The notes under the pieces: generated by a model
Seen by the model: only the letters and a program-made list of their open reading frames with translations
Databases searched by the model: none
What the model was told of the DNA's origin: nothing
Origin: Candidatus Acetothermia bacterium
Lineage (GTDB): Bacteria; Bipolaricaulota; Bipolaricaulia; RBG-16-55-9; JANLFV01
NCBI GenBank assembly: GCA_024653345.1
Contig: JANLFV010000012.1
Coordinates: 1 to 46,992 of the forward strand
DNA length: 46,992 nt
Reading direction: 5' to 3'
Part shown: piece by piece, positions 1-46,992 of the stretch
Numbering within the stretch: the stretch's first letter is position 1
How the letters are laid out: every line of letters starts with the position of its first letter
Program-made: the position numbers and the translations under genes

Positions 1-1005
1 GGCCCGGCCTGCTATGCCCGGGGCGGAACCGAGCCGACGGTTACCGACGCCGATCTGCTTACGGGGAGGCTTAATCCCTTCTACTTCTTGGGCGGTGAGG
101 TCCAGCTGGACCTAGACAGGGCAGTAGCAGCTATGAGAAAGATCGGCAAGGTCTTTGGCATCCATGAACGAAGGGTGGCGCATGGCATAATCCGCGTTGC
201 CAATGCCAACATGCGAGGCGCGCTTGAACGCGTCAGCATCGAACGGGGATATGACCCGCGCGATTTCGTAATGGTAGCCTATGGTGGTGCTGGAGGGCTC
301 CATGCACCCATGCTCGCCAGAGAGCTGAATGTAAGAAAGCTCGTTATCCCTCGTGCCCCGGGGCAGTTCTCCGCCTGGGGAATGCTGATGACGGATCTGC
401 GGCACGACCTCATCCGCACACAGGTCTTGCCGTGCGATGAGGCATGGCTGGCTAGAATCAATCAGATCTTTTCCGAGATGACAGCGCAGGCGCTGGAGCA
501 GTTCGCTACCGAGGGAGTATCACAGGACGCGCTCCTGGTGGAAAGGCTGTTGGATATGCGGTATCTCGGTCAGGAACATACCGTTCGGACTCCCATCACA
601 GTGGAGCAGTTGGCGGAGAATGACCTAGAGATCGTCCGAGAGCGGTTCCACCAGCTCCATGACCAGGCCTACAGCTTCAGACTTGACGATCCCGTTGAGA
701 TCGTCAACTTCCACGTCATCACCTGGGGACGGGTGAAAAAGCCTGCGTTCTTGCCCCTCCCCCGTAACACGCGGCCGCTCTCCCGGGCGCGCAAGGGCGA
801 ACGAGAGGTGGACTTCGATGAAGACGGCGTCTTGCAAACCGTAATCTACGAGCGCGACCTTCTTCCTGCCGGGGCTGAGATCGAGGGCCCAGCGGTGATC
901 GAGGAGCCAGCCTGCACAACCGTGATCCATCCGCGACAGTGGCTCAAGGTTGACAGCTACGGCAATCTGATCGTCCGGGAGGTGAATGGAGATGGTCACC
1001 CGTAG
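1..1005 (+). CDS. hyuA: Hydantoinase/oxoprolinase subunit A (HyuA family), 5' end missing
   Basis: This is the C-terminal half (334 residues visible) of an ATP-dependent hydantoinase/5-oxoprolinase A subunit, whose family is usually near 680 residues. The frame is open from base 1, so the start lies upstream of the window. The opening residues GPACYARGGTEPTVTDA are the conserved family block just before the C-terminal portion, followed by the glycine-rich YGGAGGLHAPMLA segment near residues 85-98. The B subunit follows with a short overlap, as is normal for hyuAB and acetophenone or acetone carboxylase-like pairs. The substrate cannot be read from this half: N-methylhydantoin, 5-oxoproline and ketone carboxylation are all possible. 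Codon use is more mixed, with more A/T third positions, than in the genes after 3.1 kb. Confidence 0.9.
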   Translation, partial: GPACYARGGTEPTVTDADLLTGRLNPFYFLGGEVQLDLDRAVAAMRKIGKVFGIHERRVAHGIIRVANANMRGALERVSIERGYDPRDFVMVAYGGAGGLHAPMLARELNVRKLVIPRAPGQFSAWGMLMTDLRHDLIRTQVLPCDEAWLARINQIFSEMTAQALEQFATEGVSQDALLVERLLDMRYLGQEHTVRTPITVEQLAENDLEIVRERFHQLHDQAYSFRLDDPVEIVNFHVITWGRVKKPAFLPLPRNTRPLSRARKGEREVDFDEDGVLQTVIYERDLLPAGAEIEGPAVIEEPACTTVIHPRQWLKVDSYGNLIVREVNGDGHP

Positions 1006-2761
1006 TATCGATCCCTTCACCGTGGAGGTGATCAAGCGAGCTCTCATCTCTGCGGCGGAGCAGATGTTTGCTGCGCTGGGGCGAACGAGCAAGAGCTCCG
1101 TCATCTATGAGGTCTTGGACTACGGCTGTGCCATTACAGATGCACAGGGGAGCATGATTGCTCAGGCCAACGGGATCCCGGGCTTCATTGGCGTCCTTAC
1201 TGATGCTGTGAAGGATACGCTACAGAAGTTCGGACCGGAGGGACTCAACGAGGGCGACGTGATCATTATCAACGACCCTTACATGGGCGGTGCTACGCAC
1301 CAGAATGATGTGGTCCTCGTGATGCCCATCTTCTATCAAGGAGAGTTGATCATGTTCACGGCGAGCAAGGCCCACTGGAGCGATGTGGGGGGTAAGGATC
1401 CCGGTAGTTGGTCGACCAATGCCACAGAGATCTACCAGGAGGGAATCCAGTTCCCTGCCGTCAAACTCTATGACCGAGGCCGAGAGGTTCCGTGCATTGT
1501 GGAAATCCTGGAGAGGAATGTGCGCACTCCGGAAATGACCCTGGGCGATATGCGTGCCCAGGCAGCCTCGATGAAAGTGGCCGTCCGGCGTGTTCAAGAG
1601 GTTTGCCACAAGTATGGCCTGGAAATGGTGCTCCGTGCAGTCGAAGCCTACATGGAACAGGGAAGGAAGGAGGCCTTGGCCGAACTGAGCCTACTTCCCA
1701 AGGGCGATTTCACCGCTGAGGAATACATCGATGATGACGGAGTAGGGGGTGACCCGGTCTTGGTCAAGGTTAAGGTGACGATCACCGCTGAGGAGTTCAT
1801 CATCGACTTCAGCGGATCAAGTAAGACCTCCCGTGGCCCGATCAACAGCCCCCGCTCTGCCACCTTTAGCGGCTGCAAGACCGCCTACAAGGCTGTCGTC
1901 GGACCACATGCCCACCCGAATGATGGCTTCTTTTCCCCCTTGAGAGTCATCATACCTGAGGATACAGTCTTCAACCCAAAGCGCCCCGCACCGGTGAGCA
2001 CTTATTGGGAGTCAATGAGCTACGCTACGGACTTGGTGTGGAAGGCCCTTGCGGAGGCTGTCCCTCATAGGATCACTGCCGGCCACTTCCTCAGCGTCTG
2101 CGCCACCAATGTCAGCGGGATCGACAGCCAGACAGGGAAGCAATTCATCCTCGCCGAGCCGAATGCTGGGGGATGGGGAGCAGGTGAGGGAAAGGACGGT
2201 GAGAACGCCCTGGTTTGCAGCGCAGATGGTGATACGTATGTCCTGTCAATTGAGGTGGCGGAGACCAGGTATCCGATAATCGTAACGCAGTTCTGCTTCA
2301 ATACCTCCGGCACTGGCCATGGCAAGTATCGCGGCGGGTTCGGGTTGGTCAAGGATTATCGGGCAGCAGCTGACGAGATCTTGGTCACCGGGAGTTTCGG
2401 CCGCTCGAAGTTCCCGGCGTGGGGCGTCAGGGGAGGCCTCAGCGGAACCCCAAACTACATTGTGCTCATCCCTCGCCAAGGCGAGCCGCGGCGCTGCAGC
2501 CGCATCTCTGTTCATCCCTTGCAAAGAGGTGATGTCGTGCGTTTCATCACCGGCAGCGGAGGGGGTTACGGGAATCCGAAGGAACGCGAGCCTCAACTGG
2601 TCCTCGAGGATGTCATTGATGGGTTCCTGACCGTAGAGGAGGCTCGTGAGATTTACCGCGTAGAGATCGATCCGGCGGAGATGAGCATCAGGTGGGACGA
2701 GACCGAAAGACTTCGGCAAGATCAGAGGGGCCTGTGTGAGGACCCTAAGCGGAGAGGCTAG
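992..2761 (+). CDS. hyuB: Hydantoinase/oxoprolinase subunit B (HyuB family)
   Basis: This is the catalytic partner of the A subunit, 589 residues, normal for HyuB. Family features are the N-terminal DPFTVEVIKRALISAAEQM, the INDPYMGGATHQND block near residues 90-105, and a glycine-rich C-terminal GSGGGYGNPKER. An ATG at 986 is also in frame, but it lies only 3 bases after the GGGAGG ribosome site at 977-982, while ATG 992 is 9 bases away. I therefore take 992. The gene overlaps hyuA by 14 bases, so translation is probably coupled. Together the two would hydrolyse a cyclic imide or lactam with ATP in the cytoplasm. The exact substrate is unknown. Base composition matches hyuA and differs from the genes downstream. 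Confidence 0.92.
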   Translation: MVTRSIDPFTVEVIKRALISAAEQMFAALGRTSKSSVIYEVLDYGCAITDAQGSMIAQANGIPGFIGVLTDAVKDTLQKFGPEGLNEGDVIIINDPYMGGATHQNDVVLVMPIFYQGELIMFTASKAHWSDVGGKDPGSWSTNATEIYQEGIQFPAVKLYDRGREVPCIVEILERNVRTPEMTLGDMRAQAASMKVAVRRVQEVCHKYGLEMVLRAVEAYMEQGRKEALAELSLLPKGDFTAEEYIDDDGVGGDPVLVKVKVTITAEEFIIDFSGSSKTSRGPINSPRSATFSGCKTAYKAVVGPHAHPNDGFFSPLRVIIPEDTVFNPKRPAPVSTYWESMSYATDLVWKALAEAVPHRITAGHFLSVCATNVSGIDSQTGKQFILAEPNAGGWGAGEGKDGENALVCSADGDTYVLSIEVAETRYPIIVTQFCFNTSGTGHGKYRGGFGLVKDYRAAADEILVTGSFGRSKFPAWGVRGGLSGTPNYIVLIPRQGEPRRCSRISVHPLQRGDVVRFITGSGGGYGNPKEREPQLVLEDVIDGFLTVEEAREIYRVEIDPAEMSIRWDETERLRQDQRGLCEDPKRRG

Positions 2762-3086
2762 GGGGCACTCCAGGGGAACCTGCACAGCGAGCCAGTTCGT
2801 CGAGACACATTCACAAGATGACCGGGAGCGAGCTCACGGGCGTTCCGGAGAAATCTCGACTGCCTCTGCCAGGCCCACAAGGCCGCTTGTCGATGTCGCT
2901 GCCTCTCAGTTCGGTTGGAAGCTCTTCTTCCAGTCCGCGGTCTCTTTCTTAAGACCAGAGAATAGAAGCGGTTGTTCTTGCAGCTAGCTCCTCCTCACCC
3001 CTTGCCTGACTCATGTGCCATCCCCCCTGATCTGCTCCTCTGATTCCCGCGAAGAAGAGATGAGGAAGGCCATCCAGACAGAGCGC
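2762..3086 (+). other. Non-coding gap after hyuB
   Basis: No convincing gene is visible in this stretch. A short open frame (2736-2987) overlaps the end of hyuB, lacks a ribosome site, and has a composition that does not look coding. I see no hairpin with a U-run, so the hyuAB terminator is not obvious. The stretch marks the change from mixed codon use (hyuAB) to strongly G/C-ending codons (activase onward), so it could be the edge of a transferred segment. Confidence 0.4.
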
Positions 3087-3115
3087 TTGACTTGTGAAAG
3101 AGTTTTCGCTATACT
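3087..3115 (+). promoter_or_regulatory. Sigma70 promoter of the glycyl radical operon
   Basis: A TTGACT -35 box (3087-3092) and a TATACT -10 box (3110-3115) are separated by exactly 17 bases. The expected transcription start (about 3122) is only a few bases before ATG 3127, and no Shine-Dalgarno sequence fits between them, which suggests a leaderless mRNA. The octamer TTCGCTAT occurs at the -10 and again at the start codon (from about 3105 and 3121), a direct repeat that could be an operator. Confidence 0.75.
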
Positions 3116-3126
3116 AAAACTTCGCT

Positions 3127-4101
3127 ATGGTGGCCAGTGGTAGTGTAAACGAGCTAGACGCTATTGCAACGATTCCGGGGGTGGTCTTCGACATCAAGAG
3201 GTTCGCCCTCCACGACGGCCCTGGGACTCGCACGACGGTGTTCCTCAAGGGCTGCCCCCTAAGGTGCTGGTGGTGCCACAACCCCGAGGGGCAGTCAGGC
3301 CGCCCGGAGATCATGTTCCAGAAGAACCGCTGTGACAACTGCGGCGAGTGCCTGCGCGCATGCCCGGAGGACGCCCTCGCATTCGGCGACGAGGGCTTGC
3401 TCGTCAACCATGAGAGATGCACCCTGTGCGGCGCCTGCGCGGAGGCCTGTCCGCGCGAGGCCCTCGTCCTCTGCGGGCGGGAGATGACCGTCGCCGAGGT
3501 CCTGGCAGAGATCGAGAAGGATAGCCTGTTCTACGACGAGTCGCGAGGGGGCGTCACCTTCTCCGGAGGGGAGCCGCTCGCGCAGCCGGAGTTTCTGGAG
3601 AGCCTCCTCCGGGCCTGCAGGAAGGAGGAGATCCACACCTCTCTGGACACGACGGGCTTCGGACCCTGGGAGGTGCTCGAGCGCGTCGCCCCCCTCGTGG
3701 ACTTGTTCTTGTATGATCTGAAGCTAATGGATGACCGGCAGCACCAGCGGTTCACCGGGGTCTCGAACGGGCCGATCCTGGAAAACCTGCGCGCCCTCTC
3801 CAGCCGAGGCAGCAGGATCGTCATTCGCCTGCCCTTGATCCCCGGGATCAACGACGATCCCGAGAACATCCGCCGCACCGGGGAGTTCCTCGCCTCGCTG
3901 GCCCGTCACCATCCGGTGGACATTCTGCCTTATCACCGAGCAGGCATCGGCAAGTATGCCAAACTCTCCCGGGCCTATTGCCTCCCGGAGGTCGAGCCTC
4001 CCGCTCCCGAGAGGAGCGCCCAAGCGGCCCAGATCCTCGCGGGCTTCGGCCTTGAGGTGACGATAGGGGGTGAAGCTTATGGCCGTCAGCGAGAGAGCTA
4101 G
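3127..4101 (+). CDS. Glycyl radical enzyme activating enzyme (radical SAM, PflA family)
   Basis: This 324-residue radical SAM enzyme installs the glycyl radical on the adjacent dehydratase. The radical SAM cluster motif CPLRCWWC supplies C43, C47 and C50. Two inserted [4Fe-4S] ferredoxin motifs follow (C69/72/75/79 and C98/101/104/108), typical of activases of the glycerol, choline and hydroxyproline class rather than plain PflA. The SAM-binding FSGGEP lies near residues 145-150. The frame opens at ATG 3127 with no ribosome site, 11 bases after a consensus -10, so I read it as leaderless. A GTG at 3181, nearer the conserved VFDIKRFALHDGPG, also lacks a ribosome site. The gene end overlaps the start of the radical enzyme by 23 bases. 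Oxygen-sensitive chemistry implies anaerobic expression. Confidence 0.93.
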   Translation: MVASGSVNELDAIATIPGVVFDIKRFALHDGPGTRTTVFLKGCPLRCWWCHNPEGQSGRPEIMFQKNRCDNCGECLRACPEDALAFGDEGLLVNHERCTLCGACAEACPREALVLCGREMTVAEVLAEIEKDSLFYDESRGGVTFSGGEPLAQPEFLESLLRACRKEEIHTSLDTTGFGPWEVLERVAPLVDLFLYDLKLMDDRQHQRFTGVSNGPILENLRALSSRGSRIVIRLPLIPGINDDPENIRRTGEFLASLARHHPVDILPYHRAGIGKYAKLSRAYCLPEVEPPAPERSAQAAQILAGFGLEVTIGGEAYGRQRES

Positions 4102-6469
4102 GGCAAGGATGACTGAGCGGGTTCGCCGCCTGAGGGAGGAGAGCCTCCGGGCTAAGCCGACCCTCTCGACCGAGCGGGCGGAGTTGATCACCGAGTTCTA
4201 CAAGCAGGACCTCGGCCCAGTCTCCGCGCCGGTCCGCCGCGCACTGGCCTTCGAGTATCTCCTCGAGCACAAGAAGATCTACATCGGCGAGGGGGAGCTG
4301 ATTGTCGGGGAGAAGGGCCCCGCGCCGCTGGCCGCCCCGACCTTCCCCGAGCTCTGCTGCCACAGCCTCGAGGACCTGGAGGTCCTCAACTCCCGGGAGA
4401 AGGTCTCCTTCGCCGTGAGCGAGGAGGCCAAGCAGGTCTATCGCGAGAAGATCATCCCTTTCTGGAGAGGGAAGTCGATGCGGGACCTCATCTTCCGCGA
4501 GATGACCGAGGAGTGGAAGGCGGCCTATGAGGCCGGGGTCTTCACCGAGTTCATGGAGCAGCGCGCCCCGGGCCATACCGTCCTGGACGACAAGATCTAC
4601 TACAAGGGGATGCTCGACTTCAAGAGAGAGATCGAAGAGCGCCTCCGGAGCCTCGATTACCTGAACGACCCCGAGGCCTACGCCAAGCAGGAGGAGCTCA
4701 AGGCGATGGCGATCTGTGCCGATGCGCTGATCCGCTACGCCGAGCGGCACGCGGAGAAGGCCCGCGAGCTCGCGGCAAAGGAGAAGGACCCCCAGCGCAA
4801 GCGGGAGCTTCTGCGGATCGCTGAGGTCTGTAGCCATGTCCCGGCCCACGCCCCGCGGGACTTCTGGGAGGCGATCCAATACTACTGGTTCGTCCATCTC
4901 GGCGTGACCTTGGAGTTGAACACCTGGGACGCCTTCAGCCCCGGAAGGCTGGACCAGCACCTCTGGCCGTTCTACAAGAGGGGCCTGGAGGAGGGGACCC
5001 TCACCCGGGAGGAGGCCAAGGAGCTTCTGGAGTGCCTCTGGGTCAAGTTCCACAACCAGCCGGCCCCGCCGAAGGTGGGGGTGACGGCCGAGGAGAGCGG
5101 GACCTACACCGACTTCGTCGATGTCGAGCTCGGGGGGGTGACGAAGGACGGCTCCGACGCGGTCAATGAGCTGACCTACCTCATCCTGGATGTGATCGAG
5201 GAGATGCGCCTGATCCAGCCGAACGCCCGGATCCAGCTCTCCAAGAAGAACCCCGACCGATTCCTCCGCCGGGCCGCGGAGATCATCCGGACCGGCTTTG
5301 GCCAGCCCTCGATCTTCAACACCGAGGCGATCATCCAGGAGCTCGTCCGCCAGGGGAAGTCACTTGAGGACGCCCGCTGCGGCGGGGCGAGCGGGTGCGT
5401 CGAGACCGGGGCCTTCGGGAAGGAGAGCTACATCCTCACCAGCTACTTCAACATGCCGAAGGTGTTGGAGATCACCCTCAACAACGGGGTCGATCCCCGG
5501 ATCGGCAAGAGGATCGGGCTCGAGACCGGCGATCCCCGGGAGTTCGAGTCCTTCGAGGAGCTATTCGCGGCCTACAAGCGCCAGCTCAATCACTTCATAG
5601 ACATCAAGGTCCGCGGGAACAACCTGATCGAGCGGCTCTTCGCGGAGTATATGCCCGCGCCGTTCCTCTCGATCCTCATCGACGACTGCATCAAGAAGGG
5701 GAAGGACTACCACGACGGCGGGGCGCGCTACAATACCACCTACATCCAGGGGGCCGGCCTGGGGACGGTGAGCGACTCCCTCACCGCCATCAAGTATCAT
5801 GTCTTCGACGAGCGGGACCTGACGATGGAGGAGCTCTTGGCCGCGCTCCGGGCCAACTTCGCAGGCTACGAGCGGCTCCGCCAGATACTGCTCAATCGGA
5901 CCCCCAAATACGGGAATGACGACGACTACGCTGACGAGGTGATGCGGGCCTGCTTCGAGGCCTACTTCGAGGCCATCGACGGCCGGCCGAACACCAAGGG
6001 TGGGCGCTACCATATCAACCTCCTCCCGACCACCGTTCACATCTACTTCGGCGCGGTCCTGGGAGCCACGCCCGACGGGCGGCGGGCCGGGGAGCCGATC
6101 TCCGAGGGGGTCTCACCGGTCCAGGGGGCCGATCGGCGCGGCCCGACCGCGGTGCTCAAGTCGGTGGCCAAGATGGACCACCTCCGGACCGGGGGGACGC
6201 TCTTGAACCAGAAGTTCACGCCGCAACTGTTGAAGGGCGAGGAGGGCCTGGAGCAGTTCATCCATCTCGTCCGCTCCTACTTCCGGATGGACGGCCACCA
6301 TGTCCAGTTCAATGTCATCGATGCCGAGACCCTAAGGGCGGCCCAGCGCGAGCCGGAGAAGTATCGGGACCTGATCGTCCGCGTCGCCGGCTACAGCGAC
6401 TACTTCTGCAACCTGCCGGAGACGCTCCAGAACGAGATCATCGCCCGGACAGAACACCAGTCCTTCTGA
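4079..6469 (+). CDS. hypD: Glycyl radical dehydratase, trans-4-hydroxy-L-proline dehydratase-like
   Basis: This 796-residue glycyl radical enzyme carries the thiyl-radical motif GCVETG (Cys440, Glu442) and the C-terminal glycyl motif RVAGYSDYF (Gly771). Cys-x-Glu marks the eliminase branch (glycerol, diol, choline, hydroxyproline), not pyruvate formate-lyase, which has Cys-Cys. The Cys-to-Gly spacing of 331, the length, and the blocks FTEFMEQRAPGHTV, WDAFSPGRLDQH and SGTYTDF match my memory of characterised hydroxyproline dehydratase (Cys434/Gly765). That enzyme makes pyrroline-5-carboxylate from trans-4-hydroxyproline. This HypD is unrelated to the hydrogenase maturation protein of the same name. 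No pyrroline-5-carboxylate reductase gene is adjacent. ATG 4079 sits 8 bases after a GGGGG ribosome site; GTG 4070 is the alternative. The gene overlaps its activase. Confidence 0.78.
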   Translation: MAVSERARARMTERVRRLREESLRAKPTLSTERAELITEFYKQDLGPVSAPVRRALAFEYLLEHKKIYIGEGELIVGEKGPAPLAAPTFPELCCHSLEDLEVLNSREKVSFAVSEEAKQVYREKIIPFWRGKSMRDLIFREMTEEWKAAYEAGVFTEFMEQRAPGHTVLDDKIYYKGMLDFKREIEERLRSLDYLNDPEAYAKQEELKAMAICADALIRYAERHAEKARELAAKEKDPQRKRELLRIAEVCSHVPAHAPRDFWEAIQYYWFVHLGVTLELNTWDAFSPGRLDQHLWPFYKRGLEEGTLTREEAKELLECLWVKFHNQPAPPKVGVTAEESGTYTDFVDVELGGVTKDGSDAVNELTYLILDVIEEMRLIQPNARIQLSKKNPDRFLRRAAEIIRTGFGQPSIFNTEAIIQELVRQGKSLEDARCGGASGCVETGAFGKESYILTSYFNMPKVLEITLNNGVDPRIGKRIGLETGDPREFESFEELFAAYKRQLNHFIDIKVRGNNLIERLFAEYMPAPFLSILIDDCIKKGKDYHDGGARYNTTYIQGAGLGTVSDSLTAIKYHVFDERDLTMEELLAALRANFAGYERLRQILLNRTPKYGNDDDYADEVMRACFEAYFEAIDGRPNTKGGRYHINLLPTTVHIYFGAVLGATPDGRRAGEPISEGVSPVQGADRRGPTAVLKSVAKMDHLRTGGTLLNQKFTPQLLKGEEGLEQFIHLVRSYFRMDGHHVQFNVIDAETLRAAQREPEKYRDLIVRVAGYSDYFCNLPETLQNEIIARTEHQSF

Positions 6470-6520
6470 AGCCCGATAGAATTCGCCCTGGTGCGCGGCA
6501 AAGGCTAAGATCCCGCGGAG

Positions 6521-7393
6521 ATGGGGAGCTTCAGGGGCAGGGTCTATGTGGTGCTGCTCGGCGGGATTTGCATCATCTCCTTCGGCTCGATCCTCATCAA
6601 GCTGATCCCCGCTCCGGCGCTCACAATCGCCGCCTACCGGCTTGCTCTGGCGACGCTCCTCCTCGCCCCCTTCGCCTGGCGGCGAAGGGCAGAGTGGCGA
6701 CCTCTCTCTGGGCGCGACCTGGCCCTCTCGCTCCTCAGCGGGGTCTTCCTCGCCCTCCACTTCCTCACCTGGATCAGCTCGCTCAAATACACCTCGGTCG
6801 CCAGCTCGGTCGTGCTCGTCTCGAGCAGCCCGATCTTCGTCGGGCTGGGGACTCACTTCATCCTGCGCGAGCGGTTAGGGGCAGTCCTCGTCTCCGCCGT
6901 GGCCGTCTCACTCCTCGGGGCCCTGCTCATCGGCTACAGCGACCTCTCCTTCGGGATGGAGGAGCTTCAGGGAGACCTGCTGGCCCTCGCGGGAGCAATG
7001 ATGGTCTCAGGCTACTTCCTCATCGGGCGATATGTCCGCCAACGGGTCGGACTGTTCAACTACATCTTCATCGTCTACGGCCTTGCGGGCCTGCTGCTCG
7101 TTCTGCTCGCGCTCGTTGCGCGTCAGCCGCTCTCTGGCTACCCAGGGTCGGCCTACCTCTTCCTGTTCCTCCTCGCGCTCGGGCCGCAGGCCCTCGGCCA
7201 TAGCTCGCTGAACTGGGCCTTGCGCTATGTCTCGGCCGCGACGATCGCGGTGGTCACGCTCGGGGAGCCAGTAGGGGCAGCGATTCTGGCCTACTTCATC
7301 CTGCACGAGGGGCTCACGCCTCTCAAGCTCTGCGGGGGGTTGCTCATCCTCGGGGGGATCTACCTGGCCTCAAGAGCGGGGGTGATGGAATAA
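6521..7393 (+). CDS. DMT/EamA-family transporter
   Basis: This is a 290-residue inner-membrane protein with about ten hydrophobic segments in two EamA repeats, the usual size and architecture of the drug/metabolite transporter superfamily. It starts VYVVLLGGICIISFGSILIK, and the second repeat has the typical SLNWALRYVSAATIA and TLGEPVGAAILAYFILHEG blocks. It follows the radical dehydratase by about 50 bases in the same direction and precedes a strong terminator, so it may be co-transcribed. If so, it could move the substrate or product (an amino acid) of that enzyme. The family is too broad to name a substrate. Only a weak ribosome site is visible before ATG 6521. Confidence 0.88.
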   Translation: MGSFRGRVYVVLLGGICIISFGSILIKLIPAPALTIAAYRLALATLLLAPFAWRRRAEWRPLSGRDLALSLLSGVFLALHFLTWISSLKYTSVASSVVLVSSSPIFVGLGTHFILRERLGAVLVSAVAVSLLGALLIGYSDLSFGMEELQGDLLALAGAMMVSGYFLIGRYVRQRVGLFNYIFIVYGLAGLLLVLLALVARQPLSGYPGSAYLFLFLLALGPQALGHSSLNWALRYVSAATIAVVTLGEPVGAAILAYFILHEGLTPLKLCGGLLILGGIYLASRAGVME

Positions 7394-7417
7394 AGGGCCC
7401 CCGGGCGGGGGCCCTTT
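7392..7417 (+). terminator. Strong hairpin ending the glycyl radical operon
   Basis: A perfect 11-base stem, AAAGGGCCCCC with GGGGGCCCTTT, has a GGGC loop. It begins within the stop codon of the transporter gene. The A-rich 5' arm and T-rich 3' arm make it usable in either direction. Confidence 0.85.
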
Positions 7418-7489
7418 ACCACCTGTTTCTGTGGTGGTGAGAGGAATAAGAGTAGAGGGACAAGCAGAGTATAGCGGCTCGCGCCCGAC

Positions 7490-7518
7490 TTGACTGTGAT
7501 CCAGGTTACCTTTAGGCT
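7490..7518 (+). promoter_or_regulatory. Probable promoter of the adenosine-specific kinase gene
   Basis: TTGACT (7490-7495) and TAGGCT (7513-7518) are separated by 17 bases. The leader before ATG 7557 contains a small GGGGC/GCCCC hairpin and ends in an AGAGGAGGTGAG ribosome site. Confidence 0.5.
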
Positions 7519-7556
7519 GAGTGCGGGGCCTCGCCCCCTCTCAGAGGAGGTGAGAG

Positions 7557-8042
7557 ATGGAGCTTCTGACCGTCCGAATCGAAAAGCCGGAAGAGGTGAA
7601 CCTCATCCTGGGGCAGAGCCACTTCATCAAGACGGTGGAGGATCTGCATGAGGCGCTGGTCACGGCCGTGCCGGGGATCAAGTTCGGTCTGGCCTTCTGC
7701 GAGTCCAGCGGCCCCGCGCTCGTCCGCTGGAGCGGGACCGACGAGGAGTTGGTGGAACTAGCCAGGAAGAGCGCCTTAGCCCTCAGCGCCGGCCATAGCT
7801 TCATCGTCTTTCTCCGCGGTGCCTACCCGATAAATGTCCTGAACGCGATCAAGCTAGTGCCCGAGGTCTGCCGGATCTTCTGCGCCACAGCTAACCCGGT
7901 CGAGGTGGTCCTCGCCGAGACGGGCCAGGGCCGGGGGATCCTGGGGGTGATCGACGGCGTCCGGTCGAAGGGAATCGAGACGGAGAAGGAGGTCGCGGAG
8001 CGGAAGAGCTTCCTGCGGAAGATCGGGTATAAGCTCTCCTGA
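7557..8042 (+). CDS. Adenosine-specific kinase family protein (PF04008)
   Basis: This 161-residue cytoplasmic protein matches the compact adenosine-specific kinase family known from archaea and some thermophilic bacteria. Hallmarks are [17 protein letters not shown] near residues 19-36, [38 protein letters not shown], and [14 protein letters not shown] in the C-terminal half. Length and block order match the family. The start has an excellent ribosome site (GAGGAGGTGAG). Adenosine phosphorylation is the family assignment, with limited biochemical support. The deacetylase-like gene follows after 3 bases, so the two are probably co-transcribed. Confidence 0.88.
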
Positions 8043-8045
8043 GCG

Positions 8046-8972
8046 GTGCTGCAGATCGAAGCCGCGGCTGAGATGATCAGAGCCTTCCATTGCGATAGCA
8101 TCTCCTTGCGCCTCCCCGAGGGGCATCACTTCCCCATCCAGAAGTATCGGCTGGTTCGCGAGGGGCTGCTAGAGGAGAGGACCCTTCAGAGCACCTCGCT
8201 GAGAGAGGTAGAGCCGGCCGATCTGCGCATCCTCGGTCTAGTCCACAAGCCCGACTATCTCCAGCGGCTCTATGAAGGGGAGTTGAGCCGCGAGGAGCTC
8301 CGTCGTCTGGGGTTGCCCTGGTCGGAGAGGCTGGTTCAGCGAGCGGCAGCGAGCGTGAGCGCCACGATCGAAGCGGCCTGGGCCGCACTGGAGCATGGCC
8401 TGGGGGTGAACCTCGGCGGCGGGACCCACCATGCCTTCCCTGACCGGGGCGAGGCCTTCTGCCTGTTCAACGATATCGCCGTCGCCTGCCGACTGCTCCA
8501 GCAGCGGAGAGCGGTGCGCAAGATCGCGATCATCGACCTCGATGCCCATCAGGGCGACGGGACGGCGACGATCCTCCGCTATGACCCGAGCATCTTCATC
8601 CTCGACATCTACTGCGAGGACAACTTCCCGGCGAAGAAGGTCCGGACGGATGTAGGGATCGGCCTGCCGGAGGGCACGACAGACAGAAGCTACCTGGAGG
8701 AGCTTAGGCAGCATCTCCCGAAGGTCTTCCAGTTCAAGCCCGAGCTCGCCTTCTATCAGGCGGGCGTGGACCCACTCAGAGGCGATACCCTCGGCGGGCT
8801 AGCGTTGAGCCACGAGGGGCTGGAGGAGCGCGATCAGCTCGTCTTGAGAAGCTGCAGGGAGGCCGGGGTGCCCGTCTCGATCACCCTCGGCGGCGGCTAT
8901 GCAAAGCCCCTCAGCGAGACGGTCAAGGCGCACATGAACACGGTCCGCGTCGCCCGGGCCCTCTTCACCTAG
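8046..8972 (+). CDS. Histone deacetylase-fold amidohydrolase
   Basis: This is a 308-residue zinc amidohydrolase of the histone deacetylase/AcuC/acetylpolyamine hydrolase superfamily. The active-site blocks are present: GGGTHHAFPDRGEAFCLFND around residues 119-138, the zinc-binding DLDAHQGDGTA, and GVDPLRGDTLGGL carrying the third metal ligand. Bacterial members remove acetyl groups from proteins or polyamines, or hydrolyse related amides; the substrate here is not known. A GTG at 8046 opens the frame; ATG 8073 (MIRAFHCDSISL) is an equally good start by homology, and neither has a clear ribosome site. The 3' end overlaps a convergent small gene by 8 bases. A second, different family member is encoded at 34888-35721. 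Confidence 0.9.
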   Translation: MLQIEAAAEMIRAFHCDSISLRLPEGHHFPIQKYRLVREGLLEERTLQSTSLREVEPADLRILGLVHKPDYLQRLYEGELSREELRRLGLPWSERLVQRAAASVSATIEAAWAALEHGLGVNLGGGTHHAFPDRGEAFCLFNDIAVACRLLQQRRAVRKIAIIDLDAHQGDGTATILRYDPSIFILDIYCEDNFPAKKVRTDVGIGLPEGTTDRSYLEELRQHLPKVFQFKPELAFYQAGVDPLRGDTLGGLALSHEGLEERDQLVLRSCREAGVPVSITLGGGYAKPLSETVKAHMNTVRVARALFT

Positions 8973-9156
8973 GCTTCTCGAAGAGCGGCGGGAGGCCGAA
9001 CCCGATGAGGAACCCGATCCCCAGCCCTGCGAGCGCGCCGAAGGCAATATCGCCGAAGAAGGCGCTGCTGATCAAGCCGACCACCAGCCCCGCTCCGGCC
9101 ATCGCACCTCCGGACTTCGCCCGGGCCCTCAGCCACCGTGGTATTCTCTCCATCAC
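8965..9156 (-). CDS. Small glycine-rich membrane protein
   Basis: This 62-63 residue protein starts MERIPRWLRARAKSGGAM, with a basic N terminus followed by two glycine-rich hydrophobic stretches (GAGLVVGLISSAFFGDIAFG and ALAGLGIGFLIGFGLPPLF), probably a helical hairpin in the membrane. Start codons GTG 9156 and ATG 9153 both overlap the TGA of the upstream transglutaminase gene, so translation is likely coupled. I do not recognise a family. The position suggests a small accessory to the transglutaminase-like protein. Its last 8 bases overlap the end of the convergent deacetylase gene. Confidence 0.65.
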   Translation of the reverse strand: MMERIPRWLRARAKSGGAMAGAGLVVGLISSAFFGDIAFGALAGLGIGFLIGFGLPPLFEKPR

Positions 9157-10217
9157 CGAGGATCGGACCAGACGACCCGCCGCTCGGCGCGCAGCTCAGC
9201 GGGCCCCTGGCCGACCGCTCCGTCGATGTAACTGACGCCGAGGTAGCGCTCATCGACATCGCCCCGGCTGAAGACCAGGGCATGGCCGTGGGAGCCGACA
9301 TACTCCCGGCTCACCGGCTGGCCGGGCCCGGACTGGTCCCAGGTAGGGTCGAATGGAACCCAGCCATACCCGGGGATGTAGGCCTCGGCCCAGCGATGAT
9401 TGTAGTAGTCAATGAAGGCCCCCCCTCGGCCTTGCTGGGGCAGGTAGATTGACCCGCCGCTGTAGCGTGCGGGGAGGCCCACAGCCCGGGCTAGGGCGAC
9501 GAAGACGAAGGTGAACTCGCTGCAGGAGCCGCTCCCTCTCCTCAAGACTATCGGCGCGTCGTCCCATTCCCCGTCAAGGTCATAGCTCAGGGTCCGCGCC
9601 ACGAAATCGTGGATCTTGAGGGCCATCAGGTAGGGGTTCCGCTCCTCACCCACCACCTGAGCGGCGGTCGAGAGGATCAGCGGGTCGCTCAGTCGGTAGT
9701 AAGGGCCGTCAGCAGTGTAGAGCTCGAGGATCTCCTGCGGGATCTCCGCCAGGCTCCCCACTTGTTGGGGATCGATGTTGTATTTGATCTGCCAGAACCA
9801 GCCGATGGCGGTGAACCCGATCGTCACCTTCTCGCCAGGGGACACGCGCGGGATGACGAACTCCGCGATCCGCTGGCCGTAGCGGTCCTCGAAGTAGCGG
9901 CTCGGCTCCTGCGACCAAGAGGACTGCGCGAGCTGCTGCTCGGGGAGCCAGGCCGGGACCCCAACATAAATATGGAGGTCAGTGACCGCGTTCGGGCCGA
10001 GATTCGTCCAGGTCGAGCGGAGCTCTACCTGCTTGAACTCGGGCCGAGCGAGCGTGTATTGGCCGCTCTCGACCGCGAGCGCGGTCGAGCCCGACGCCCC
10101 AACGGCGACCCGTTCACTGGAAGCTGGCGGGGACCAGGGCACTAGGCTGTGAAGGCCCACCCCTAGGCCGATGAACAGCAGAGCTAAGAGGAACAGGACT
10201 CTCTTCGATCTCATCAT
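9153..10217 (-). CDS. Exported transglutaminase-like (papain-fold) protein
   Basis: This 354-residue protein starts with a hydrophobic signal or anchor (LFLLALLFIGLGVGLHSLV), so it is outside the membrane or anchored in it. The C-terminal transglutaminase-like domain has a full catalytic triad: Cys232 in GSGSCSEFTF, His274 in NHRWAEAY and Asp290 in PFDPTW. Residues 60-160 look like a beta-rich domain. Family members act as cysteine proteases or amidases on peptides or peptidoglycan, and the target is unknown here. The gene starts 1 base after the stop of gpsA and overlaps the small membrane protein gene behind it, so the three form one operon. Confidence 0.87.
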   Translation of the reverse strand: MMRSKRVLFLLALLFIGLGVGLHSLVPWSPPASSERVAVGASGSTALAVESGQYTLARPEFKQVELRSTWTNLGPNAVTDLHIYVGVPAWLPEQQLAQSSWSQEPSRYFEDRYGQRIAEFVIPRVSPGEKVTIGFTAIGWFWQIKYNIDPQQVGSLAEIPQEILELYTADGPYYRLSDPLILSTAAQVVGEERNPYLMALKIHDFVARTLSYDLDGEWDDAPIVLRRGSGSCSEFTFVFVALARAVGLPARYSGGSIYLPQQGRGGAFIDYYNHRWAEAYIPGYGWVPFDPTWDQSGPGQPVSREYVGSHGHALVFSRGDVDERYLGVSYIDGAVGQGPAELRAERRVVWSDPR

Positions 10218-10218
10218 T

Positions 10219-11220
10219 TCAGAGGGTCTCCATCTTCGGCTCGCGGGTCATCAACTCCGTCAGCTTGTTCAAGGGCCTCGCCCCTTCATAGAGGATCGCG
10301 TAGACTGCCTCAGTGATCGGCATTTCCACTCCCAGCTTGCGGGCCAGCTGGCGCACCGCGTCCGTGGCATATACACCCTCGGCCACCATCTCCATCTCAT
10401 TCAAGATCTGCTGGAGGGACTCGCCCCGCCCGAGCCGGTAGCCGACGAGCCTGTTCCGGCTGTGCCTCGAGGTGCAGGTGGTGACGAGATCTCCCAGGCC
10501 GGAGAGGCCGAAGAGCGTCTCCTTCCGCGCCCCGAGGCGGATCGCGAGACGGACCATCTCCACCAGACCTCTCGCGATCAGCGCCCCCTTGGCATTATCC
10601 CCGTAGCCGAGGCCGTCGGAGATCCCAGCGGCAAGGGCGATGATGTTCTTCACCGTCCCGCCATACTCTACGCCCTTGAGATCGTCAGAGAGATAGACCC
10701 GAAACCGCTCGGTCATCAGGGCCTCTTGGAGCTTCCGGCCCAGCTCCAGGTCCTCGCCCGCGATCACCACCGTCGTGGGGAAGTCTCGCCCTACCTCCTC
10801 GGCATGGCAGGGCCCGGAGAGGGTGAAGATCGGCCTCGGGCCCAGCTCCTCGCGAAGGATCTCGGACATCGTCTTCCCGCTCCCCTGCTCGATCCCCTTG
10901 GCGAGGTTGATAAGGCAAAGAGGGCTGGTCCTCCTAGAGAAGATCGCCGCGAGCTGCCGGGCCAGCCCGCGCGTGGCAAAGCTCGGCACGGCCAGGAGAA
11001 AGGCCTCACCACGGCCGCTCGCCTGCGCAAGATCGCTGAGGATCTCGAGGCTCTCGGGAAGCTCGACCTCCGGGAGGTATTTCTTGTTCTCCCGCTCCGC
11101 AGAAAGCTGGCGGGCTAGCTCTGGGTCCCGGACCCAGAGGCTGGTCCGATGGCCCTTCCTCGCGAGAAGCCTGGCAATCGCTGTCCCCCACCCACCCCCG
11201 CCAAGCACCACGAAGTCCAT
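10219..11220 (-). CDS. gpsA: Glycerol-3-phosphate dehydrogenase [NAD(P)+]
   Basis: This is a 333-residue GpsA of normal length. It reduces dihydroxyacetone phosphate to sn-glycerol-3-phosphate for phospholipid synthesis. The N-terminal Rossmann motif VLGGGGWGTAIARLLA lies at residues 4-19. Other family blocks are INLAKGIEQ, SGPCHAEEV, the catalytic-lysine segment EYGGTVKNIIALAAGI and the substrate loop GLSGLGDLVTTC. Production of bacterial-type G3P supports ester-lipid membranes. A -10/-35 pair ends only 9 bases before ATG 11220 with no ribosome site between, so the message looks leaderless. Confidence 0.96.
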   Translation of the reverse strand: MDFVVLGGGGWGTAIARLLARKGHRTSLWVRDPELARQLSAERENKKYLPEVELPESLEILSDLAQASGRGEAFLLAVPSFATRGLARQLAAIFSRRTSPLCLINLAKGIEQGSGKTMSEILREELGPRPIFTLSGPCHAEEVGRDFPTTVVIAGEDLELGRKLQEALMTERFRVYLSDDLKGVEYGGTVKNIIALAAGISDGLGYGDNAKGALIARGLVEMVRLAIRLGARKETLFGLSGLGDLVTTCTSRHSRNRLVGYRLGRGESLQQILNEMEMVAEGVYATDAVRQLARKLGVEMPITEAVYAILYEGARPLNKLTELMTREPKMETL

Positions 11221-11229
11221 GGCCCTCAG

Positions 11230-11258
11230 AGGATAGCCGCCTGAAAGGCTGATCGCAA
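11230..11258 (-). promoter_or_regulatory. Probable leaderless promoter of gpsA
   Basis: Read on the minus strand, TTGCGA (11258-11253) and TATCCT (11235-11230) are 17 bases apart. The -10 ends 9 bases before ATG 11220, leaving almost no leader. Both boxes are 4/6 matches. Confidence 0.45.
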
Positions 11259-11370
11259 GAGGAAATATTGCGGCAATCTGATGGCTTGATTTCCTAGCGC
11301 CCCTCTAATCTCCTGATCGCTTCCAAGGGAGGATAGCCTAGAGCCCGACACGCCGCGGCGGCGCGGGTTC

Positions 11371-12018
11371 TCACCGCGAATCCAGCCCGAGGGCAGCGAT
11401 GAACTCGCCGATCCCCCGGCCGTGCTTGGCGTCAGTGAGGATGATCGTCCCGTTGGGGTTGAGCCGATTGTAGTCCGCGACGATCCTCTCCGGCTCGACT
11501 TCCACGAGCTCGGCGAGGTCAAGCTTGTTCAGGACGACCAGATCGGTCTGAGCGAAGATCTTCGGGTGCTTGCGGACCATGTCGTCACCCTCGGTCACCG
11601 AGATCACCACGATGTTCCGCTCGACCCCCAGGGGGAAGTCGGCGGGGCAGACGAGGTTCCCCACATTCTCGATGAACAGGACATCGATCTCCCCGAGCGG
11701 CAACTCCTCCAGGGCGTGCTGGACGAGGTGGGCGTCGAGATGGCATTCGGTCTCGGTGTTCAAGTTGACAGCGGGGATTCCCAGCTTGCGGAACCGCTCG
11801 TAGTCGTCGGACCCGGCCACATCCCCGGCGATCGCGCCGATCCTAATCCGCTCCCTCAGCCGCTCGATGACCCGCTCGATGAGCAGCGTCTTGCCCGAGC
11901 CGATCGCCCCCATGACATTGAAGGCCCGGACGCCGAATCGGGCCAGCTCGGCCCGGACCTCACCCGCTAGCCGCTCCTGGGCTGCCAGGACATCGCCGGT
12001 CAGCTCGATCTCGTGCAT
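11371..12018 (-). CDS. hypB: HypB, nickel-inserting GTPase for [NiFe]-hydrogenase maturation
   Basis: This is a 215-residue SIMIBI GTPase. The P-loop GAIGSGKT lies at residues 37-44. The family metal block TECHLDAHLVQHAL is at about 90-103, ENVGNLVCPADF at 118-128, and NKLD at 164-167. In style it matches archaeal HypB (MHEI... start, no His-rich tail) more than proteobacterial HypB. I choose ATG 12018 because homologues begin MHEI; the frame continues upstream to an ATG at 12150, which would leave only 53-71 bases to the divergent ilvE. It provides nickel for hydrogenase, or possibly CO dehydrogenase. No other hyp or hydrogenase gene is in the window. Confidence 0.92.
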   Translation of the reverse strand: MHEIELTGDVLAAQERLAGEVRAELARFGVRAFNVMGAIGSGKTLLIERVIERLRERIRIGAIAGDVAGSDDYERFRKLGIPAVNLNTETECHLDAHLVQHALEELPLGEIDVLFIENVGNLVCPADFPLGVERNIVVISVTEGDDMVRKHPKIFAQTDLVVLNKLDLAELVEVEPERIVADYNRLNPNGTIILTDAKHGRGIGEFIAALGLDSR

Positions 12019-12221
12019 CTCTTTTGAGTCTATCGCCCAGGCCATGGCGCGCGCATGACCTCCGTCAGCGTGGAGACAGATCTGGATCAAGGCCCCCAAC
12101 GACTTGCCTTCGGTCGGGGGAAGGAGATATTCATTGGAGCCGGGCTCCATCGCCCCGCCCTGCAGATGAGCGGCGGTTTTGCTAAGCTTGGGGCCGGAAG
12201 CAGATGACTAAGGAGGTCACA

Positions 12222-13181
12222 GTGAAGCCTTCCGAGATCAACAGGTATGCCTTCTTCCGGGGGAAGATCGTCCCGATCTCCGAGGCGAAGGTCAGCATCA
12301 TGACCTCGGCCCTGAACTACGGGACCGGGGTCTTCGAGGGGATCCGGGCCTACTGGAACGAGGAGGAGGAGCAGCTCTACATCTTCCGGCTCCGCGAGCA
12401 CTTCGAGCGGTTCCTGCGGAATTGCCGGCTCCTCCTCATCGACCTGCCCTACACCGTTGAGCAGCTCTGCGCTCTGGCGGTCGAGCTGTTGCAACGCGAG
12501 GGGTTCCGGAGGGATGTCTACATCCGCCCCCTGGCCTACAAGTCGAGCGAGGTGATCGGGGTCCGGCTCCACGATCTAGAGAGCGGGTGCGCGATCTTCG
12601 CCGTCCCCTTCGGGGAATACATCGACCGGCCCGGCGGGGCGAGGGTGATGGTCTCCTCCTGGCGGAGGCTGAGCGATAATGCCATCCCCCCGAGGAACAA
12701 GATCACGGGAGCCTATGTCAACTCCGCCCTGGCGAAGAGCGAAGCCCACCTCAACGGCTTCGATGACGCCCTGATGCTCACCGAGGACGGCCACCTCTCG
12801 GAGGGGAGCGCAGCCAACCTCTTCCTAGTCCGCGACGGCCGCCTCATCACCTCGCCGGTGAGCGATGAGATCCTCGAGGGGATCACGCGCGCCACGGTCC
12901 TCCAGTTCGCGCAGGACCTGGGGATCGAGGCCCTCGAGCGCCGGATCGACCGCTCCGAGATCTATGTGGCTGATGAGGCCTTCCTCTGCGGCACAGCCGT
13001 GGGGATCGTCCCGCTCATCGAGGTCGACCGCCGCCCGATCGGGACCGGCACGCCGGGGCGGATCTCGACCGAGCTGCGTAGCCTCTACCAGGCGACCGTC
13101 CGGGGAATGGAGCCCCGCTACCGCCGCTGGTGCACCCCAGTCTACTGGGCGAGAGTGCTCGCCGGCGCCGAGGATCGCTAG
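12222..13181 (+). CDS. ilvE: Branched-chain amino acid aminotransferase
   Basis: This is a fold-type IV PLP transaminase, about 319 residues, for the last step of valine, leucine and isoleucine synthesis. Family blocks are ALNYGTGVFEGIRAYW, YIRPLAYKSS, the PLP lysine in RNKITGAYVNSALAK, DDALMLTEDGHLSEGSAANLF, and EAFLCGTAVGIVPL near the end. An AAGGAGGT ribosome site at 12210-12217 lies just before GTG 12222, which I take as the start. An in-frame ATG at 12204 would put that site inside the coding sequence. The C-terminal RRWCTPVYW tail extends a little beyond the fold. The gene is divergent from hypB. Confidence 0.93.
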   Translation: MKPSEINRYAFFRGKIVPISEAKVSIMTSALNYGTGVFEGIRAYWNEEEEQLYIFRLREHFERFLRNCRLLLIDLPYTVEQLCALAVELLQREGFRRDVYIRPLAYKSSEVIGVRLHDLESGCAIFAVPFGEYIDRPGGARVMVSSWRRLSDNAIPPRNKITGAYVNSALAKSEAHLNGFDDALMLTEDGHLSEGSAANLFLVRDGRLITSPVSDEILEGITRATVLQFAQDLGIEALERRIDRSEIYVADEAFLCGTAVGIVPLIEVDRRPIGTGTPGRISTELRSLYQATVRGMEPRYRRWCTPVYWARVLAGAEDR

Positions 13182-13352
13182 GGCTCTTCTTCCATCCGCC
13201 TCAAACGGGTCAGGCCCTCAGCATAGCGCTTGCCCCCTTCCGCCCTCGCGGTGAGCCGCTCGCCGCCCCAGAATAAGGGCTGCCATGGAAACAGATGGGC
13301 TCGAGCGACTCGCGGCCCCCTCCCGTGCAGGCGAAGCGCCCCGAGCTCCAGC

Positions 13353-13469
13353 TCAGTCTCTCCCCCAGCTCCAGGGGCCGCCCTTCCCCAAGCCCCAGAA
13401 GAGGGCGGCCAGGCCGATGAAGAAGATCGCCAGCCCCACCGGCGAACCCCAGCCTGGGATCGTCTCCAT
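13353..13469 (-). CDS. 38-residue single-span membrane protein
   Basis: This small gene is supported by an excellent ribosome site: AGGAGGTGA lies 6 bases before the ATG at 13469. It encodes 38 residues beginning METIPGWGSPV, then one hydrophobic helix (GLAIFFIGLAALFWGLG), then a short Gly/Trp-rich tail ending in SWGRD. It lies 61 bases downstream of mntP on the same strand and could be transcribed with it. I know of no family. Bases 13182-13352 beyond it hold no gene that I can support; an open frame there ends RRMEEEP but has no start or ribosome site, so it may be a gene remnant. Confidence 0.6.
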   Translation of the reverse strand: METIPGWGSPVGLAIFFIGLAALFWGLGKGGPWSWGRD

Positions 13470-13530
13470 CCCGCGTCACCTCCTCTCTGTCGGCGATCGA
13501 CTCGGGATGAGACTACGCAGGCCATGAGCT

Positions 13531-14088
13531 TCAGGCCAAGTGCTCGATCAGGATCTTCACCCCGATCCCGATGAGCATCAGGCCCCCCAGGACCTCGATC
13601 CTCCGCCCGAGAAGCCGGCCGAGCCTGCTCCCGAGCATCACGCCGAGGAAGGACAACCCGAAGGTGACGAGGCCGATGACGATGATCGGCTTGGCGATGA
13701 GGATCTGCAGGAATGCAAAGCTGATCCCCACGGCCAGCGCATCGATGCTCGTGGCGACGGACAGCAGGAGAAGAAGCTGGAGGTTCATCGGGCGGGCTAG
13801 CTCTTGTCTGCTTCCTCGCCTCAGGGCCTGGTAGATCATCCGGCACCCGATGAGGCTTAGGAGCGCGAAGGCAAGCCAATGGTCGAGATCGGTTATCAGG
13901 TCGCGCAGGCCCAGCCCGGCCGACCAGCCGATCAGTGGCATCACCGCCTGGAAGGAGCCGAAGGAGAGCGCCATCCTCAGGGCAGCCCGGACTCGCTCGG
14001 TCCTCATCGCCATTCCGCTCGACACCGACACGGCGAAGGCATCCATGGCCAGCCCGACCGCCACGACCATTATGGCAACTGTGTCCAT
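13531..14088 (-). CDS. mntP: Manganese efflux pump MntP
   Basis: This 185-residue inner-membrane protein has six predicted helices and the two family repeats: VGLAMDAFAVSVSSGM (Asp16) at the N terminus and SVATSIDALAVGISFAF in the middle. It exports Mn2+. I choose ATG 14088 because it matches the family start and has GAGGTG 7 bases upstream; the frame remains open 49 codons further up without support. The gene is divergent from arsR, and a perfect 14-base palindrome lies between them next to its promoter. No manganese riboswitch was recognised in the roughly 75-base leader. Confidence 0.93.
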   Translation of the reverse strand: MDTVAIMVVAVGLAMDAFAVSVSSGMAMRTERVRAALRMALSFGSFQAVMPLIGWSAGLGLRDLITDLDHWLAFALLSLIGCRMIYQALRRGSRQELARPMNLQLLLLLSVATSIDALAVGISFAFLQILIAKPIIVIGLVTFGLSFLGVMLGSRLGRLLGRRIEVLGGLMLIGIGVKILIEHLA

Positions 14089-14156
14089 GCTAGCGCACCT
14101 CATCCGGGAGCGGGGGGCCAGCTTTGCCTGGAGAGATTCGATCCGCGCGTAGGCGC

Positions 14157-14170
14157 TCCATCCGGATGGA
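14157..14170. promoter_or_regulatory. Perfect 14-base palindrome at the mntP promoter
   Basis: TCCATCCGGATGGA is self-complementary over all 14 bases and abuts the proposed mntP -10 box, covering the expected transcription start. It is a plausible binding site for a dimeric repressor, for example a metal sensor. The regulator is not identified. Confidence 0.5.
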
Positions 14171-14198
14171 TTATGCTCTATTGGTGCCAGGAGATCAA
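14170..14198 (-). promoter_or_regulatory. Probable mntP promoter
   Basis: On the minus strand, TTGATC (14198-14193) and CATAAT (14175-14170) are 17 bases apart. Confidence 0.45.
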
Positions 14199-14270
14199 GC
14201 CCTTGGAAGGGTTGGGTTGCTCGGCATCTGCGCATTGCTCCGGGGGGATCAGGCGCTCAGCCGGTCGAGC

Positions 14271-14299
14271 TTGACGCGCCGGGCTCTTAATGCTATAAT
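14271..14299 (+). promoter_or_regulatory. Sigma70 promoter of arsR and the redox cassette
   Basis: TTGACG (14271-14276) and a perfect TATAAT (14294-14299) are 17 bases apart. It probably drives at least arsR, the permease and the thioredoxin-fold gene. Confidence 0.75.
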
Positions 14300-14313
14300 G
14301 CGCCATGACGCAT
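14298..14313 (+). promoter_or_regulatory. Candidate ArsR operator
   Basis: The inverted repeat ATGCG-6-CGCAT starts inside the -10 box and covers the expected transcription start. Placement is right for autorepression by the ArsR encoded 17 bases downstream. Confidence 0.4.
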
Positions 14314-14330
14314 GATCGCAGGAGGTGGAG

Positions 14331-14654
14331 ATGGACGGGCGCTACGAGCGGGAAGCGGAGTTCTTCATGGCTTTGGGCCATCCGGTCCGCCTGCAGATCC
14401 TGGAATTCCTCGCGAGCGGCTCGCGCTGCGCCTGCGAGCTCGAGCCGGAGCTTCCGTTGGATCAGTCAACGATTTCAAGGCATTTGCTGACCTTGAAGCG
14501 GGCCGGAATACTGGGGGCGACAAAGGACGGGGTCCGAGTGATCTACAAGCTGACGGACCCGCGGATTCTGAAGGTTATTCGGATAGTCTCCGAGTTGATA
14601 ATCGACTCGACGAGGGAGCGACTCGCGGCCTTGGAGGCCGGAAGGAGGTCCTGA
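14331..14654 (+). CDS. arsR: ArsR/SmtB-family metalloid-responsive repressor
   Basis: This 107-residue winged-helix repressor has Cys33 and Cys35 (SRCACELEPELPL) at the start of the recognition-helix region. That is the position of the CVC arsenite/antimonite sensor in classical ArsR. DQSTISRHLLTLKRAGIL is the DNA-contacting helix and FMALGHPVRLQILEFL the typical N-terminal block. The start is ATG 14331, because the AGGAGG ribosome site (14320-14325) overlaps the other in-frame candidate, GTG 14325. The stop is 1 base before the permease start. It probably represses the permease-thioredoxin operon and is released by As(III) or a similar thiophilic metalloid. Confidence 0.9.
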   Translation: MDGRYEREAEFFMALGHPVRLQILEFLASGSRCACELEPELPLDQSTISRHLLTLKRAGILGATKDGVRVIYKLTDPRILKVIRIVSELIIDSTRERLAALEAGRRS

Positions 14655-14655
14655 G

Positions 14656-15717
14656 TTGCACATCTTGCTGGACATCTGGAATTACGGCTGGGGCGCGCTG
14701 GTCGAGTATCTCTCGGCCCATGTCTTGACCTGCCTCGTCCCGGCCTTCTTCATCGCCGGGGCGATCGGGGTCTTCGTCGCCCAGGGGGCGATCCTCCGCT
14801 ATTTCGGCGCCCAGACGAAGAGGTGGCTCTCCTACAGCGTGGCCTCGGTCTCGGGGGCGATCCTCGCCGTCTGCTCCTGCACGATCTTGCCGCTCTTCGC
14901 CGGGATCTACAAGCGGGGCGCGGGGCTCGGCCCGGCGGTCGCCTTCCTCTTCTCCGGCCCGGCGATAAATATCTTGGCGATCGTCTACTCCGCTAGATTG
15001 TTGGGCTACGACATCGGCCTGGCCCGGGCAATCGGCGCGGTGGTCTTCGCCATCGTCATCGGCCTCCTCATGGCCACGCTCTTCCGACGGGAGGACCGGG
15101 CGCGGCAGGCAGATGAGCGGGCCTTCGCCATGGCCGTGGCTAATCCCGCCAACCCCGGCAATCCCAAGGAGAAGAAGGGCTGGCAACTATTGGTCTACTT
15201 CGCCATCCTGGTCGGCATCCTCGTCTGCGGCGCCGGGAAGATGTGGGTCCCCACGGGGATCCTTCTCGCCTTGCTCGGGCTCGTCCTCTACCGCTGGTTT
15301 AGTGTGGCTGAGTTGAAGGAGTGGCTTCTGTCCACCTGGGCGTTCGTCAAGCTGATCACGCCGTGGTTGCTGGGCGGGGTCTTCATCGCCGGGATCATTC
15401 GCGGCTACGTCCCCCAAGGCGTCATCACCGGCGTGGTGGGGAAGAACTCCCTTCTAGCAAACCTCGTCTCCTCGCTCTTCGGGGCCTTCTTCTACTTCGC
15501 CACGCTCACCGAGGTCCCGATCGTCAAATCCTTTATGGAGCTGGGGATGGCTAAGGGCCCAGTCTTGGCCCTGCTCTTGGCCGGACCGGCCCTGAGCCTG
15601 CCGAGCATGCTCGTGATCCGGGGCATCTTGGGAACGAGGAAGACAATCACTTACGTCACACTGGTGGTAATCATGGCCACGCTGGTCGGGCTGCTCTTTG
15701 GCAAATTGGCAAGCTGA
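14656..15717 (+). CDS. Permease of the ArsP/DUF318 family
   Basis: This is a 353-residue polytopic membrane protein. The family signature SGAILAVCSCTILPLFAGIY with paired cysteines (CSC) and FLFSGPAINILAIVYSAR is clear, and the second half repeats it (FFYFATLTEVPIV, LLLAGPALSLPSMLVI). Characterised relatives include ArsP, which exports trivalent organoarsenicals; others are of unknown specificity. The start is TTG 14656, 7 bases after the GGAGGTC ribosome site. The hydrophilic loop near residues 140-175 separates the two halves. It sits between arsR and a CxxC thioredoxin-fold gene, a combination common in bacterial arsenic loci. Confidence 0.85.
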   Translation: MHILLDIWNYGWGALVEYLSAHVLTCLVPAFFIAGAIGVFVAQGAILRYFGAQTKRWLSYSVASVSGAILAVCSCTILPLFAGIYKRGAGLGPAVAFLFSGPAINILAIVYSARLLGYDIGLARAIGAVVFAIVIGLLMATLFRREDRARQADERAFAMAVANPANPGNPKEKKGWQLLVYFAILVGILVCGAGKMWVPTGILLALLGLVLYRWFSVAELKEWLLSTWAFVKLITPWLLGGVFIAGIIRGYVPQGVITGVVGKNSLLANLVSSLFGAFFYFATLTEVPIVKSFMELGMAKGPVLALLLAGPALSLPSMLVIRGILGTRKTITYVTLVVIMATLVGLLFGKLAS

Positions 15718-15736
15718 CTCGAGAGGAGGTTTATCC

Positions 15737-15970
15737 ATGAAGATCGAGGTCTTAGGGACTGGCTGTCCCAAGTGCGAGCGGACTCTTACTAACGCGAAGC
15801 AGGCCGTCGCCGAGCTGGGACTGAACGCCGAGGTAGTCAAAGTCTATGACCTAGGGGAGATCACAGCGCGGGGCGTCTTGCTGACCCCGGCCCTGGCGAT
15901 CGACGGCCAGGTGAAGGTGAGCGGCCACATCCCCTCGGTCGAGGAGATCAAGCGGCTACTGCAGGGGTAG
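15737..15970 (+). CDS. Small thioredoxin-fold protein (redox-active disulfide family)
   Basis: This 77-residue protein has CPKC in the sequence MKIEVLGTGCPKCERTLTNA and a cis-proline in LLTPALAIDG. It is the compact glutaredoxin/thioredoxin-like family (PF13192 type, MTH895/TM0996-like) that regularly accompanies DUF318 permeases. It may pass electrons or carry a thiol-bound metalloid to the permease. I choose ATG 15737 because a GAGAGGAGG ribosome site lies before it; the frame is open to 15698, which would overlap the permease. Confidence 0.9.
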   Translation: MKIEVLGTGCPKCERTLTNAKQAVAELGLNAEVVKVYDLGEITARGVLLTPALAIDGQVKVSGHIPSVEEIKRLLQG

Positions 15971-16043
15971 GGAATAGTGTGGGGCGCTTGACAGGTATCA
16001 TCCATTCTACCCCTGGCCTCCACCCATCTCCCCCCCCTGCCGG

Positions 16044-16083
16044 GGCCTCCCGACGGCTTCGCTCCTGAGGCCGCCGGGAGGCC
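16044..16083 (+). terminator. Large hairpin between the thioredoxin-fold and ferredoxin genes
   Basis: Arms GGCCTCCCGACGGC (16044-16057) and GCCGCCGGGAGGCC (16070-16083) pair over 14 positions with one mismatch, around a 12-base loop. No U-run follows. Instead, the ribosome site of the next gene begins about 8 bases later. It could attenuate or partially terminate, dividing the cassette into two units, or protect the downstream mRNA. Confidence 0.5.
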
Positions 16084-16103
16084 TCGAAAGGAAAGGAGGA
16101 GCG

Positions 16104-16403
16104 ATGCCTTGGCTGATCGGCTATCCTCGAGAGAGGATCGATTGGCACCCGCGGATCAATTATGAGAAGTGCACGGCCTGCGGGGTCTGCCTGAGCTGCG
16201 GGAATAAGGTCTTCCGCTGGAGGGACGGCCGGCCGGAGGTGGCCGAGCCCCTCCGTTGCGTCATCGGCTGCACCACCTGCGCTAACCTCTGCCCGGAGTG
16301 GGCCATCTCCTTCCCCGAGATCGCCGAGGTCCGCCGGATCTACAAGGAGAACGACATCTGGAGTAAGATAAGCCGGGCGATGAGAGAGGAAGGGATGGTT
16401 TAG
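16104..16403 (+). CDS. Di-cluster ferredoxin-like protein
   Basis: This 99-residue protein has eight cysteines in two groups: C23/26/29/32 (CTACGVCLSCG) and C52/56/59/63 (CVIGCTTCANLCP). It is likely to hold two [4Fe-4S] clusters. The order and the blocks IDWHP and GCTTCAN-x-CP-xx-AISFP closely match residues 1-80 of the reductase encoded at 20545, so the two are paralogous. This copy has x2 spacing before the fourth cysteine, the other x3. The protein ends in a charged helix. A strong AAAGGAGGAGCG ribosome site precedes ATG 16104. It is probably an electron carrier for the Fe-S protein encoded next, and the partner is not proven. Confidence 0.85.
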   Translation: MPWLIGYPRERIDWHPRINYEKCTACGVCLSCGNKVFRWRDGRPEVAEPLRCVIGCTTCANLCPEWAISFPEIAEVRRIYKENDIWSKISRAMREEGMV

Positions 16404-16955
16404 ATGCTGCTCCGCGGCTTTCAGAAGATCGAGACCTTCTTCCCCCCATGCCACCCCGGGGAGATCGAGACGGTCACCGCCATGGCTGAGCTTACCGACG
16501 ACATCAGCCCGGCCTTCCCCTACCTCAACGCCGTCCTCAAGGGGACGATCTACGACCAGACCCATCAGACCCTCAACTTCAAGCTCGGCGGCCGGGGGAT
16601 CACCCTCCACCCGCGGAAGATCATCGTCACCCGGCTGGAGAACAAGGAGGAGGCCGAGAAGGTCCTCGAGCGGCTGAAGGACCTGATCAACAGGACCTAC
16701 GAGCGCCGCGACCAGCTCGAGCCGAGCTACAAGAGCCGGGCCAAGCTCACGGTCATCGAGATCTACAAGCTCCTGCCGCGGACCAACTGCAAGGAGTGCG
16801 GCGAGCCGACCTGCATGGCCTTCGCCACCAAGCTGGTCAATGAGCAGGCCACGATCGAGCGGTGTAAGCCGCTCTTCGCCCCGGCGCATCAGGAGATGAA
16901 GGAGCGGCTCCTCGGCCTCCTCGAGGAGGCCGGCTACGCCGTCCCTCAAGGATAA
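16404..16955 (+). CDS. Fe-S protein with an AcsC/RnfB-type four-cysteine domain
   Basis: This is a 183-residue protein. The C-terminal motif C129-x2-C132-x4-C137-x16-C154 (TNCKECGEPTCMAFATK) is the PF04060 [4Fe-4S] domain found in the corrinoid Fe-S protein large subunit (AcsC/CdhE) and in RnfB. The N-terminal 120 residues contain ITLHPRKIIVT and INRTYERRDQLEPSYK and are not part of AcsC, so this is a separate family of unknown role. It starts immediately after the ferredoxin-like gene stop (0-base gap). Tight coupling suggests that the two proteins form an electron-transfer pair. Confidence 0.82.
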   Translation: MLLRGFQKIETFFPPCHPGEIETVTAMAELTDDISPAFPYLNAVLKGTIYDQTHQTLNFKLGGRGITLHPRKIIVTRLENKEEAEKVLERLKDLINRTYERRDQLEPSYKSRAKLTVIEIYKLLPRTNCKECGEPTCMAFATKLVNEQATIERCKPLFAPAHQEMKERLLGLLEEAGYAVPQG

Positions 16956-16972
16956 GGAGGTGTGCGCGCAAG

Positions 16973-17278
16973 ATGGAATCGCTGATCTCTCAGGAGAAGC
17001 CCGAGCTGTGGCGGGCCTATAGCGGGTTTGCGGCGGAGGCCCTCAAGGACGGGGCCCTCCCGGCCAAGTTCAAGGAGCTGGTGGCGATCGCGCTCTCCAT
17101 CGCCGGCCACTGCGAGCCATGCATCCGGGTCCATCTCCGCCGGGCGCTGGAGCTGGGAGCGACGGCAGAGGAGCTCGCCGAGCTCTTGGGCGTGACCGTC
17201 CTCCTCGTCGGCGGGCCGGCGGATGTCTGGACGAGGGAGGCGATCTGGGCAGAGCTGAAGAAGGCTAAGGAGGTCTGA
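16973..17278 (+). CDS. AhpD/carboxymuconolactone decarboxylase-family CxxC protein
   Basis: This 101-residue all-helical protein has the peroxidase-reductase motif CEPCIRVHLRRALELGA near residues 47-63. CxxC followed by a histidine is the AhpD core, in which the cysteines and His relay protons and electrons. LPAKFKELVAIALSIAG and GATAEELAELLGV are family blocks. Members act as alkylhydroperoxidases or disulfide reductases. Here it is embedded among Fe-S and thiol redox genes, so a redox role is more likely than carboxymuconolactone decarboxylation. An AAGGAGGTG ribosome site precedes it. Confidence 0.87.
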   Translation: MESLISQEKPELWRAYSGFAAEALKDGALPAKFKELVAIALSIAGHCEPCIRVHLRRALELGATAEELAELLGVTVLLVGGPADVWTREAIWAELKKAKEV

Positions 17279-17463
17279 TGGCTAAAGAGAGCCCGGGCTG
17301 CTCCTGCGGCGACCCTTGGGGATATCTTCCGCCGGAGTTGCGGCCGAAGCAGAAGAAGGCGAGCTCGCTCCGCGAGGCCAGATGCCCCGGCTGCGGGAAG
17401 CTCTTCTGGACGAACCGGGAGACGGACTACTGCTTCGATTGCGAGAAGCGGCAAGGCGGGTAG
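17278..17463 (+). CDS. Small zinc-ribbon protein
   Basis: This 61-residue protein has CSC near the N terminus (C8, C10) and a four-cysteine knuckle pair, CPGC (C36/C39) and CFDC (C52/C55), which would bind one zinc. Its start codon overlaps the previous stop by one base (TGATG), so translation is coupled to the AhpD-like gene. No family or function is recognised. It might be an adaptor or metal chaperone in the cassette. Confidence 0.75.
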   Translation: MAKESPGCSCGDPWGYLPPELRPKQKKASSLREARCPGCGKLFWTNRETDYCFDCEKRQGG

Positions 17464-17470
17464 CGCGCTG

Positions 17471-18466
17471 ATGCGATCACTCAATGACTTCATCCGGAGG
17501 CACTACTCTTACCTGATCCTCACTACCGTCGGGCTGAGCATCGTGGTCGGCCAGCTCTTCCCCGCCGTGGCCAGGGCCTTTAAGCCCTATATGATCTATC
17601 TCATCGGGCTCATGATCTGGGCGATGAGCGTGACGATCCGGTTCCCCGAATTGCGCTTCGCCTTCAGGAAGGGGAAGCTCATCGGCTGCGGCTTGCTCGC
17701 CAACTTCGTCCTCCTCCCCCTGTTATGCTATCTCTTGGCGATCGCCCTAATGCGCAGCCATCCGCTCTATGCCACGGGGTTCATCCTGATGGGGACCGTC
17801 CCCTGCGCAGGGATGAATGTGGTCTGGACCGGGCTCCTCGGCGGCGATGTGGCCCTGGCTCTCGTCCTCGGGGCCCTGACGATGCTTCTAGGGATCGTCA
17901 CCATCCCCGGCCTGACCTACATTCTCGCCGGAACTTATGTCTCGGTAAATGTGCTCGAGATGCTCTATACCCTGGCCAAGGTCCTGATCATCCCCATCCT
18001 CTTGGGGATCGTCACCCGCTCCCTCTTGGAGAGGAGGGCCAAGCAAGAGACGGCGCTGTTGCCGATCTTCCCGCCGATCGCCGCCATCTCGGCGATGCTC
18101 CTGATGTTCATCATGATCGCCCTCAATATCCGGATGATCCCGGCCGACGGGAGCGTCCTCCTCTCGCTGATCATCCCGCCGCTCTTGCTCTTCCCCATCG
18201 CCTTCGGCGGGGTCTACCTCTGGTGCGATCGGCTCCTCCGCTGCGAGAGGCGGGAGACCGACGCCATCGTCTACTCCTCAGGGATGAAGCACCTCCCCTT
18301 GGCAATGGGGATCGCCTTCGTCTCCTTCGGGCAAGAGGCGGCCCTCCCCATCGCCGTAGCCGCGGTCTTCCAGACCTTCAACGCCAGCCTCTTCTACCGG
18401 CTCTTCCAGCGGCTCGGCCGGCGCGTGGAGGCCGCACAGAAGACGGGTAAGAAGGAGGTAATGTGA
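17471..18466 (+). CDS. BASS-superfamily transporter (bile acid:Na+ symporter/Acr3-related)
   Basis: This is a 331-residue membrane protein with about ten helices. Family blocks include GFILMGTVPCAGMNVVWTGL, LALVLGALTMLLGIVTIPGL, and YSSGMKHLPLAMGIAFVSFG near the C terminus. It belongs to the bile acid:sodium symporter superfamily, to which Acr3 arsenite exporters also belong. It is closer to the generic BASS group than to Acr3, and lacks the Acr3 TRCIAMV-type cysteine helix that is present in the protein encoded at 28237. In this setting it may export an oxyanion or organic anion. The DsbA gene start overlaps its stop (GTGA). Confidence 0.83.
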   Translation: MRSLNDFIRRHYSYLILTTVGLSIVVGQLFPAVARAFKPYMIYLIGLMIWAMSVTIRFPELRFAFRKGKLIGCGLLANFVLLPLLCYLLAIALMRSHPLYATGFILMGTVPCAGMNVVWTGLLGGDVALALVLGALTMLLGIVTIPGLTYILAGTYVSVNVLEMLYTLAKVLIIPILLGIVTRSLLERRAKQETALLPIFPPIAAISAMLLMFIMIALNIRMIPADGSVLLSLIIPPLLLFPIAFGGVYLWCDRLLRCERRETDAIVYSSGMKHLPLAMGIAFVSFGQEAALPIAVAAVFQTFNASLFYRLFQRLGRRVEAAQKTGKKEVM

Positions 18467-19188
18467 GGAAGACCGAAAAGAGGCGGGGAAGGAAGGCCGG
18501 CCTCAGCGCGAGGCTCTTCCGGCTCCGGGCCCCACTGGTGACGGCCCTAGCCCTCGCGGTCGGGGGAGCCCTGATCGGGGTGAGCTACTGGTATTCCAGC
18601 TCCCGGCTCACCTCCGGGAGCCTGCCATGCCCGGAGGATGAACCCTCCGCGGTCACGGAGGCCACGGTGGAGCCGACCAAGGGCTGCCTCGACGCCCCCG
18701 TGACCATCGTGGAGTTCTCCGAGTTCTACTGCCCCTTCTGCGCGAGGTTTGTCTGGGAGACCCTCCCTAAGATCGTGGAGGAGTATGTGAAGAAGGACCT
18801 GGTGAAGCTCGTCTTTCGGAACTTCCCCGTCCACGGCGAGCCGGCGATCCAGGCGGCCTTAGCGGGGGAGTGCGCCCACGAGCAGGGCCGGTTCTGGGAG
18901 TATCACGACCGGCTCTTCACTGCCACCTCCAAGGAGTATAGGCAGCTCGATGCGACGGCGCTCGTGAACTTAGCCGGGGAGTTGGGGCTTGATCGCGCGG
19001 CCTTCCGCGAGTGCCTGAGCTCCGGGCGCTATCGCGCGAACCTCGAGGAGGACATCGCTGAAGGGAAGCGGCTCGGCGTGCGAGGGACCCCGACCTTCTT
19101 CATCAATGGCCAGATGGTGGTCGGGGCCCAGCCGTTCGAGAAGTTCAAGCAGGTCATCGAGGAGGAGCTCAAGAGGAGCGGGAGATGA
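18463..19188 (+). CDS. DsbA-family thiol:disulfide oxidoreductase, membrane anchored
   Basis: This 241-residue protein has an N-terminal basic stretch, then one transmembrane helix (residues 24-45, ALALAVGGALIGVSYWY). The extracytoplasmic thioredoxin fold has the CPFC active site at residues 90-93, the cis-proline loop RGTPTFFINGQ, and LVFRNFPVHGEPAIQAA. It is the DsbA/BdbD type that oxidises exported proteins. GTG 18463 is the start, with AAGGAGGT just upstream, and overlaps the BASS gene stop. The VKOR gene, which would reoxidise it, follows with a 4-base overlap. Confidence 0.92.
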   Translation: MRKTEKRRGRKAGLSARLFRLRAPLVTALALAVGGALIGVSYWYSSSRLTSGSLPCPEDEPSAVTEATVEPTKGCLDAPVTIVEFSEFYCPFCARFVWETLPKIVEEYVKKDLVKLVFRNFPVHGEPAIQAALAGECAHEQGRFWEYHDRLFTATSKEYRQLDATALVNLAGELGLDRAAFRECLSSGRYRANLEEDIAEGKRLGVRGTPTFFINGQMVVGAQPFEKFKQVIEEELKRSGR

Positions 19189-19613
19189 AGAGGACCTCCG
19201 CCATGCAAGTAGCGATCATCGTCCTCGCGATCTTGGGGCTGGCCGACTCGGCTTATCTCTTCTATGAGCACCTCGGCCATGAGATCGTCTGCATCGGGCA
19301 GGGCTGCAGCATCGTCAATGACTCACCCTACGCCGAGCTCTTCGGGGTCCCGATGTCGGTCATGGGCTTGGTGGGCTACGCCTTCATCCTCGGCGCGGCG
19401 GTCGCCGCCCTCCGCTTGAGGGGCCGTGGCCGGGAGTGGGCCAAGGCGGCCGTCTACGGCTTCGCCCTCGTCGGGCTTCTCTATTCGGGCTATCTTACCT
19501 ATCTCGAGCTCTTCATGATCCGGGCCATCTGCACCTGGTGCGTCGTCTCGGCGGCCATCGTCGCGGCGATCTTCGCCCTAGCGGCGGTCGAGCTATGGGG
19601 GAGGGAGAGGTGA
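19185..19613 (+). CDS. VKOR-family membrane disulfide-generating protein
   Basis: This 142-residue bacterial vitamin K epoxide reductase homologue has four hydrophobic helices. The loop cysteines C36 and C41 (CIGQGC) and the membrane active site CTWC (C116-C119) are in the usual order, with the SIVNDSPYAELFGVP block between helices 1 and 2. It transfers electrons from DsbA to quinone and replaces DsbB in many actinobacteria, cyanobacteria and anaerobes. The DsbA-VKOR pair is overlapped, so they are made together. Confidence 0.93.
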   Translation: MKRTSAMQVAIIVLAILGLADSAYLFYEHLGHEIVCIGQGCSIVNDSPYAELFGVPMSVMGLVGYAFILGAAVAALRLRGRGREWAKAAVYGFALVGLLYSGYLTYLELFMIRAICTWCVVSAAIVAAIFALAAVELWGRER

Positions 19614-20617
19614 AAGGGAGAAATGGCAGGTCAAAGGTCGGCCTAGTCCTAAGCGGCGGAGGGGCCCGTGGCTTTGCCCATATCGGTGCGATAAGGGCCC
19701 TACAGAGCCTCGCGATCCCGATCGACCTAGTAGTCGGCACCAGCATGGGGGCAATTATCGGCGGGGCCTTCGCCAGTGGGATCGATCTTGATAAGCTGGA
19801 AAGGATCCTTGCTAACCTGGATCTCTATGACCTGCTGGACCTCCCTCGAAGCTCCTTCCAAGAGCTTGAAACTGTCCTCAGACGGTTCATCGCGGAGCAT
19901 TTCTCTCCAAGGGGAGACTGGCGCTCGCCCAGCTCCCCTTACCATCAACGGGTCCGTAGGCTCTGTGAGTTCTTCAACCTCTTCACCAGGGACAAGACTG
20001 TCGAGGAGCTAGAGATCCCCTTTGCTGCCGTGGCCACTGACATTGATACCGGCGAGCGGGTGGTCCTCCGCCACGGGAGGATCTGCAAGGCGATCACTGT
20101 CTCGGCCATCATTCCGGATGTCTTCTATCCTGTAGAGCACGAGGGCCGCTACCTCGTCGATGGCGGAGTGGTCGACAATCTCCCAATAGATGTAGCGATC
20201 GAGCTCGGTGCGGAGGCAGTAATCGCCATCGATCTCGGCTCGGCCGAGCTCCTTAGGGAGCTCAGGGGGAGCATCGACATCTTCTCCCAATTGGCGCGGA
20301 TTGTGGTCCGCGAGCTGAGCCGGGCCAAACTGGAGCTGGCTCAGGAGCGATTGGGACCAGGCCGTCTCCTCGTCCTTCAGCCACCGCTCGAGGAGATCCG
20401 CTGGCTCGACTTCGCCAAGATCGCCACGATCGCCAGGATCGGAGAGGAGGAGGTCAGGAGACATATCAAGGAGATTAGAGCGCTGGTTGAGGAAGTTGGG
20501 ACGGAGAGCGGCCCCTCTAATCACTTAGAGAGGAGTGGATTATCATGCCCGATCCGAAGCTCGTCAGACCCTGGCACGGCATCCCGCGGGAGCAGATCGT
20601 CTGGCATCCCACCGTAG
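19610..20617 (+). CDS. Patatin-like phospholipase (RssA/NTE type)
   Basis: This is a 335-residue lipid acyl hydrolase. The oxyanion hole is LSGGGARGFAHIGAI, the nucleophile elbow GTSMG, and the catalytic aspartate in VDGGVVDNLPID. GTG 19610 overlaps the VKOR stop (GTGA) and has GGGGAGGGAG upstream; ATG 19595 is also in frame. The last 24 codons overlap the next gene by 73 bases and look like out-of-frame readthrough: after about residue 303 the sequence loses helix-like character. An out-of-frame TAA at 20518-20520 suggests that a small indel has extended the protein. It may act in membrane lipid turnover. Confidence 0.88.
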   Translation: MKGRNGRSKVGLVLSGGGARGFAHIGAIRALQSLAIPIDLVVGTSMGAIIGGAFASGIDLDKLERILANLDLYDLLDLPRSSFQELETVLRRFIAEHFSPRGDWRSPSSPYHQRVRRLCEFFNLFTRDKTVEELEIPFAAVATDIDTGERVVLRHGRICKAITVSAIIPDVFYPVEHEGRYLVDGGVVDNLPIDVAIELGAEAVIAIDLGSAELLRELRGSIDIFSQLARIVVRELSRAKLELAQERLGPGRLLVLQPPLEEIRWLDFAKIATIARIGEEEVRRHIKEIRALVEEVGTESGPSNHLERSGLSCPIRSSSDPGTASRGSRSSGIPP

Positions 20618-21630
20618 ACGATGACGCCTGTATCGGCTGTGGCACCTGCGTCACGGGCTGCGGGCGGCTGGTCTATCGTTTCGACTTTGAGCGCAAGAAG
20701 GCCGTAATTGCTGATCCACTCAATTGCCTGGTCGGCTGCACGACCTGCGCCAACACCTGTCCCACGCACGCCATCAGCTTCCCGCCCCTGGAGACCATCG
20801 CCGAGCTCTTGGAGCGGCCCGAGGTGCACCATGCCGTCGAGGATGAGCTGCTGATGCGGAAAGACCAAGTGGCTTGGCAGGAAGCCCTGCCCCATCCGGA
20901 TCGGCTGGTCCGCTTGGTCGTCACCCGGAAGGAGCCGATCGGCGAAAAGAACCTCCTGGTGACCCTCGAGCCCTACGGTGAGGAAGACTGCATGTGCCAG
21001 TTTATCCCCGGCCAGTATCTGGAGATCTGGGTGCCAGGCACGCCGTGGATGTCGCGGGCCTATTCCATCGGCAGCGCACCGCGCGAAGATGGGCGCATCG
21101 AGCTGCACCTCCGTCGTATCGAAGGGGGGCGGTTCACCACCTGGGCTTTCGCGCAGTTGAAGGTAGGCGATGTGCTGACCGTCCGGGGCCCACTGGGCCA
21201 CTTCGTGGTGCGCTCCTCGCTCGACAAGCCCTTGCTCTTCGTGGCACGGGGCACCGGCTTCGCGCCGATCAAGGCGATGATCGAGCAGCAGCTTGAGCTT
21301 ACGCCCGCCCGGGACCTCTTACTCTTCTGGGGCGTGACCGACACGAGCGACTTCTATGAGCTGGATCTGCTCTCCGGCTGGGCGAAGAGCGATCCAAACT
21401 TTCGTTGTGTGCTGACGGCCCGCACGGTCTCCGCGGGCTTCGTGGTCCCCCAGGGCCTAGAGTTTCGCAAAGGGACTTGTTATGATGCTCTGGAAGCTAG
21501 CCGGTTCGAGATCTCAAAGCGGGATGTCTATGTCGCCGGTCCGCGGAAGACCGTGGAGGCCACCCTCAGGGTCCTTAGAGCCAAGGGAGTGCCTCACGAG
21601 CAGATCCTAATCGACTCATATGGCAATTGA
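20545..21630 (+). CDS. Di-cluster ferredoxin fused to NAD(P)H-flavin reductase
   Basis: This is a 361-residue fusion. Residues 1-80 carry two [4Fe-4S] motifs (C29/32/35/39 and C61/65/68/72, ending CANTCPTHAISFP) and are paralogous to the protein encoded at 16104. Residues 115-361 form a ferredoxin-NADP reductase module. The FAD motif is SRAYSIGSAP and the NAD(P)-binding motif is ARGTGFAPIKAM; a C-terminal VYVAGPRKTVEA follows. It would move electrons between NAD(P)H and the clusters, probably to or from the small ferredoxin or Fe-S protein of the same cassette. ATG 20545 has GAGAGGAG 9 bases upstream, and the gene overlaps the end of the patatin gene. Confidence 0.87.
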   Translation: MPDPKLVRPWHGIPREQIVWHPTVDDDACIGCGTCVTGCGRLVYRFDFERKKAVIADPLNCLVGCTTCANTCPTHAISFPPLETIAELLERPEVHHAVEDELLMRKDQVAWQEALPHPDRLVRLVVTRKEPIGEKNLLVTLEPYGEEDCMCQFIPGQYLEIWVPGTPWMSRAYSIGSAPREDGRIELHLRRIEGGRFTTWAFAQLKVGDVLTVRGPLGHFVVRSSLDKPLLFVARGTGFAPIKAMIEQQLELTPARDLLLFWGVTDTSDFYELDLLSGWAKSDPNFRCVLTARTVSAGFVVPQGLEFRKGTCYDALEASRFEISKRDVYVAGPRKTVEATLRVLRAKGVPHEQILIDSYGN

Positions 21631-21687
21631 TAATATCGGGCAGCAAGAGAGGCTCGGCAAGGAGGTTCGCCGATCGGGCTTTGGACG

Positions 21688-22431
21688 ATGATGCTCAGGA
21701 TTGAAGGGCTCTTCCTCGAACTGGATGGGAGGCCGATCCTCGGCGGGCTCGACCTGGAGGTCGCCGCGGGCGAGATCCATGCGCTCCTCGGGGCCAACGG
21801 GACCGGGAAGTCGACACTGGCCTACACGGTCATGGGCCTCGCCGGCTACCGCCCCCAGCGCGGCCGGATCTACTTCGCCGGCCAGGATATCACCGATAGA
21901 TCGGTCACCGAGCGGGCCAGGCTCGGCCTCACCCTCGCTTGGCAGCAGCCGGCGAGCTTCGAGGGACTGACGATCAAAGAGTATCTGGAGATTGCCCGGC
22001 AGGGCGAGGGCACGAGCCCTGCGATCGCGGAGTGCCTGGAGCTGGTCGGCCTCCCGCCCGCAAGTTATCTCCACCGCACCTTGAATGAGCACCTCTCCGG
22101 CGGGGAACGCAAGAGGGTCGAGCTGGCCGCCGTCCTGGCGATGGCCCCCAAGCTGGCGATCCTCGATGAACCCGATTCGGGGATCGATGTCCTCTCGCTA
22201 GAGGATATCATGGAGGTGATCCGGCGGATGAACCGCGCCGGGACGACCGTGCTGCTGATCACCCACCGGGAGGAGTTCGCCCGCGCCGCCCATCGGGCCT
22301 CGCACCTCTGCGCTGGGAGGGTCCTGAAGGCCGGCGAGCCGGAGGAGGTCGTCCGGTTCTATAAGGAGAATTGCAAGCGGTGCGACCATGTGAACGAGCC
22401 GGAGCTGGAGCGATTGGAGGAGCAGCGATGA
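21688..22431 (+). CDS. sufC: SufC, Fe-S cluster assembly ATPase
   Basis: This 247-residue ABC ATPase is soluble and not linked to a permease. It has the Walker A motif GANGTGKST, signature LSGGERKRVELA, Walker B LAILDEPDSGID, and the SufC-typical SDxGID-like and HR switch (LLITHREEF). The C-terminal KENCKRCDHVN tail has an extra CxxC. It powers scaffold opening during [4Fe-4S] assembly. The SufB/D partner gene overlaps its stop (ATGA). An AAGGAGGT sequence at about 21659-21666 lies 21 bases before ATG 21688, which is too far to be its ribosome site. Confidence 0.92.
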   Translation: MMLRIEGLFLELDGRPILGGLDLEVAAGEIHALLGANGTGKSTLAYTVMGLAGYRPQRGRIYFAGQDITDRSVTERARLGLTLAWQQPASFEGLTIKEYLEIARQGEGTSPAIAECLELVGLPPASYLHRTLNEHLSGGERKRVELAAVLAMAPKLAILDEPDSGIDVLSLEDIMEVIRRMNRAGTTVLLITHREEFARAAHRASHLCAGRVLKAGEPEEVVRFYKENCKRCDHVNEPELERLEEQR

Positions 22432-23387
22432 GGAAGGCAGTAGAGCTCGGCTATTCCGAGGAGTTCGCGGCCCTCGCCCGGGCCTATGAGCGTTCGGGCG
22501 GCGATCCTTCGGCATTAGCAAACCCTGGGGTTGCCAGCCTGGTGGTGAGCGGCAACCGGGTCCTGGGGCTGAACAGCCTCCCCGGCCTGGATATGAGTGC
22601 TGAAGAGCTGGCCGATGGGATCAAAGCCCACATCGCGGTCGAGCCGGGAGCGATCATCGCGCAGCCGGTCCACTTCTGCTTCGGGCTCTTGCCGGAGGAG
22701 GGGGTCCAGCGGATCATCTCCCATTTCAAGATCGGCCCCGGGGCCAGTGTGAAGTTCCTGGCCCACTGCTCCTTCCCGAATGCGGTCAAAGTCCGGCACA
22801 TCATGGAAGCCGAGGTCGGCAAGGGGGCGGCGATGGAGTATAATGAGGCCCACTTCCACGGCCCCGCGGGCGGAGCGGAGGTCTATCCCCACGCGAGAAT
22901 AGCCATAGCAGAGGGCGGGAGCTACCGCAGCGAGTTCAAGCTGATCCAGGGCGCAGTCGGGCTCCTCGAGATCGAGTATGATGTCCATCTCGAGGCTCGG
23001 GCGGCCGCTGAGCTCGTGACCAAAGTCCATGGCAAGGGGGATGATCGGATTAAGATCAAGGAGTCGCTCTACCTGGAGGGCGCGCAGGCCCGGGGGTTAG
23101 TCAAGAGCCGGATCGTCCTCCAGGAGCGGGCCCAGGCCGAGTTCACCGGCGAGGCCATCGGGGCCGGGCCGTTCTCCTGCGGGCACATCGACTGCACCGA
23201 GATCCTGGGAGGAACCGAGGCTAAGGCGGTCGCCGTCCCCAAGCTGGTCGTGGTGGACGAGCGGGCCAAGCTGACCCACGAGGCGGCGATCGGGAGCATC
23301 GATAAGAAGGAATTAGAGACCCTGATGGCCCGCGGGCTCTCCGAGGAGGAGGCGGTCGAGATCGTCGTCCGCGGGCTCTTGCGCTAG
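22428..23387 (+). CDS. SufB/SufD-like Fe-S scaffold protein
   Basis: This is a 319-residue protein with the right-handed beta-helix core and the C-terminal SufB/D signature HEAAIGSIDKKELETLMARGLSEEEA. ATG 22428 overlaps the sufC stop and has GGAGGAGC upstream. It is shorter than proteobacterial SufB (about 490) and lacks the long N-terminal part. It resembles the single SufB partner found with SufC in archaea and deep-branching anaerobes (the minimal two-gene SUF/SMS type). No sufS, sufU or second sufB/D lies beside it. Cys residues in FSCGHIDCTEILGG (near 255) are candidate cluster or persulfide ligands. It probably supplies clusters to the many Fe-S proteins encoded nearby. Confidence 0.88.
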   Translation: MRKAVELGYSEEFAALARAYERSGGDPSALANPGVASLVVSGNRVLGLNSLPGLDMSAEELADGIKAHIAVEPGAIIAQPVHFCFGLLPEEGVQRIISHFKIGPGASVKFLAHCSFPNAVKVRHIMEAEVGKGAAMEYNEAHFHGPAGGAEVYPHARIAIAEGGSYRSEFKLIQGAVGLLEIEYDVHLEARAAAELVTKVHGKGDDRIKIKESLYLEGAQARGLVKSRIVLQERAQAEFTGEAIGAGPFSCGHIDCTEILGGTEAKAVAVPKLVVVDERAKLTHEAAIGSIDKKELETLMARGLSEEEAVEIVVRGLLR

Positions 23388-23388
23388 A

Positions 23389-24294
23389 ATGAAGAAAATG
23401 ACAATCCAGCTGACCTGGGCCTTCGCGATCTCGGCGACCACCTTCGTTTTGGAGCTCGTCGGGGGCCTCCTCTCCTCGAGCTTGGCCCTCCTCTCCGATG
23501 CCGGGCACGTCTTCGCCGACGCGGTCGCCCTCGGGCTCAGCCTCTTTGCCCTCCGGCTCGCGGCCCGGCCGGCCGATGCCAAGGCCACCTTCGGCTACCA
23601 TCGCGTGGGGATCATGGTCGCGCTCGTCAATGGCACCACGCTCATCGTCATCGCTGCTCTGATCTTCCGCGAGGCCTACCAGCGGTTCTTCGCCCCGCCC
23701 GAGATCAAGACCACGGAGCTGCTGGCGATCGCCGCGGTCGGGCTGGCGGCGAACCTGGCGATGGCCTTGCTCCTCCGCCGCGGGCGGCGGGCGAGCCTGA
23801 ACATCAAGAGCGCCTGGCTCCATGTGCTAGGGGACGGCCTCGGCTCGCTCGGGGTGCTCGCCTCCGGGGTGGTCATCCTCCTCACCGGCTGGAGCTATGT
23901 GGACCCGCTCATCAGCGTCCTGATCGGCGGGCTGATCTTCATCGGCGGGCTGAGGGTGATCCGGGAGGCCGGAGCCGTCCTGCTCGAGCTCCCCCCGCGG
24001 GGGCTCGACCTGGAGGAGGTGGCCCGCGCGATGGAGTCCGTCCCCGGGGTCCTCGATGTCCACGACCTCCATGTCTGGGCGATCACCCCTCAGCTTATTG
24101 CCCTGGCAGCCCATGTCCAGGTCGAGGACCAGCCACTCGCGGCGGCCGTGGAGGTCTGCGCGGCCCTCCGGGAGCGGCTCCGTGGGCTGGGGATCGGCCA
24201 TCTCACCCTCCAACTGGAGTGCCACGGCTGCGCGGAAGGGAAGACCTTCTGCCACCTCCTCGAGCCGCTGGGGGAGAGCGCCGCTGAACCATAA
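23389..24294 (+). CDS. Cation diffusion facilitator (CzcD/ZnT-like) metal exporter
   Basis: This 301-residue protein has six helices and a cytoplasmic ferredoxin-like C-terminal domain. The helix-2 metal site is SDAGHVFADAVAL and the helix-5 site HVLGDGLGSLG (H-x3-D in both), the zinc/cadmium/cobalt-type pattern of the CzcD group. It exports divalent metals in exchange for protons. The C terminus has extra thiols in ECHGCAEGKTFCHLL, which might add metal sensing. It starts 1 base after the SufB/D gene stop, so it is probably in the same transcript. Confidence 0.92.
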   Translation: MKKMTIQLTWAFAISATTFVLELVGGLLSSSLALLSDAGHVFADAVALGLSLFALRLAARPADAKATFGYHRVGIMVALVNGTTLIVIAALIFREAYQRFFAPPEIKTTELLAIAAVGLAANLAMALLLRRGRRASLNIKSAWLHVLGDGLGSLGVLASGVVILLTGWSYVDPLISVLIGGLIFIGGLRVIREAGAVLLELPPRGLDLEEVARAMESVPGVLDVHDLHVWAITPQLIALAAHVQVEDQPLAAAVEVCAALRERLRGLGIGHLTLQLECHGCAEGKTFCHLLEPLGESAAEP

Positions 24295-24310
24295 GAAGGG
24301 AGGAGTCTTG

Positions 24311-25537
24311 ATGGAAACCCTGTGGCCCGACCGTTACGCCCTGCGGATGGGGCGGATGCGGAGCTCGATCATCCGCGAGCTCTTGAAACTGACCGAGCGG
24401 CCGGAGGTGATCTCCTTCGCCGGCGGGCTCCCCGCCCCGGAGGTCTTCCCCATTCAAGAGTTCCGGGCCGCCGCGGACCGGGTCTTGCGGGAACATGGCC
24501 CCGAGGCCCTCCAGTATAGCACGACCGAGGGGTATCGCCCCCTGAGGGAGATGATCGCTCGGCATACTGCCCGCTACGGAATCGTGGTGAAGCCGGAGAA
24601 TATCCTGATCACCAGCGGCTCGCAGCAGGCGCTCGACCTTTTGGGGCGGGTCTTTCTCAACCCCGGGGACTGCATCGTGGTAGAGCGCCCGACCTATCTC
24701 GGCGCGCTCCAGGCCTGGAATGCCTATCAAGCCGAATATATCGGGGTCCCCATGGACGATGAGGGCCTGCGGACCGATTATCTAGAAGAGGCGCTCCGCG
24801 CCGGGCCGAAGTTCATCTACGCCTTGCCCAACTTCCAGAACCCCACGGGGGTGACGCTCTCGCTCGCGCGCCGCCGCCGGCTGGTCGAGCTGGCCGCCGA
24901 AGCGGGCGTCCCGCTCATCGAGGACGACCCCTACGGCCAATTGCGCTACGAGGGGGAGCACCTCCCCCCGCTGGTGGTGCTCGAGGGCAAACTGCACGGA
25001 AGCGATGATCAATGCTGCTACAGCGGGAATGTGATCTACCTCAGCACCTTCTCCAAGACCCTCGCCCCGGGGCTGCGCCTCGGCTGGGTGATCGCCCCGA
25101 CAGAGGTGATCAATCGGCTCATCCAGGCCAAACAGGGGGCGGACCTCCACACCAGCACCTTCGTCCAGATGGTTGCCTTCGAGGTGGCGAGAGGGGGCTT
25201 CCTCGACCGGCATGTCCGTGAGATCCGGGCGGTCTACCGCGCGCGGCGGGATGCGATGCTCGCGGCGCTCGAGGAATGCTTCCCTGAAGGGGTCCGCTGG
25301 ACCCATCCCCAGGGCGGGCTCTTCCTCTGGGCCACCCTCCCCGCGGGGCTGGATGCCCAGGAGCTTCTGAAGGTCGCCCTGGAGAGGGAGAAGGTCGCCT
25401 TCATCCCCGGCGGGCCGTTCTTCCCCAGCGAGCCTGAGCAGAATACGATGCGGCTCAACTTCTCCTATGTCCCCCCGGAGCGGATCGCCGAGGGGATCGC
25501 CCGCTTGGGAAGGGTCCTGAATGGCACCCGAGCTTGA
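24311..25537 (+). CDS. PLP-dependent aminotransferase (2-aminoadipate/aromatic type)
   Basis: This is a 408-residue fold-type I class I/II aminotransferase. The PLP lysine is Lys249 in STFSKTLAPGLRLGW; other conserved blocks are ISFAGGLPAPEVFP, NFQNPTGVTLS and IEDDPYG. It resembles the LysN / Thermus 2-aminoadipate transaminase and MocR C-terminal domain group, without a DNA-binding domain. Such enzymes use 2-oxoglutarate and often accept branched, aromatic or aminoadipate substrates. ATG 24311 has GGGAGGAG upstream; the frame remains open 85 codons further into the preceding gene without support. It is the last gene of this run before the 25.6 kb promoter. Confidence 0.9.
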   Translation: METLWPDRYALRMGRMRSSIIRELLKLTERPEVISFAGGLPAPEVFPIQEFRAAADRVLREHGPEALQYSTTEGYRPLREMIARHTARYGIVVKPENILITSGSQQALDLLGRVFLNPGDCIVVERPTYLGALQAWNAYQAEYIGVPMDDEGLRTDYLEEALRAGPKFIYALPNFQNPTGVTLSLARRRRLVELAAEAGVPLIEDDPYGQLRYEGEHLPPLVVLEGKLHGSDDQCCYSGNVIYLSTFSKTLAPGLRLGWVIAPTEVINRLIQAKQGADLHTSTFVQMVAFEVARGGFLDRHVREIRAVYRARRDAMLAALEECFPEGVRWTHPQGGLFLWATLPAGLDAQELLKVALEREKVAFIPGGPFFPSEPEQNTMRLNFSYVPPERIAEGIARLGRVLNGTRA

Positions 25538-25588
25538 ACCCATCACACAGAGCCTGGGGCGAGCCTTCGGTCCTGATATCAGTCTAGT

Positions 25589-25617
25589 TTGACAATATTA
25601 TAGCATTTCGCTATAAT
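25589..25617 (+). promoter_or_regulatory. Consensus sigma70 promoter of the arsenic/ABC operon
   Basis: Perfect TTGACA (25589-25594) and perfect TATAAT (25612-25617) have a 17-base spacer. The start codon of the regulator is only 12 bases after the -10, and no ribosome site fits between, so the transcript is likely leaderless. A promoter this strong implies that repression is needed. Confidence 0.9.
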
Positions 25618-25619
25618 AT
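25595..25619 (+). promoter_or_regulatory. Perfect inverted-repeat operator inside the promoter
   Basis: ATATTATAGC and GCTATAATAT are exact reverse complements separated by ATTTC. The repeat starts right after the -35 box and covers the whole -10 box, so a bound dimer would block RNA polymerase. Its likely ligand-controlled repressor is the winged-helix protein encoded 11 bases downstream. Confidence 0.8.
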
Positions 25620-25629
25620 CCCCACGAGC

Positions 25630-25935
25630 ATGGCGGAGAGAGAGATCGGCTTGAGCGAGATAGCGAAGTATGCTCGGGCGCTTCACTGCCCGACGCGCTG
25701 GCGCATTATAGAATTCCTCGCCCACAGCCCGGCCGCGACGAGCGAGATCGCTTCCCGTCTCAAGCGGAGAGGTCGGGGGATAGGAAGGCCAAACCTCTAT
25801 TACCACCTCTCCGCGCTCCAGGACGCCGGGATCATCGAGGTAGCCGAATATCGCGAGCAGGGCGGGGGCGCGCCGGAGAAGGTCTGGCGGCTAGCCATCG
25901 ATAAGATCACCCTCAAGCTCAGGGAAGGGAGGTGA
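25630..25935 (+). CDS. Winged-helix transcriptional regulator (ArsR-like), probable autorepressor
   Basis: This 101-residue DNA-binding protein has ARALHCPTRWRIIEFLAHSP and the recognition helix GRPNLYYHLSALQDAGIIEV, the ArsR-superfamily winged helix. It has only one cysteine (Cys20) and no CxC sensor, so it differs from the ArsR at 14331. The wing region contains EQGGGAPEKVWRL. It is the first gene of an operon that continues with a Cys/His-rich protein, an ABC exporter, arsC and acr3, and its promoter contains a perfect palindrome. I infer that it represses the operon. How it senses an inducer with one Cys is open; it may use the adjacent Cys/His-rich protein. Confidence 0.85.
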   Translation: MAEREIGLSEIAKYARALHCPTRWRIIEFLAHSPAATSEIASRLKRRGRGIGRPNLYYHLSALQDAGIIEVAEYREQGGGAPEKVWRLAIDKITLKLREGR

Positions 25936-25940
25936 ACCCC

Positions 25941-26132
25941 ATGTGTGGATACTACTGTGGACCAGTCCATCCCCATCATCATGGGCATCCAGGTTGCTGC
26001 TGCGCTCCCGGCCACGGCTGGAGGCGGTTCCGGACCAAAGAGGAGGAGGTCGAGGAGCTGGAGAGCTACAAGGGGCAACTGGAGAAGGAGCTTCAGGAGA
26101 TCAAGGAGCGGATAGAGGAGTTAGGGAAGTAG
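25941..26132 (+). CDS. Cys/His-rich small protein with coiled-coil tail (DUF5320-like)
   Basis: This is a 63-residue protein. Residues 1-26 hold five cysteines (2, 6, 19, 20, 21) and six histidines (10, 12, 13, 14, 16, 25), a strong soft-metal binding patch. Residues 32-62 are a charged heptad-like coiled coil (EEEVEELESYKGQLEKELQE). The layout resembles DUF5320 proteins, though the N terminus here is unusually thiol- and imidazole-rich. ATG 25941 has a GGGAGGTG site 8 bases upstream; GTG 25932 is the alternative. It lies between the regulator and the ABC exporter, which suggests a metal(loid) chaperone or sensor. Function is inferred only. Confidence 0.78.
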   Translation: MCGYYCGPVHPHHHGHPGCCCAPGHGWRRFRTKEEEVEELESYKGQLEKELQEIKERIEELGK

Positions 26133-26141
26133 GCTAGAACT

Positions 26142-27074
26142 ATGGAAGCCATCGCGGTCCAGGGGCTCACCAAGCGCTACGGCGAGGTAGTGGCGGTCGA
26201 CCGGATCAGCTTCTCGGTGGGAGAGGGCGAGCTCTTCGGCTTTTTGGGGCCGAACGGGGCGGGGAAGACGACGACCGTGCGGATCTTGACCGGGATCATC
26301 CGGCCTGACGGCGGGCTCGCCCGGATCAAGGGCTTCCCCGCGGGGAGCCTGAAGGCCAAGCAGCTGGCCGGGGTCGTCCCGGAGATGGCCAACCCCTACA
26401 ACGACCTTTCGGGCTGGGAGAACCTGATGCTCATGGCCTCCCTCTACGGCGTCCCGCGGCGGGCGGCGAGCGCGCGGGGCGAGCGGCTCCTCGGGGATTT
26501 GGGCCTTCTCGAGCGGAAGGCTAGCCCGGTCCGGACCTACTCCAAGGGGATGAAGCAGCGGCTGATCCTGGCGATGGCGCTGGTGAGCGAGCCCGAAGTC
26601 TTGTTTCTCGATGAGCCGACCTCGGGGCTCGATGTCCAGTCGGCAAGGCTGATCCGGGAGCTGCTCCGGGGCCTCAAGGCCCAGGGGAAGACGATCTTCC
26701 TCACCACCCACGACATGGACGAGGCCAATCAGCTCTGCGACCGGGTGGCGATCATCAACAAGGGGAGGCTCGTCGCGATCGATCCGCCCGCGAAGCTGAG
26801 GCTGGCCGCGAGCGGCCTCCAGTCGGTCGAGGTGAGCTTCGCTCAGGCTGACGGCCTGAACCCGGCCGAGCTGGCCCGCCTCCCCGGGGTAAGCGAGGTC
26901 GAGCGGGTCGGCGATAAATGCCGCCTCTACACAGACGACCCGGGGGAACTGGTGGTGGCGCTGGTCAACTACGCTTGCTCCGCCGGGCTGAAGATCGTCT
27001 TGCTCAACACCCTCGCCCCATCGCTCGAGGAGGCCTTCCTGGCCCTGACGGAGAAGGAGGGCTCTGATGGCTGA
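26142..27074 (+). CDS. ABC-2 exporter ATP-binding protein
   Basis: This 310-residue ATPase has Walker A GPNGAGKTT (residues 36-44), signature YSKGMKQRL (about 133-141), Walker B VLFLDEPTSGLD, and the H-switch LTTHDMDEANQLCDR. The remaining C-terminal 90 residues are the small accessory domain common in CcmA/DrrA-type exporters. It energises the permease encoded next, which overlaps it by 8 bases. The substrate is unknown. Placement in an arsenic operon suggests a drug or metalloid-thiol conjugate. Confidence 0.92.
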   Translation: MEAIAVQGLTKRYGEVVAVDRISFSVGEGELFGFLGPNGAGKTTTVRILTGIIRPDGGLARIKGFPAGSLKAKQLAGVVPEMANPYNDLSGWENLMLMASLYGVPRRAASARGERLLGDLGLLERKASPVRTYSKGMKQRLILAMALVSEPEVLFLDEPTSGLDVQSARLIRELLRGLKAQGKTIFLTTHDMDEANQLCDRVAIINKGRLVAIDPPAKLRLAASGLQSVEVSFAQADGLNPAELARLPGVSEVERVGDKCRLYTDDPGELVVALVNYACSAGLKIVLLNTLAPSLEEAFLALTEKEGSDG

Positions 27075-27823
27075 GCCGGCCCTGATCTGGCAGCAATTCC
27101 GCCGGGCCTTGGCGATCGCGAAAAAGGACATCCGGATCTACTACTCCAAGGGGCCGGTGGTGGTCTTCGGGGTCCTCTTCCCAATCTTCCTCTTTCTCGC
27201 CTTCAGCATCGGGCGGCAGATGCCGCTCGACTCCATGATACCCGGCCTTCTGGGAATGATCCTCTTCTTCACCGCCACGGCGGTCTCGCCGATCGTGGTC
27301 CCCTGGGAGACCCAGGCGAGGACGCTCGAGCGGCTGATGGCCTGCCCGGTGAGGCTCGAGGCGATCATCTTCGGGGATGTCTTGGCCTCGTTCGCCTTTG
27401 GGCTGGCCATCTCGGTCGTCCCGATCGCGATCGGCCTGGCCCTAGGGGTTAAGGTATCCTGCGGGGCGGCCTTCGCGTTGGCCGTGGTCCTGGCCGGGCT
27501 CTGTTTCGCCTCCCTAGGCAATGTGTTCTCCATCCCGCCGACCAACCTCCCGGCCACGGTCAATATGATCGCCGCGGCGGTCAGGTTCCCGGTTGGTCTT
27601 CATCAGCGGGGTCTTCATCCCTCTGGATGAGCTCTCGGCCTGGGGGAGGGCGCTCGCCTACATCTCGCCCTTGACCTATTTCACCGACCTCGCCCGGAGG
27701 TCTATTCAGGGCCGGGGCCACCTCCCGCTCGCCGTCGACTTCGCTGCCCTGGTCGGCTTCACCCTCCTATTTCTTCTCGTGGCCACGAGGCTCCATGAGC
27801 GGACGATGCCGAGGAGGATCTGA
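27067..27823 (+). pseudogene. ABC-2 exporter permease, split by a one-base frameshift
   Basis: Residues 1-175 come from the frame starting ATG 27067. The remaining 76 residues come from the +1 frame beginning at 27593 (LVFISGVFIPLDELSAWGRA and ISPLTYFTDLARRSI). Skipping base 27592, an extra G in CCCGGTTGG, gives the continuous family sequence RFPLVFISGVFIPLDEL and a normal 251-residue, six-helix ABC-2 permease. As written, the first frame stops at 27630 after an unrelated tail (GLHQRGLHPSG), and the second has only a TTG start with no ribosome site. It is either a recent inactivating mutation, a sequencing or assembly error, or, less likely, programmed frameshifting. The intact protein would pair with the preceding ATPase. 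Confidence 0.85.
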
Positions 27824-27828
27824 ATCAA

Positions 27829-28236
27829 GTGGCCAAGAGGATCATCTTCGTCTGCATCGAGAACGCCTGCCGGTCGCAGATGGCCGCGGCGTTCGCCCGT
27901 CAGCTTGCCCGCGAGCTGGGCCTGGAACTGGAAGTCGCGAGCGGCGGGACTAAGCCCGTGGAGCGGGTCGATGACCGGGCGATCCAAGTGATGCGGGAGA
28001 AGGGGATCGACATCTCCGGGGAGCGGCCGAGGGCCATCGATCCTCGAGAATTACGGGATTTCGATTACATCATCACCATGGGCTGCGGGGCTGAGGGGGT
28101 CTGCCCCGCCGGATTCACCGGTCGGACGCGGGACTGGGGGATCCCTGATCCCAAGGGGAAGTCGCTCGAGTTCTATCACGCGGTCCGAGATGAGATCGAG
28201 CAGAAGGTGAGAGAACTAATCGAGGAGGTGATCTAA
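27829..28236 (+). CDS. arsC: Arsenate reductase, thioredoxin-coupled type
   Basis: This 135-residue enzyme has the low-molecular-weight phosphatase fold. The P-loop CIENACRSQ carries the nucleophile Cys9 and Arg15. The resolving cysteines are C86 and C92 in MGCGAEGVCP, as in Staphylococcus and Bacillus ArsC, and the acid loop is WGIPDPKG. It reduces arsenate to arsenite using thioredoxin. GTG 27829 starts 6 bases after the permease gene end. Acr3 follows with no gap, so reduction and export are made together. Confidence 0.92.
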   Translation: MAKRIIFVCIENACRSQMAAAFARQLARELGLELEVASGGTKPVERVDDRAIQVMREKGIDISGERPRAIDPRELRDFDYIITMGCGAEGVCPAGFTGRTRDWGIPDPKGKSLEFYHAVRDEIEQKVRELIEEVI

Positions 28237-30843
<2,607 letters not shown>

Positions 30844-32355
30844 GCCACATGCATCGTCTGGGGCGGCTCGCCCTTCCCGCAGTTCGGCAGCCCCCAGATC
30901 CGCCACTCCCGCCGGTCGCAGATCGCGTCGCAGGAGCCCCAGAACTGGGGCGTGATCCCGGTGTAGACCGGATTCTTCAGCGGCCGGACTCGCTTCCCGT
31001 GCTTGATCTCCCAGGCCAGCTCGCAGCCGAACTGGAAGTTCAGCCGGAGATCGTCGATCGACCAGGACTTGTTGGTGCAGACATAGACCCCCTCAGCGGT
31101 GTCGGCGATCAGGTCCTCGAGGGTGAGCTCTTCTTCGCCCGGCTCGAGGTTGATGTTGACCATCCTGATCAGCGGGATATGGTTCCAGCTCTCGGCGCGC
31201 ATCGCCCCGCCGCTCCGCCGGCCGATCAGGGGGGCGGTCTCCCTCGAGGTGAGGTAGCCGACGAACCGGCCCTCCTTGATCAAGGGGTATCGCTGAGCCT
31301 TCACGCCCTCGTCATCGTAGCCGAAAGAGCCGATCGAGCTGGGGATCGTCGCGTCGGCGTAGATGTTCACGATCTTTGAGCCGTAGCGGAACTTCCCCAG
31401 CTTATCCAGGCTGAGGAAGCTCCCGCCAGCGTAGCTGATCTCCGTTCCCAGGGCGCGGTCGAGCTCGGTGGGATGGCCGCAGGACTCGTGGACCTGGAGG
31501 CCCAGCTGCGAGGAGTCGATGATGAGGTCAGTCCTCCTGGCCGGGCAGGGGTCCGCGGCCAGCAAGGCCAGGGCCTCCTCGCGCGTCCGCTCGGCGTTCC
31601 CCACCAGATCAAGCGACGCGACGAACTCGTAGCCCGCGGCGGCGAAGTCCCCCCCGAAGCTGTTGGGATAAGAGCGCCGCTGGACCTCGCCGTCCTGAAC
31701 AGCGGTGGCCGCGATCCCCGCGCCGCTCTCCACGATCTCCTGCTCGATCGCCGCGCCCTCGCTGCTCAGGAAGAGTTTGTTCGTGCGGAAGAACCTCATC
31801 GCACCCTCGGCCATCTGGACCCGCTTGTCCTGCCGGAGCACCTTGACCGCGGCGAAGAGCAACTCCAGCTTCTTGTCCAGCGGGACGGCGAAGGGGTCGC
31901 GCGCGAACGGTGATCGGTAGGAGCCAACCTGCGGCGGGGAGTCGTCGAGCCTCACCGGCTCCCGTTGCGCCAGGTGGCTGGCCTTGGCGATCTCGAGCGC
32001 CCGGTTGGCGATCGCCGCTATCTCGGCCTCATTGGGCTCCGCTGAGGCGGCGAAGCCCCACGAGCCCTTGTATAGGACGCGGATCCCGAAGCCGCGATCC
32101 CTGTTGCGCGCGAGGGCCGCGACCTGCTCGTTCCGGATCGTGATGCTCTCCGTCTCGCGGTCGAGGAATCGCGCGTCGGCGTAGTCGACCCCGGCTCGAC
32201 GGAGCCGGTCCAATGCCGCAATTAGCCACCCCTTTATCTCATCCATGCCCTCTCCTCTCACTGAGGATCGCCGAGACCAAGACTATAGCAAACCCCGCCG
32301 CCGCTGCCAAATGTTCCAAGGGCGTTCCGGCTTGCTCCGAAGCCGCCACTGGGCT

Positions 32356-32361
32356 TATAAT
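32356..32361 (+). promoter_or_regulatory. Possible -10 box of the cyclase gene
   Basis: A perfect TATAAT lies 44 bases before ATG 32406. The only -35-like sequence, TTGCTC, would need a 19-base spacer, so the assignment is weak. Confidence 0.35.
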
Positions 32362-32405
32362 CAAGAGCGTGCGCCTTGCACCGCGCCGCGATGGGGGGAT
32401 GACCG

Positions 32406-34349
32406 ATGGCCGAGGAAGCCCGGAGGCTCGCAGCGATCATGCTGACCGACATCGTCGGCTACACCGCTCTGGCCCAGAAGGACGAACCGCTCGCCTTAGA
32501 ATTGCTGGGGGAGCATAACCGCCTCCTGCGCCCCCTCTTCCGGGGCTACGCCGGCCGGGAGATCAAGTCCACGGGCGACGGCTTCCTCGTCGAGTTCCCC
32601 AGCGCCTTGGAGGCGACCCGCTGTGCTATCGAAATCCAAACGGCCTTGAAAGATCGCAATGCCGCCGCCTCCCCCGAGCGGCGGATCGAGGTCCGCATCG
32701 GGCTCCACGTCGGGGATGTCCTGCACCGCGAGGGCGATGTATTCGGCGACGGGGTCAACATCGCCGCGCGGATCGAGCCCCTGGCCCCTCCCGGTGGGAT
32801 CTGCCTCACCCGCCAGGCCTACGACCACGTCTGGAACAAGCTCGATCGGCCGTTGGTCAGCTTAGGCAAGAGAGAGCTGAAGAACATCCAACTGCCGATG
32901 GAGGTCTACCGCGTGGTGCTCCCCTGGGAGGAGCCGCCCGAGGGAGGCCGCCACGATCATGATAGGTCGCGGATCGCCGTCCTGCCCCTGGCCAACATCA
33001 GCCCCGATCCTAAGGATGAATACTTCGCCGATGGGATGACCGAGGAGTTGATCTACACCCTCTCCAAGCTTAGGGAGCTCAGGGTCATCGCCTACACCTC
33101 CGTCATGGCCTACAAGGGCCAACGGAAGAAGATCGCCGAGATCGGCCGGGAGCTTGGGGTGGGGACGGTGCTGGAAGGGAGCGTGCGCAAGGCGGGCAAC
33201 AGGCTGCGAATCACAGCTCTGCTCATCGATGCGCAGAACGAGGAACATCTCTGGTCGGAGCGGTATGATAGAGACCTAGAGGACGTATTTGCCATCCAGA
33301 GCGATATCGCTAAGAGGGTCGCCGAGGCGCTCCAGGTGCACCTCTTGGCCGGGGAGAGGCAGGAGATCGAGAAGGAGCCGACGGGGAATCTGGAGGCATA
33401 TGATCTGTATTTGAGGGGGCGTCACTGCGGGAACGAGCGGACCGAGGAGAGGTTCAAGAAGGCCATCGAGTGCTTCGAGGGGGCGATCGGGATCGATCCC
33501 GACTACGCTCTGGCCTATGCCGGATTGGCCGACATTTACACCGTCCTGCCGCTTTACGCCCCTGCCGCATTCAAGGAGACTTTTCTGCGGGCGAAGAGGG
33601 CAGCTCTCCAGGCGCTGCTGCTCGATGATACGCTGGCCGAGGCCCGCGTTTCACTGGCACAGGTGAAAGCCTATTGCGATTGGAACTGGGCAGAGGCCGA
33701 GCGGGAATTCATACGCGCCATCGCGCTCAAACCGAGCTATGCCACCGCCCATTACCAGTATGGCCGCTTCTTTATCTACATGGGACGGTTCGACGAGGCC
33801 CTCGAGGAGATTCACCGGGCACTTGAACTGGACCCTCTCTCCGTGTTGAGCAACTTCCATCTTGGCGTGGTGGTCTACCTCACCGGCGATTATGACGAGG
33901 CGATAAAGGCGTTACAGAAGACGATCGAGATGGCCCCGAATTTCTGGATGGGCCACATCTGGCTTGGCATGGCCTATCTCGAGAAGTCGATGTATGCGGA
34001 GGCCCTGGCAAGGCTGCATCAGGCAAAGGCCCTCCCCGGTTGCTGGCCTTCCATGGCAGATGCTGTCATCGCCAGCGTCTATACCCGGATGGGCAAGAGG
34101 CGCGCCGCGAGGGAGCTGCTCGATGAACTGCTGAGGAGGTCAGAGCGGGAGTATATCCCGCCCAGTTGGATGGCGATTCTCTATTCCGCCCTCGGGGAGA
34201 ACGATCGCTGCTTCGCCTGGCTGGAGCAGGCCTACGAGGAGCACGATCAGTTTCTGCTCTTCCTTGCCAAAGGGGGAGGGATCTTTGAAATCGATCGCGC
34301 GGACCCAAGGTTCACAGCCCTGCTGAAGAGGATAGGCTTAAAGGGCTGA
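32406..34349 (+). CDS. Class III adenylate cyclase with TPR repeats
   Basis: This is a 647-residue cytoplasmic protein. Residues 8-170 form a class III nucleotide cyclase: metal-binding Asp15 (LTDIVGYTAL) and Asp58 (KSTGDGFLVEF), Lys54 in the adenine-selecting position, and Asn118/Arg122 in DGVNIAARIE. The catalytic set looks complete, so it should make cAMP. Residues 185-310 are the TolB-like module seen in many such proteins (RIAVLPLANISPDPKDEYFADG and GVGTVLEGSVRKAG). Residues 330-647 are TPR repeats. There is no membrane segment. The TPR part probably senses a protein partner. The next gene encodes a stand-alone cyclic-nucleotide-binding domain, a natural effector. Confidence 0.92.
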   Translation: MAEEARRLAAIMLTDIVGYTALAQKDEPLALELLGEHNRLLRPLFRGYAGREIKSTGDGFLVEFPSALEATRCAIEIQTALKDRNAAASPERRIEVRIGLHVGDVLHREGDVFGDGVNIAARIEPLAPPGGICLTRQAYDHVWNKLDRPLVSLGKRELKNIQLPMEVYRVVLPWEEPPEGGRHDHDRSRIAVLPLANISPDPKDEYFADGMTEELIYTLSKLRELRVIAYTSVMAYKGQRKKIAEIGRELGVGTVLEGSVRKAGNRLRITALLIDAQNEEHLWSERYDRDLEDVFAIQSDIAKRVAEALQVHLLAGERQEIEKEPTGNLEAYDLYLRGRHCGNERTEERFKKAIECFEGAIGIDPDYALAYAGLADIYTVLPLYAPAAFKETFLRAKRAALQALLLDDTLAEARVSLAQVKAYCDWNWAEAEREFIRAIALKPSYATAHYQYGRFFIYMGRFDEALEEIHRALELDPLSVLSNFHLGVVVYLTGDYDEAIKALQKTIEMAPNFWMGHIWLGMAYLEKSMYAEALARLHQAKALPGCWPSMADAVIASVYTRMGKRRAARELLDELLRRSEREYIPPSWMAILYSALGENDRCFAWLEQAYEEHDQFLLFLAKGGGIFEIDRADPRFTALLKRIGLKG

Positions 34350-34379
34350 CCGATCGGCGGGATTGAGGCAAAGATGGAT

Positions 34380-34408
34380 TTGCGTCCCTTGTTGATGCCA
34401 GCTATTTT
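34380..34408 (+). promoter_or_regulatory. Probable promoter of the cyclic-nucleotide-binding gene
   Basis: TTGCGT (34380-34385) and TATTTT (34403-34408) are 17 bases apart, and a GGAAGGAGGAGAG ribosome site follows. The effector may be expressed independently of the cyclase. Confidence 0.45.
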
Positions 34409-34438
34409 GGATTAGCCTGAGTCCGGGAAGGAGGAGAG

Positions 34439-34861
34439 ATGGCCGAAGAGACCGTCAAGCTGCTGAAGGGAGTCCCTCTGTTCTCACGCTTCAGCGATAG
34501 ACAGCTTGGTGCGATCCACAAGACCGCAAAGGAGCGAGAGTTCGAGCCGGGAACCCCGATCGTGAGGGAAGGTGATCAGAGCAACCTCGGCTTCTACCTG
34601 ATCTTAGACGGCCAGGTGGAGGTGCGAAAGGGGAACCAGACACTGGCGAAGCTTGGCTCCGGACAGTTCTTCGGGGAGATGTCCCTGCTGGATGATCAGC
34701 CCCGCTCCGCGGATGTCGTCCCGATGACGAAGACGAAATGTCTCGTGTTGACCCGCTGGGACATCAAGGGCCTGATCAAGACCTATCCCGATATCGCGAT
34801 GACCATGCTGGAGGAGCTGGCGCGGCGCCTGCGGGAAACCGATAAGGCCCTCAGTGAGTAG
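34439..34861 (+). CDS. Stand-alone cyclic-nucleotide-binding protein
   Basis: This 140-residue protein is essentially one CRP-type cNMP-binding beta-roll. The phosphate-binding cassette FFGEMSLLDDQPRSADV holds Glu80 and Arg89, the residues that contact cAMP in the family. There is no C-terminal helix-turn-helix, so it is not a CRP transcription factor; only a C-helix (LEELARRLRETDKALSE) follows. It probably acts by protein-protein contact, reading the cAMP made by the adjacent cyclase. The ribosome site is strong. Confidence 0.92.
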   Translation: MAEETVKLLKGVPLFSRFSDRQLGAIHKTAKEREFEPGTPIVREGDQSNLGFYLILDGQVEVRKGNQTLAKLGSGQFFGEMSLLDDQPRSADVVPMTKTKCLVLTRWDIKGLIKTYPDIAMTMLEELARRLRETDKALSE

Positions 34862-34887
34862 CAGGTAGAGAGCTCCCCTAGCCAGCT

Positions 34888-35721
34888 CTATCTCCGCTCC
34901 AGTCCCTGGATGAGCGCCTCAATGTTTGGTCCCAGTGCTTCGGGGACGTAGCCGCCCTCCAGCACCGCAAAGACCGGTCTACCTAAGCTCCCGATCCGCT
35001 TCCCGATCTCGCGATACGCTTCGGTGGAGAGGCCGAGGGAGGCCAGGGGATCTTCGCGGTAGCCATCGAGCCCCACGGAGAGCGCCACCTGCTCCGGCCT
35101 GAAGTCCCGGCTCAGGGCCTCGTGGAGCGCGTCGTCCAAAGTCCCGAGGTAGATCGCGTCCCCGCAGCGGGCGGGGAGAGGGAAGTTCAGGCAGTTCCCG
35201 ACCGAGCTGAGCCCCGTGCCCGGGTAGAGCGGTGCCCGGTGGAGCGAGACATACACGACCTGGGGATCGCCGAGGAAGATGTCCTCCGTCCCATTCCCGT
35301 GGTGGCCGTCGATGTCCAGGATTAGGGTCTTCCTCCCCGACCTTCGCACGGCCACGGCGATGTTGTTGAAGTAGCAGAAGCCGCCGAGGAAGTCCCTCCC
35401 CGCATGGTGCCCCGGCGGGCGCATCAGGGAGAAGCCCCTGACCTCGGAGGCGCGGAGCGCCCCGCCCGCGGCTAGCCTGGCGTAGTCGTAGATCCCAGGA
35501 TAGGCCGGGGAGTCGTAGTCGAAGAAGCTGAGGCTCTTCACGCTCGCCACCAGCTTCGGGGTGTGGACGAGGAGGAGATCCTCCTCGCTCGCCGGCTCCG
35601 GCTCAACGAACTCGTATCGGCCGCGCAAGTATTCCGCGGCCCGGCAGACCCGCTCCGGGCTCTCGGGGTGGCCCGGCTCGGCGAACTCGAGACACCGCTC
35701 GCTGTAGACTATCTTCATCAC
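34888..35721 (-). CDS. Histone deacetylase-fold amidohydrolase, second copy
   Basis: This 277-residue zinc amidohydrolase has the classical active site: RPPGHHAG, the metal-binding DIDGHHGNGTEDIF and LSVGLDGYREDPLA, with the C-terminal LEGGY. It begins with the superfamily YSERCLEF...HPESPERV block. It is closer to acetylpolyamine amidohydrolase/AcuC-like enzymes than the protein encoded at 8046, with which it shares only the fold motifs. The substrate is unknown; acetylated polyamines or acetyl-lysine are the family options. GGGAGGCTGTG lies before ATG 35721 (35718 is a second ATG). It is convergent with the cNMP-binding gene. Confidence 0.92.
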   Translation of the reverse strand: MMKIVYSERCLEFAEPGHPESPERVCRAAEYLRGRYEFVEPEPASEEDLLLVHTPKLVASVKSLSFFDYDSPAYPGIYDYARLAAGGALRASEVRGFSLMRPPGHHAGRDFLGGFCYFNNIAVAVRRSGRKTLILDIDGHHGNGTEDIFLGDPQVVYVSLHRAPLYPGTGLSSVGNCLNFPLPARCGDAIYLGTLDDALHEALSRDFRPEQVALSVGLDGYREDPLASLGLSTEAYREIGKRIGSLGRPVFAVLEGGYVPEALGPNIEALIQGLERR

Positions 35722-35800
35722 AGCCTCCCGGAGGACCGCAACTCCCCCGGGATTGTAGCAGATGGTGAGCCGGGGACGAAGAGTAGTGCGAGCGCGCGGC

Positions 35801-36448
35801 TCAGCGGAGGCCGAGGAACTCCTTGATCCCTTCGAGAATCGCTCGAGCGATCCGGTCCTGGTAGGCGAAGCTCTGGAGCTTGAGGGCCTCCTCGGGGTTG
35901 GAGAGGAACCCGACCTCCACCAGCGCCGCCGGAACGCGGGAAGAGCGGAGGTATAGAGGCTGATACTTCACGCCCCGGTCGTCCGAGCGGAGCCCCGCAA
36001 CGAGCCTTGCCTGGAGGGAGCGGGCTAGGACCAGGCTCCTCCAGTTCTGGCCTTGCCAGGTGTCCGGAAGGATGGTCTCGATCCCTTTCACCCGCCAGTC
36101 AGTGTGAATATTGGCATGGATGCTCACATATAGCGCGGCGCCGAGCCGATTGGCCAGGGCCGTCCGCTCCTCCAGTGGAACGTAGACATCACCCCGCCTG
36201 GTGAGGACGATCCTCAATTCCGGCTCGCTGAGGGCCTCCAGCTCGACGAGCCTGGCGATGGCCAGGTTGATGTCCTTCTCGGAGACTCCGAGCCAGCCGA
36301 TCCCGCCGGGGTCCATCCCCCCGTGGCCGGCATCGACCACCACGATGAACTGTTGCCTGGCTGAGGCCGAAAGGACGGCCGGACTGAAGGGGGACAGGGC
36401 CAAAATCAAGAGGATTACAGCGACGATCAGCCTCGCTCTTGCCTTCAT
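35801..36448 (-). CDS. Exported N-acetylmuramoyl-L-alanine amidase (Amidase_3)
   Basis: This 215-residue protein has a signal peptide (MKARARLIVAVILLILALSP, cleavage likely after ASA) followed by a zinc amidase domain. The ligands are His in VVVDAGHGGMDPGG, Glu in VSEKDINLAIARL and His in YVSIHANIH, with the catalytic glutamate in ALVEVGFLSNPEE. It cuts the bond between muramic acid and the stem peptide, so the organism makes peptidoglycan. I take ATG 36448 because it opens the signal peptide; the frame continues 31 codons upstream without support. No ribosome site is present, and a TATACT lies 7 bases before the ATG. Confidence 0.92.
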   Translation of the reverse strand: MKARARLIVAVILLILALSPFSPAVLSASARQQFIVVVDAGHGGMDPGGIGWLGVSEKDINLAIARLVELEALSEPELRIVLTRRGDVYVPLEERTALANRLGAALYVSIHANIHTDWRVKGIETILPDTWQGQNWRSLVLARSLQARLVAGLRSDDRGVKYQPLYLRSSRVPAALVEVGFLSNPEEALKLQSFAYQDRIARAILEGIKEFLGLR

Positions 36449-36455
36449 TTGGCAA

Positions 36456-36461
36456 AGTATA
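36456..36461 (-). promoter_or_regulatory. Possible -10 box at the amidase start codon
   Basis: TATACT on the minus strand lies 7 bases before ATG 36448, which would place the transcription start at the A of the ATG. There is no good -35 at 16-18 bases. Confidence 0.3.
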
Positions 36462-36588
36462 CCAGCCGGACGGAGGCGATGAATATAACGCGGGTCACCC
36501 TCACGCACCGCTTCCCCGAGGGCGGGGATGATCACGGTCATGGCCTCTTCTCCTGAGCTTGTCTATCATCGCCAGGGAAGGAGGAATG

Positions 36589-37155
36589 ATGGCGGAAGCG
36601 ATCAAATTGGAGACGCCTCTTGGCGCGCGCGAGATCGAGCGGCTGCGCATCGGCGACAAGGTCCTGCTGAACGGGGAGATCTACACCGGCCGGGACGCGG
36701 CCCACAAGCGACTGGTCGAGCAACTCCAGCGGGGCGAGCCCCTCCCCTTTCCCCTTGAGGGGGCGGTCATCTACTATGTCGGCCCCGCCCCGGCCAAGCC
36801 GGGGATGGCCATCGGCCCCGCCGGGCCGACGACGAGCTACCGCATGGACCCCTACACTCCCGCGCTCCTCGAGCAGGGGCTCAAGGGGATGATCGGGAAG
36901 GGGAACAGGGGCAAAGAAGTCCGCGAGGCGCTCAAGCGCCACAAGGCCGTCTACTTCATCTCCACCGGCGGGGCCGCGGCGCTCGTGGCCGAGCGGATCA
37001 AGCGCGCCGAGCTGGTGGCCTACGAGGACCTCGGCCCCGAGGCGGTCCAGCGCCTCATCGTCGCGGACTTCCCCGTGATCGTGGCCAACGACATCTACGG
37101 CGGTGACATCTACGAGGAGGGAAAGAAGAGATACCGAAAGGAGCCGGTGCTATGA
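36589..37155 (+). CDS. Class I fumarase/tartrate dehydratase, beta (C-terminal) subunit
   Basis: This 188-residue small subunit carries the substrate-binding blocks GPAGPTTSYRMDPYTPALLEQG and GKGNRGKEV, with FISTGGAAALVAERI near the end. With the alpha subunit it hydrates fumarate to malate. I choose ATG 36589, 4 bases after GGAAGGAGG; ATG 36586 is one codon upstream and nearly on the ribosome site. The gene order beta then alpha, overlapping by 4 bases, is the reverse of the common alpha-beta order. A tartrate or related hydroxyacid substrate cannot be excluded. Confidence 0.9.
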   Translation: MAEAIKLETPLGAREIERLRIGDKVLLNGEIYTGRDAAHKRLVEQLQRGEPLPFPLEGAVIYYVGPAPAKPGMAIGPAGPTTSYRMDPYTPALLEQGLKGMIGKGNRGKEVREALKRHKAVYFISTGGAAALVAERIKRAELVAYEDLGPEAVQRLIVADFPVIVANDIYGGDIYEEGKKRYRKEPVL

Positions 37156-37994
37156 GAAAGATCAAGGCGAGCGAGCTGATCGGGCCGGTGAAGCAGGCCC
37201 TGCAGGAGATCAACTTCGACACCCCGGCCGAGACGATGGAGAGCCTCCGGCGGGCCTGGAAGACCGAGGTCTCCGAGGCCGGGCGGGGGGTCCTGGAGGA
37301 CATCGTCAAGAACCGCGAGATCGCGGCGAAGAAGCGCCTGGCGATGTGCCAGGACACCGGGATGGCGGTGATCTTCGTCGAGCTGGGCCAGGAGGTGCAC
37401 ATCGAGGGCCCGATTGAGGAGGCCCTGAACGAGGCCGTCCGCCAGGCCTACGAAGAGGGCTACCTCCGGAAGTCTGTGGTCGCCGACCCCCTCTTCGACC
37501 GGAAGAATACGAGGGACAACACCCCGGCGATCGTCCACTTCCGGCTTGTGCCGGGCGAGCAACTGAAGCTGATCGTGGCCGCCAAGGGCGCGGGGAGTGA
37601 GAACATGAGCACGGTGAAGATGCTCACCCCCGCCGCGGGGGTGGCCGGGCTGAAGCGGGCGGTGGTCGAGTTCGTCGAGCAGGCCGGGCCGAACCCCTGC
37701 CCCCCGATTGTCGTCGGCCTGGGGATCGGCGGGGACTTGGAGCTGGCAGCTCTGCTCGCGAAGCGGGCCTTGATGCGCAAGATGGGCCAGCGGAACCCCG
37801 ACCCGCGCTATGCCAAGCTGGAAGAGGAACTGCTCGAGGCGATCAATCGGACCGGCGTGGGGCCCCAAGGGCTCGGAGGGATCAACACCGCGATGGATGT
37901 GCGGATCGAATACTTCCCGACCCACATCGCTGAGTTGCCCCTGGCGATCAACATCGACTGCCACCTCCATCGCCACAAAGAGATCGTCATCTAG
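37152..37994 (+). CDS. Class I fumarase/tartrate dehydratase, alpha (Fe-S) subunit
   Basis: This 280-residue subunit binds the catalytic [4Fe-4S] cluster. Cysteines are in MCQDTGMAVIF, in NPCPPIVVGLGIGGDLE, and near the C terminus in INIDCHLHRH. The KGAGSENMSTVKMLTPAAG block is the family signature. The start overlaps the beta gene (ATGA). It catalyses reversible hydration of fumarate with the beta subunit. The oxygen-labile cluster is consistent with an anaerobe. Confidence 0.93.
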   Translation: MRKIKASELIGPVKQALQEINFDTPAETMESLRRAWKTEVSEAGRGVLEDIVKNREIAAKKRLAMCQDTGMAVIFVELGQEVHIEGPIEEALNEAVRQAYEEGYLRKSVVADPLFDRKNTRDNTPAIVHFRLVPGEQLKLIVAAKGAGSENMSTVKMLTPAAGVAGLKRAVVEFVEQAGPNPCPPIVVGLGIGGDLELAALLAKRALMRKMGQRNPDPRYAKLEEELLEAINRTGVGPQGLGGINTAMDVRIEYFPTHIAELPLAINIDCHLHRHKEIVI

Positions 37995-38041
37995 ACCGAC
38001 CGGCAGCGCCCCGCTTCGACCCCGGCAGGCTCTGCACCTGA

Positions 38042-38071
38042 ACCTGCGCGGGAGGGGCAGCCCCCGCAGGT
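38042..38071 (+). terminator. Hairpin after the fumarase genes
   Basis: ACCTGCG (38042-38048) pairs with CGCAGGT (38065-38071), extended inside by GGG/CCC pairing. It lies 48 bases after the alpha subunit stop. It is followed by A/T-rich DNA but no clear U-run. Confidence 0.55.
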
Positions 38072-38118
38072 ATCACAATTAGCCTATCAAATCTCCATAA
38101 TTCCTTCATACCCTCCGT

Positions 38119-38124
38119 TATAAT
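38119..38124 (+). promoter_or_regulatory. Possible -10 box of the exported Tyr/Pro-rich protein gene
   Basis: A perfect TATAAT in an A/T-rich stretch (38077-38126) lies 18 bases before ATG 38143, with an AAAGGAGGGAG ribosome site between. No consensus -35 is seen at 16-18 bases. Confidence 0.45.
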
Positions 38125-38142
38125 ATTGAGGAAAGGAGGGAG

Positions 38143-38709
38143 ATGATGCAGAAGCGTCTGGTTCTGGTCGCGATGGTGGCGCTGCTCTTGGGGCTTCTGC
38201 TCTTCCTGCCCGGAGCGATGCTCGAGGGCGAGGACCAGTCCCCTGCAGCCCAAACGGGGAGCACCACCACGGAAGAGGAGGCCCAGCCGGAGAGCTTCCT
38301 CCAGGCCCTGGCCCAGAGGCTGGGGATCAGCGTCGAGCGGTTAGAGAGAGCGTTCCAGGAGACCCAGAATGAACTGATCGAGAAGTGGGTGGACCAGTGG
38401 GCGGAGAAGCTGAAGGAGCAACTCACCCAGGCCCAGCCGCCGCAGCTCTTGCAGCGGCTGACCAGGAAGCAGGTGGGCCAGAGCTTGAAGGGTCAGCTCC
38501 GGTTGAATAGGCAGATCATCGTCGCCCAGCCGGAGAGTCGTCAATACCTGCCCTATTACTGGCCTTCGCCCTACAATTGCGTCTGCTACTGCTACTACCC
38601 TCACTATCCCTACTACATGCCCCTGCCGCTCCAGCCGGGCTGGCCTCAGCCGTGGGACTGGTTCCAGCTGCCGCTCCCCGAGACGGTCCCTCAGCCTGAG
38701 CAGAAGTGA
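38143..38709 (+). CDS. Exported protein with aromatic/proline-rich tail
   Basis: This is a 188-residue protein of no family I recognise. A hydrophobic signal or anchor (LVLVAMVALLLGLLLFLPGA) opens it. Residues 30-50 are a low-complexity Gln/Glu/Thr linker. Residues 51-80 contain LAQRLGISVERLERAFQETQ, a short helical motif seen in various exported bacterial proteins. The last 60 residues are dense in Tyr, Pro and Trp, with a small cysteine cluster (NCVCYCYYPHYPYYMP). The tail may be an exposed adhesive, metal-binding or surface segment. It has its own ribosome site and a terminator-like hairpin behind it. Confidence 0.8.
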   Translation: MMQKRLVLVAMVALLLGLLLFLPGAMLEGEDQSPAAQTGSTTTEEEAQPESFLQALAQRLGISVERLERAFQETQNELIEKWVDQWAEKLKEQLTQAQPPQLLQRLTRKQVGQSLKGQLRLNRQIIVAQPESRQYLPYYWPSPYNCVCYCYYPHYPYYMPLPLQPGWPQPWDWFQLPLPETVPQPEQK

Positions 38710-38733
38710 GCTCCTCCGGAGAGGGCTAGAGAT

Positions 38734-38759
38734 GAGGGGCGGGGGAGACCTCGCCCCTC
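38734..38759 (+). terminator. Hairpin after the Tyr/Pro-rich protein gene
   Basis: GAGGGGCG (38734-38741) pairs with CGCCCCTC (38752-38759) around a 10-base loop, then TCTCGCTTGC follows. It lies just upstream of the response regulator gene. Confidence 0.5.
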
Positions 38760-38787
38760 TCGCTTGCTGGAGAGAGGGCAAGGAACT

Positions 38788-39483
38788 ATGCTAGAAGGGA
38801 TGAAGAAGATCCTGGTGATCGAGGACGAGGAGCGGATTGTCGAGCTCTTGCGGGCCTACCTCGAGCGAGCAGGCTATCGCGTCCTCGCGGCCTACGACGG
38901 GAAGGCCGGACTGGAGCTGTTCCACCGCGAGCGGCCGGCGCTGGTGATCCTCGATCTCCTCCTCCCCGAGATCGATGGGCTCGATGTGGCCCGCCGGATC
39001 CGGCAGGAGTCCGATGTCCCGCTGATCATGCTCACGGCCCGGACTGAGGAGGCCGACCGAGTCACGGGTCTCGAGCTCGGGGCGGATGATTACATTACGA
39101 AGCCCTTCAGCCTCCGCGAGCTGGTGGCCCGTGTCCGAGCGGTCCTCCGTCGGGCCGAGGGGGGCCTCGCGCCGCCGCAGCGGCTCGAGCGCGGCCAGCT
39201 CGTGATCGACCTCGAGGCCCGCCAGGTCGAGCTAGGGGGGCGGCCCCTCGACCTCACCCCGACGGAGTTCGACCTCCTGTTGGCCCTGGCCCGCTATCCC
39301 GGAAGGGTCTTCAATCGGCTCCAACTGCTCGAGGCGATCAACCGCTACCCCGGCGAGGGTCTTGTCCGGACCGTCGATACCCACATCAAGAACCTCCGCC
39401 GGAAGCTCGAGCCGGACCCGGCCAACCCCAGCTACATCCAGACGGTCCACGGGGTCGGCTACCGCTTCCGGAAGGAGCTCTAG
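38788..39483 (+). CDS. OmpR/PhoB-family response regulator
   Basis: This 231-residue regulator has an N-terminal receiver domain: acidic pocket IEDEE, phospho-acceptor Asp56 (VILDLLLPE), MLTART and Lys105 in YITKPFSLREL. It is followed by a winged-helix output domain (LTPTEFDLLLALARYPGRVFNR and VDTHIKNLRRKLEPDP...VHGVGYRF). ATG 38788 follows a GCAAGGA site; ATG 38800 is the alternative. It is directly upstream of, and abuts, the histidine kinase gene. Target genes cannot be told from the window, though the neighbouring exported protein gene is a candidate. Confidence 0.94.
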   Translation: MLEGMKKILVIEDEERIVELLRAYLERAGYRVLAAYDGKAGLELFHRERPALVILDLLLPEIDGLDVARRIRQESDVPLIMLTARTEEADRVTGLELGADDYITKPFSLRELVARVRAVLRRAEGGLAPPQRLERGQLVIDLEARQVELGGRPLDLTPTEFDLLLALARYPGRVFNRLQLLEAINRYPGEGLVRTVDTHIKNLRRKLEPDPANPSYIQTVHGVGYRFRKEL

Positions 39484-40836
39484 ATGGCCATTCCCTTCAG
39501 GTTCAAGCTCATCGGCTCGTTCGTCCTGGTCGTGCTCGCCGCGCTGCTCGCCATCTACTTGTTCTCGAACTACTCCACCTCGCGCGAGTTCCGGCTCTAT
39601 GTGATCCGCGGCGAAGCGCAGCGCCTCCAGGACCTGAAGAACCTGCTCATCGACTATTACAAGGAGAATGGGAGCTGGGCGGAGGTCTGGGACTACCTTG
39701 CCCGACTGCGGGTCCCCGCGGGGGAGCCGCTACTGATGAGACGGCTGGTCCTCCTCGGGCCGGAAGGCGAGATCCTCGTCGCGCCCGAGCCGCGCTTGAT
39801 CGGCCAGCGGCTACCGCAGCAGCTGGTCCGCGAGGCGCTGCCGATCGATGTCGGGGGGCAGAAGGTCGGGCTGCTCCTCGCCGGCCCGGTGGGGGAGCGT
39901 CTCCTCGAGCCGCTGGAGCAGAACTTCCTCAGCTCGGTGAACCGCTCGCTCCTCCTCGGCGGGCTTGTGGCGCTCGGGATCGCCCTGGCCCTCGGCCTCC
40001 TCCTCCTCCGCCAGCTCATCACCCCGCTGAAGGAGCTGACGGCTGCTACCGAGGGGATCGCGTCAGGTGACCTGGAGCGGCGGGTGAGGGTCCGGTCGAG
40101 GGACGAGCTGGGGCGGCTAGGAGAGGCGTTCAACAAGATGGCCGACAGCCTGAAGCGCTCGGAAGAGCTCCGCCGGCGGATGATCGCCGATGTCGCGCAC
40201 GAGCTGCGGACCCCCCTCACGGTGATCCGCGGCCAGCTCGAGGCCCTCCGCGACGGGGTCTTCTCGCCCACGCCGGAGAAGTTGGAGGAACTGGACGAGG
40301 AGGCCCTGCTCCTCGACCGCCTGGTGGACGACCTCCACGAGCTAGCCCTGGCTGAGGCTGGGGAGCTCCGGCTCGAGCGGGGGCCGACCGACCTGGGGAG
40401 GCTGATCACCCGGCTGGGCGCGCGAATCCAAGGCCGGCTCGCGGAGCAGGGGATCGAGCTGGGGCTCGAACTCCCCGAGGGGCTGCCGAAGCTGAACCTC
40501 GACTCCGATCGGATCGAGCAGGTCCTGCACAACCTCTTGAGCAACGCCGAGCGCTACACCCCGCAGGGCGGGAGGATCACCGTGGCCGTTGAGGACCGAC
40601 CACAAGAGGTCTTGATCAGCGTGAGTGACACCGGCAAGGGGATCCCGGCGGAGGAGTTGCCGCGGATCTTCGAGCGGTTCTATCGGGGCGAGCAGTCCCG
40701 CTCCCGCCGGAGCGGGGGTGCGGGCCTCGGCCTGGCGATCGCTAAGCAGCTGGTGGAGGCCCACGGCGGGCGGATCTGGGCGGAGTCCGAGCCCGGCCGA
40801 GGGACGAAGGTCAGCTTCACCTTGCCCAAGGGGTAA
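39484..40836 (+). CDS. Membrane sensor histidine kinase with HAMP domain
   Basis: This 450-residue kinase has two transmembrane helices (residues 9-27 and about 155-176) flanking an extracytoplasmic sensor region of about 125 residues. Then come a HAMP linker (about 178-230), the phospho-acceptor His239 in ADVAHELRTPLTVI, and the ATP-binding domain with the N-box LHNLLSNAERYT, the G1-box SDTGKGI and the GGAGLGLAIAKQLVEAHGG G2-box. It starts with no gap after the response regulator stop. The signal sensed is unknown. Confidence 0.95.
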   Translation: MAIPFRFKLIGSFVLVVLAALLAIYLFSNYSTSREFRLYVIRGEAQRLQDLKNLLIDYYKENGSWAEVWDYLARLRVPAGEPLLMRRLVLLGPEGEILVAPEPRLIGQRLPQQLVREALPIDVGGQKVGLLLAGPVGERLLEPLEQNFLSSVNRSLLLGGLVALGIALALGLLLLRQLITPLKELTAATEGIASGDLERRVRVRSRDELGRLGEAFNKMADSLKRSEELRRRMIADVAHELRTPLTVIRGQLEALRDGVFSPTPEKLEELDEEALLLDRLVDDLHELALAEAGELRLERGPTDLGRLITRLGARIQGRLAEQGIELGLELPEGLPKLNLDSDRIEQVLHNLLSNAERYTPQGGRITVAVEDRPQEVLISVSDTGKGIPAEELPRIFERFYRGEQSRSRRSGGAGLGLAIAKQLVEAHGGRIWAESEPGRGTKVSFTLPKG

Positions 40837-40963
40837 GCCGGGGCCTTTCACTGGATCTCATTCCTTGTCTGATCGGACCGGGCGTCCCCTTCTCCCCCGA
40901 GCTGCCCATCTCCGGGCGCTTCGGAATTGCCCTTAGCAGAGCAGGGTCGGAGGGCATTTAGTG

Positions 40964-40999
40964 ACCGGACCGACGGGCACTAAGTCCCGTCGGTCCGGT
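40964..40999. terminator. Perfect 14-base-pair hairpin between convergent genes
   Basis: ACCGGACCGACGGG (40964-40977) and CCCGTCGGTCCGGT (40986-40999) are exact complements around an 8-base loop. It lies between the kinase gene and the oppositely oriented PKD lipoprotein gene and can serve both. U-tracts are absent or short. Confidence 0.75.
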
Positions 41000-41033
41000 T
41001 CAATTCAACGGTATACGAGCTTATGCTGGGGTG

Positions 41034-41693
41034 TTAGGAGCCGGCTGGCGGAGTCTCGGCCGGAGGTGGCGGGGCCTCGACGGTGATCGTCACCGTGACC
41101 GGATCGGAGTTCTCGCCGTCAGCATCGGTGACCGTCAGCTTTGCCGCGTAGGTCCCCGGGTTCTGATAGGTATGCTTCGGCTTGGCCGTAGTATCCTTGG
41201 CCCCATCGCCGAAGTCCCAACTGTATTTGAGTGTCTCGCCCGTGCGGGCGTCAGGGTCACTGGAGCCGGCGCTGTCGAACTGGACCTCCAAGGGAGCAAC
41301 ACCCTTCGTGGGGTTCGCCGAAGCCTTAGCCACAGGCTTGGCGTTCTTCACTGTGATCGTGATCGTGGCAGTCGTCGCTGCCTTCTTGTCATCGGTCACG
41401 GTGAATTTGACGGTGTAGGTTCCGGGCTTCTCATAAGTATACTTCGGGTTCTGCTCCGTGCTCTTGCCCTTGGTGTCCCCGAAGTCCCAGGCGTAAGTCA
41501 AGGCCTTCTTCTCCGGGTCCGTCCCCGTCCCCTTGAACTCCACGACTTTGCTGTTGAGCGTCGCCTTGTCCGCTGGGCTGGTAATCTTCACATCTGTCGG
41601 GGGCTTATTCCCGGCACAGCCACCGAGGATCAGCGCGAGCGACACCAACATCAGCAGAGAGACAATTAACAGTGGAACCTTTGCCCGATTCAT
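41034..41693 (-). CDS. Lipoprotein with two PKD domains
   Basis: This 219-residue exported lipoprotein has a signal peptide ending in the lipobox LILGGC (Cys26). Two PKD domains follow, each with the YAWDFGD / YSWDFGDG and YTYEKPGTYTVKFTVTDD / HTYQNPGTYAAKLTVTDADG blocks. The C-terminal tail is proline-rich (EAPPPPAETPPAGS). PKD domains are beta-sandwich spacers and adhesion modules on the cell surface. No enzymatic domain is present. ATG 41693 has AAGGAGG upstream. A consensus promoter lies about 150 bases before it. Confidence 0.93.
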   Translation of the reverse strand: MNRAKVPLLIVSLLMLVSLALILGGCAGNKPPTDVKITSPADKATLNSKVVEFKGTGTDPEKKALTYAWDFGDTKGKSTEQNPKYTYEKPGTYTVKFTVTDDKKAATTATITITVKNAKPVAKASANPTKGVAPLEVQFDSAGSSDPDARTGETLKYSWDFGDGAKDTTAKPKHTYQNPGTYAAKLTVTDADGENSDPVTVTITVEAPPPPAETPPAGS

Positions 41694-41849
41694 AAATCGA
41701 CCTCCTTGCTCAAGTTCGAAATATCCCTGTCCGCTTCCCACGATCTTCGCGCTAGTTTATCCCTCCTTTCCACCTGATAGGCCCTCACCCGGATTTCCCA
41801 AATGATCAAATACACCGAGGCCGCTCTACTAGCCCTCAACCTGGCCGTT

Positions 41850-41877
41850 ATTATACCTCATACGCCCATTCTGTCAA
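41850..41877 (-). promoter_or_regulatory. Consensus promoter of the PKD lipoprotein gene
   Basis: On the minus strand, a perfect TTGACA (41877-41872) and a perfect TATAAT (41855-41850) have a 16-base spacer. Confidence 0.8.
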
Positions 41878-42003
41878 GTGTGATGATACGCGAATTCTGG
41901 CCCGAAGTCAAGCCGCCAGCAGACCCGAGAGGGCCTGGCCCATCTTCTGCCAGCCGATCGGGCATTGTTGACCCGCATCGTGCAGGGTCGCTGCGCGCCG
42001 TCA

Positions 42004-42032
42004 TTGTCCCTTCACAGTGTGGATGCTATAAT
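42004..42032 (+). promoter_or_regulatory. Promoter of hppA
   Basis: TTGTCC (42004-42009) and a perfect TATAAT (42027-42032) are 17 bases apart. An AAGGAGGAG ribosome site and GTG 42084 follow. Confidence 0.7.
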
Positions 42033-42083
42033 ACCCTGAATTTCGGGCTCACTCTGGAGGCACAATCTAGAAGGAGGAGTCAA

Positions 42084-44420
42084 GTGAAGCGGAAACTGCG
42101 GGGGATAGTCTTTGCCGGAGTCTTTCTGTTCACCTCGATCGCCTTCCTTGTTGCCTTAGGCGCTGGGCCGGGAGAGGCCGATCCCAAGCTGAACCTCATC
42201 TGGATCGCGCCCGTCGGGTCGATCATCGCCCTCCTCTTCGCCGGATATCTCGTCTGGCGGATCATGCGCCAGAGCGAGGGGACCGAGAGGATGCAGCAGA
42301 TCGCCAAGATCATCCGCCAAGGGGCCCGAGCCTACCTCAAGCGCCAGTATGTGGTCCTCGGGATCTTCCTCATCGTGATGTCGGCGATCCTCGGGGTGAT
42401 GGTGATCAACGGCTACCTGGCGCTTCCGGTCCCCTTCGCCTTCCTCACCGGCGGGTTCTTCTCCGCCCTCTGCGGGTTCGTCGGGATGCTCGTGGCCACC
42501 AACTCCAGCGCCCGGACGGCCCATGCCTGCCAGACCAGCCTCAATGGCGGGCTAAGAGTATCGTTCTCCAGCGGGGTGGTCATGGGGCTGATGGTCGTCG
42601 GCTTTGGGGTGTTGGACCTCAGCATCTGGTATTTCATCCTCAACTGGCTCTATCGCGACCTCGAGGCAGTGGAGAAGATCCGGACGATCGCCTCGACGAT
42701 GGTCACCTTCGAGCTGGGGGCGAGCTCGGTGGCCCTCTTCGCCCGCGTCGGCGGGGGGATCTACACCAAGGCCGCCGATGTGGGCGCGGACATCGTGGGG
42801 AAGGTCGAGGCGGGGATCCCCGAGGACGACCCGCGGAACCCGGCGGCGATCGCCGACAATGTCGGGGACAACGTGGGGGATGTCGCGGGGATGGGGGCCG
42901 ACCTCTATGAGTCCTATGTCGGCTCGATCGTGGCCACGATGGCCCTCGGGGCGGCCGCCTTCGCTGCCAAGGGGCTCGGGCTCGAGTCGATCACCGTCCC
43001 CTTGATGCTCTCGGCCTTGGGGATCGTGGCCTCGATCGTGGGGACCTTCTTCGTCCGCGCGGGCGAGAAGGCCGATCAGGCCGTCCTCCTCCGGGCGATC
43101 CGGACGGGGATCTACCTGAGCGCCGGGCTCATCGCCATCGGCTCGTTCTTCATCATCCGGGCCACACTGGGGATCGAGCATCTCGGGCTCTACGGCTCGA
43201 TCATGGCCGGGCTCGCTGCCGGGCTGGTGATCGGCTACTCCACGGAGTTCTTCACCTCCCAGCGCTATTGGCCGACCCGCTCGATCGCCGAGCAGGCCCA
43301 GACCGGCGAGGCGACGGTGGTCATCGCCGGGCTCTCGGTAGGGATGCTCTCGACCTTGGTTCCCGTCCTCGCCGTGGCCGGGGCGACGATCGCCGCCTAT
43401 GCCTTCGCCTACGGCTTCCGCGACGCGAGCATGGGCCTCTACGGGATCGGTGTGGCCGCCGTGGGGATGCTCAGCACCCTGGGGATCACCCTGGCCACTG
43501 ACTCCTACGGCCCGGTGGCGGACAATGCCGCGGGGAACGCGGAGATGGCCGGCCTCCCCCCGATCGTCCGCGAGCGGGCTAGCGCCCTCGACGCCCTGGG
43601 GAACACGACCGCCGCCACGGGGAAGGGCTTCGCGATCGGCTCAGCAGCTCTTACCGCCCTGGCCCTGATCTCGGCCTTCAAGGAGGAGGTCCTCAAGTTC
43701 ATCCTCAACACCCCGAGGTTCGCTGACTTCCTCCAGGCCAACGGGATCATCCCCGAGGGCTTCTCGGCGATGAGCGCACTCCAGAAGCTCCAGTTCTTCG
43801 AGCGGTTGCCCCAGGATGTCCAGGGCCTGTTCCTCAGCCGGAATTTCAACCTGAGCCTGGAGAATCCAATGGTGATCGTCGGCCTGTTGATCGGGGCGAT
43901 GTTCCCCTTCCTCTTCTCCTCCCTCACCATGCGGGCGGTCGGGCGAGCGGCCTCGAAGATCGTGCTCGAGGTCCGGCGGCAGTTCCGCGAGATCAAAGGG
44001 CTCCTCGAGGGGAAGGCCGAGCCGGATAGCGCCCGCGCGGTGGACATCGTCACTCGGGCGGCCCAGCGGGAGATGATCCTCCCCGCACTGATGGCGATCA
44101 TCACTCCGCTACTGGTAGGGGTCTTCCTCGGGGTCTCGGCCCTGGTGGGCCTGCTCATCGGGGCCCTAGCCAGCGGGTTCGTCGTGGCGGTGATGATGGC
44201 GAACGCCGGCGGGGCCTGGGATAACGCCAAGAAATACATCGAGGAAGGAGCCTACGGCGGGAAGGGGACCTTCGCCCACAAGGCCTCGATCACCGGCGAC
44301 ACCGTCGGCGATCCTTTCAAGGATACTTCCGGACCGAGCCTGAACATCTTGATCAAACTGATGAGCATGGTCTCGCTCGTCTTCGCCGCGTTCATCGTCG
44401 CCAGCGCCCTCCTCAAGTGA
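42084..44420 (+). CDS. hppA: Membrane-bound ion-pumping pyrophosphatase
   Basis: This 778-residue integral membrane pyrophosphatase has about 16 helices. It hydrolyses PPi and pumps H+ or Na+. Catalytic blocks are [23 protein letters not shown] and [22 protein letters not shown] (Asp and Glu gate residues three apart), [18 protein letters not shown], and the C-terminal [14 protein letters not shown] and [38 protein letters not shown] has Ala where K+-independent enzymes have Lys, so this is the K+-dependent type; the pumped ion is not decided. GTG 42084 is 6 bases after AAGGAGG; the frame is open 94 codons further up without support. It recycles PPi energy, which is typical of energy-limited anaerobes. 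Confidence 0.96.
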
Positions 44421-44424
44421 GAGA

Positions 44425-45648
44425 ATGCTCGCGGAGTTCCTCGATGAAGGCGAAGCGAGGCTCCCCGACTGGGAGCGCTCGATCGCCAACATTCCAACGA
44501 CGGTCATGAGCATCTTCGGGCGGGAGCCGGTCCATCCCCCGCTCCCGCCCGAGGCGCTCCCCGATCTGCGCGGCATCGAGAGAGTAGTCCTGCTCGTCCT
44601 CGACGCCCTCGGCTGGGAGCAACTCCTCCCGCTGATGGAGGACAAGCGGCTGATCTTCTCCAGGTTGGCCGATGAGGGGCGGCTTTGCCGCCTCACCTCG
44701 GTCTTCCCGACCACCACCGCCGCGGCGCTCGCGACGCTCGCGACTGGGCTCACGCCGGCGGAGCATGGGCTGCTCGGCTTCCGCCTCTTCCTAAGAGAGT
44801 TCGCGCTGGTGGCGAACATGCTCAACCTCTCGCCCGAGGGGTTCAAGCGCCCGGATGTGCTCTTCGAGCTCGGCCTCGAGCCGAGGCGGTTCTTCCCGGC
44901 CAAGACGATCTGCGAGCGGCTCGCTCCAGAAGTGAAGAGCTTCGTGCTTCTCAAGCTCCCCTTCATCCGGAGCGGGCTATCGCGGCTCCTCTACCGCGGG
45001 GCCCAGGTCCGGCCGATCGTCAGCTCCTCCGACCTCTCTGTCCAGATGCGGAAACTCCTGGAGCAAAACTGGGAAGGGCCGCTGCTCATCAGCGCCTACT
45101 GGGACACTCTCGACGGGATCGGCCACATCTACGGCCCCTCCCAGGAGGAGCTCCAAGCGGAGCTTTGCCAGCTCGCCTTCTCCCTCGAGCACGAGTTCTT
45201 CGCCAAGCTCAGCCCGAAGGTCGCTAGGGATACCTTAATGCTAGTCACGGCCGACCACGGGCTAGTCGAGATCCGCCGAGAAGAGATGTTCCCGATCACA
45301 AGACACCCGCGGCTGAGGCGGAGCTTGCTCTTGCCGCCGACCGGCGACTTCCGCGCGAGCTACCTCCACCTCCGGCAGGGCGAGCTCGGGCCGATCAAGC
45401 GCTACCTGAGGCAATATGAGGATCGAATCATCGCTTTAGGATCCGATGAGGCCCTCGCCGCAGGCCTATTCGGGCCATCATGCAAGATCAGCGATGACTG
45501 GCGGCCAAGGCTCGGCGATCTCATCCTGCTCGCCCGCGGACGGGGCTTTATCTTCTGCCCCTATGACGAGTTCCTGCTAAAGGGCTATCACGGCGGGCTC
45601 GCCCCGGAGGAGATGCTCGTCCCGCTCTTCGCCCTCCGGCTTGGCTGA
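44425..45648 (+). CDS. Alkaline phosphatase-fold phosphodiesterase/nucleotide pyrophosphatase
   Basis: This is a 407-residue protein of the type I phosphodiesterase family (PF01663). The first metal site is [12 protein letters not shown], and the Thr nucleophile is in [22 protein letters not shown]. The other metal ligands are in [24 protein letters not shown] and YHGGLAPEE. No signal peptide is seen, so it may be cytoplasmic. It starts 4 bases after the hppA stop and is probably in the same operon. Splitting of nucleotide phosphodiester or pyrophosphate bonds would feed PPi or nucleotides into the same pool, but the true substrate is unknown. Confidence 0.9.
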
Positions 45649-45725
45649 CTGAAGTCCGACTCCTGACCTCCGGACATGAGATCGGACATTGACAACCCTA
45701 GCCAGCGAGCGAAGGAAGGACTACC

Positions 45726-45746
45726 CCTCTCCCTTGAAGGGAGAGG
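45726..45746. repeat. Palindromic intergenic repeat-like element
   Basis: CCTCTCCCTT and AAGGGAGAGG are exact complements around one G. The flanks GGGTGAGGGTGA and CCCCTCCCC resemble the CTCACCC/CTCTCCC-type intergenic elements seen dispersed in many high-GC bacteria. Only one copy is in this window. Confidence 0.5.
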
Positions 45747-45872
45747 CTGGGTGAGGGTGACGGATTACCCCCTCCCCTTGCCCCTCCCGCGTGGGGAGTG
45801 GGATGGAAGAGCGATTCTATCCCGACGGGAGGCTCTCGTCCGAACTCAGGTCTGAAGGTCGGCGACTTCCTC

Positions 45873-45901
45873 TTGACTTTCGCAGAGACCTGTGCTGTAG
45901 T
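45873..45901 (+). promoter_or_regulatory. Possible promoter of the last gene
   Basis: TTGACT (45873-45878) and TGTAGT (45896-45901) are 17 bases apart; the leader to ATG 46036 would be about 128 bases. Confidence 0.35.
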
Positions 45902-46035
45902 CCAGCGTGTTAGCAACGCAGAGGATATGATCGTGTTGTCGCTCTCGCTCTGCCTGTAGGCTGGCTGTAGCGTAGCTCTAGCTGAAGCAGAAGAGGAACA
46001 GCGGTGGCAAAAAGGTGGCCTGAGGAGGTGCTCCT

Positions 46036-46992
46036 ATGCAAATAGCAACCCTGCGTCGGTTCGGACTCCTTGTGTTACTGTTCATCGGGTTCTTCGTCGT
46101 TGTTGGAGGTCAGGGGGCTATCGAGGACTCAGGATCGGGAGTGCGCTTGGCCATCCTCACACCGCCGAACGGATTCATCACCTTGAATCCCTTGGTGGAA
46201 GTGAAAGGGACGGCCTTCGCGGAAGCCCCGGAGATCAAGATCGATGTGGTAGTCGTGAGCGTGAACGGGGAGGCCAAGAAGGCTGAGCTGAAGGCGGATG
46301 GATCATTCCAAGCCACAGTTGAGCTCGCCTATGGTGAGAACATCATCTCTGCCGTAGCCGTCGCCTCAAACAATGAGATCGGCTCGGATAAGGTCTCGGT
46401 CATCCTGCAGAGGGAGGTCCTGTTCTTCGATGACTTTGAGGACGGTCCTGATCCCACTTGGGGTGCTGCTTCTGGGACGTGGATTGGAACTGACGAAGGA
46501 GGGCACACGATTCAGGAACACGGATGGGAGGGCGAGGCGTGCACCTATATGGTGGAAGGTGCCTCATGGAGGGATTATGCCATTGAAGTGGATGTTACGG
46601 GAGTGAACAAGGAAGGCTGGTCGAGCACAGGAGTATGGAGAAGCCAGTATGTGGGGGTTATCATAAGGGCTTTGGATGATCAGAACAAGATTCTTCTGAT
46701 CAACGAATACCGAAACTGGCTGTGTTGGCATGTCTACCGAAAGGGACAGGTGGAGGCATGCGTAGGGGGGAAGATACAACCCGGCCTGCCTGACCGAGCG
46801 CACATCCGCCTTGAGGCAGTAGGGGATACCATCGCGGCATACGTGAATGGGGTAAAGAGGACAACGCTGAAGCTGAAGGGCGAGGATGTGGAACTTTTCA
46901 GCCAAGGTATGCCTGGGCTTTATATCCAGTATAACTTCGGTGAAGTGGACCCCTGGAGTTGGACAGATTTTGGCCTCTGGCTAGGGAGGTGG
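46036..46992 (+). CDS. Exported protein with Ig-like and LamG-like regions, 3' end missing
   Basis: The frame is open from ATG 46036 to the window edge (319 codons visible, no stop). A TGAGGAGGTG ribosome site lies just upstream. A signal peptide (LLVLLFIGFFVVVGGQGAIE) comes first. Residues 35-125 look like a bacterial Ig-like domain: ILTPPNGFITLNPLVEVKGT, then VSVNGEAKKAEL and YGENIISAVAVASNNEIGSD. From about residue 130 (VLFFDDFEDGPDPTWGAASG) to the edge is a concanavalin/LamG-like beta-sandwich, as in 3-keto-disaccharide hydrolase-type and carbohydrate-binding modules (YAIEVDVTG, GVIIRALDDQNKILLI, IAAYVNGVK). It is probably a surface glycan-binding or glycan-acting protein. Composition is lower in GC than the rest of the window. 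Confidence 0.8.
   Translation, partial: MQIATLRRFGLLVLLFIGFFVVVGGQGAIEDSGSGVRLAILTPPNGFITLNPLVEVKGTAFAEAPEIKIDVVVVSVNGEAKKAELKADGSFQATVELAYGENIISAVAVASNNEIGSDKVSVILQREVLFFDDFEDGPDPTWGAASGTWIGTDEGGHTIQEHGWEGEACTYMVEGASWRDYAIEVDVTGVNKEGWSSTGVWRSQYVGVIIRALDDQNKILLINEYRNWLCWHVYRKGQVEACVGGKIQPGLPDRAHIRLEAVGDTIAAYVNGVKRTTLKLKGEDVELFSQGMPGLYIQYNFGEVDPWSWTDFGLWLGRW

Follow-up and report, generated by a model that had tools for sequence, protein, structure and literature searches.

A probable modular arsenic-resistance island with a ferredoxin electron line in an uncultured anaerobic Bipolaricaulota bacterium

We analysed a stretch of DNA, here called the window, of an uncultured anaerobic Bipolaricaulota bacterium (contig JANLFV010000012.1, 46,992 nucleotides), and conclude with a probability of about 60% that its packed redox and transport cassette is a modular ArsR-controlled arsenic-resistance (ars) island with a ferredoxin electron line. 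ArsR, an ArsP permease of cluster 1 and an ArsE-type thioredoxin (Trx) are best read as the core of this island. Arsenic is preferred as the element because genes for ACR3, ArsF and ArsG (over their cut-offs) and ArsC-like proteins adjoin the same genes across phyla. The island is of the known ars kind and its exporters are already known; the new component is a 183-residue Fe-S protein (FeS183), which represents a protein family without a described function.

Results

The first-pass annotation had described twelve packed genes at 14271-21630, and the ORF check with Pfam confirmed that all twelve ORFs are real and lie on the plus strand. The junctions measure, in gene order, 1, 19, 133, 0, 17, -1, 7, -4, -4, -4 and -73 bp, in agreement with the description that most overlap or abut; the only real break is the 133 bp between Trx and the ferredoxin Fd99. 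Nearly all proposed gene identities were right as well, with Pfam support for ArsR, ArsP_1, Thioredoxin_3, PF04060, CMD/AhpD, SBF/BASS, DSBA, VKOR and patatin, for two ferredoxin-type proteins and for FAD/NAD reductase domains. The end at 21630 had been set too early: SufC-SufB and a cation-efflux gene continue the unit beyond it, and the run from the ferredoxin reductase (FdFNR) through SufC-SufB-CDF is also syntenic in the sister genome G001. An Rfam scan of the window gave no match. Plasmid mobility of the island was rejected, as no near match was found among 72,556 plasmids.

A sigma-70-type promoter with an extended -10 (TTGACG-17-TATAAT, 14271..14299, plus strand) is near-consensus with 11/12 matches; its first base is exactly where the cassette had been made to start, and its -10 region ATGCTATAATGCGC is kept in G001. 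It precedes the ArsR/SmtB regulator (14325..14654, plus strand, GTG start; PF01022 2.1e-13; NF033788 79 bits against a cut-off of 55), which bears a CxC thiol motif (RCACELE); CxC/CVC is common to most ArsRs adjoining FeS183 family members. The 133-bp gap holds a G+C-rich hairpin (16036..16091, no strand assigned) with 25-nt arms that are 80% complementary, located just upstream of the Fd99 ribosome site, without a U tract and also present in G001. The hairpin-bearing gap may split the transcript. A shared ArsR operator in the gap was rejected, since the gap and the ArsR promoter region have no 8-mer in common.

The permease gene (14656..15717, plus strand, TTG start) is the sole PF03773 gene in the genome, and its product matches this family at 1.6e-80 and 270.9 bits, against a curated cut-off of 32.3. 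ArsP-superfamily permeases may carry other soft metals too. The two nearest alternative identities were rejected on their scores, namely SaoE (NF040736, 109.4 bits against the required 325) and the SO_0444 Cu/Zn efflux protein (NF033936, 123.6 against the required 300). Cluster 1 of ArsP is defined by the motifs Hv(L/I)xClvPAfFIAG and LAV-C(S/T)C (PMC4435449), and the window protein carries HVLTCLVPAFFIAG and LAVCSC, with HVLTCLVPAF at 22 and LAVCSC at 70, so that by its motifs it can be assigned to cluster 1, with which it also has the ars context in common. The characterised ArsP is the Campylobacter jejuni protein, and the function of both clusters was described as still to be investigated (PMC4435449). 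The permease is a putative methylarsenite permease exporting trivalent organoarsenicals. The next gene (15737..15970, plus strand) encodes a thioredoxin-fold protein of 77 aa with a CPKC motif, which falls in the ArsE/MTH895 type with 101.9 bits for TIGR00412 (cut-off 62).

Fd99 (16104..16403, plus strand), recognised by Fer4 models, is a ferredoxin with two cysteine clusters and is paralogous, at 44% identity, to the N-terminal domain of FdFNR, which consists of a ferredoxin domain fused to a FAD/NAD(P) reductase (20545..21630, plus strand; PF00970, PF00175 and Fer4). FdFNR comes directly after FeS183 in the genome G011, and a full-length FdFNR was found beside FeS183 only in Bipolaricaulota. 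The AhpD-like protein (16973..17278, plus strand; PF02627 6e-21) has the motif E-x11-CxxC-x3-H and belongs to the AhpD core family (TIGR00778, 48.4 bits against 27.8); it is a putative peroxidase. The 61-aa zinc-ribbon protein (17278..17463, plus strand) matched no family in Pfam or NCBIfam; it is conserved in relatives, being kept at 68-82% in G001 and G011, and stands between ArsR and ACR3 in locus L069.

The BASS transporter (17471..18466, plus strand; PF01758 1.9e-34) is of an ACR3-like subfamily and falls short of full ACR3 membership (TIGR00832, 91.1 bits against 282.8); its alignment keeps the ACR3 cysteine region, with LPLA in place of FELA, and relatives at 40-41% adjoin FeS183 in L061 and L089. 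It is followed on the plus strand by a DsbA-like thioredoxin with a membrane anchor read from the sequence (18463..19188; PF13462 3.2e-34, PF01323 2e-26), a VKOR family protein (19185..19613; PF07884 3.1e-28) and, in a variable slot, a patatin-like phospholipase (19610..20617; PF01734 3.3e-32) whose true stop at 20617 lies inside the FdFNR gene. G001 has an OsmC-like ORF and no patatin, and a functional part for patatin in the island is thus unsupported.

Downstream on the plus strand follow a SufC-like ABC ATPase (21688..22431; PF00005), a SufB-like scaffold with an ATG start assigned by eye (22428..23387; PF01458 3.4e-19) and a CDF cation-efflux protein (23389..24294; PF01545 1.4e-44). SufC stands in the same place in G001 at 91% identity and adjoins ArsR-ArsP(-Trx) in G048, G054 and G067 at 75-78%; the CDF gene, also in the same place in G001, adjoins ArsR-Trx-ArsP in G091. 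SufB is the sole SUFBD gene in the genome. A second ArsR-like HTH protein (25630..25935, plus strand; PF01022 match 25687-25839, 33.4 bits) precedes a run of ABC, ArsC and ACR3 genes on the plus strand. The ABC ATPase and ABC-2 permease of this run (26142..27823) include a permease that is split by a frameshift here and intact in G001, and whose homologue adjoins FeS183 in L059, L060, L065 and L067. The ArsC-like arsenate reductase of the LMW phosphatase type (27829..28236; PF01451 7.4e-32) has NCBIfam matches that are all arsenate reductases, each under its cut-off, and is followed by a canonical ACR3 arsenite exporter (28237..29331, end approximate; TIGR00832, 447 bits against 282.8). This ArsC-ACR3 operon lies 6 kb downstream of the twelve genes.

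FeS183 (16404..16955, plus strand, 183 aa; PF04060 5.5e-16) combines a predicted single TBP lobe (about residues 4-101) with a [4Fe-4S] domain of the CFeSP/AcsC type (residues 115-176). In the alignment of the family (42 sequences) C129, C132, C137 and C154 are invariant and C16 is near-invariant, and the four conserved cysteines predict a [4Fe-4S] cluster. The AlphaFold2 model (pLDDT 91.6) resembled M. jannaschii TBP (2z8u_B) with Z 11.5 over 88 residues and rmsd 2.4, and CFeSP (2ycl) with Z 9.4 and rmsd 1.3 for the Fe-S half. The modelled N-terminal half would thus belong to the TBP-lobe fold superfamily (beta-alpha-beta4-alpha), an assignment based on the fold comparison, as the weak sequence echo of TBP (E 0.009) is insufficient alone and none of the 42 members matched the TBP sequence family. 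A full TATA-binding protein was rejected because only one of the two required lobes is present. The AcsC/CFeSP large subunit of about 450 aa was also rejected, given a length of 183 aa and a match of residues 114-168 to AcsC model positions 2-56/450, as was an AcsC fragment, since the family is independent, conserved and has its own N-terminal domain. Members adjoin arsenic genes in many other bacteria and in some archaea, and one distant FeS183 comes from an Acetoanaerobium record that is labelled a plasmid but has the size of a chromosome. An ArsR-like HTH stands at the N terminus of a Methanosarcinaceae member (its HTH matches are under the Pfam cut-offs), and a LuxR HTH is present in one from Desulfobacteraceae. 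Further members carry a fused cysteine desulfurase or come after one, and a desulfurase near some members also resembles a selenocysteine lyase model.

The sister genome G001 has the order ArsR-ArsP-Trx-Fd-FeS-AhpD-ZnR-BASS-DsbA-VKOR-x-FdFNR, the same as the window, with synteny through SufC-SufB-CDF, and the gene set is therefore not a chance assembly. Its products are 66-94% identical to those of the window, except for the permease (39%), which is of a different ArsP subtype. Other Bipolaricaulota have the same core with AhpD, or with ArsF-ArsG, or with SufC-SufB and ACR3/ArsC: in the G011 version both ArsF and ArsG score above their curated cut-offs, while G048 reads ArsR-ArsP-Trx-x-SufC-SufB-x-ACR3-ArsC. 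Among 30 thioredoxin loci of the phylum, neighbours were ArsP in 21, ArsG in 8, AhpD and ACR3 in 6 each and SufC-SufB in 3.

Across 46 FeS183 loci, the genes lying no more than 6 kb away were ArsR (17), Trx (14), ArsP (11), ACR3 (9), DGC (8), CcdA (5) and AhpD (4), whereas all of these were absent from 35 AcsC control loci; the Trx enrichment (Fisher p 1.7e-4) is read against a control that is mostly archaeal and not lineage-matched. ACR3 neighbours over the cut-off occur in Chloroflexi, Deltaproteobacteria, Clostridia and Archaeoglobi. Two cultivable hosts, Desulfovirgula thermocuniculi (L077) and Alkalibaculum sporogenes (L075), have a linked copy. In about 28 of the 46 loci, neither an arsenic transporter nor a thioredoxin is encoded within 6 kb, and most of a large Chloroflexi/Desulfobacteria clade is unlinked. 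The co-occurrence on which the first-pass annotation had staked its reading was found: in other genomes, archaea included, FeS183 and AhpD do stand together with the permease, the thioredoxin or the reductase.

Discussion

The cassette had been read as an undescribed system for redox conversion and export of a thiophilic element. Redox and export are supported, with arsenic indicated by the cross-phylum neighbours, but one fixed twelve-gene system was rejected, as modules swap (permease subtype; patatin or OsmC-like protein; DsbA-VKOR, CcdA or ArsF-ArsG). What is undescribed is the block of ferredoxin, TBP-lobe Fe-S protein and ferredoxin reductase; the modules for permease, redox and Suf either are known already or swap between genomes.

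In the island as we picture it, ArsR would leave its promoter on meeting thiol-reactive trivalent arsenicals, which would be exported by the ArsP permease and probably by the ACR3-like BASS protein too. The care of thiols inside and outside the cytoplasm would fall to the ArsE-type thioredoxin together with AhpD and the DsbA-VKOR pair. VKOR and DsbA act as an oxidising pair and the CcdA of other loci is usually reducing, so that redox flow across the membrane may run in either direction. Electrons may run from NAD(P)H over FdFNR and Fd99 to FeS183 and feed a reductive step, in which a pentavalent or thiol-bound arsenical could be reduced or, alternatively, arsenic-damaged centres could be repaired together with SufC-SufB. 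A bolder reading, less likely than not, is that FeS183 founds a class of its own among the arsenic-island proteins of bacteria and archaea, in which a half-TBP lobe of the nucleic-acid-binding type and a [4Fe-4S] domain of the corrinoid-protein type would sense an arsenical, sulfide or redox state, or deliver ferredoxin electrons to arsenic chemistry, within NAD(P)H-ferredoxin-driven reduction and export of arsenicals in strict anaerobes.

That FeS183 is instead a regulator, whose lobe binds nucleic acid and whose cluster senses arsenic, sulfide or redox to tune island expression, seems rather unlikely. The modelled single lobe (Z 11.5 over 88 residues) would suit it, double-stranded nucleic acid is what the single TBP lobes so far known from bacteria bind (PMC7221094), and the ArsR-like and LuxR HTH domains in two members point the same way. 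However, the archaeal HTH matches are sub-threshold, members fused to or following cysteine desulfurase speak against it, and in the window FeS183 is flanked by ferredoxin, with ferredoxin reductase in the same run.

We also doubt that the cassette serves another soft element (antimony, copper/zinc, mercury, selenium or tellurium) with arsenic genes as merely frequent neighbours. The nearest NCBIfam permease models, SO_0444 and SaoE, although both under their cut-offs, the adjoining CDF gene and the selenocysteine-lyase-like desulfurase are consistent with such a role, but the recurrent neighbours are ACR3, ArsC-like, ArsF and ArsG, and the permease bears the cluster 1 motifs. Still less probable is a chance abutment of an ArsR-ArsP-Trx ars operon and a general thiol-redox and Fe-S maintenance operon from Fd99 to CDF. 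This division would agree with the 133-bp gap and its conserved hairpin, and with a SufB that is likely housekeeping because it is single-copy; against it, ArsR-ArsP-Trx followed by SufC-SufB, FeS183 or AhpD-ArsF-ArsG recurs across distant families and phyla.

The closest known ars gene sets, as far as their accessible descriptions go, have ArsR, ArsP or ACR3, an ArsE-type thioredoxin and a membrane thiol redox partner in common with the cassette, whereas the TBP-lobe Fe-S protein, ferredoxin, ferredoxin reductase, AhpD, zinc ribbon and SufC-SufB are not described there. The ArsEFG module for nitroarsenical detoxification (NCBIfam ArsF, ArsG) has the ArsE-type thioredoxin in common and appears with ArsF and ArsG in the G011 version; in the window, DsbA-VKOR and BASS stand where these would be, and neither was found by Pfam or NCBIfam among the products between Trx and SufC. 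The SAO (Sec-assisted organometallic) system has in SaoE a permease of the same superfamily with presumed organometal handling (PMC13188914), but the window permease reaches only 109 of the 325 bits of the SaoE model, and no Sao selenoprotein model matched the window products scanned. In the anaerobe Fusibacter sp. 3D3 a ferredoxin and a redox-active disulfide gene adjoin arsC, and ferredoxin-linked ArsC arsenate reduction was proposed with a hypothetical mechanism; unlike in the window, FeS183 and FdFNR do not figure in the accessible part of that report (PMC9751042). We found no description of the twelve-gene set in the literature on SaoE/SaoC, arsEFG, TsoR, MTH895-arsenic, ferredoxin-ACR3 and Bipolaricaulota/ArsP, although earlier mention elsewhere is possible. 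Each half of FeS183 has a known likeness, one in the corrinoid iron-sulfur protein AcsC of the acetyl-CoA pathway and the other in the TBP-lobe proteins of bacteria (RNase H3, RnlA); no described protein with both halves turned up in the libraries and literature searched, again with earlier mention elsewhere possible.

How strict anaerobes deal with arsenic is poorly understood, and the entry of low-potential ferredoxin electrons is only hypothesised. The ferredoxin block offers concrete, testable genes that could link ferredoxin electrons to arsenic handling. FeS183 is found in both bacteria and archaea and recurs at arsenic loci, so that it could serve generally as a marker, and as a part, of the arsenic resistance of anaerobes.

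Conserved gene order in the sister genome

The twelve open reading frames, all + strand and spanning 14325 to 21630, form a cassette that is real and conserved, and the gene names of the first-pass annotation were matched by Pfam and NCBIfam for nearly all of them. In G001, a genome of the same genus and the closest one in our comparison set, the gene order was identical, showing that the gene set is not due to chance. Identity between the two cassettes was 66% for ArsR, 75% for the ArsE-type thioredoxin (Trx), 83% for the 99-aa ferredoxin (Fd99), 94% for FeS183 (a 183-aa protein with a predicted TBP lobe and an AcsC-type [4Fe-4S] domain), 94% for AhpD, 82% for the zinc ribbon, 87% for the ACR3-like BASS transporter (17471-18466), 78% for DsbA, 85% for VKOR and 82-90% for the ferredoxin-reductase fusion (FdFNR). 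Two slots had been swapped. The permease slot of G001 holds another ArsP subtype, 39% identical to that of the window, and the patatin slot holds an apparently OsmC-like frame, as named from its sequence. In the window permease the two defining motifs of ArsP cluster 1 are present, and in G088, a genome of another family, its best match reached 75% over the aligned stretch (57% against the 434-aa frame).

The junctions of the twelve genes measure, in order, 1, 19, 133, 0, 17, -1, 7, -4, -4, -4 and -73 bp, the patatin stop truly lying at 20617 within the reductase gene. The run is truly interrupted just once, between Trx and Fd99, by a gap of 133 bp that shares no 8-mers with the ArsR promoter region. 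A TTGACG-17-TATAAT promoter with a TG ahead of the -10 element begins at 14271, where the cassette had been said to start. Directly before the Fd99 ribosome site the gap contains a strong, G+C-rich hairpin with 25-nt arms (16036-16091), kept at the same place in G001 with sequence changes; as it is without a U tract, it may be a processing element, a stability element or a leaky stop. An MntP-like manganese efflux gene (PF02659; 13531-14235, - strand) is divergent from the cassette. The end proposed at 21630 proved too early, since on a second G001 contig the run also continues as FdFNR-SufC-SufB followed by a cation-efflux gene, and the unit thus extends further.

Arsenic genes downstream and in other Bipolaricaulota

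Further along the window, between 25.6 and 29.3 kb, lie another ArsR-like gene, a pair of ABC genes, an ArsC-like reductase gene and a canonical ACR3, which scored 447 bits against a cut-off of 282.8. In G001 the ABC-ABC-ArsC-ACR3 run is on a separate contig; each contig breaks off inside a gene, and in the window these two genes border an interval of about 1.4 kb, so that the same arrangement is possible in G001. The ABC-2 permease gene of the window (27067-27823) is split into two frames of 187 and 76 aa; because the sister genome has it intact (251 aa; L183 12675-13430), the window copy probably carries a frameshift or an assembly error. The ACR3 frame (28237-30843) stays open for 868 aa and overlaps an antisense gene (29437-30906, - strand), which we attribute to a lost stop or an assembly error. 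In the sister, ACR3 is short as well (231 aa).

The BASS transporter scored 91 bits with the ACR3 model, below the cut-off of 282.8; it keeps the ACR3 cysteine region and has LPLA in place of the FELA motif. Relatives with 40-41% identity adjoin FeS183 in a Dehalococcoidia MAG and in a deltaproteobacterium, the latter having a true ACR3 too.

The ArsE-type thioredoxin was present in 47 of 100 Bipolaricaulota genomes. At 30 loci taken with about 1.5 kb of flank, its neighbours were ArsP (21), ArsG (8), ArsF (7), AhpD (6), ACR3 (6), FeS183 (5) and SufC-SufB (3). A single run holds ArsP, Trx and SufC-SufB in G048, G054 and G067, and is followed by ACR3 and ArsC, by ACR3, and by ArsC, respectively. 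The order in G011 is ArsR-ArsP-Trx-ArsF-ArsG-TSUP-VKOR fusion-FeS183-FdFNR-Fd99, with ArsF and ArsG above curated cut-offs. The element common to these loci is arsenic. At L170, L171 and L172, SufC-SufB lies between ArsP(-Trx) and the ACR3 or ArsC genes, which places Fe-S assembly genes within ars runs. In other Bipolaricaulota ars loci, Trx is immediately followed by a conserved small protein that has a CC motif (RCCDL...NWIP; L170 5638-5895, L040 1991-2239).

The FeS183 family

Cysteines C129, C132, C137 and C154 of FeS183 were invariant and C16 nearly so among 42 sequences. In the AlphaFold2 model (pLDDT 91.6), the predicted fold of residues 115-176 matched the N-terminal [4Fe-4S] domain of the corrinoid iron-sulfur protein (Z 9.4, rmsd 1.3, 48% identity), and that of residues 6-98 matched one lobe of M. 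jannaschii TBP (Z 11.5, 88 residues, rmsd 2.4), clearly above unrelated entries in the comparison. Bacterial TBP lobes that have been named include those of RNase H3 and RnlA, both of which bind double-stranded nucleic acid (PMC7221094). FeS183 is fused to an ArsR-like HTH in Methanosarcinaceae (HTH match below the cut-off), to a LuxR HTH in Desulfobacteraceae and to an aminotransferase-V/cysteine desulfurase in two Clostridia (L072 686-2431, L091 8771-10519), and these fusions may be compatible with electron carriage, sensing or sulfur handling. Cysteine desulfurase is an unfused neighbour at L056, L075, L085 and L087.

Searching 84,980 species genomes with an FeS183 alignment gave 558 relatives; the best 80, which were retained, comprised about 45 full-length members and otherwise mainly AcsC-type proteins. 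The association with the permease held in the neighbourhood check seeded with FeS183: within 6 kb, the 46 loci contained ArsR (17), Trx (14), ArsP (11), ACR3 (9), DGC (8), cysteine desulfurase (8), CcdA (5), Fd99-like (4) and AhpD (4) genes, whereas none of these was found within 6 kb at 35 AcsC-type control loci. With this mostly archaeal control, which is not lineage-matched, Fisher's test gave 1.7e-4 for Trx and 1.8e-3 for ArsP; AhpD by itself was not significant (p 0.13). A Methanosarcinaceae locus (L102 2734-12151) holds ArsP, thioredoxin, DGC, two AhpD, ArsR, the ArsR-HTH-FeS183 fusion, DsrE-like genes and the start of an ACR3-like gene. On a quickly built tree the arsenic-linked label changed 10 times, 6 of these changes being forced by well-supported branches, and the link has thus been gained or lost several times. 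One large clade, mainly Chloroflexi and Desulfobacteria, is largely without it, and the family is therefore wider than arsenic.

Proposed function

Beyond gene content and fold, the steps of the mechanism are our inference. Trivalent arsenicals would release ArsR, which has a CxC motif, and would be exported through ArsP and the BASS transporter. Trx, AhpD (with a complete catalytic motif) and DsbA-VKOR may maintain cytoplasmic and extracytoplasmic thiols. An electron line from NAD(P)H to ferredoxin that feeds a reductive step could be formed by FdFNR, Fd99 and FeS183. The genome has a single system of the SufC-SufB kind, which would fit repair of arsenic-damaged iron-sulfur centres. The cassette had been proposed as an undescribed system for redox conversion and export of a thiophilic element; most of it is accounted for as a modular ars island, and the undescribed part, for which an earlier name may exist in the literature, is the FeS183 family with its ferredoxin partners.
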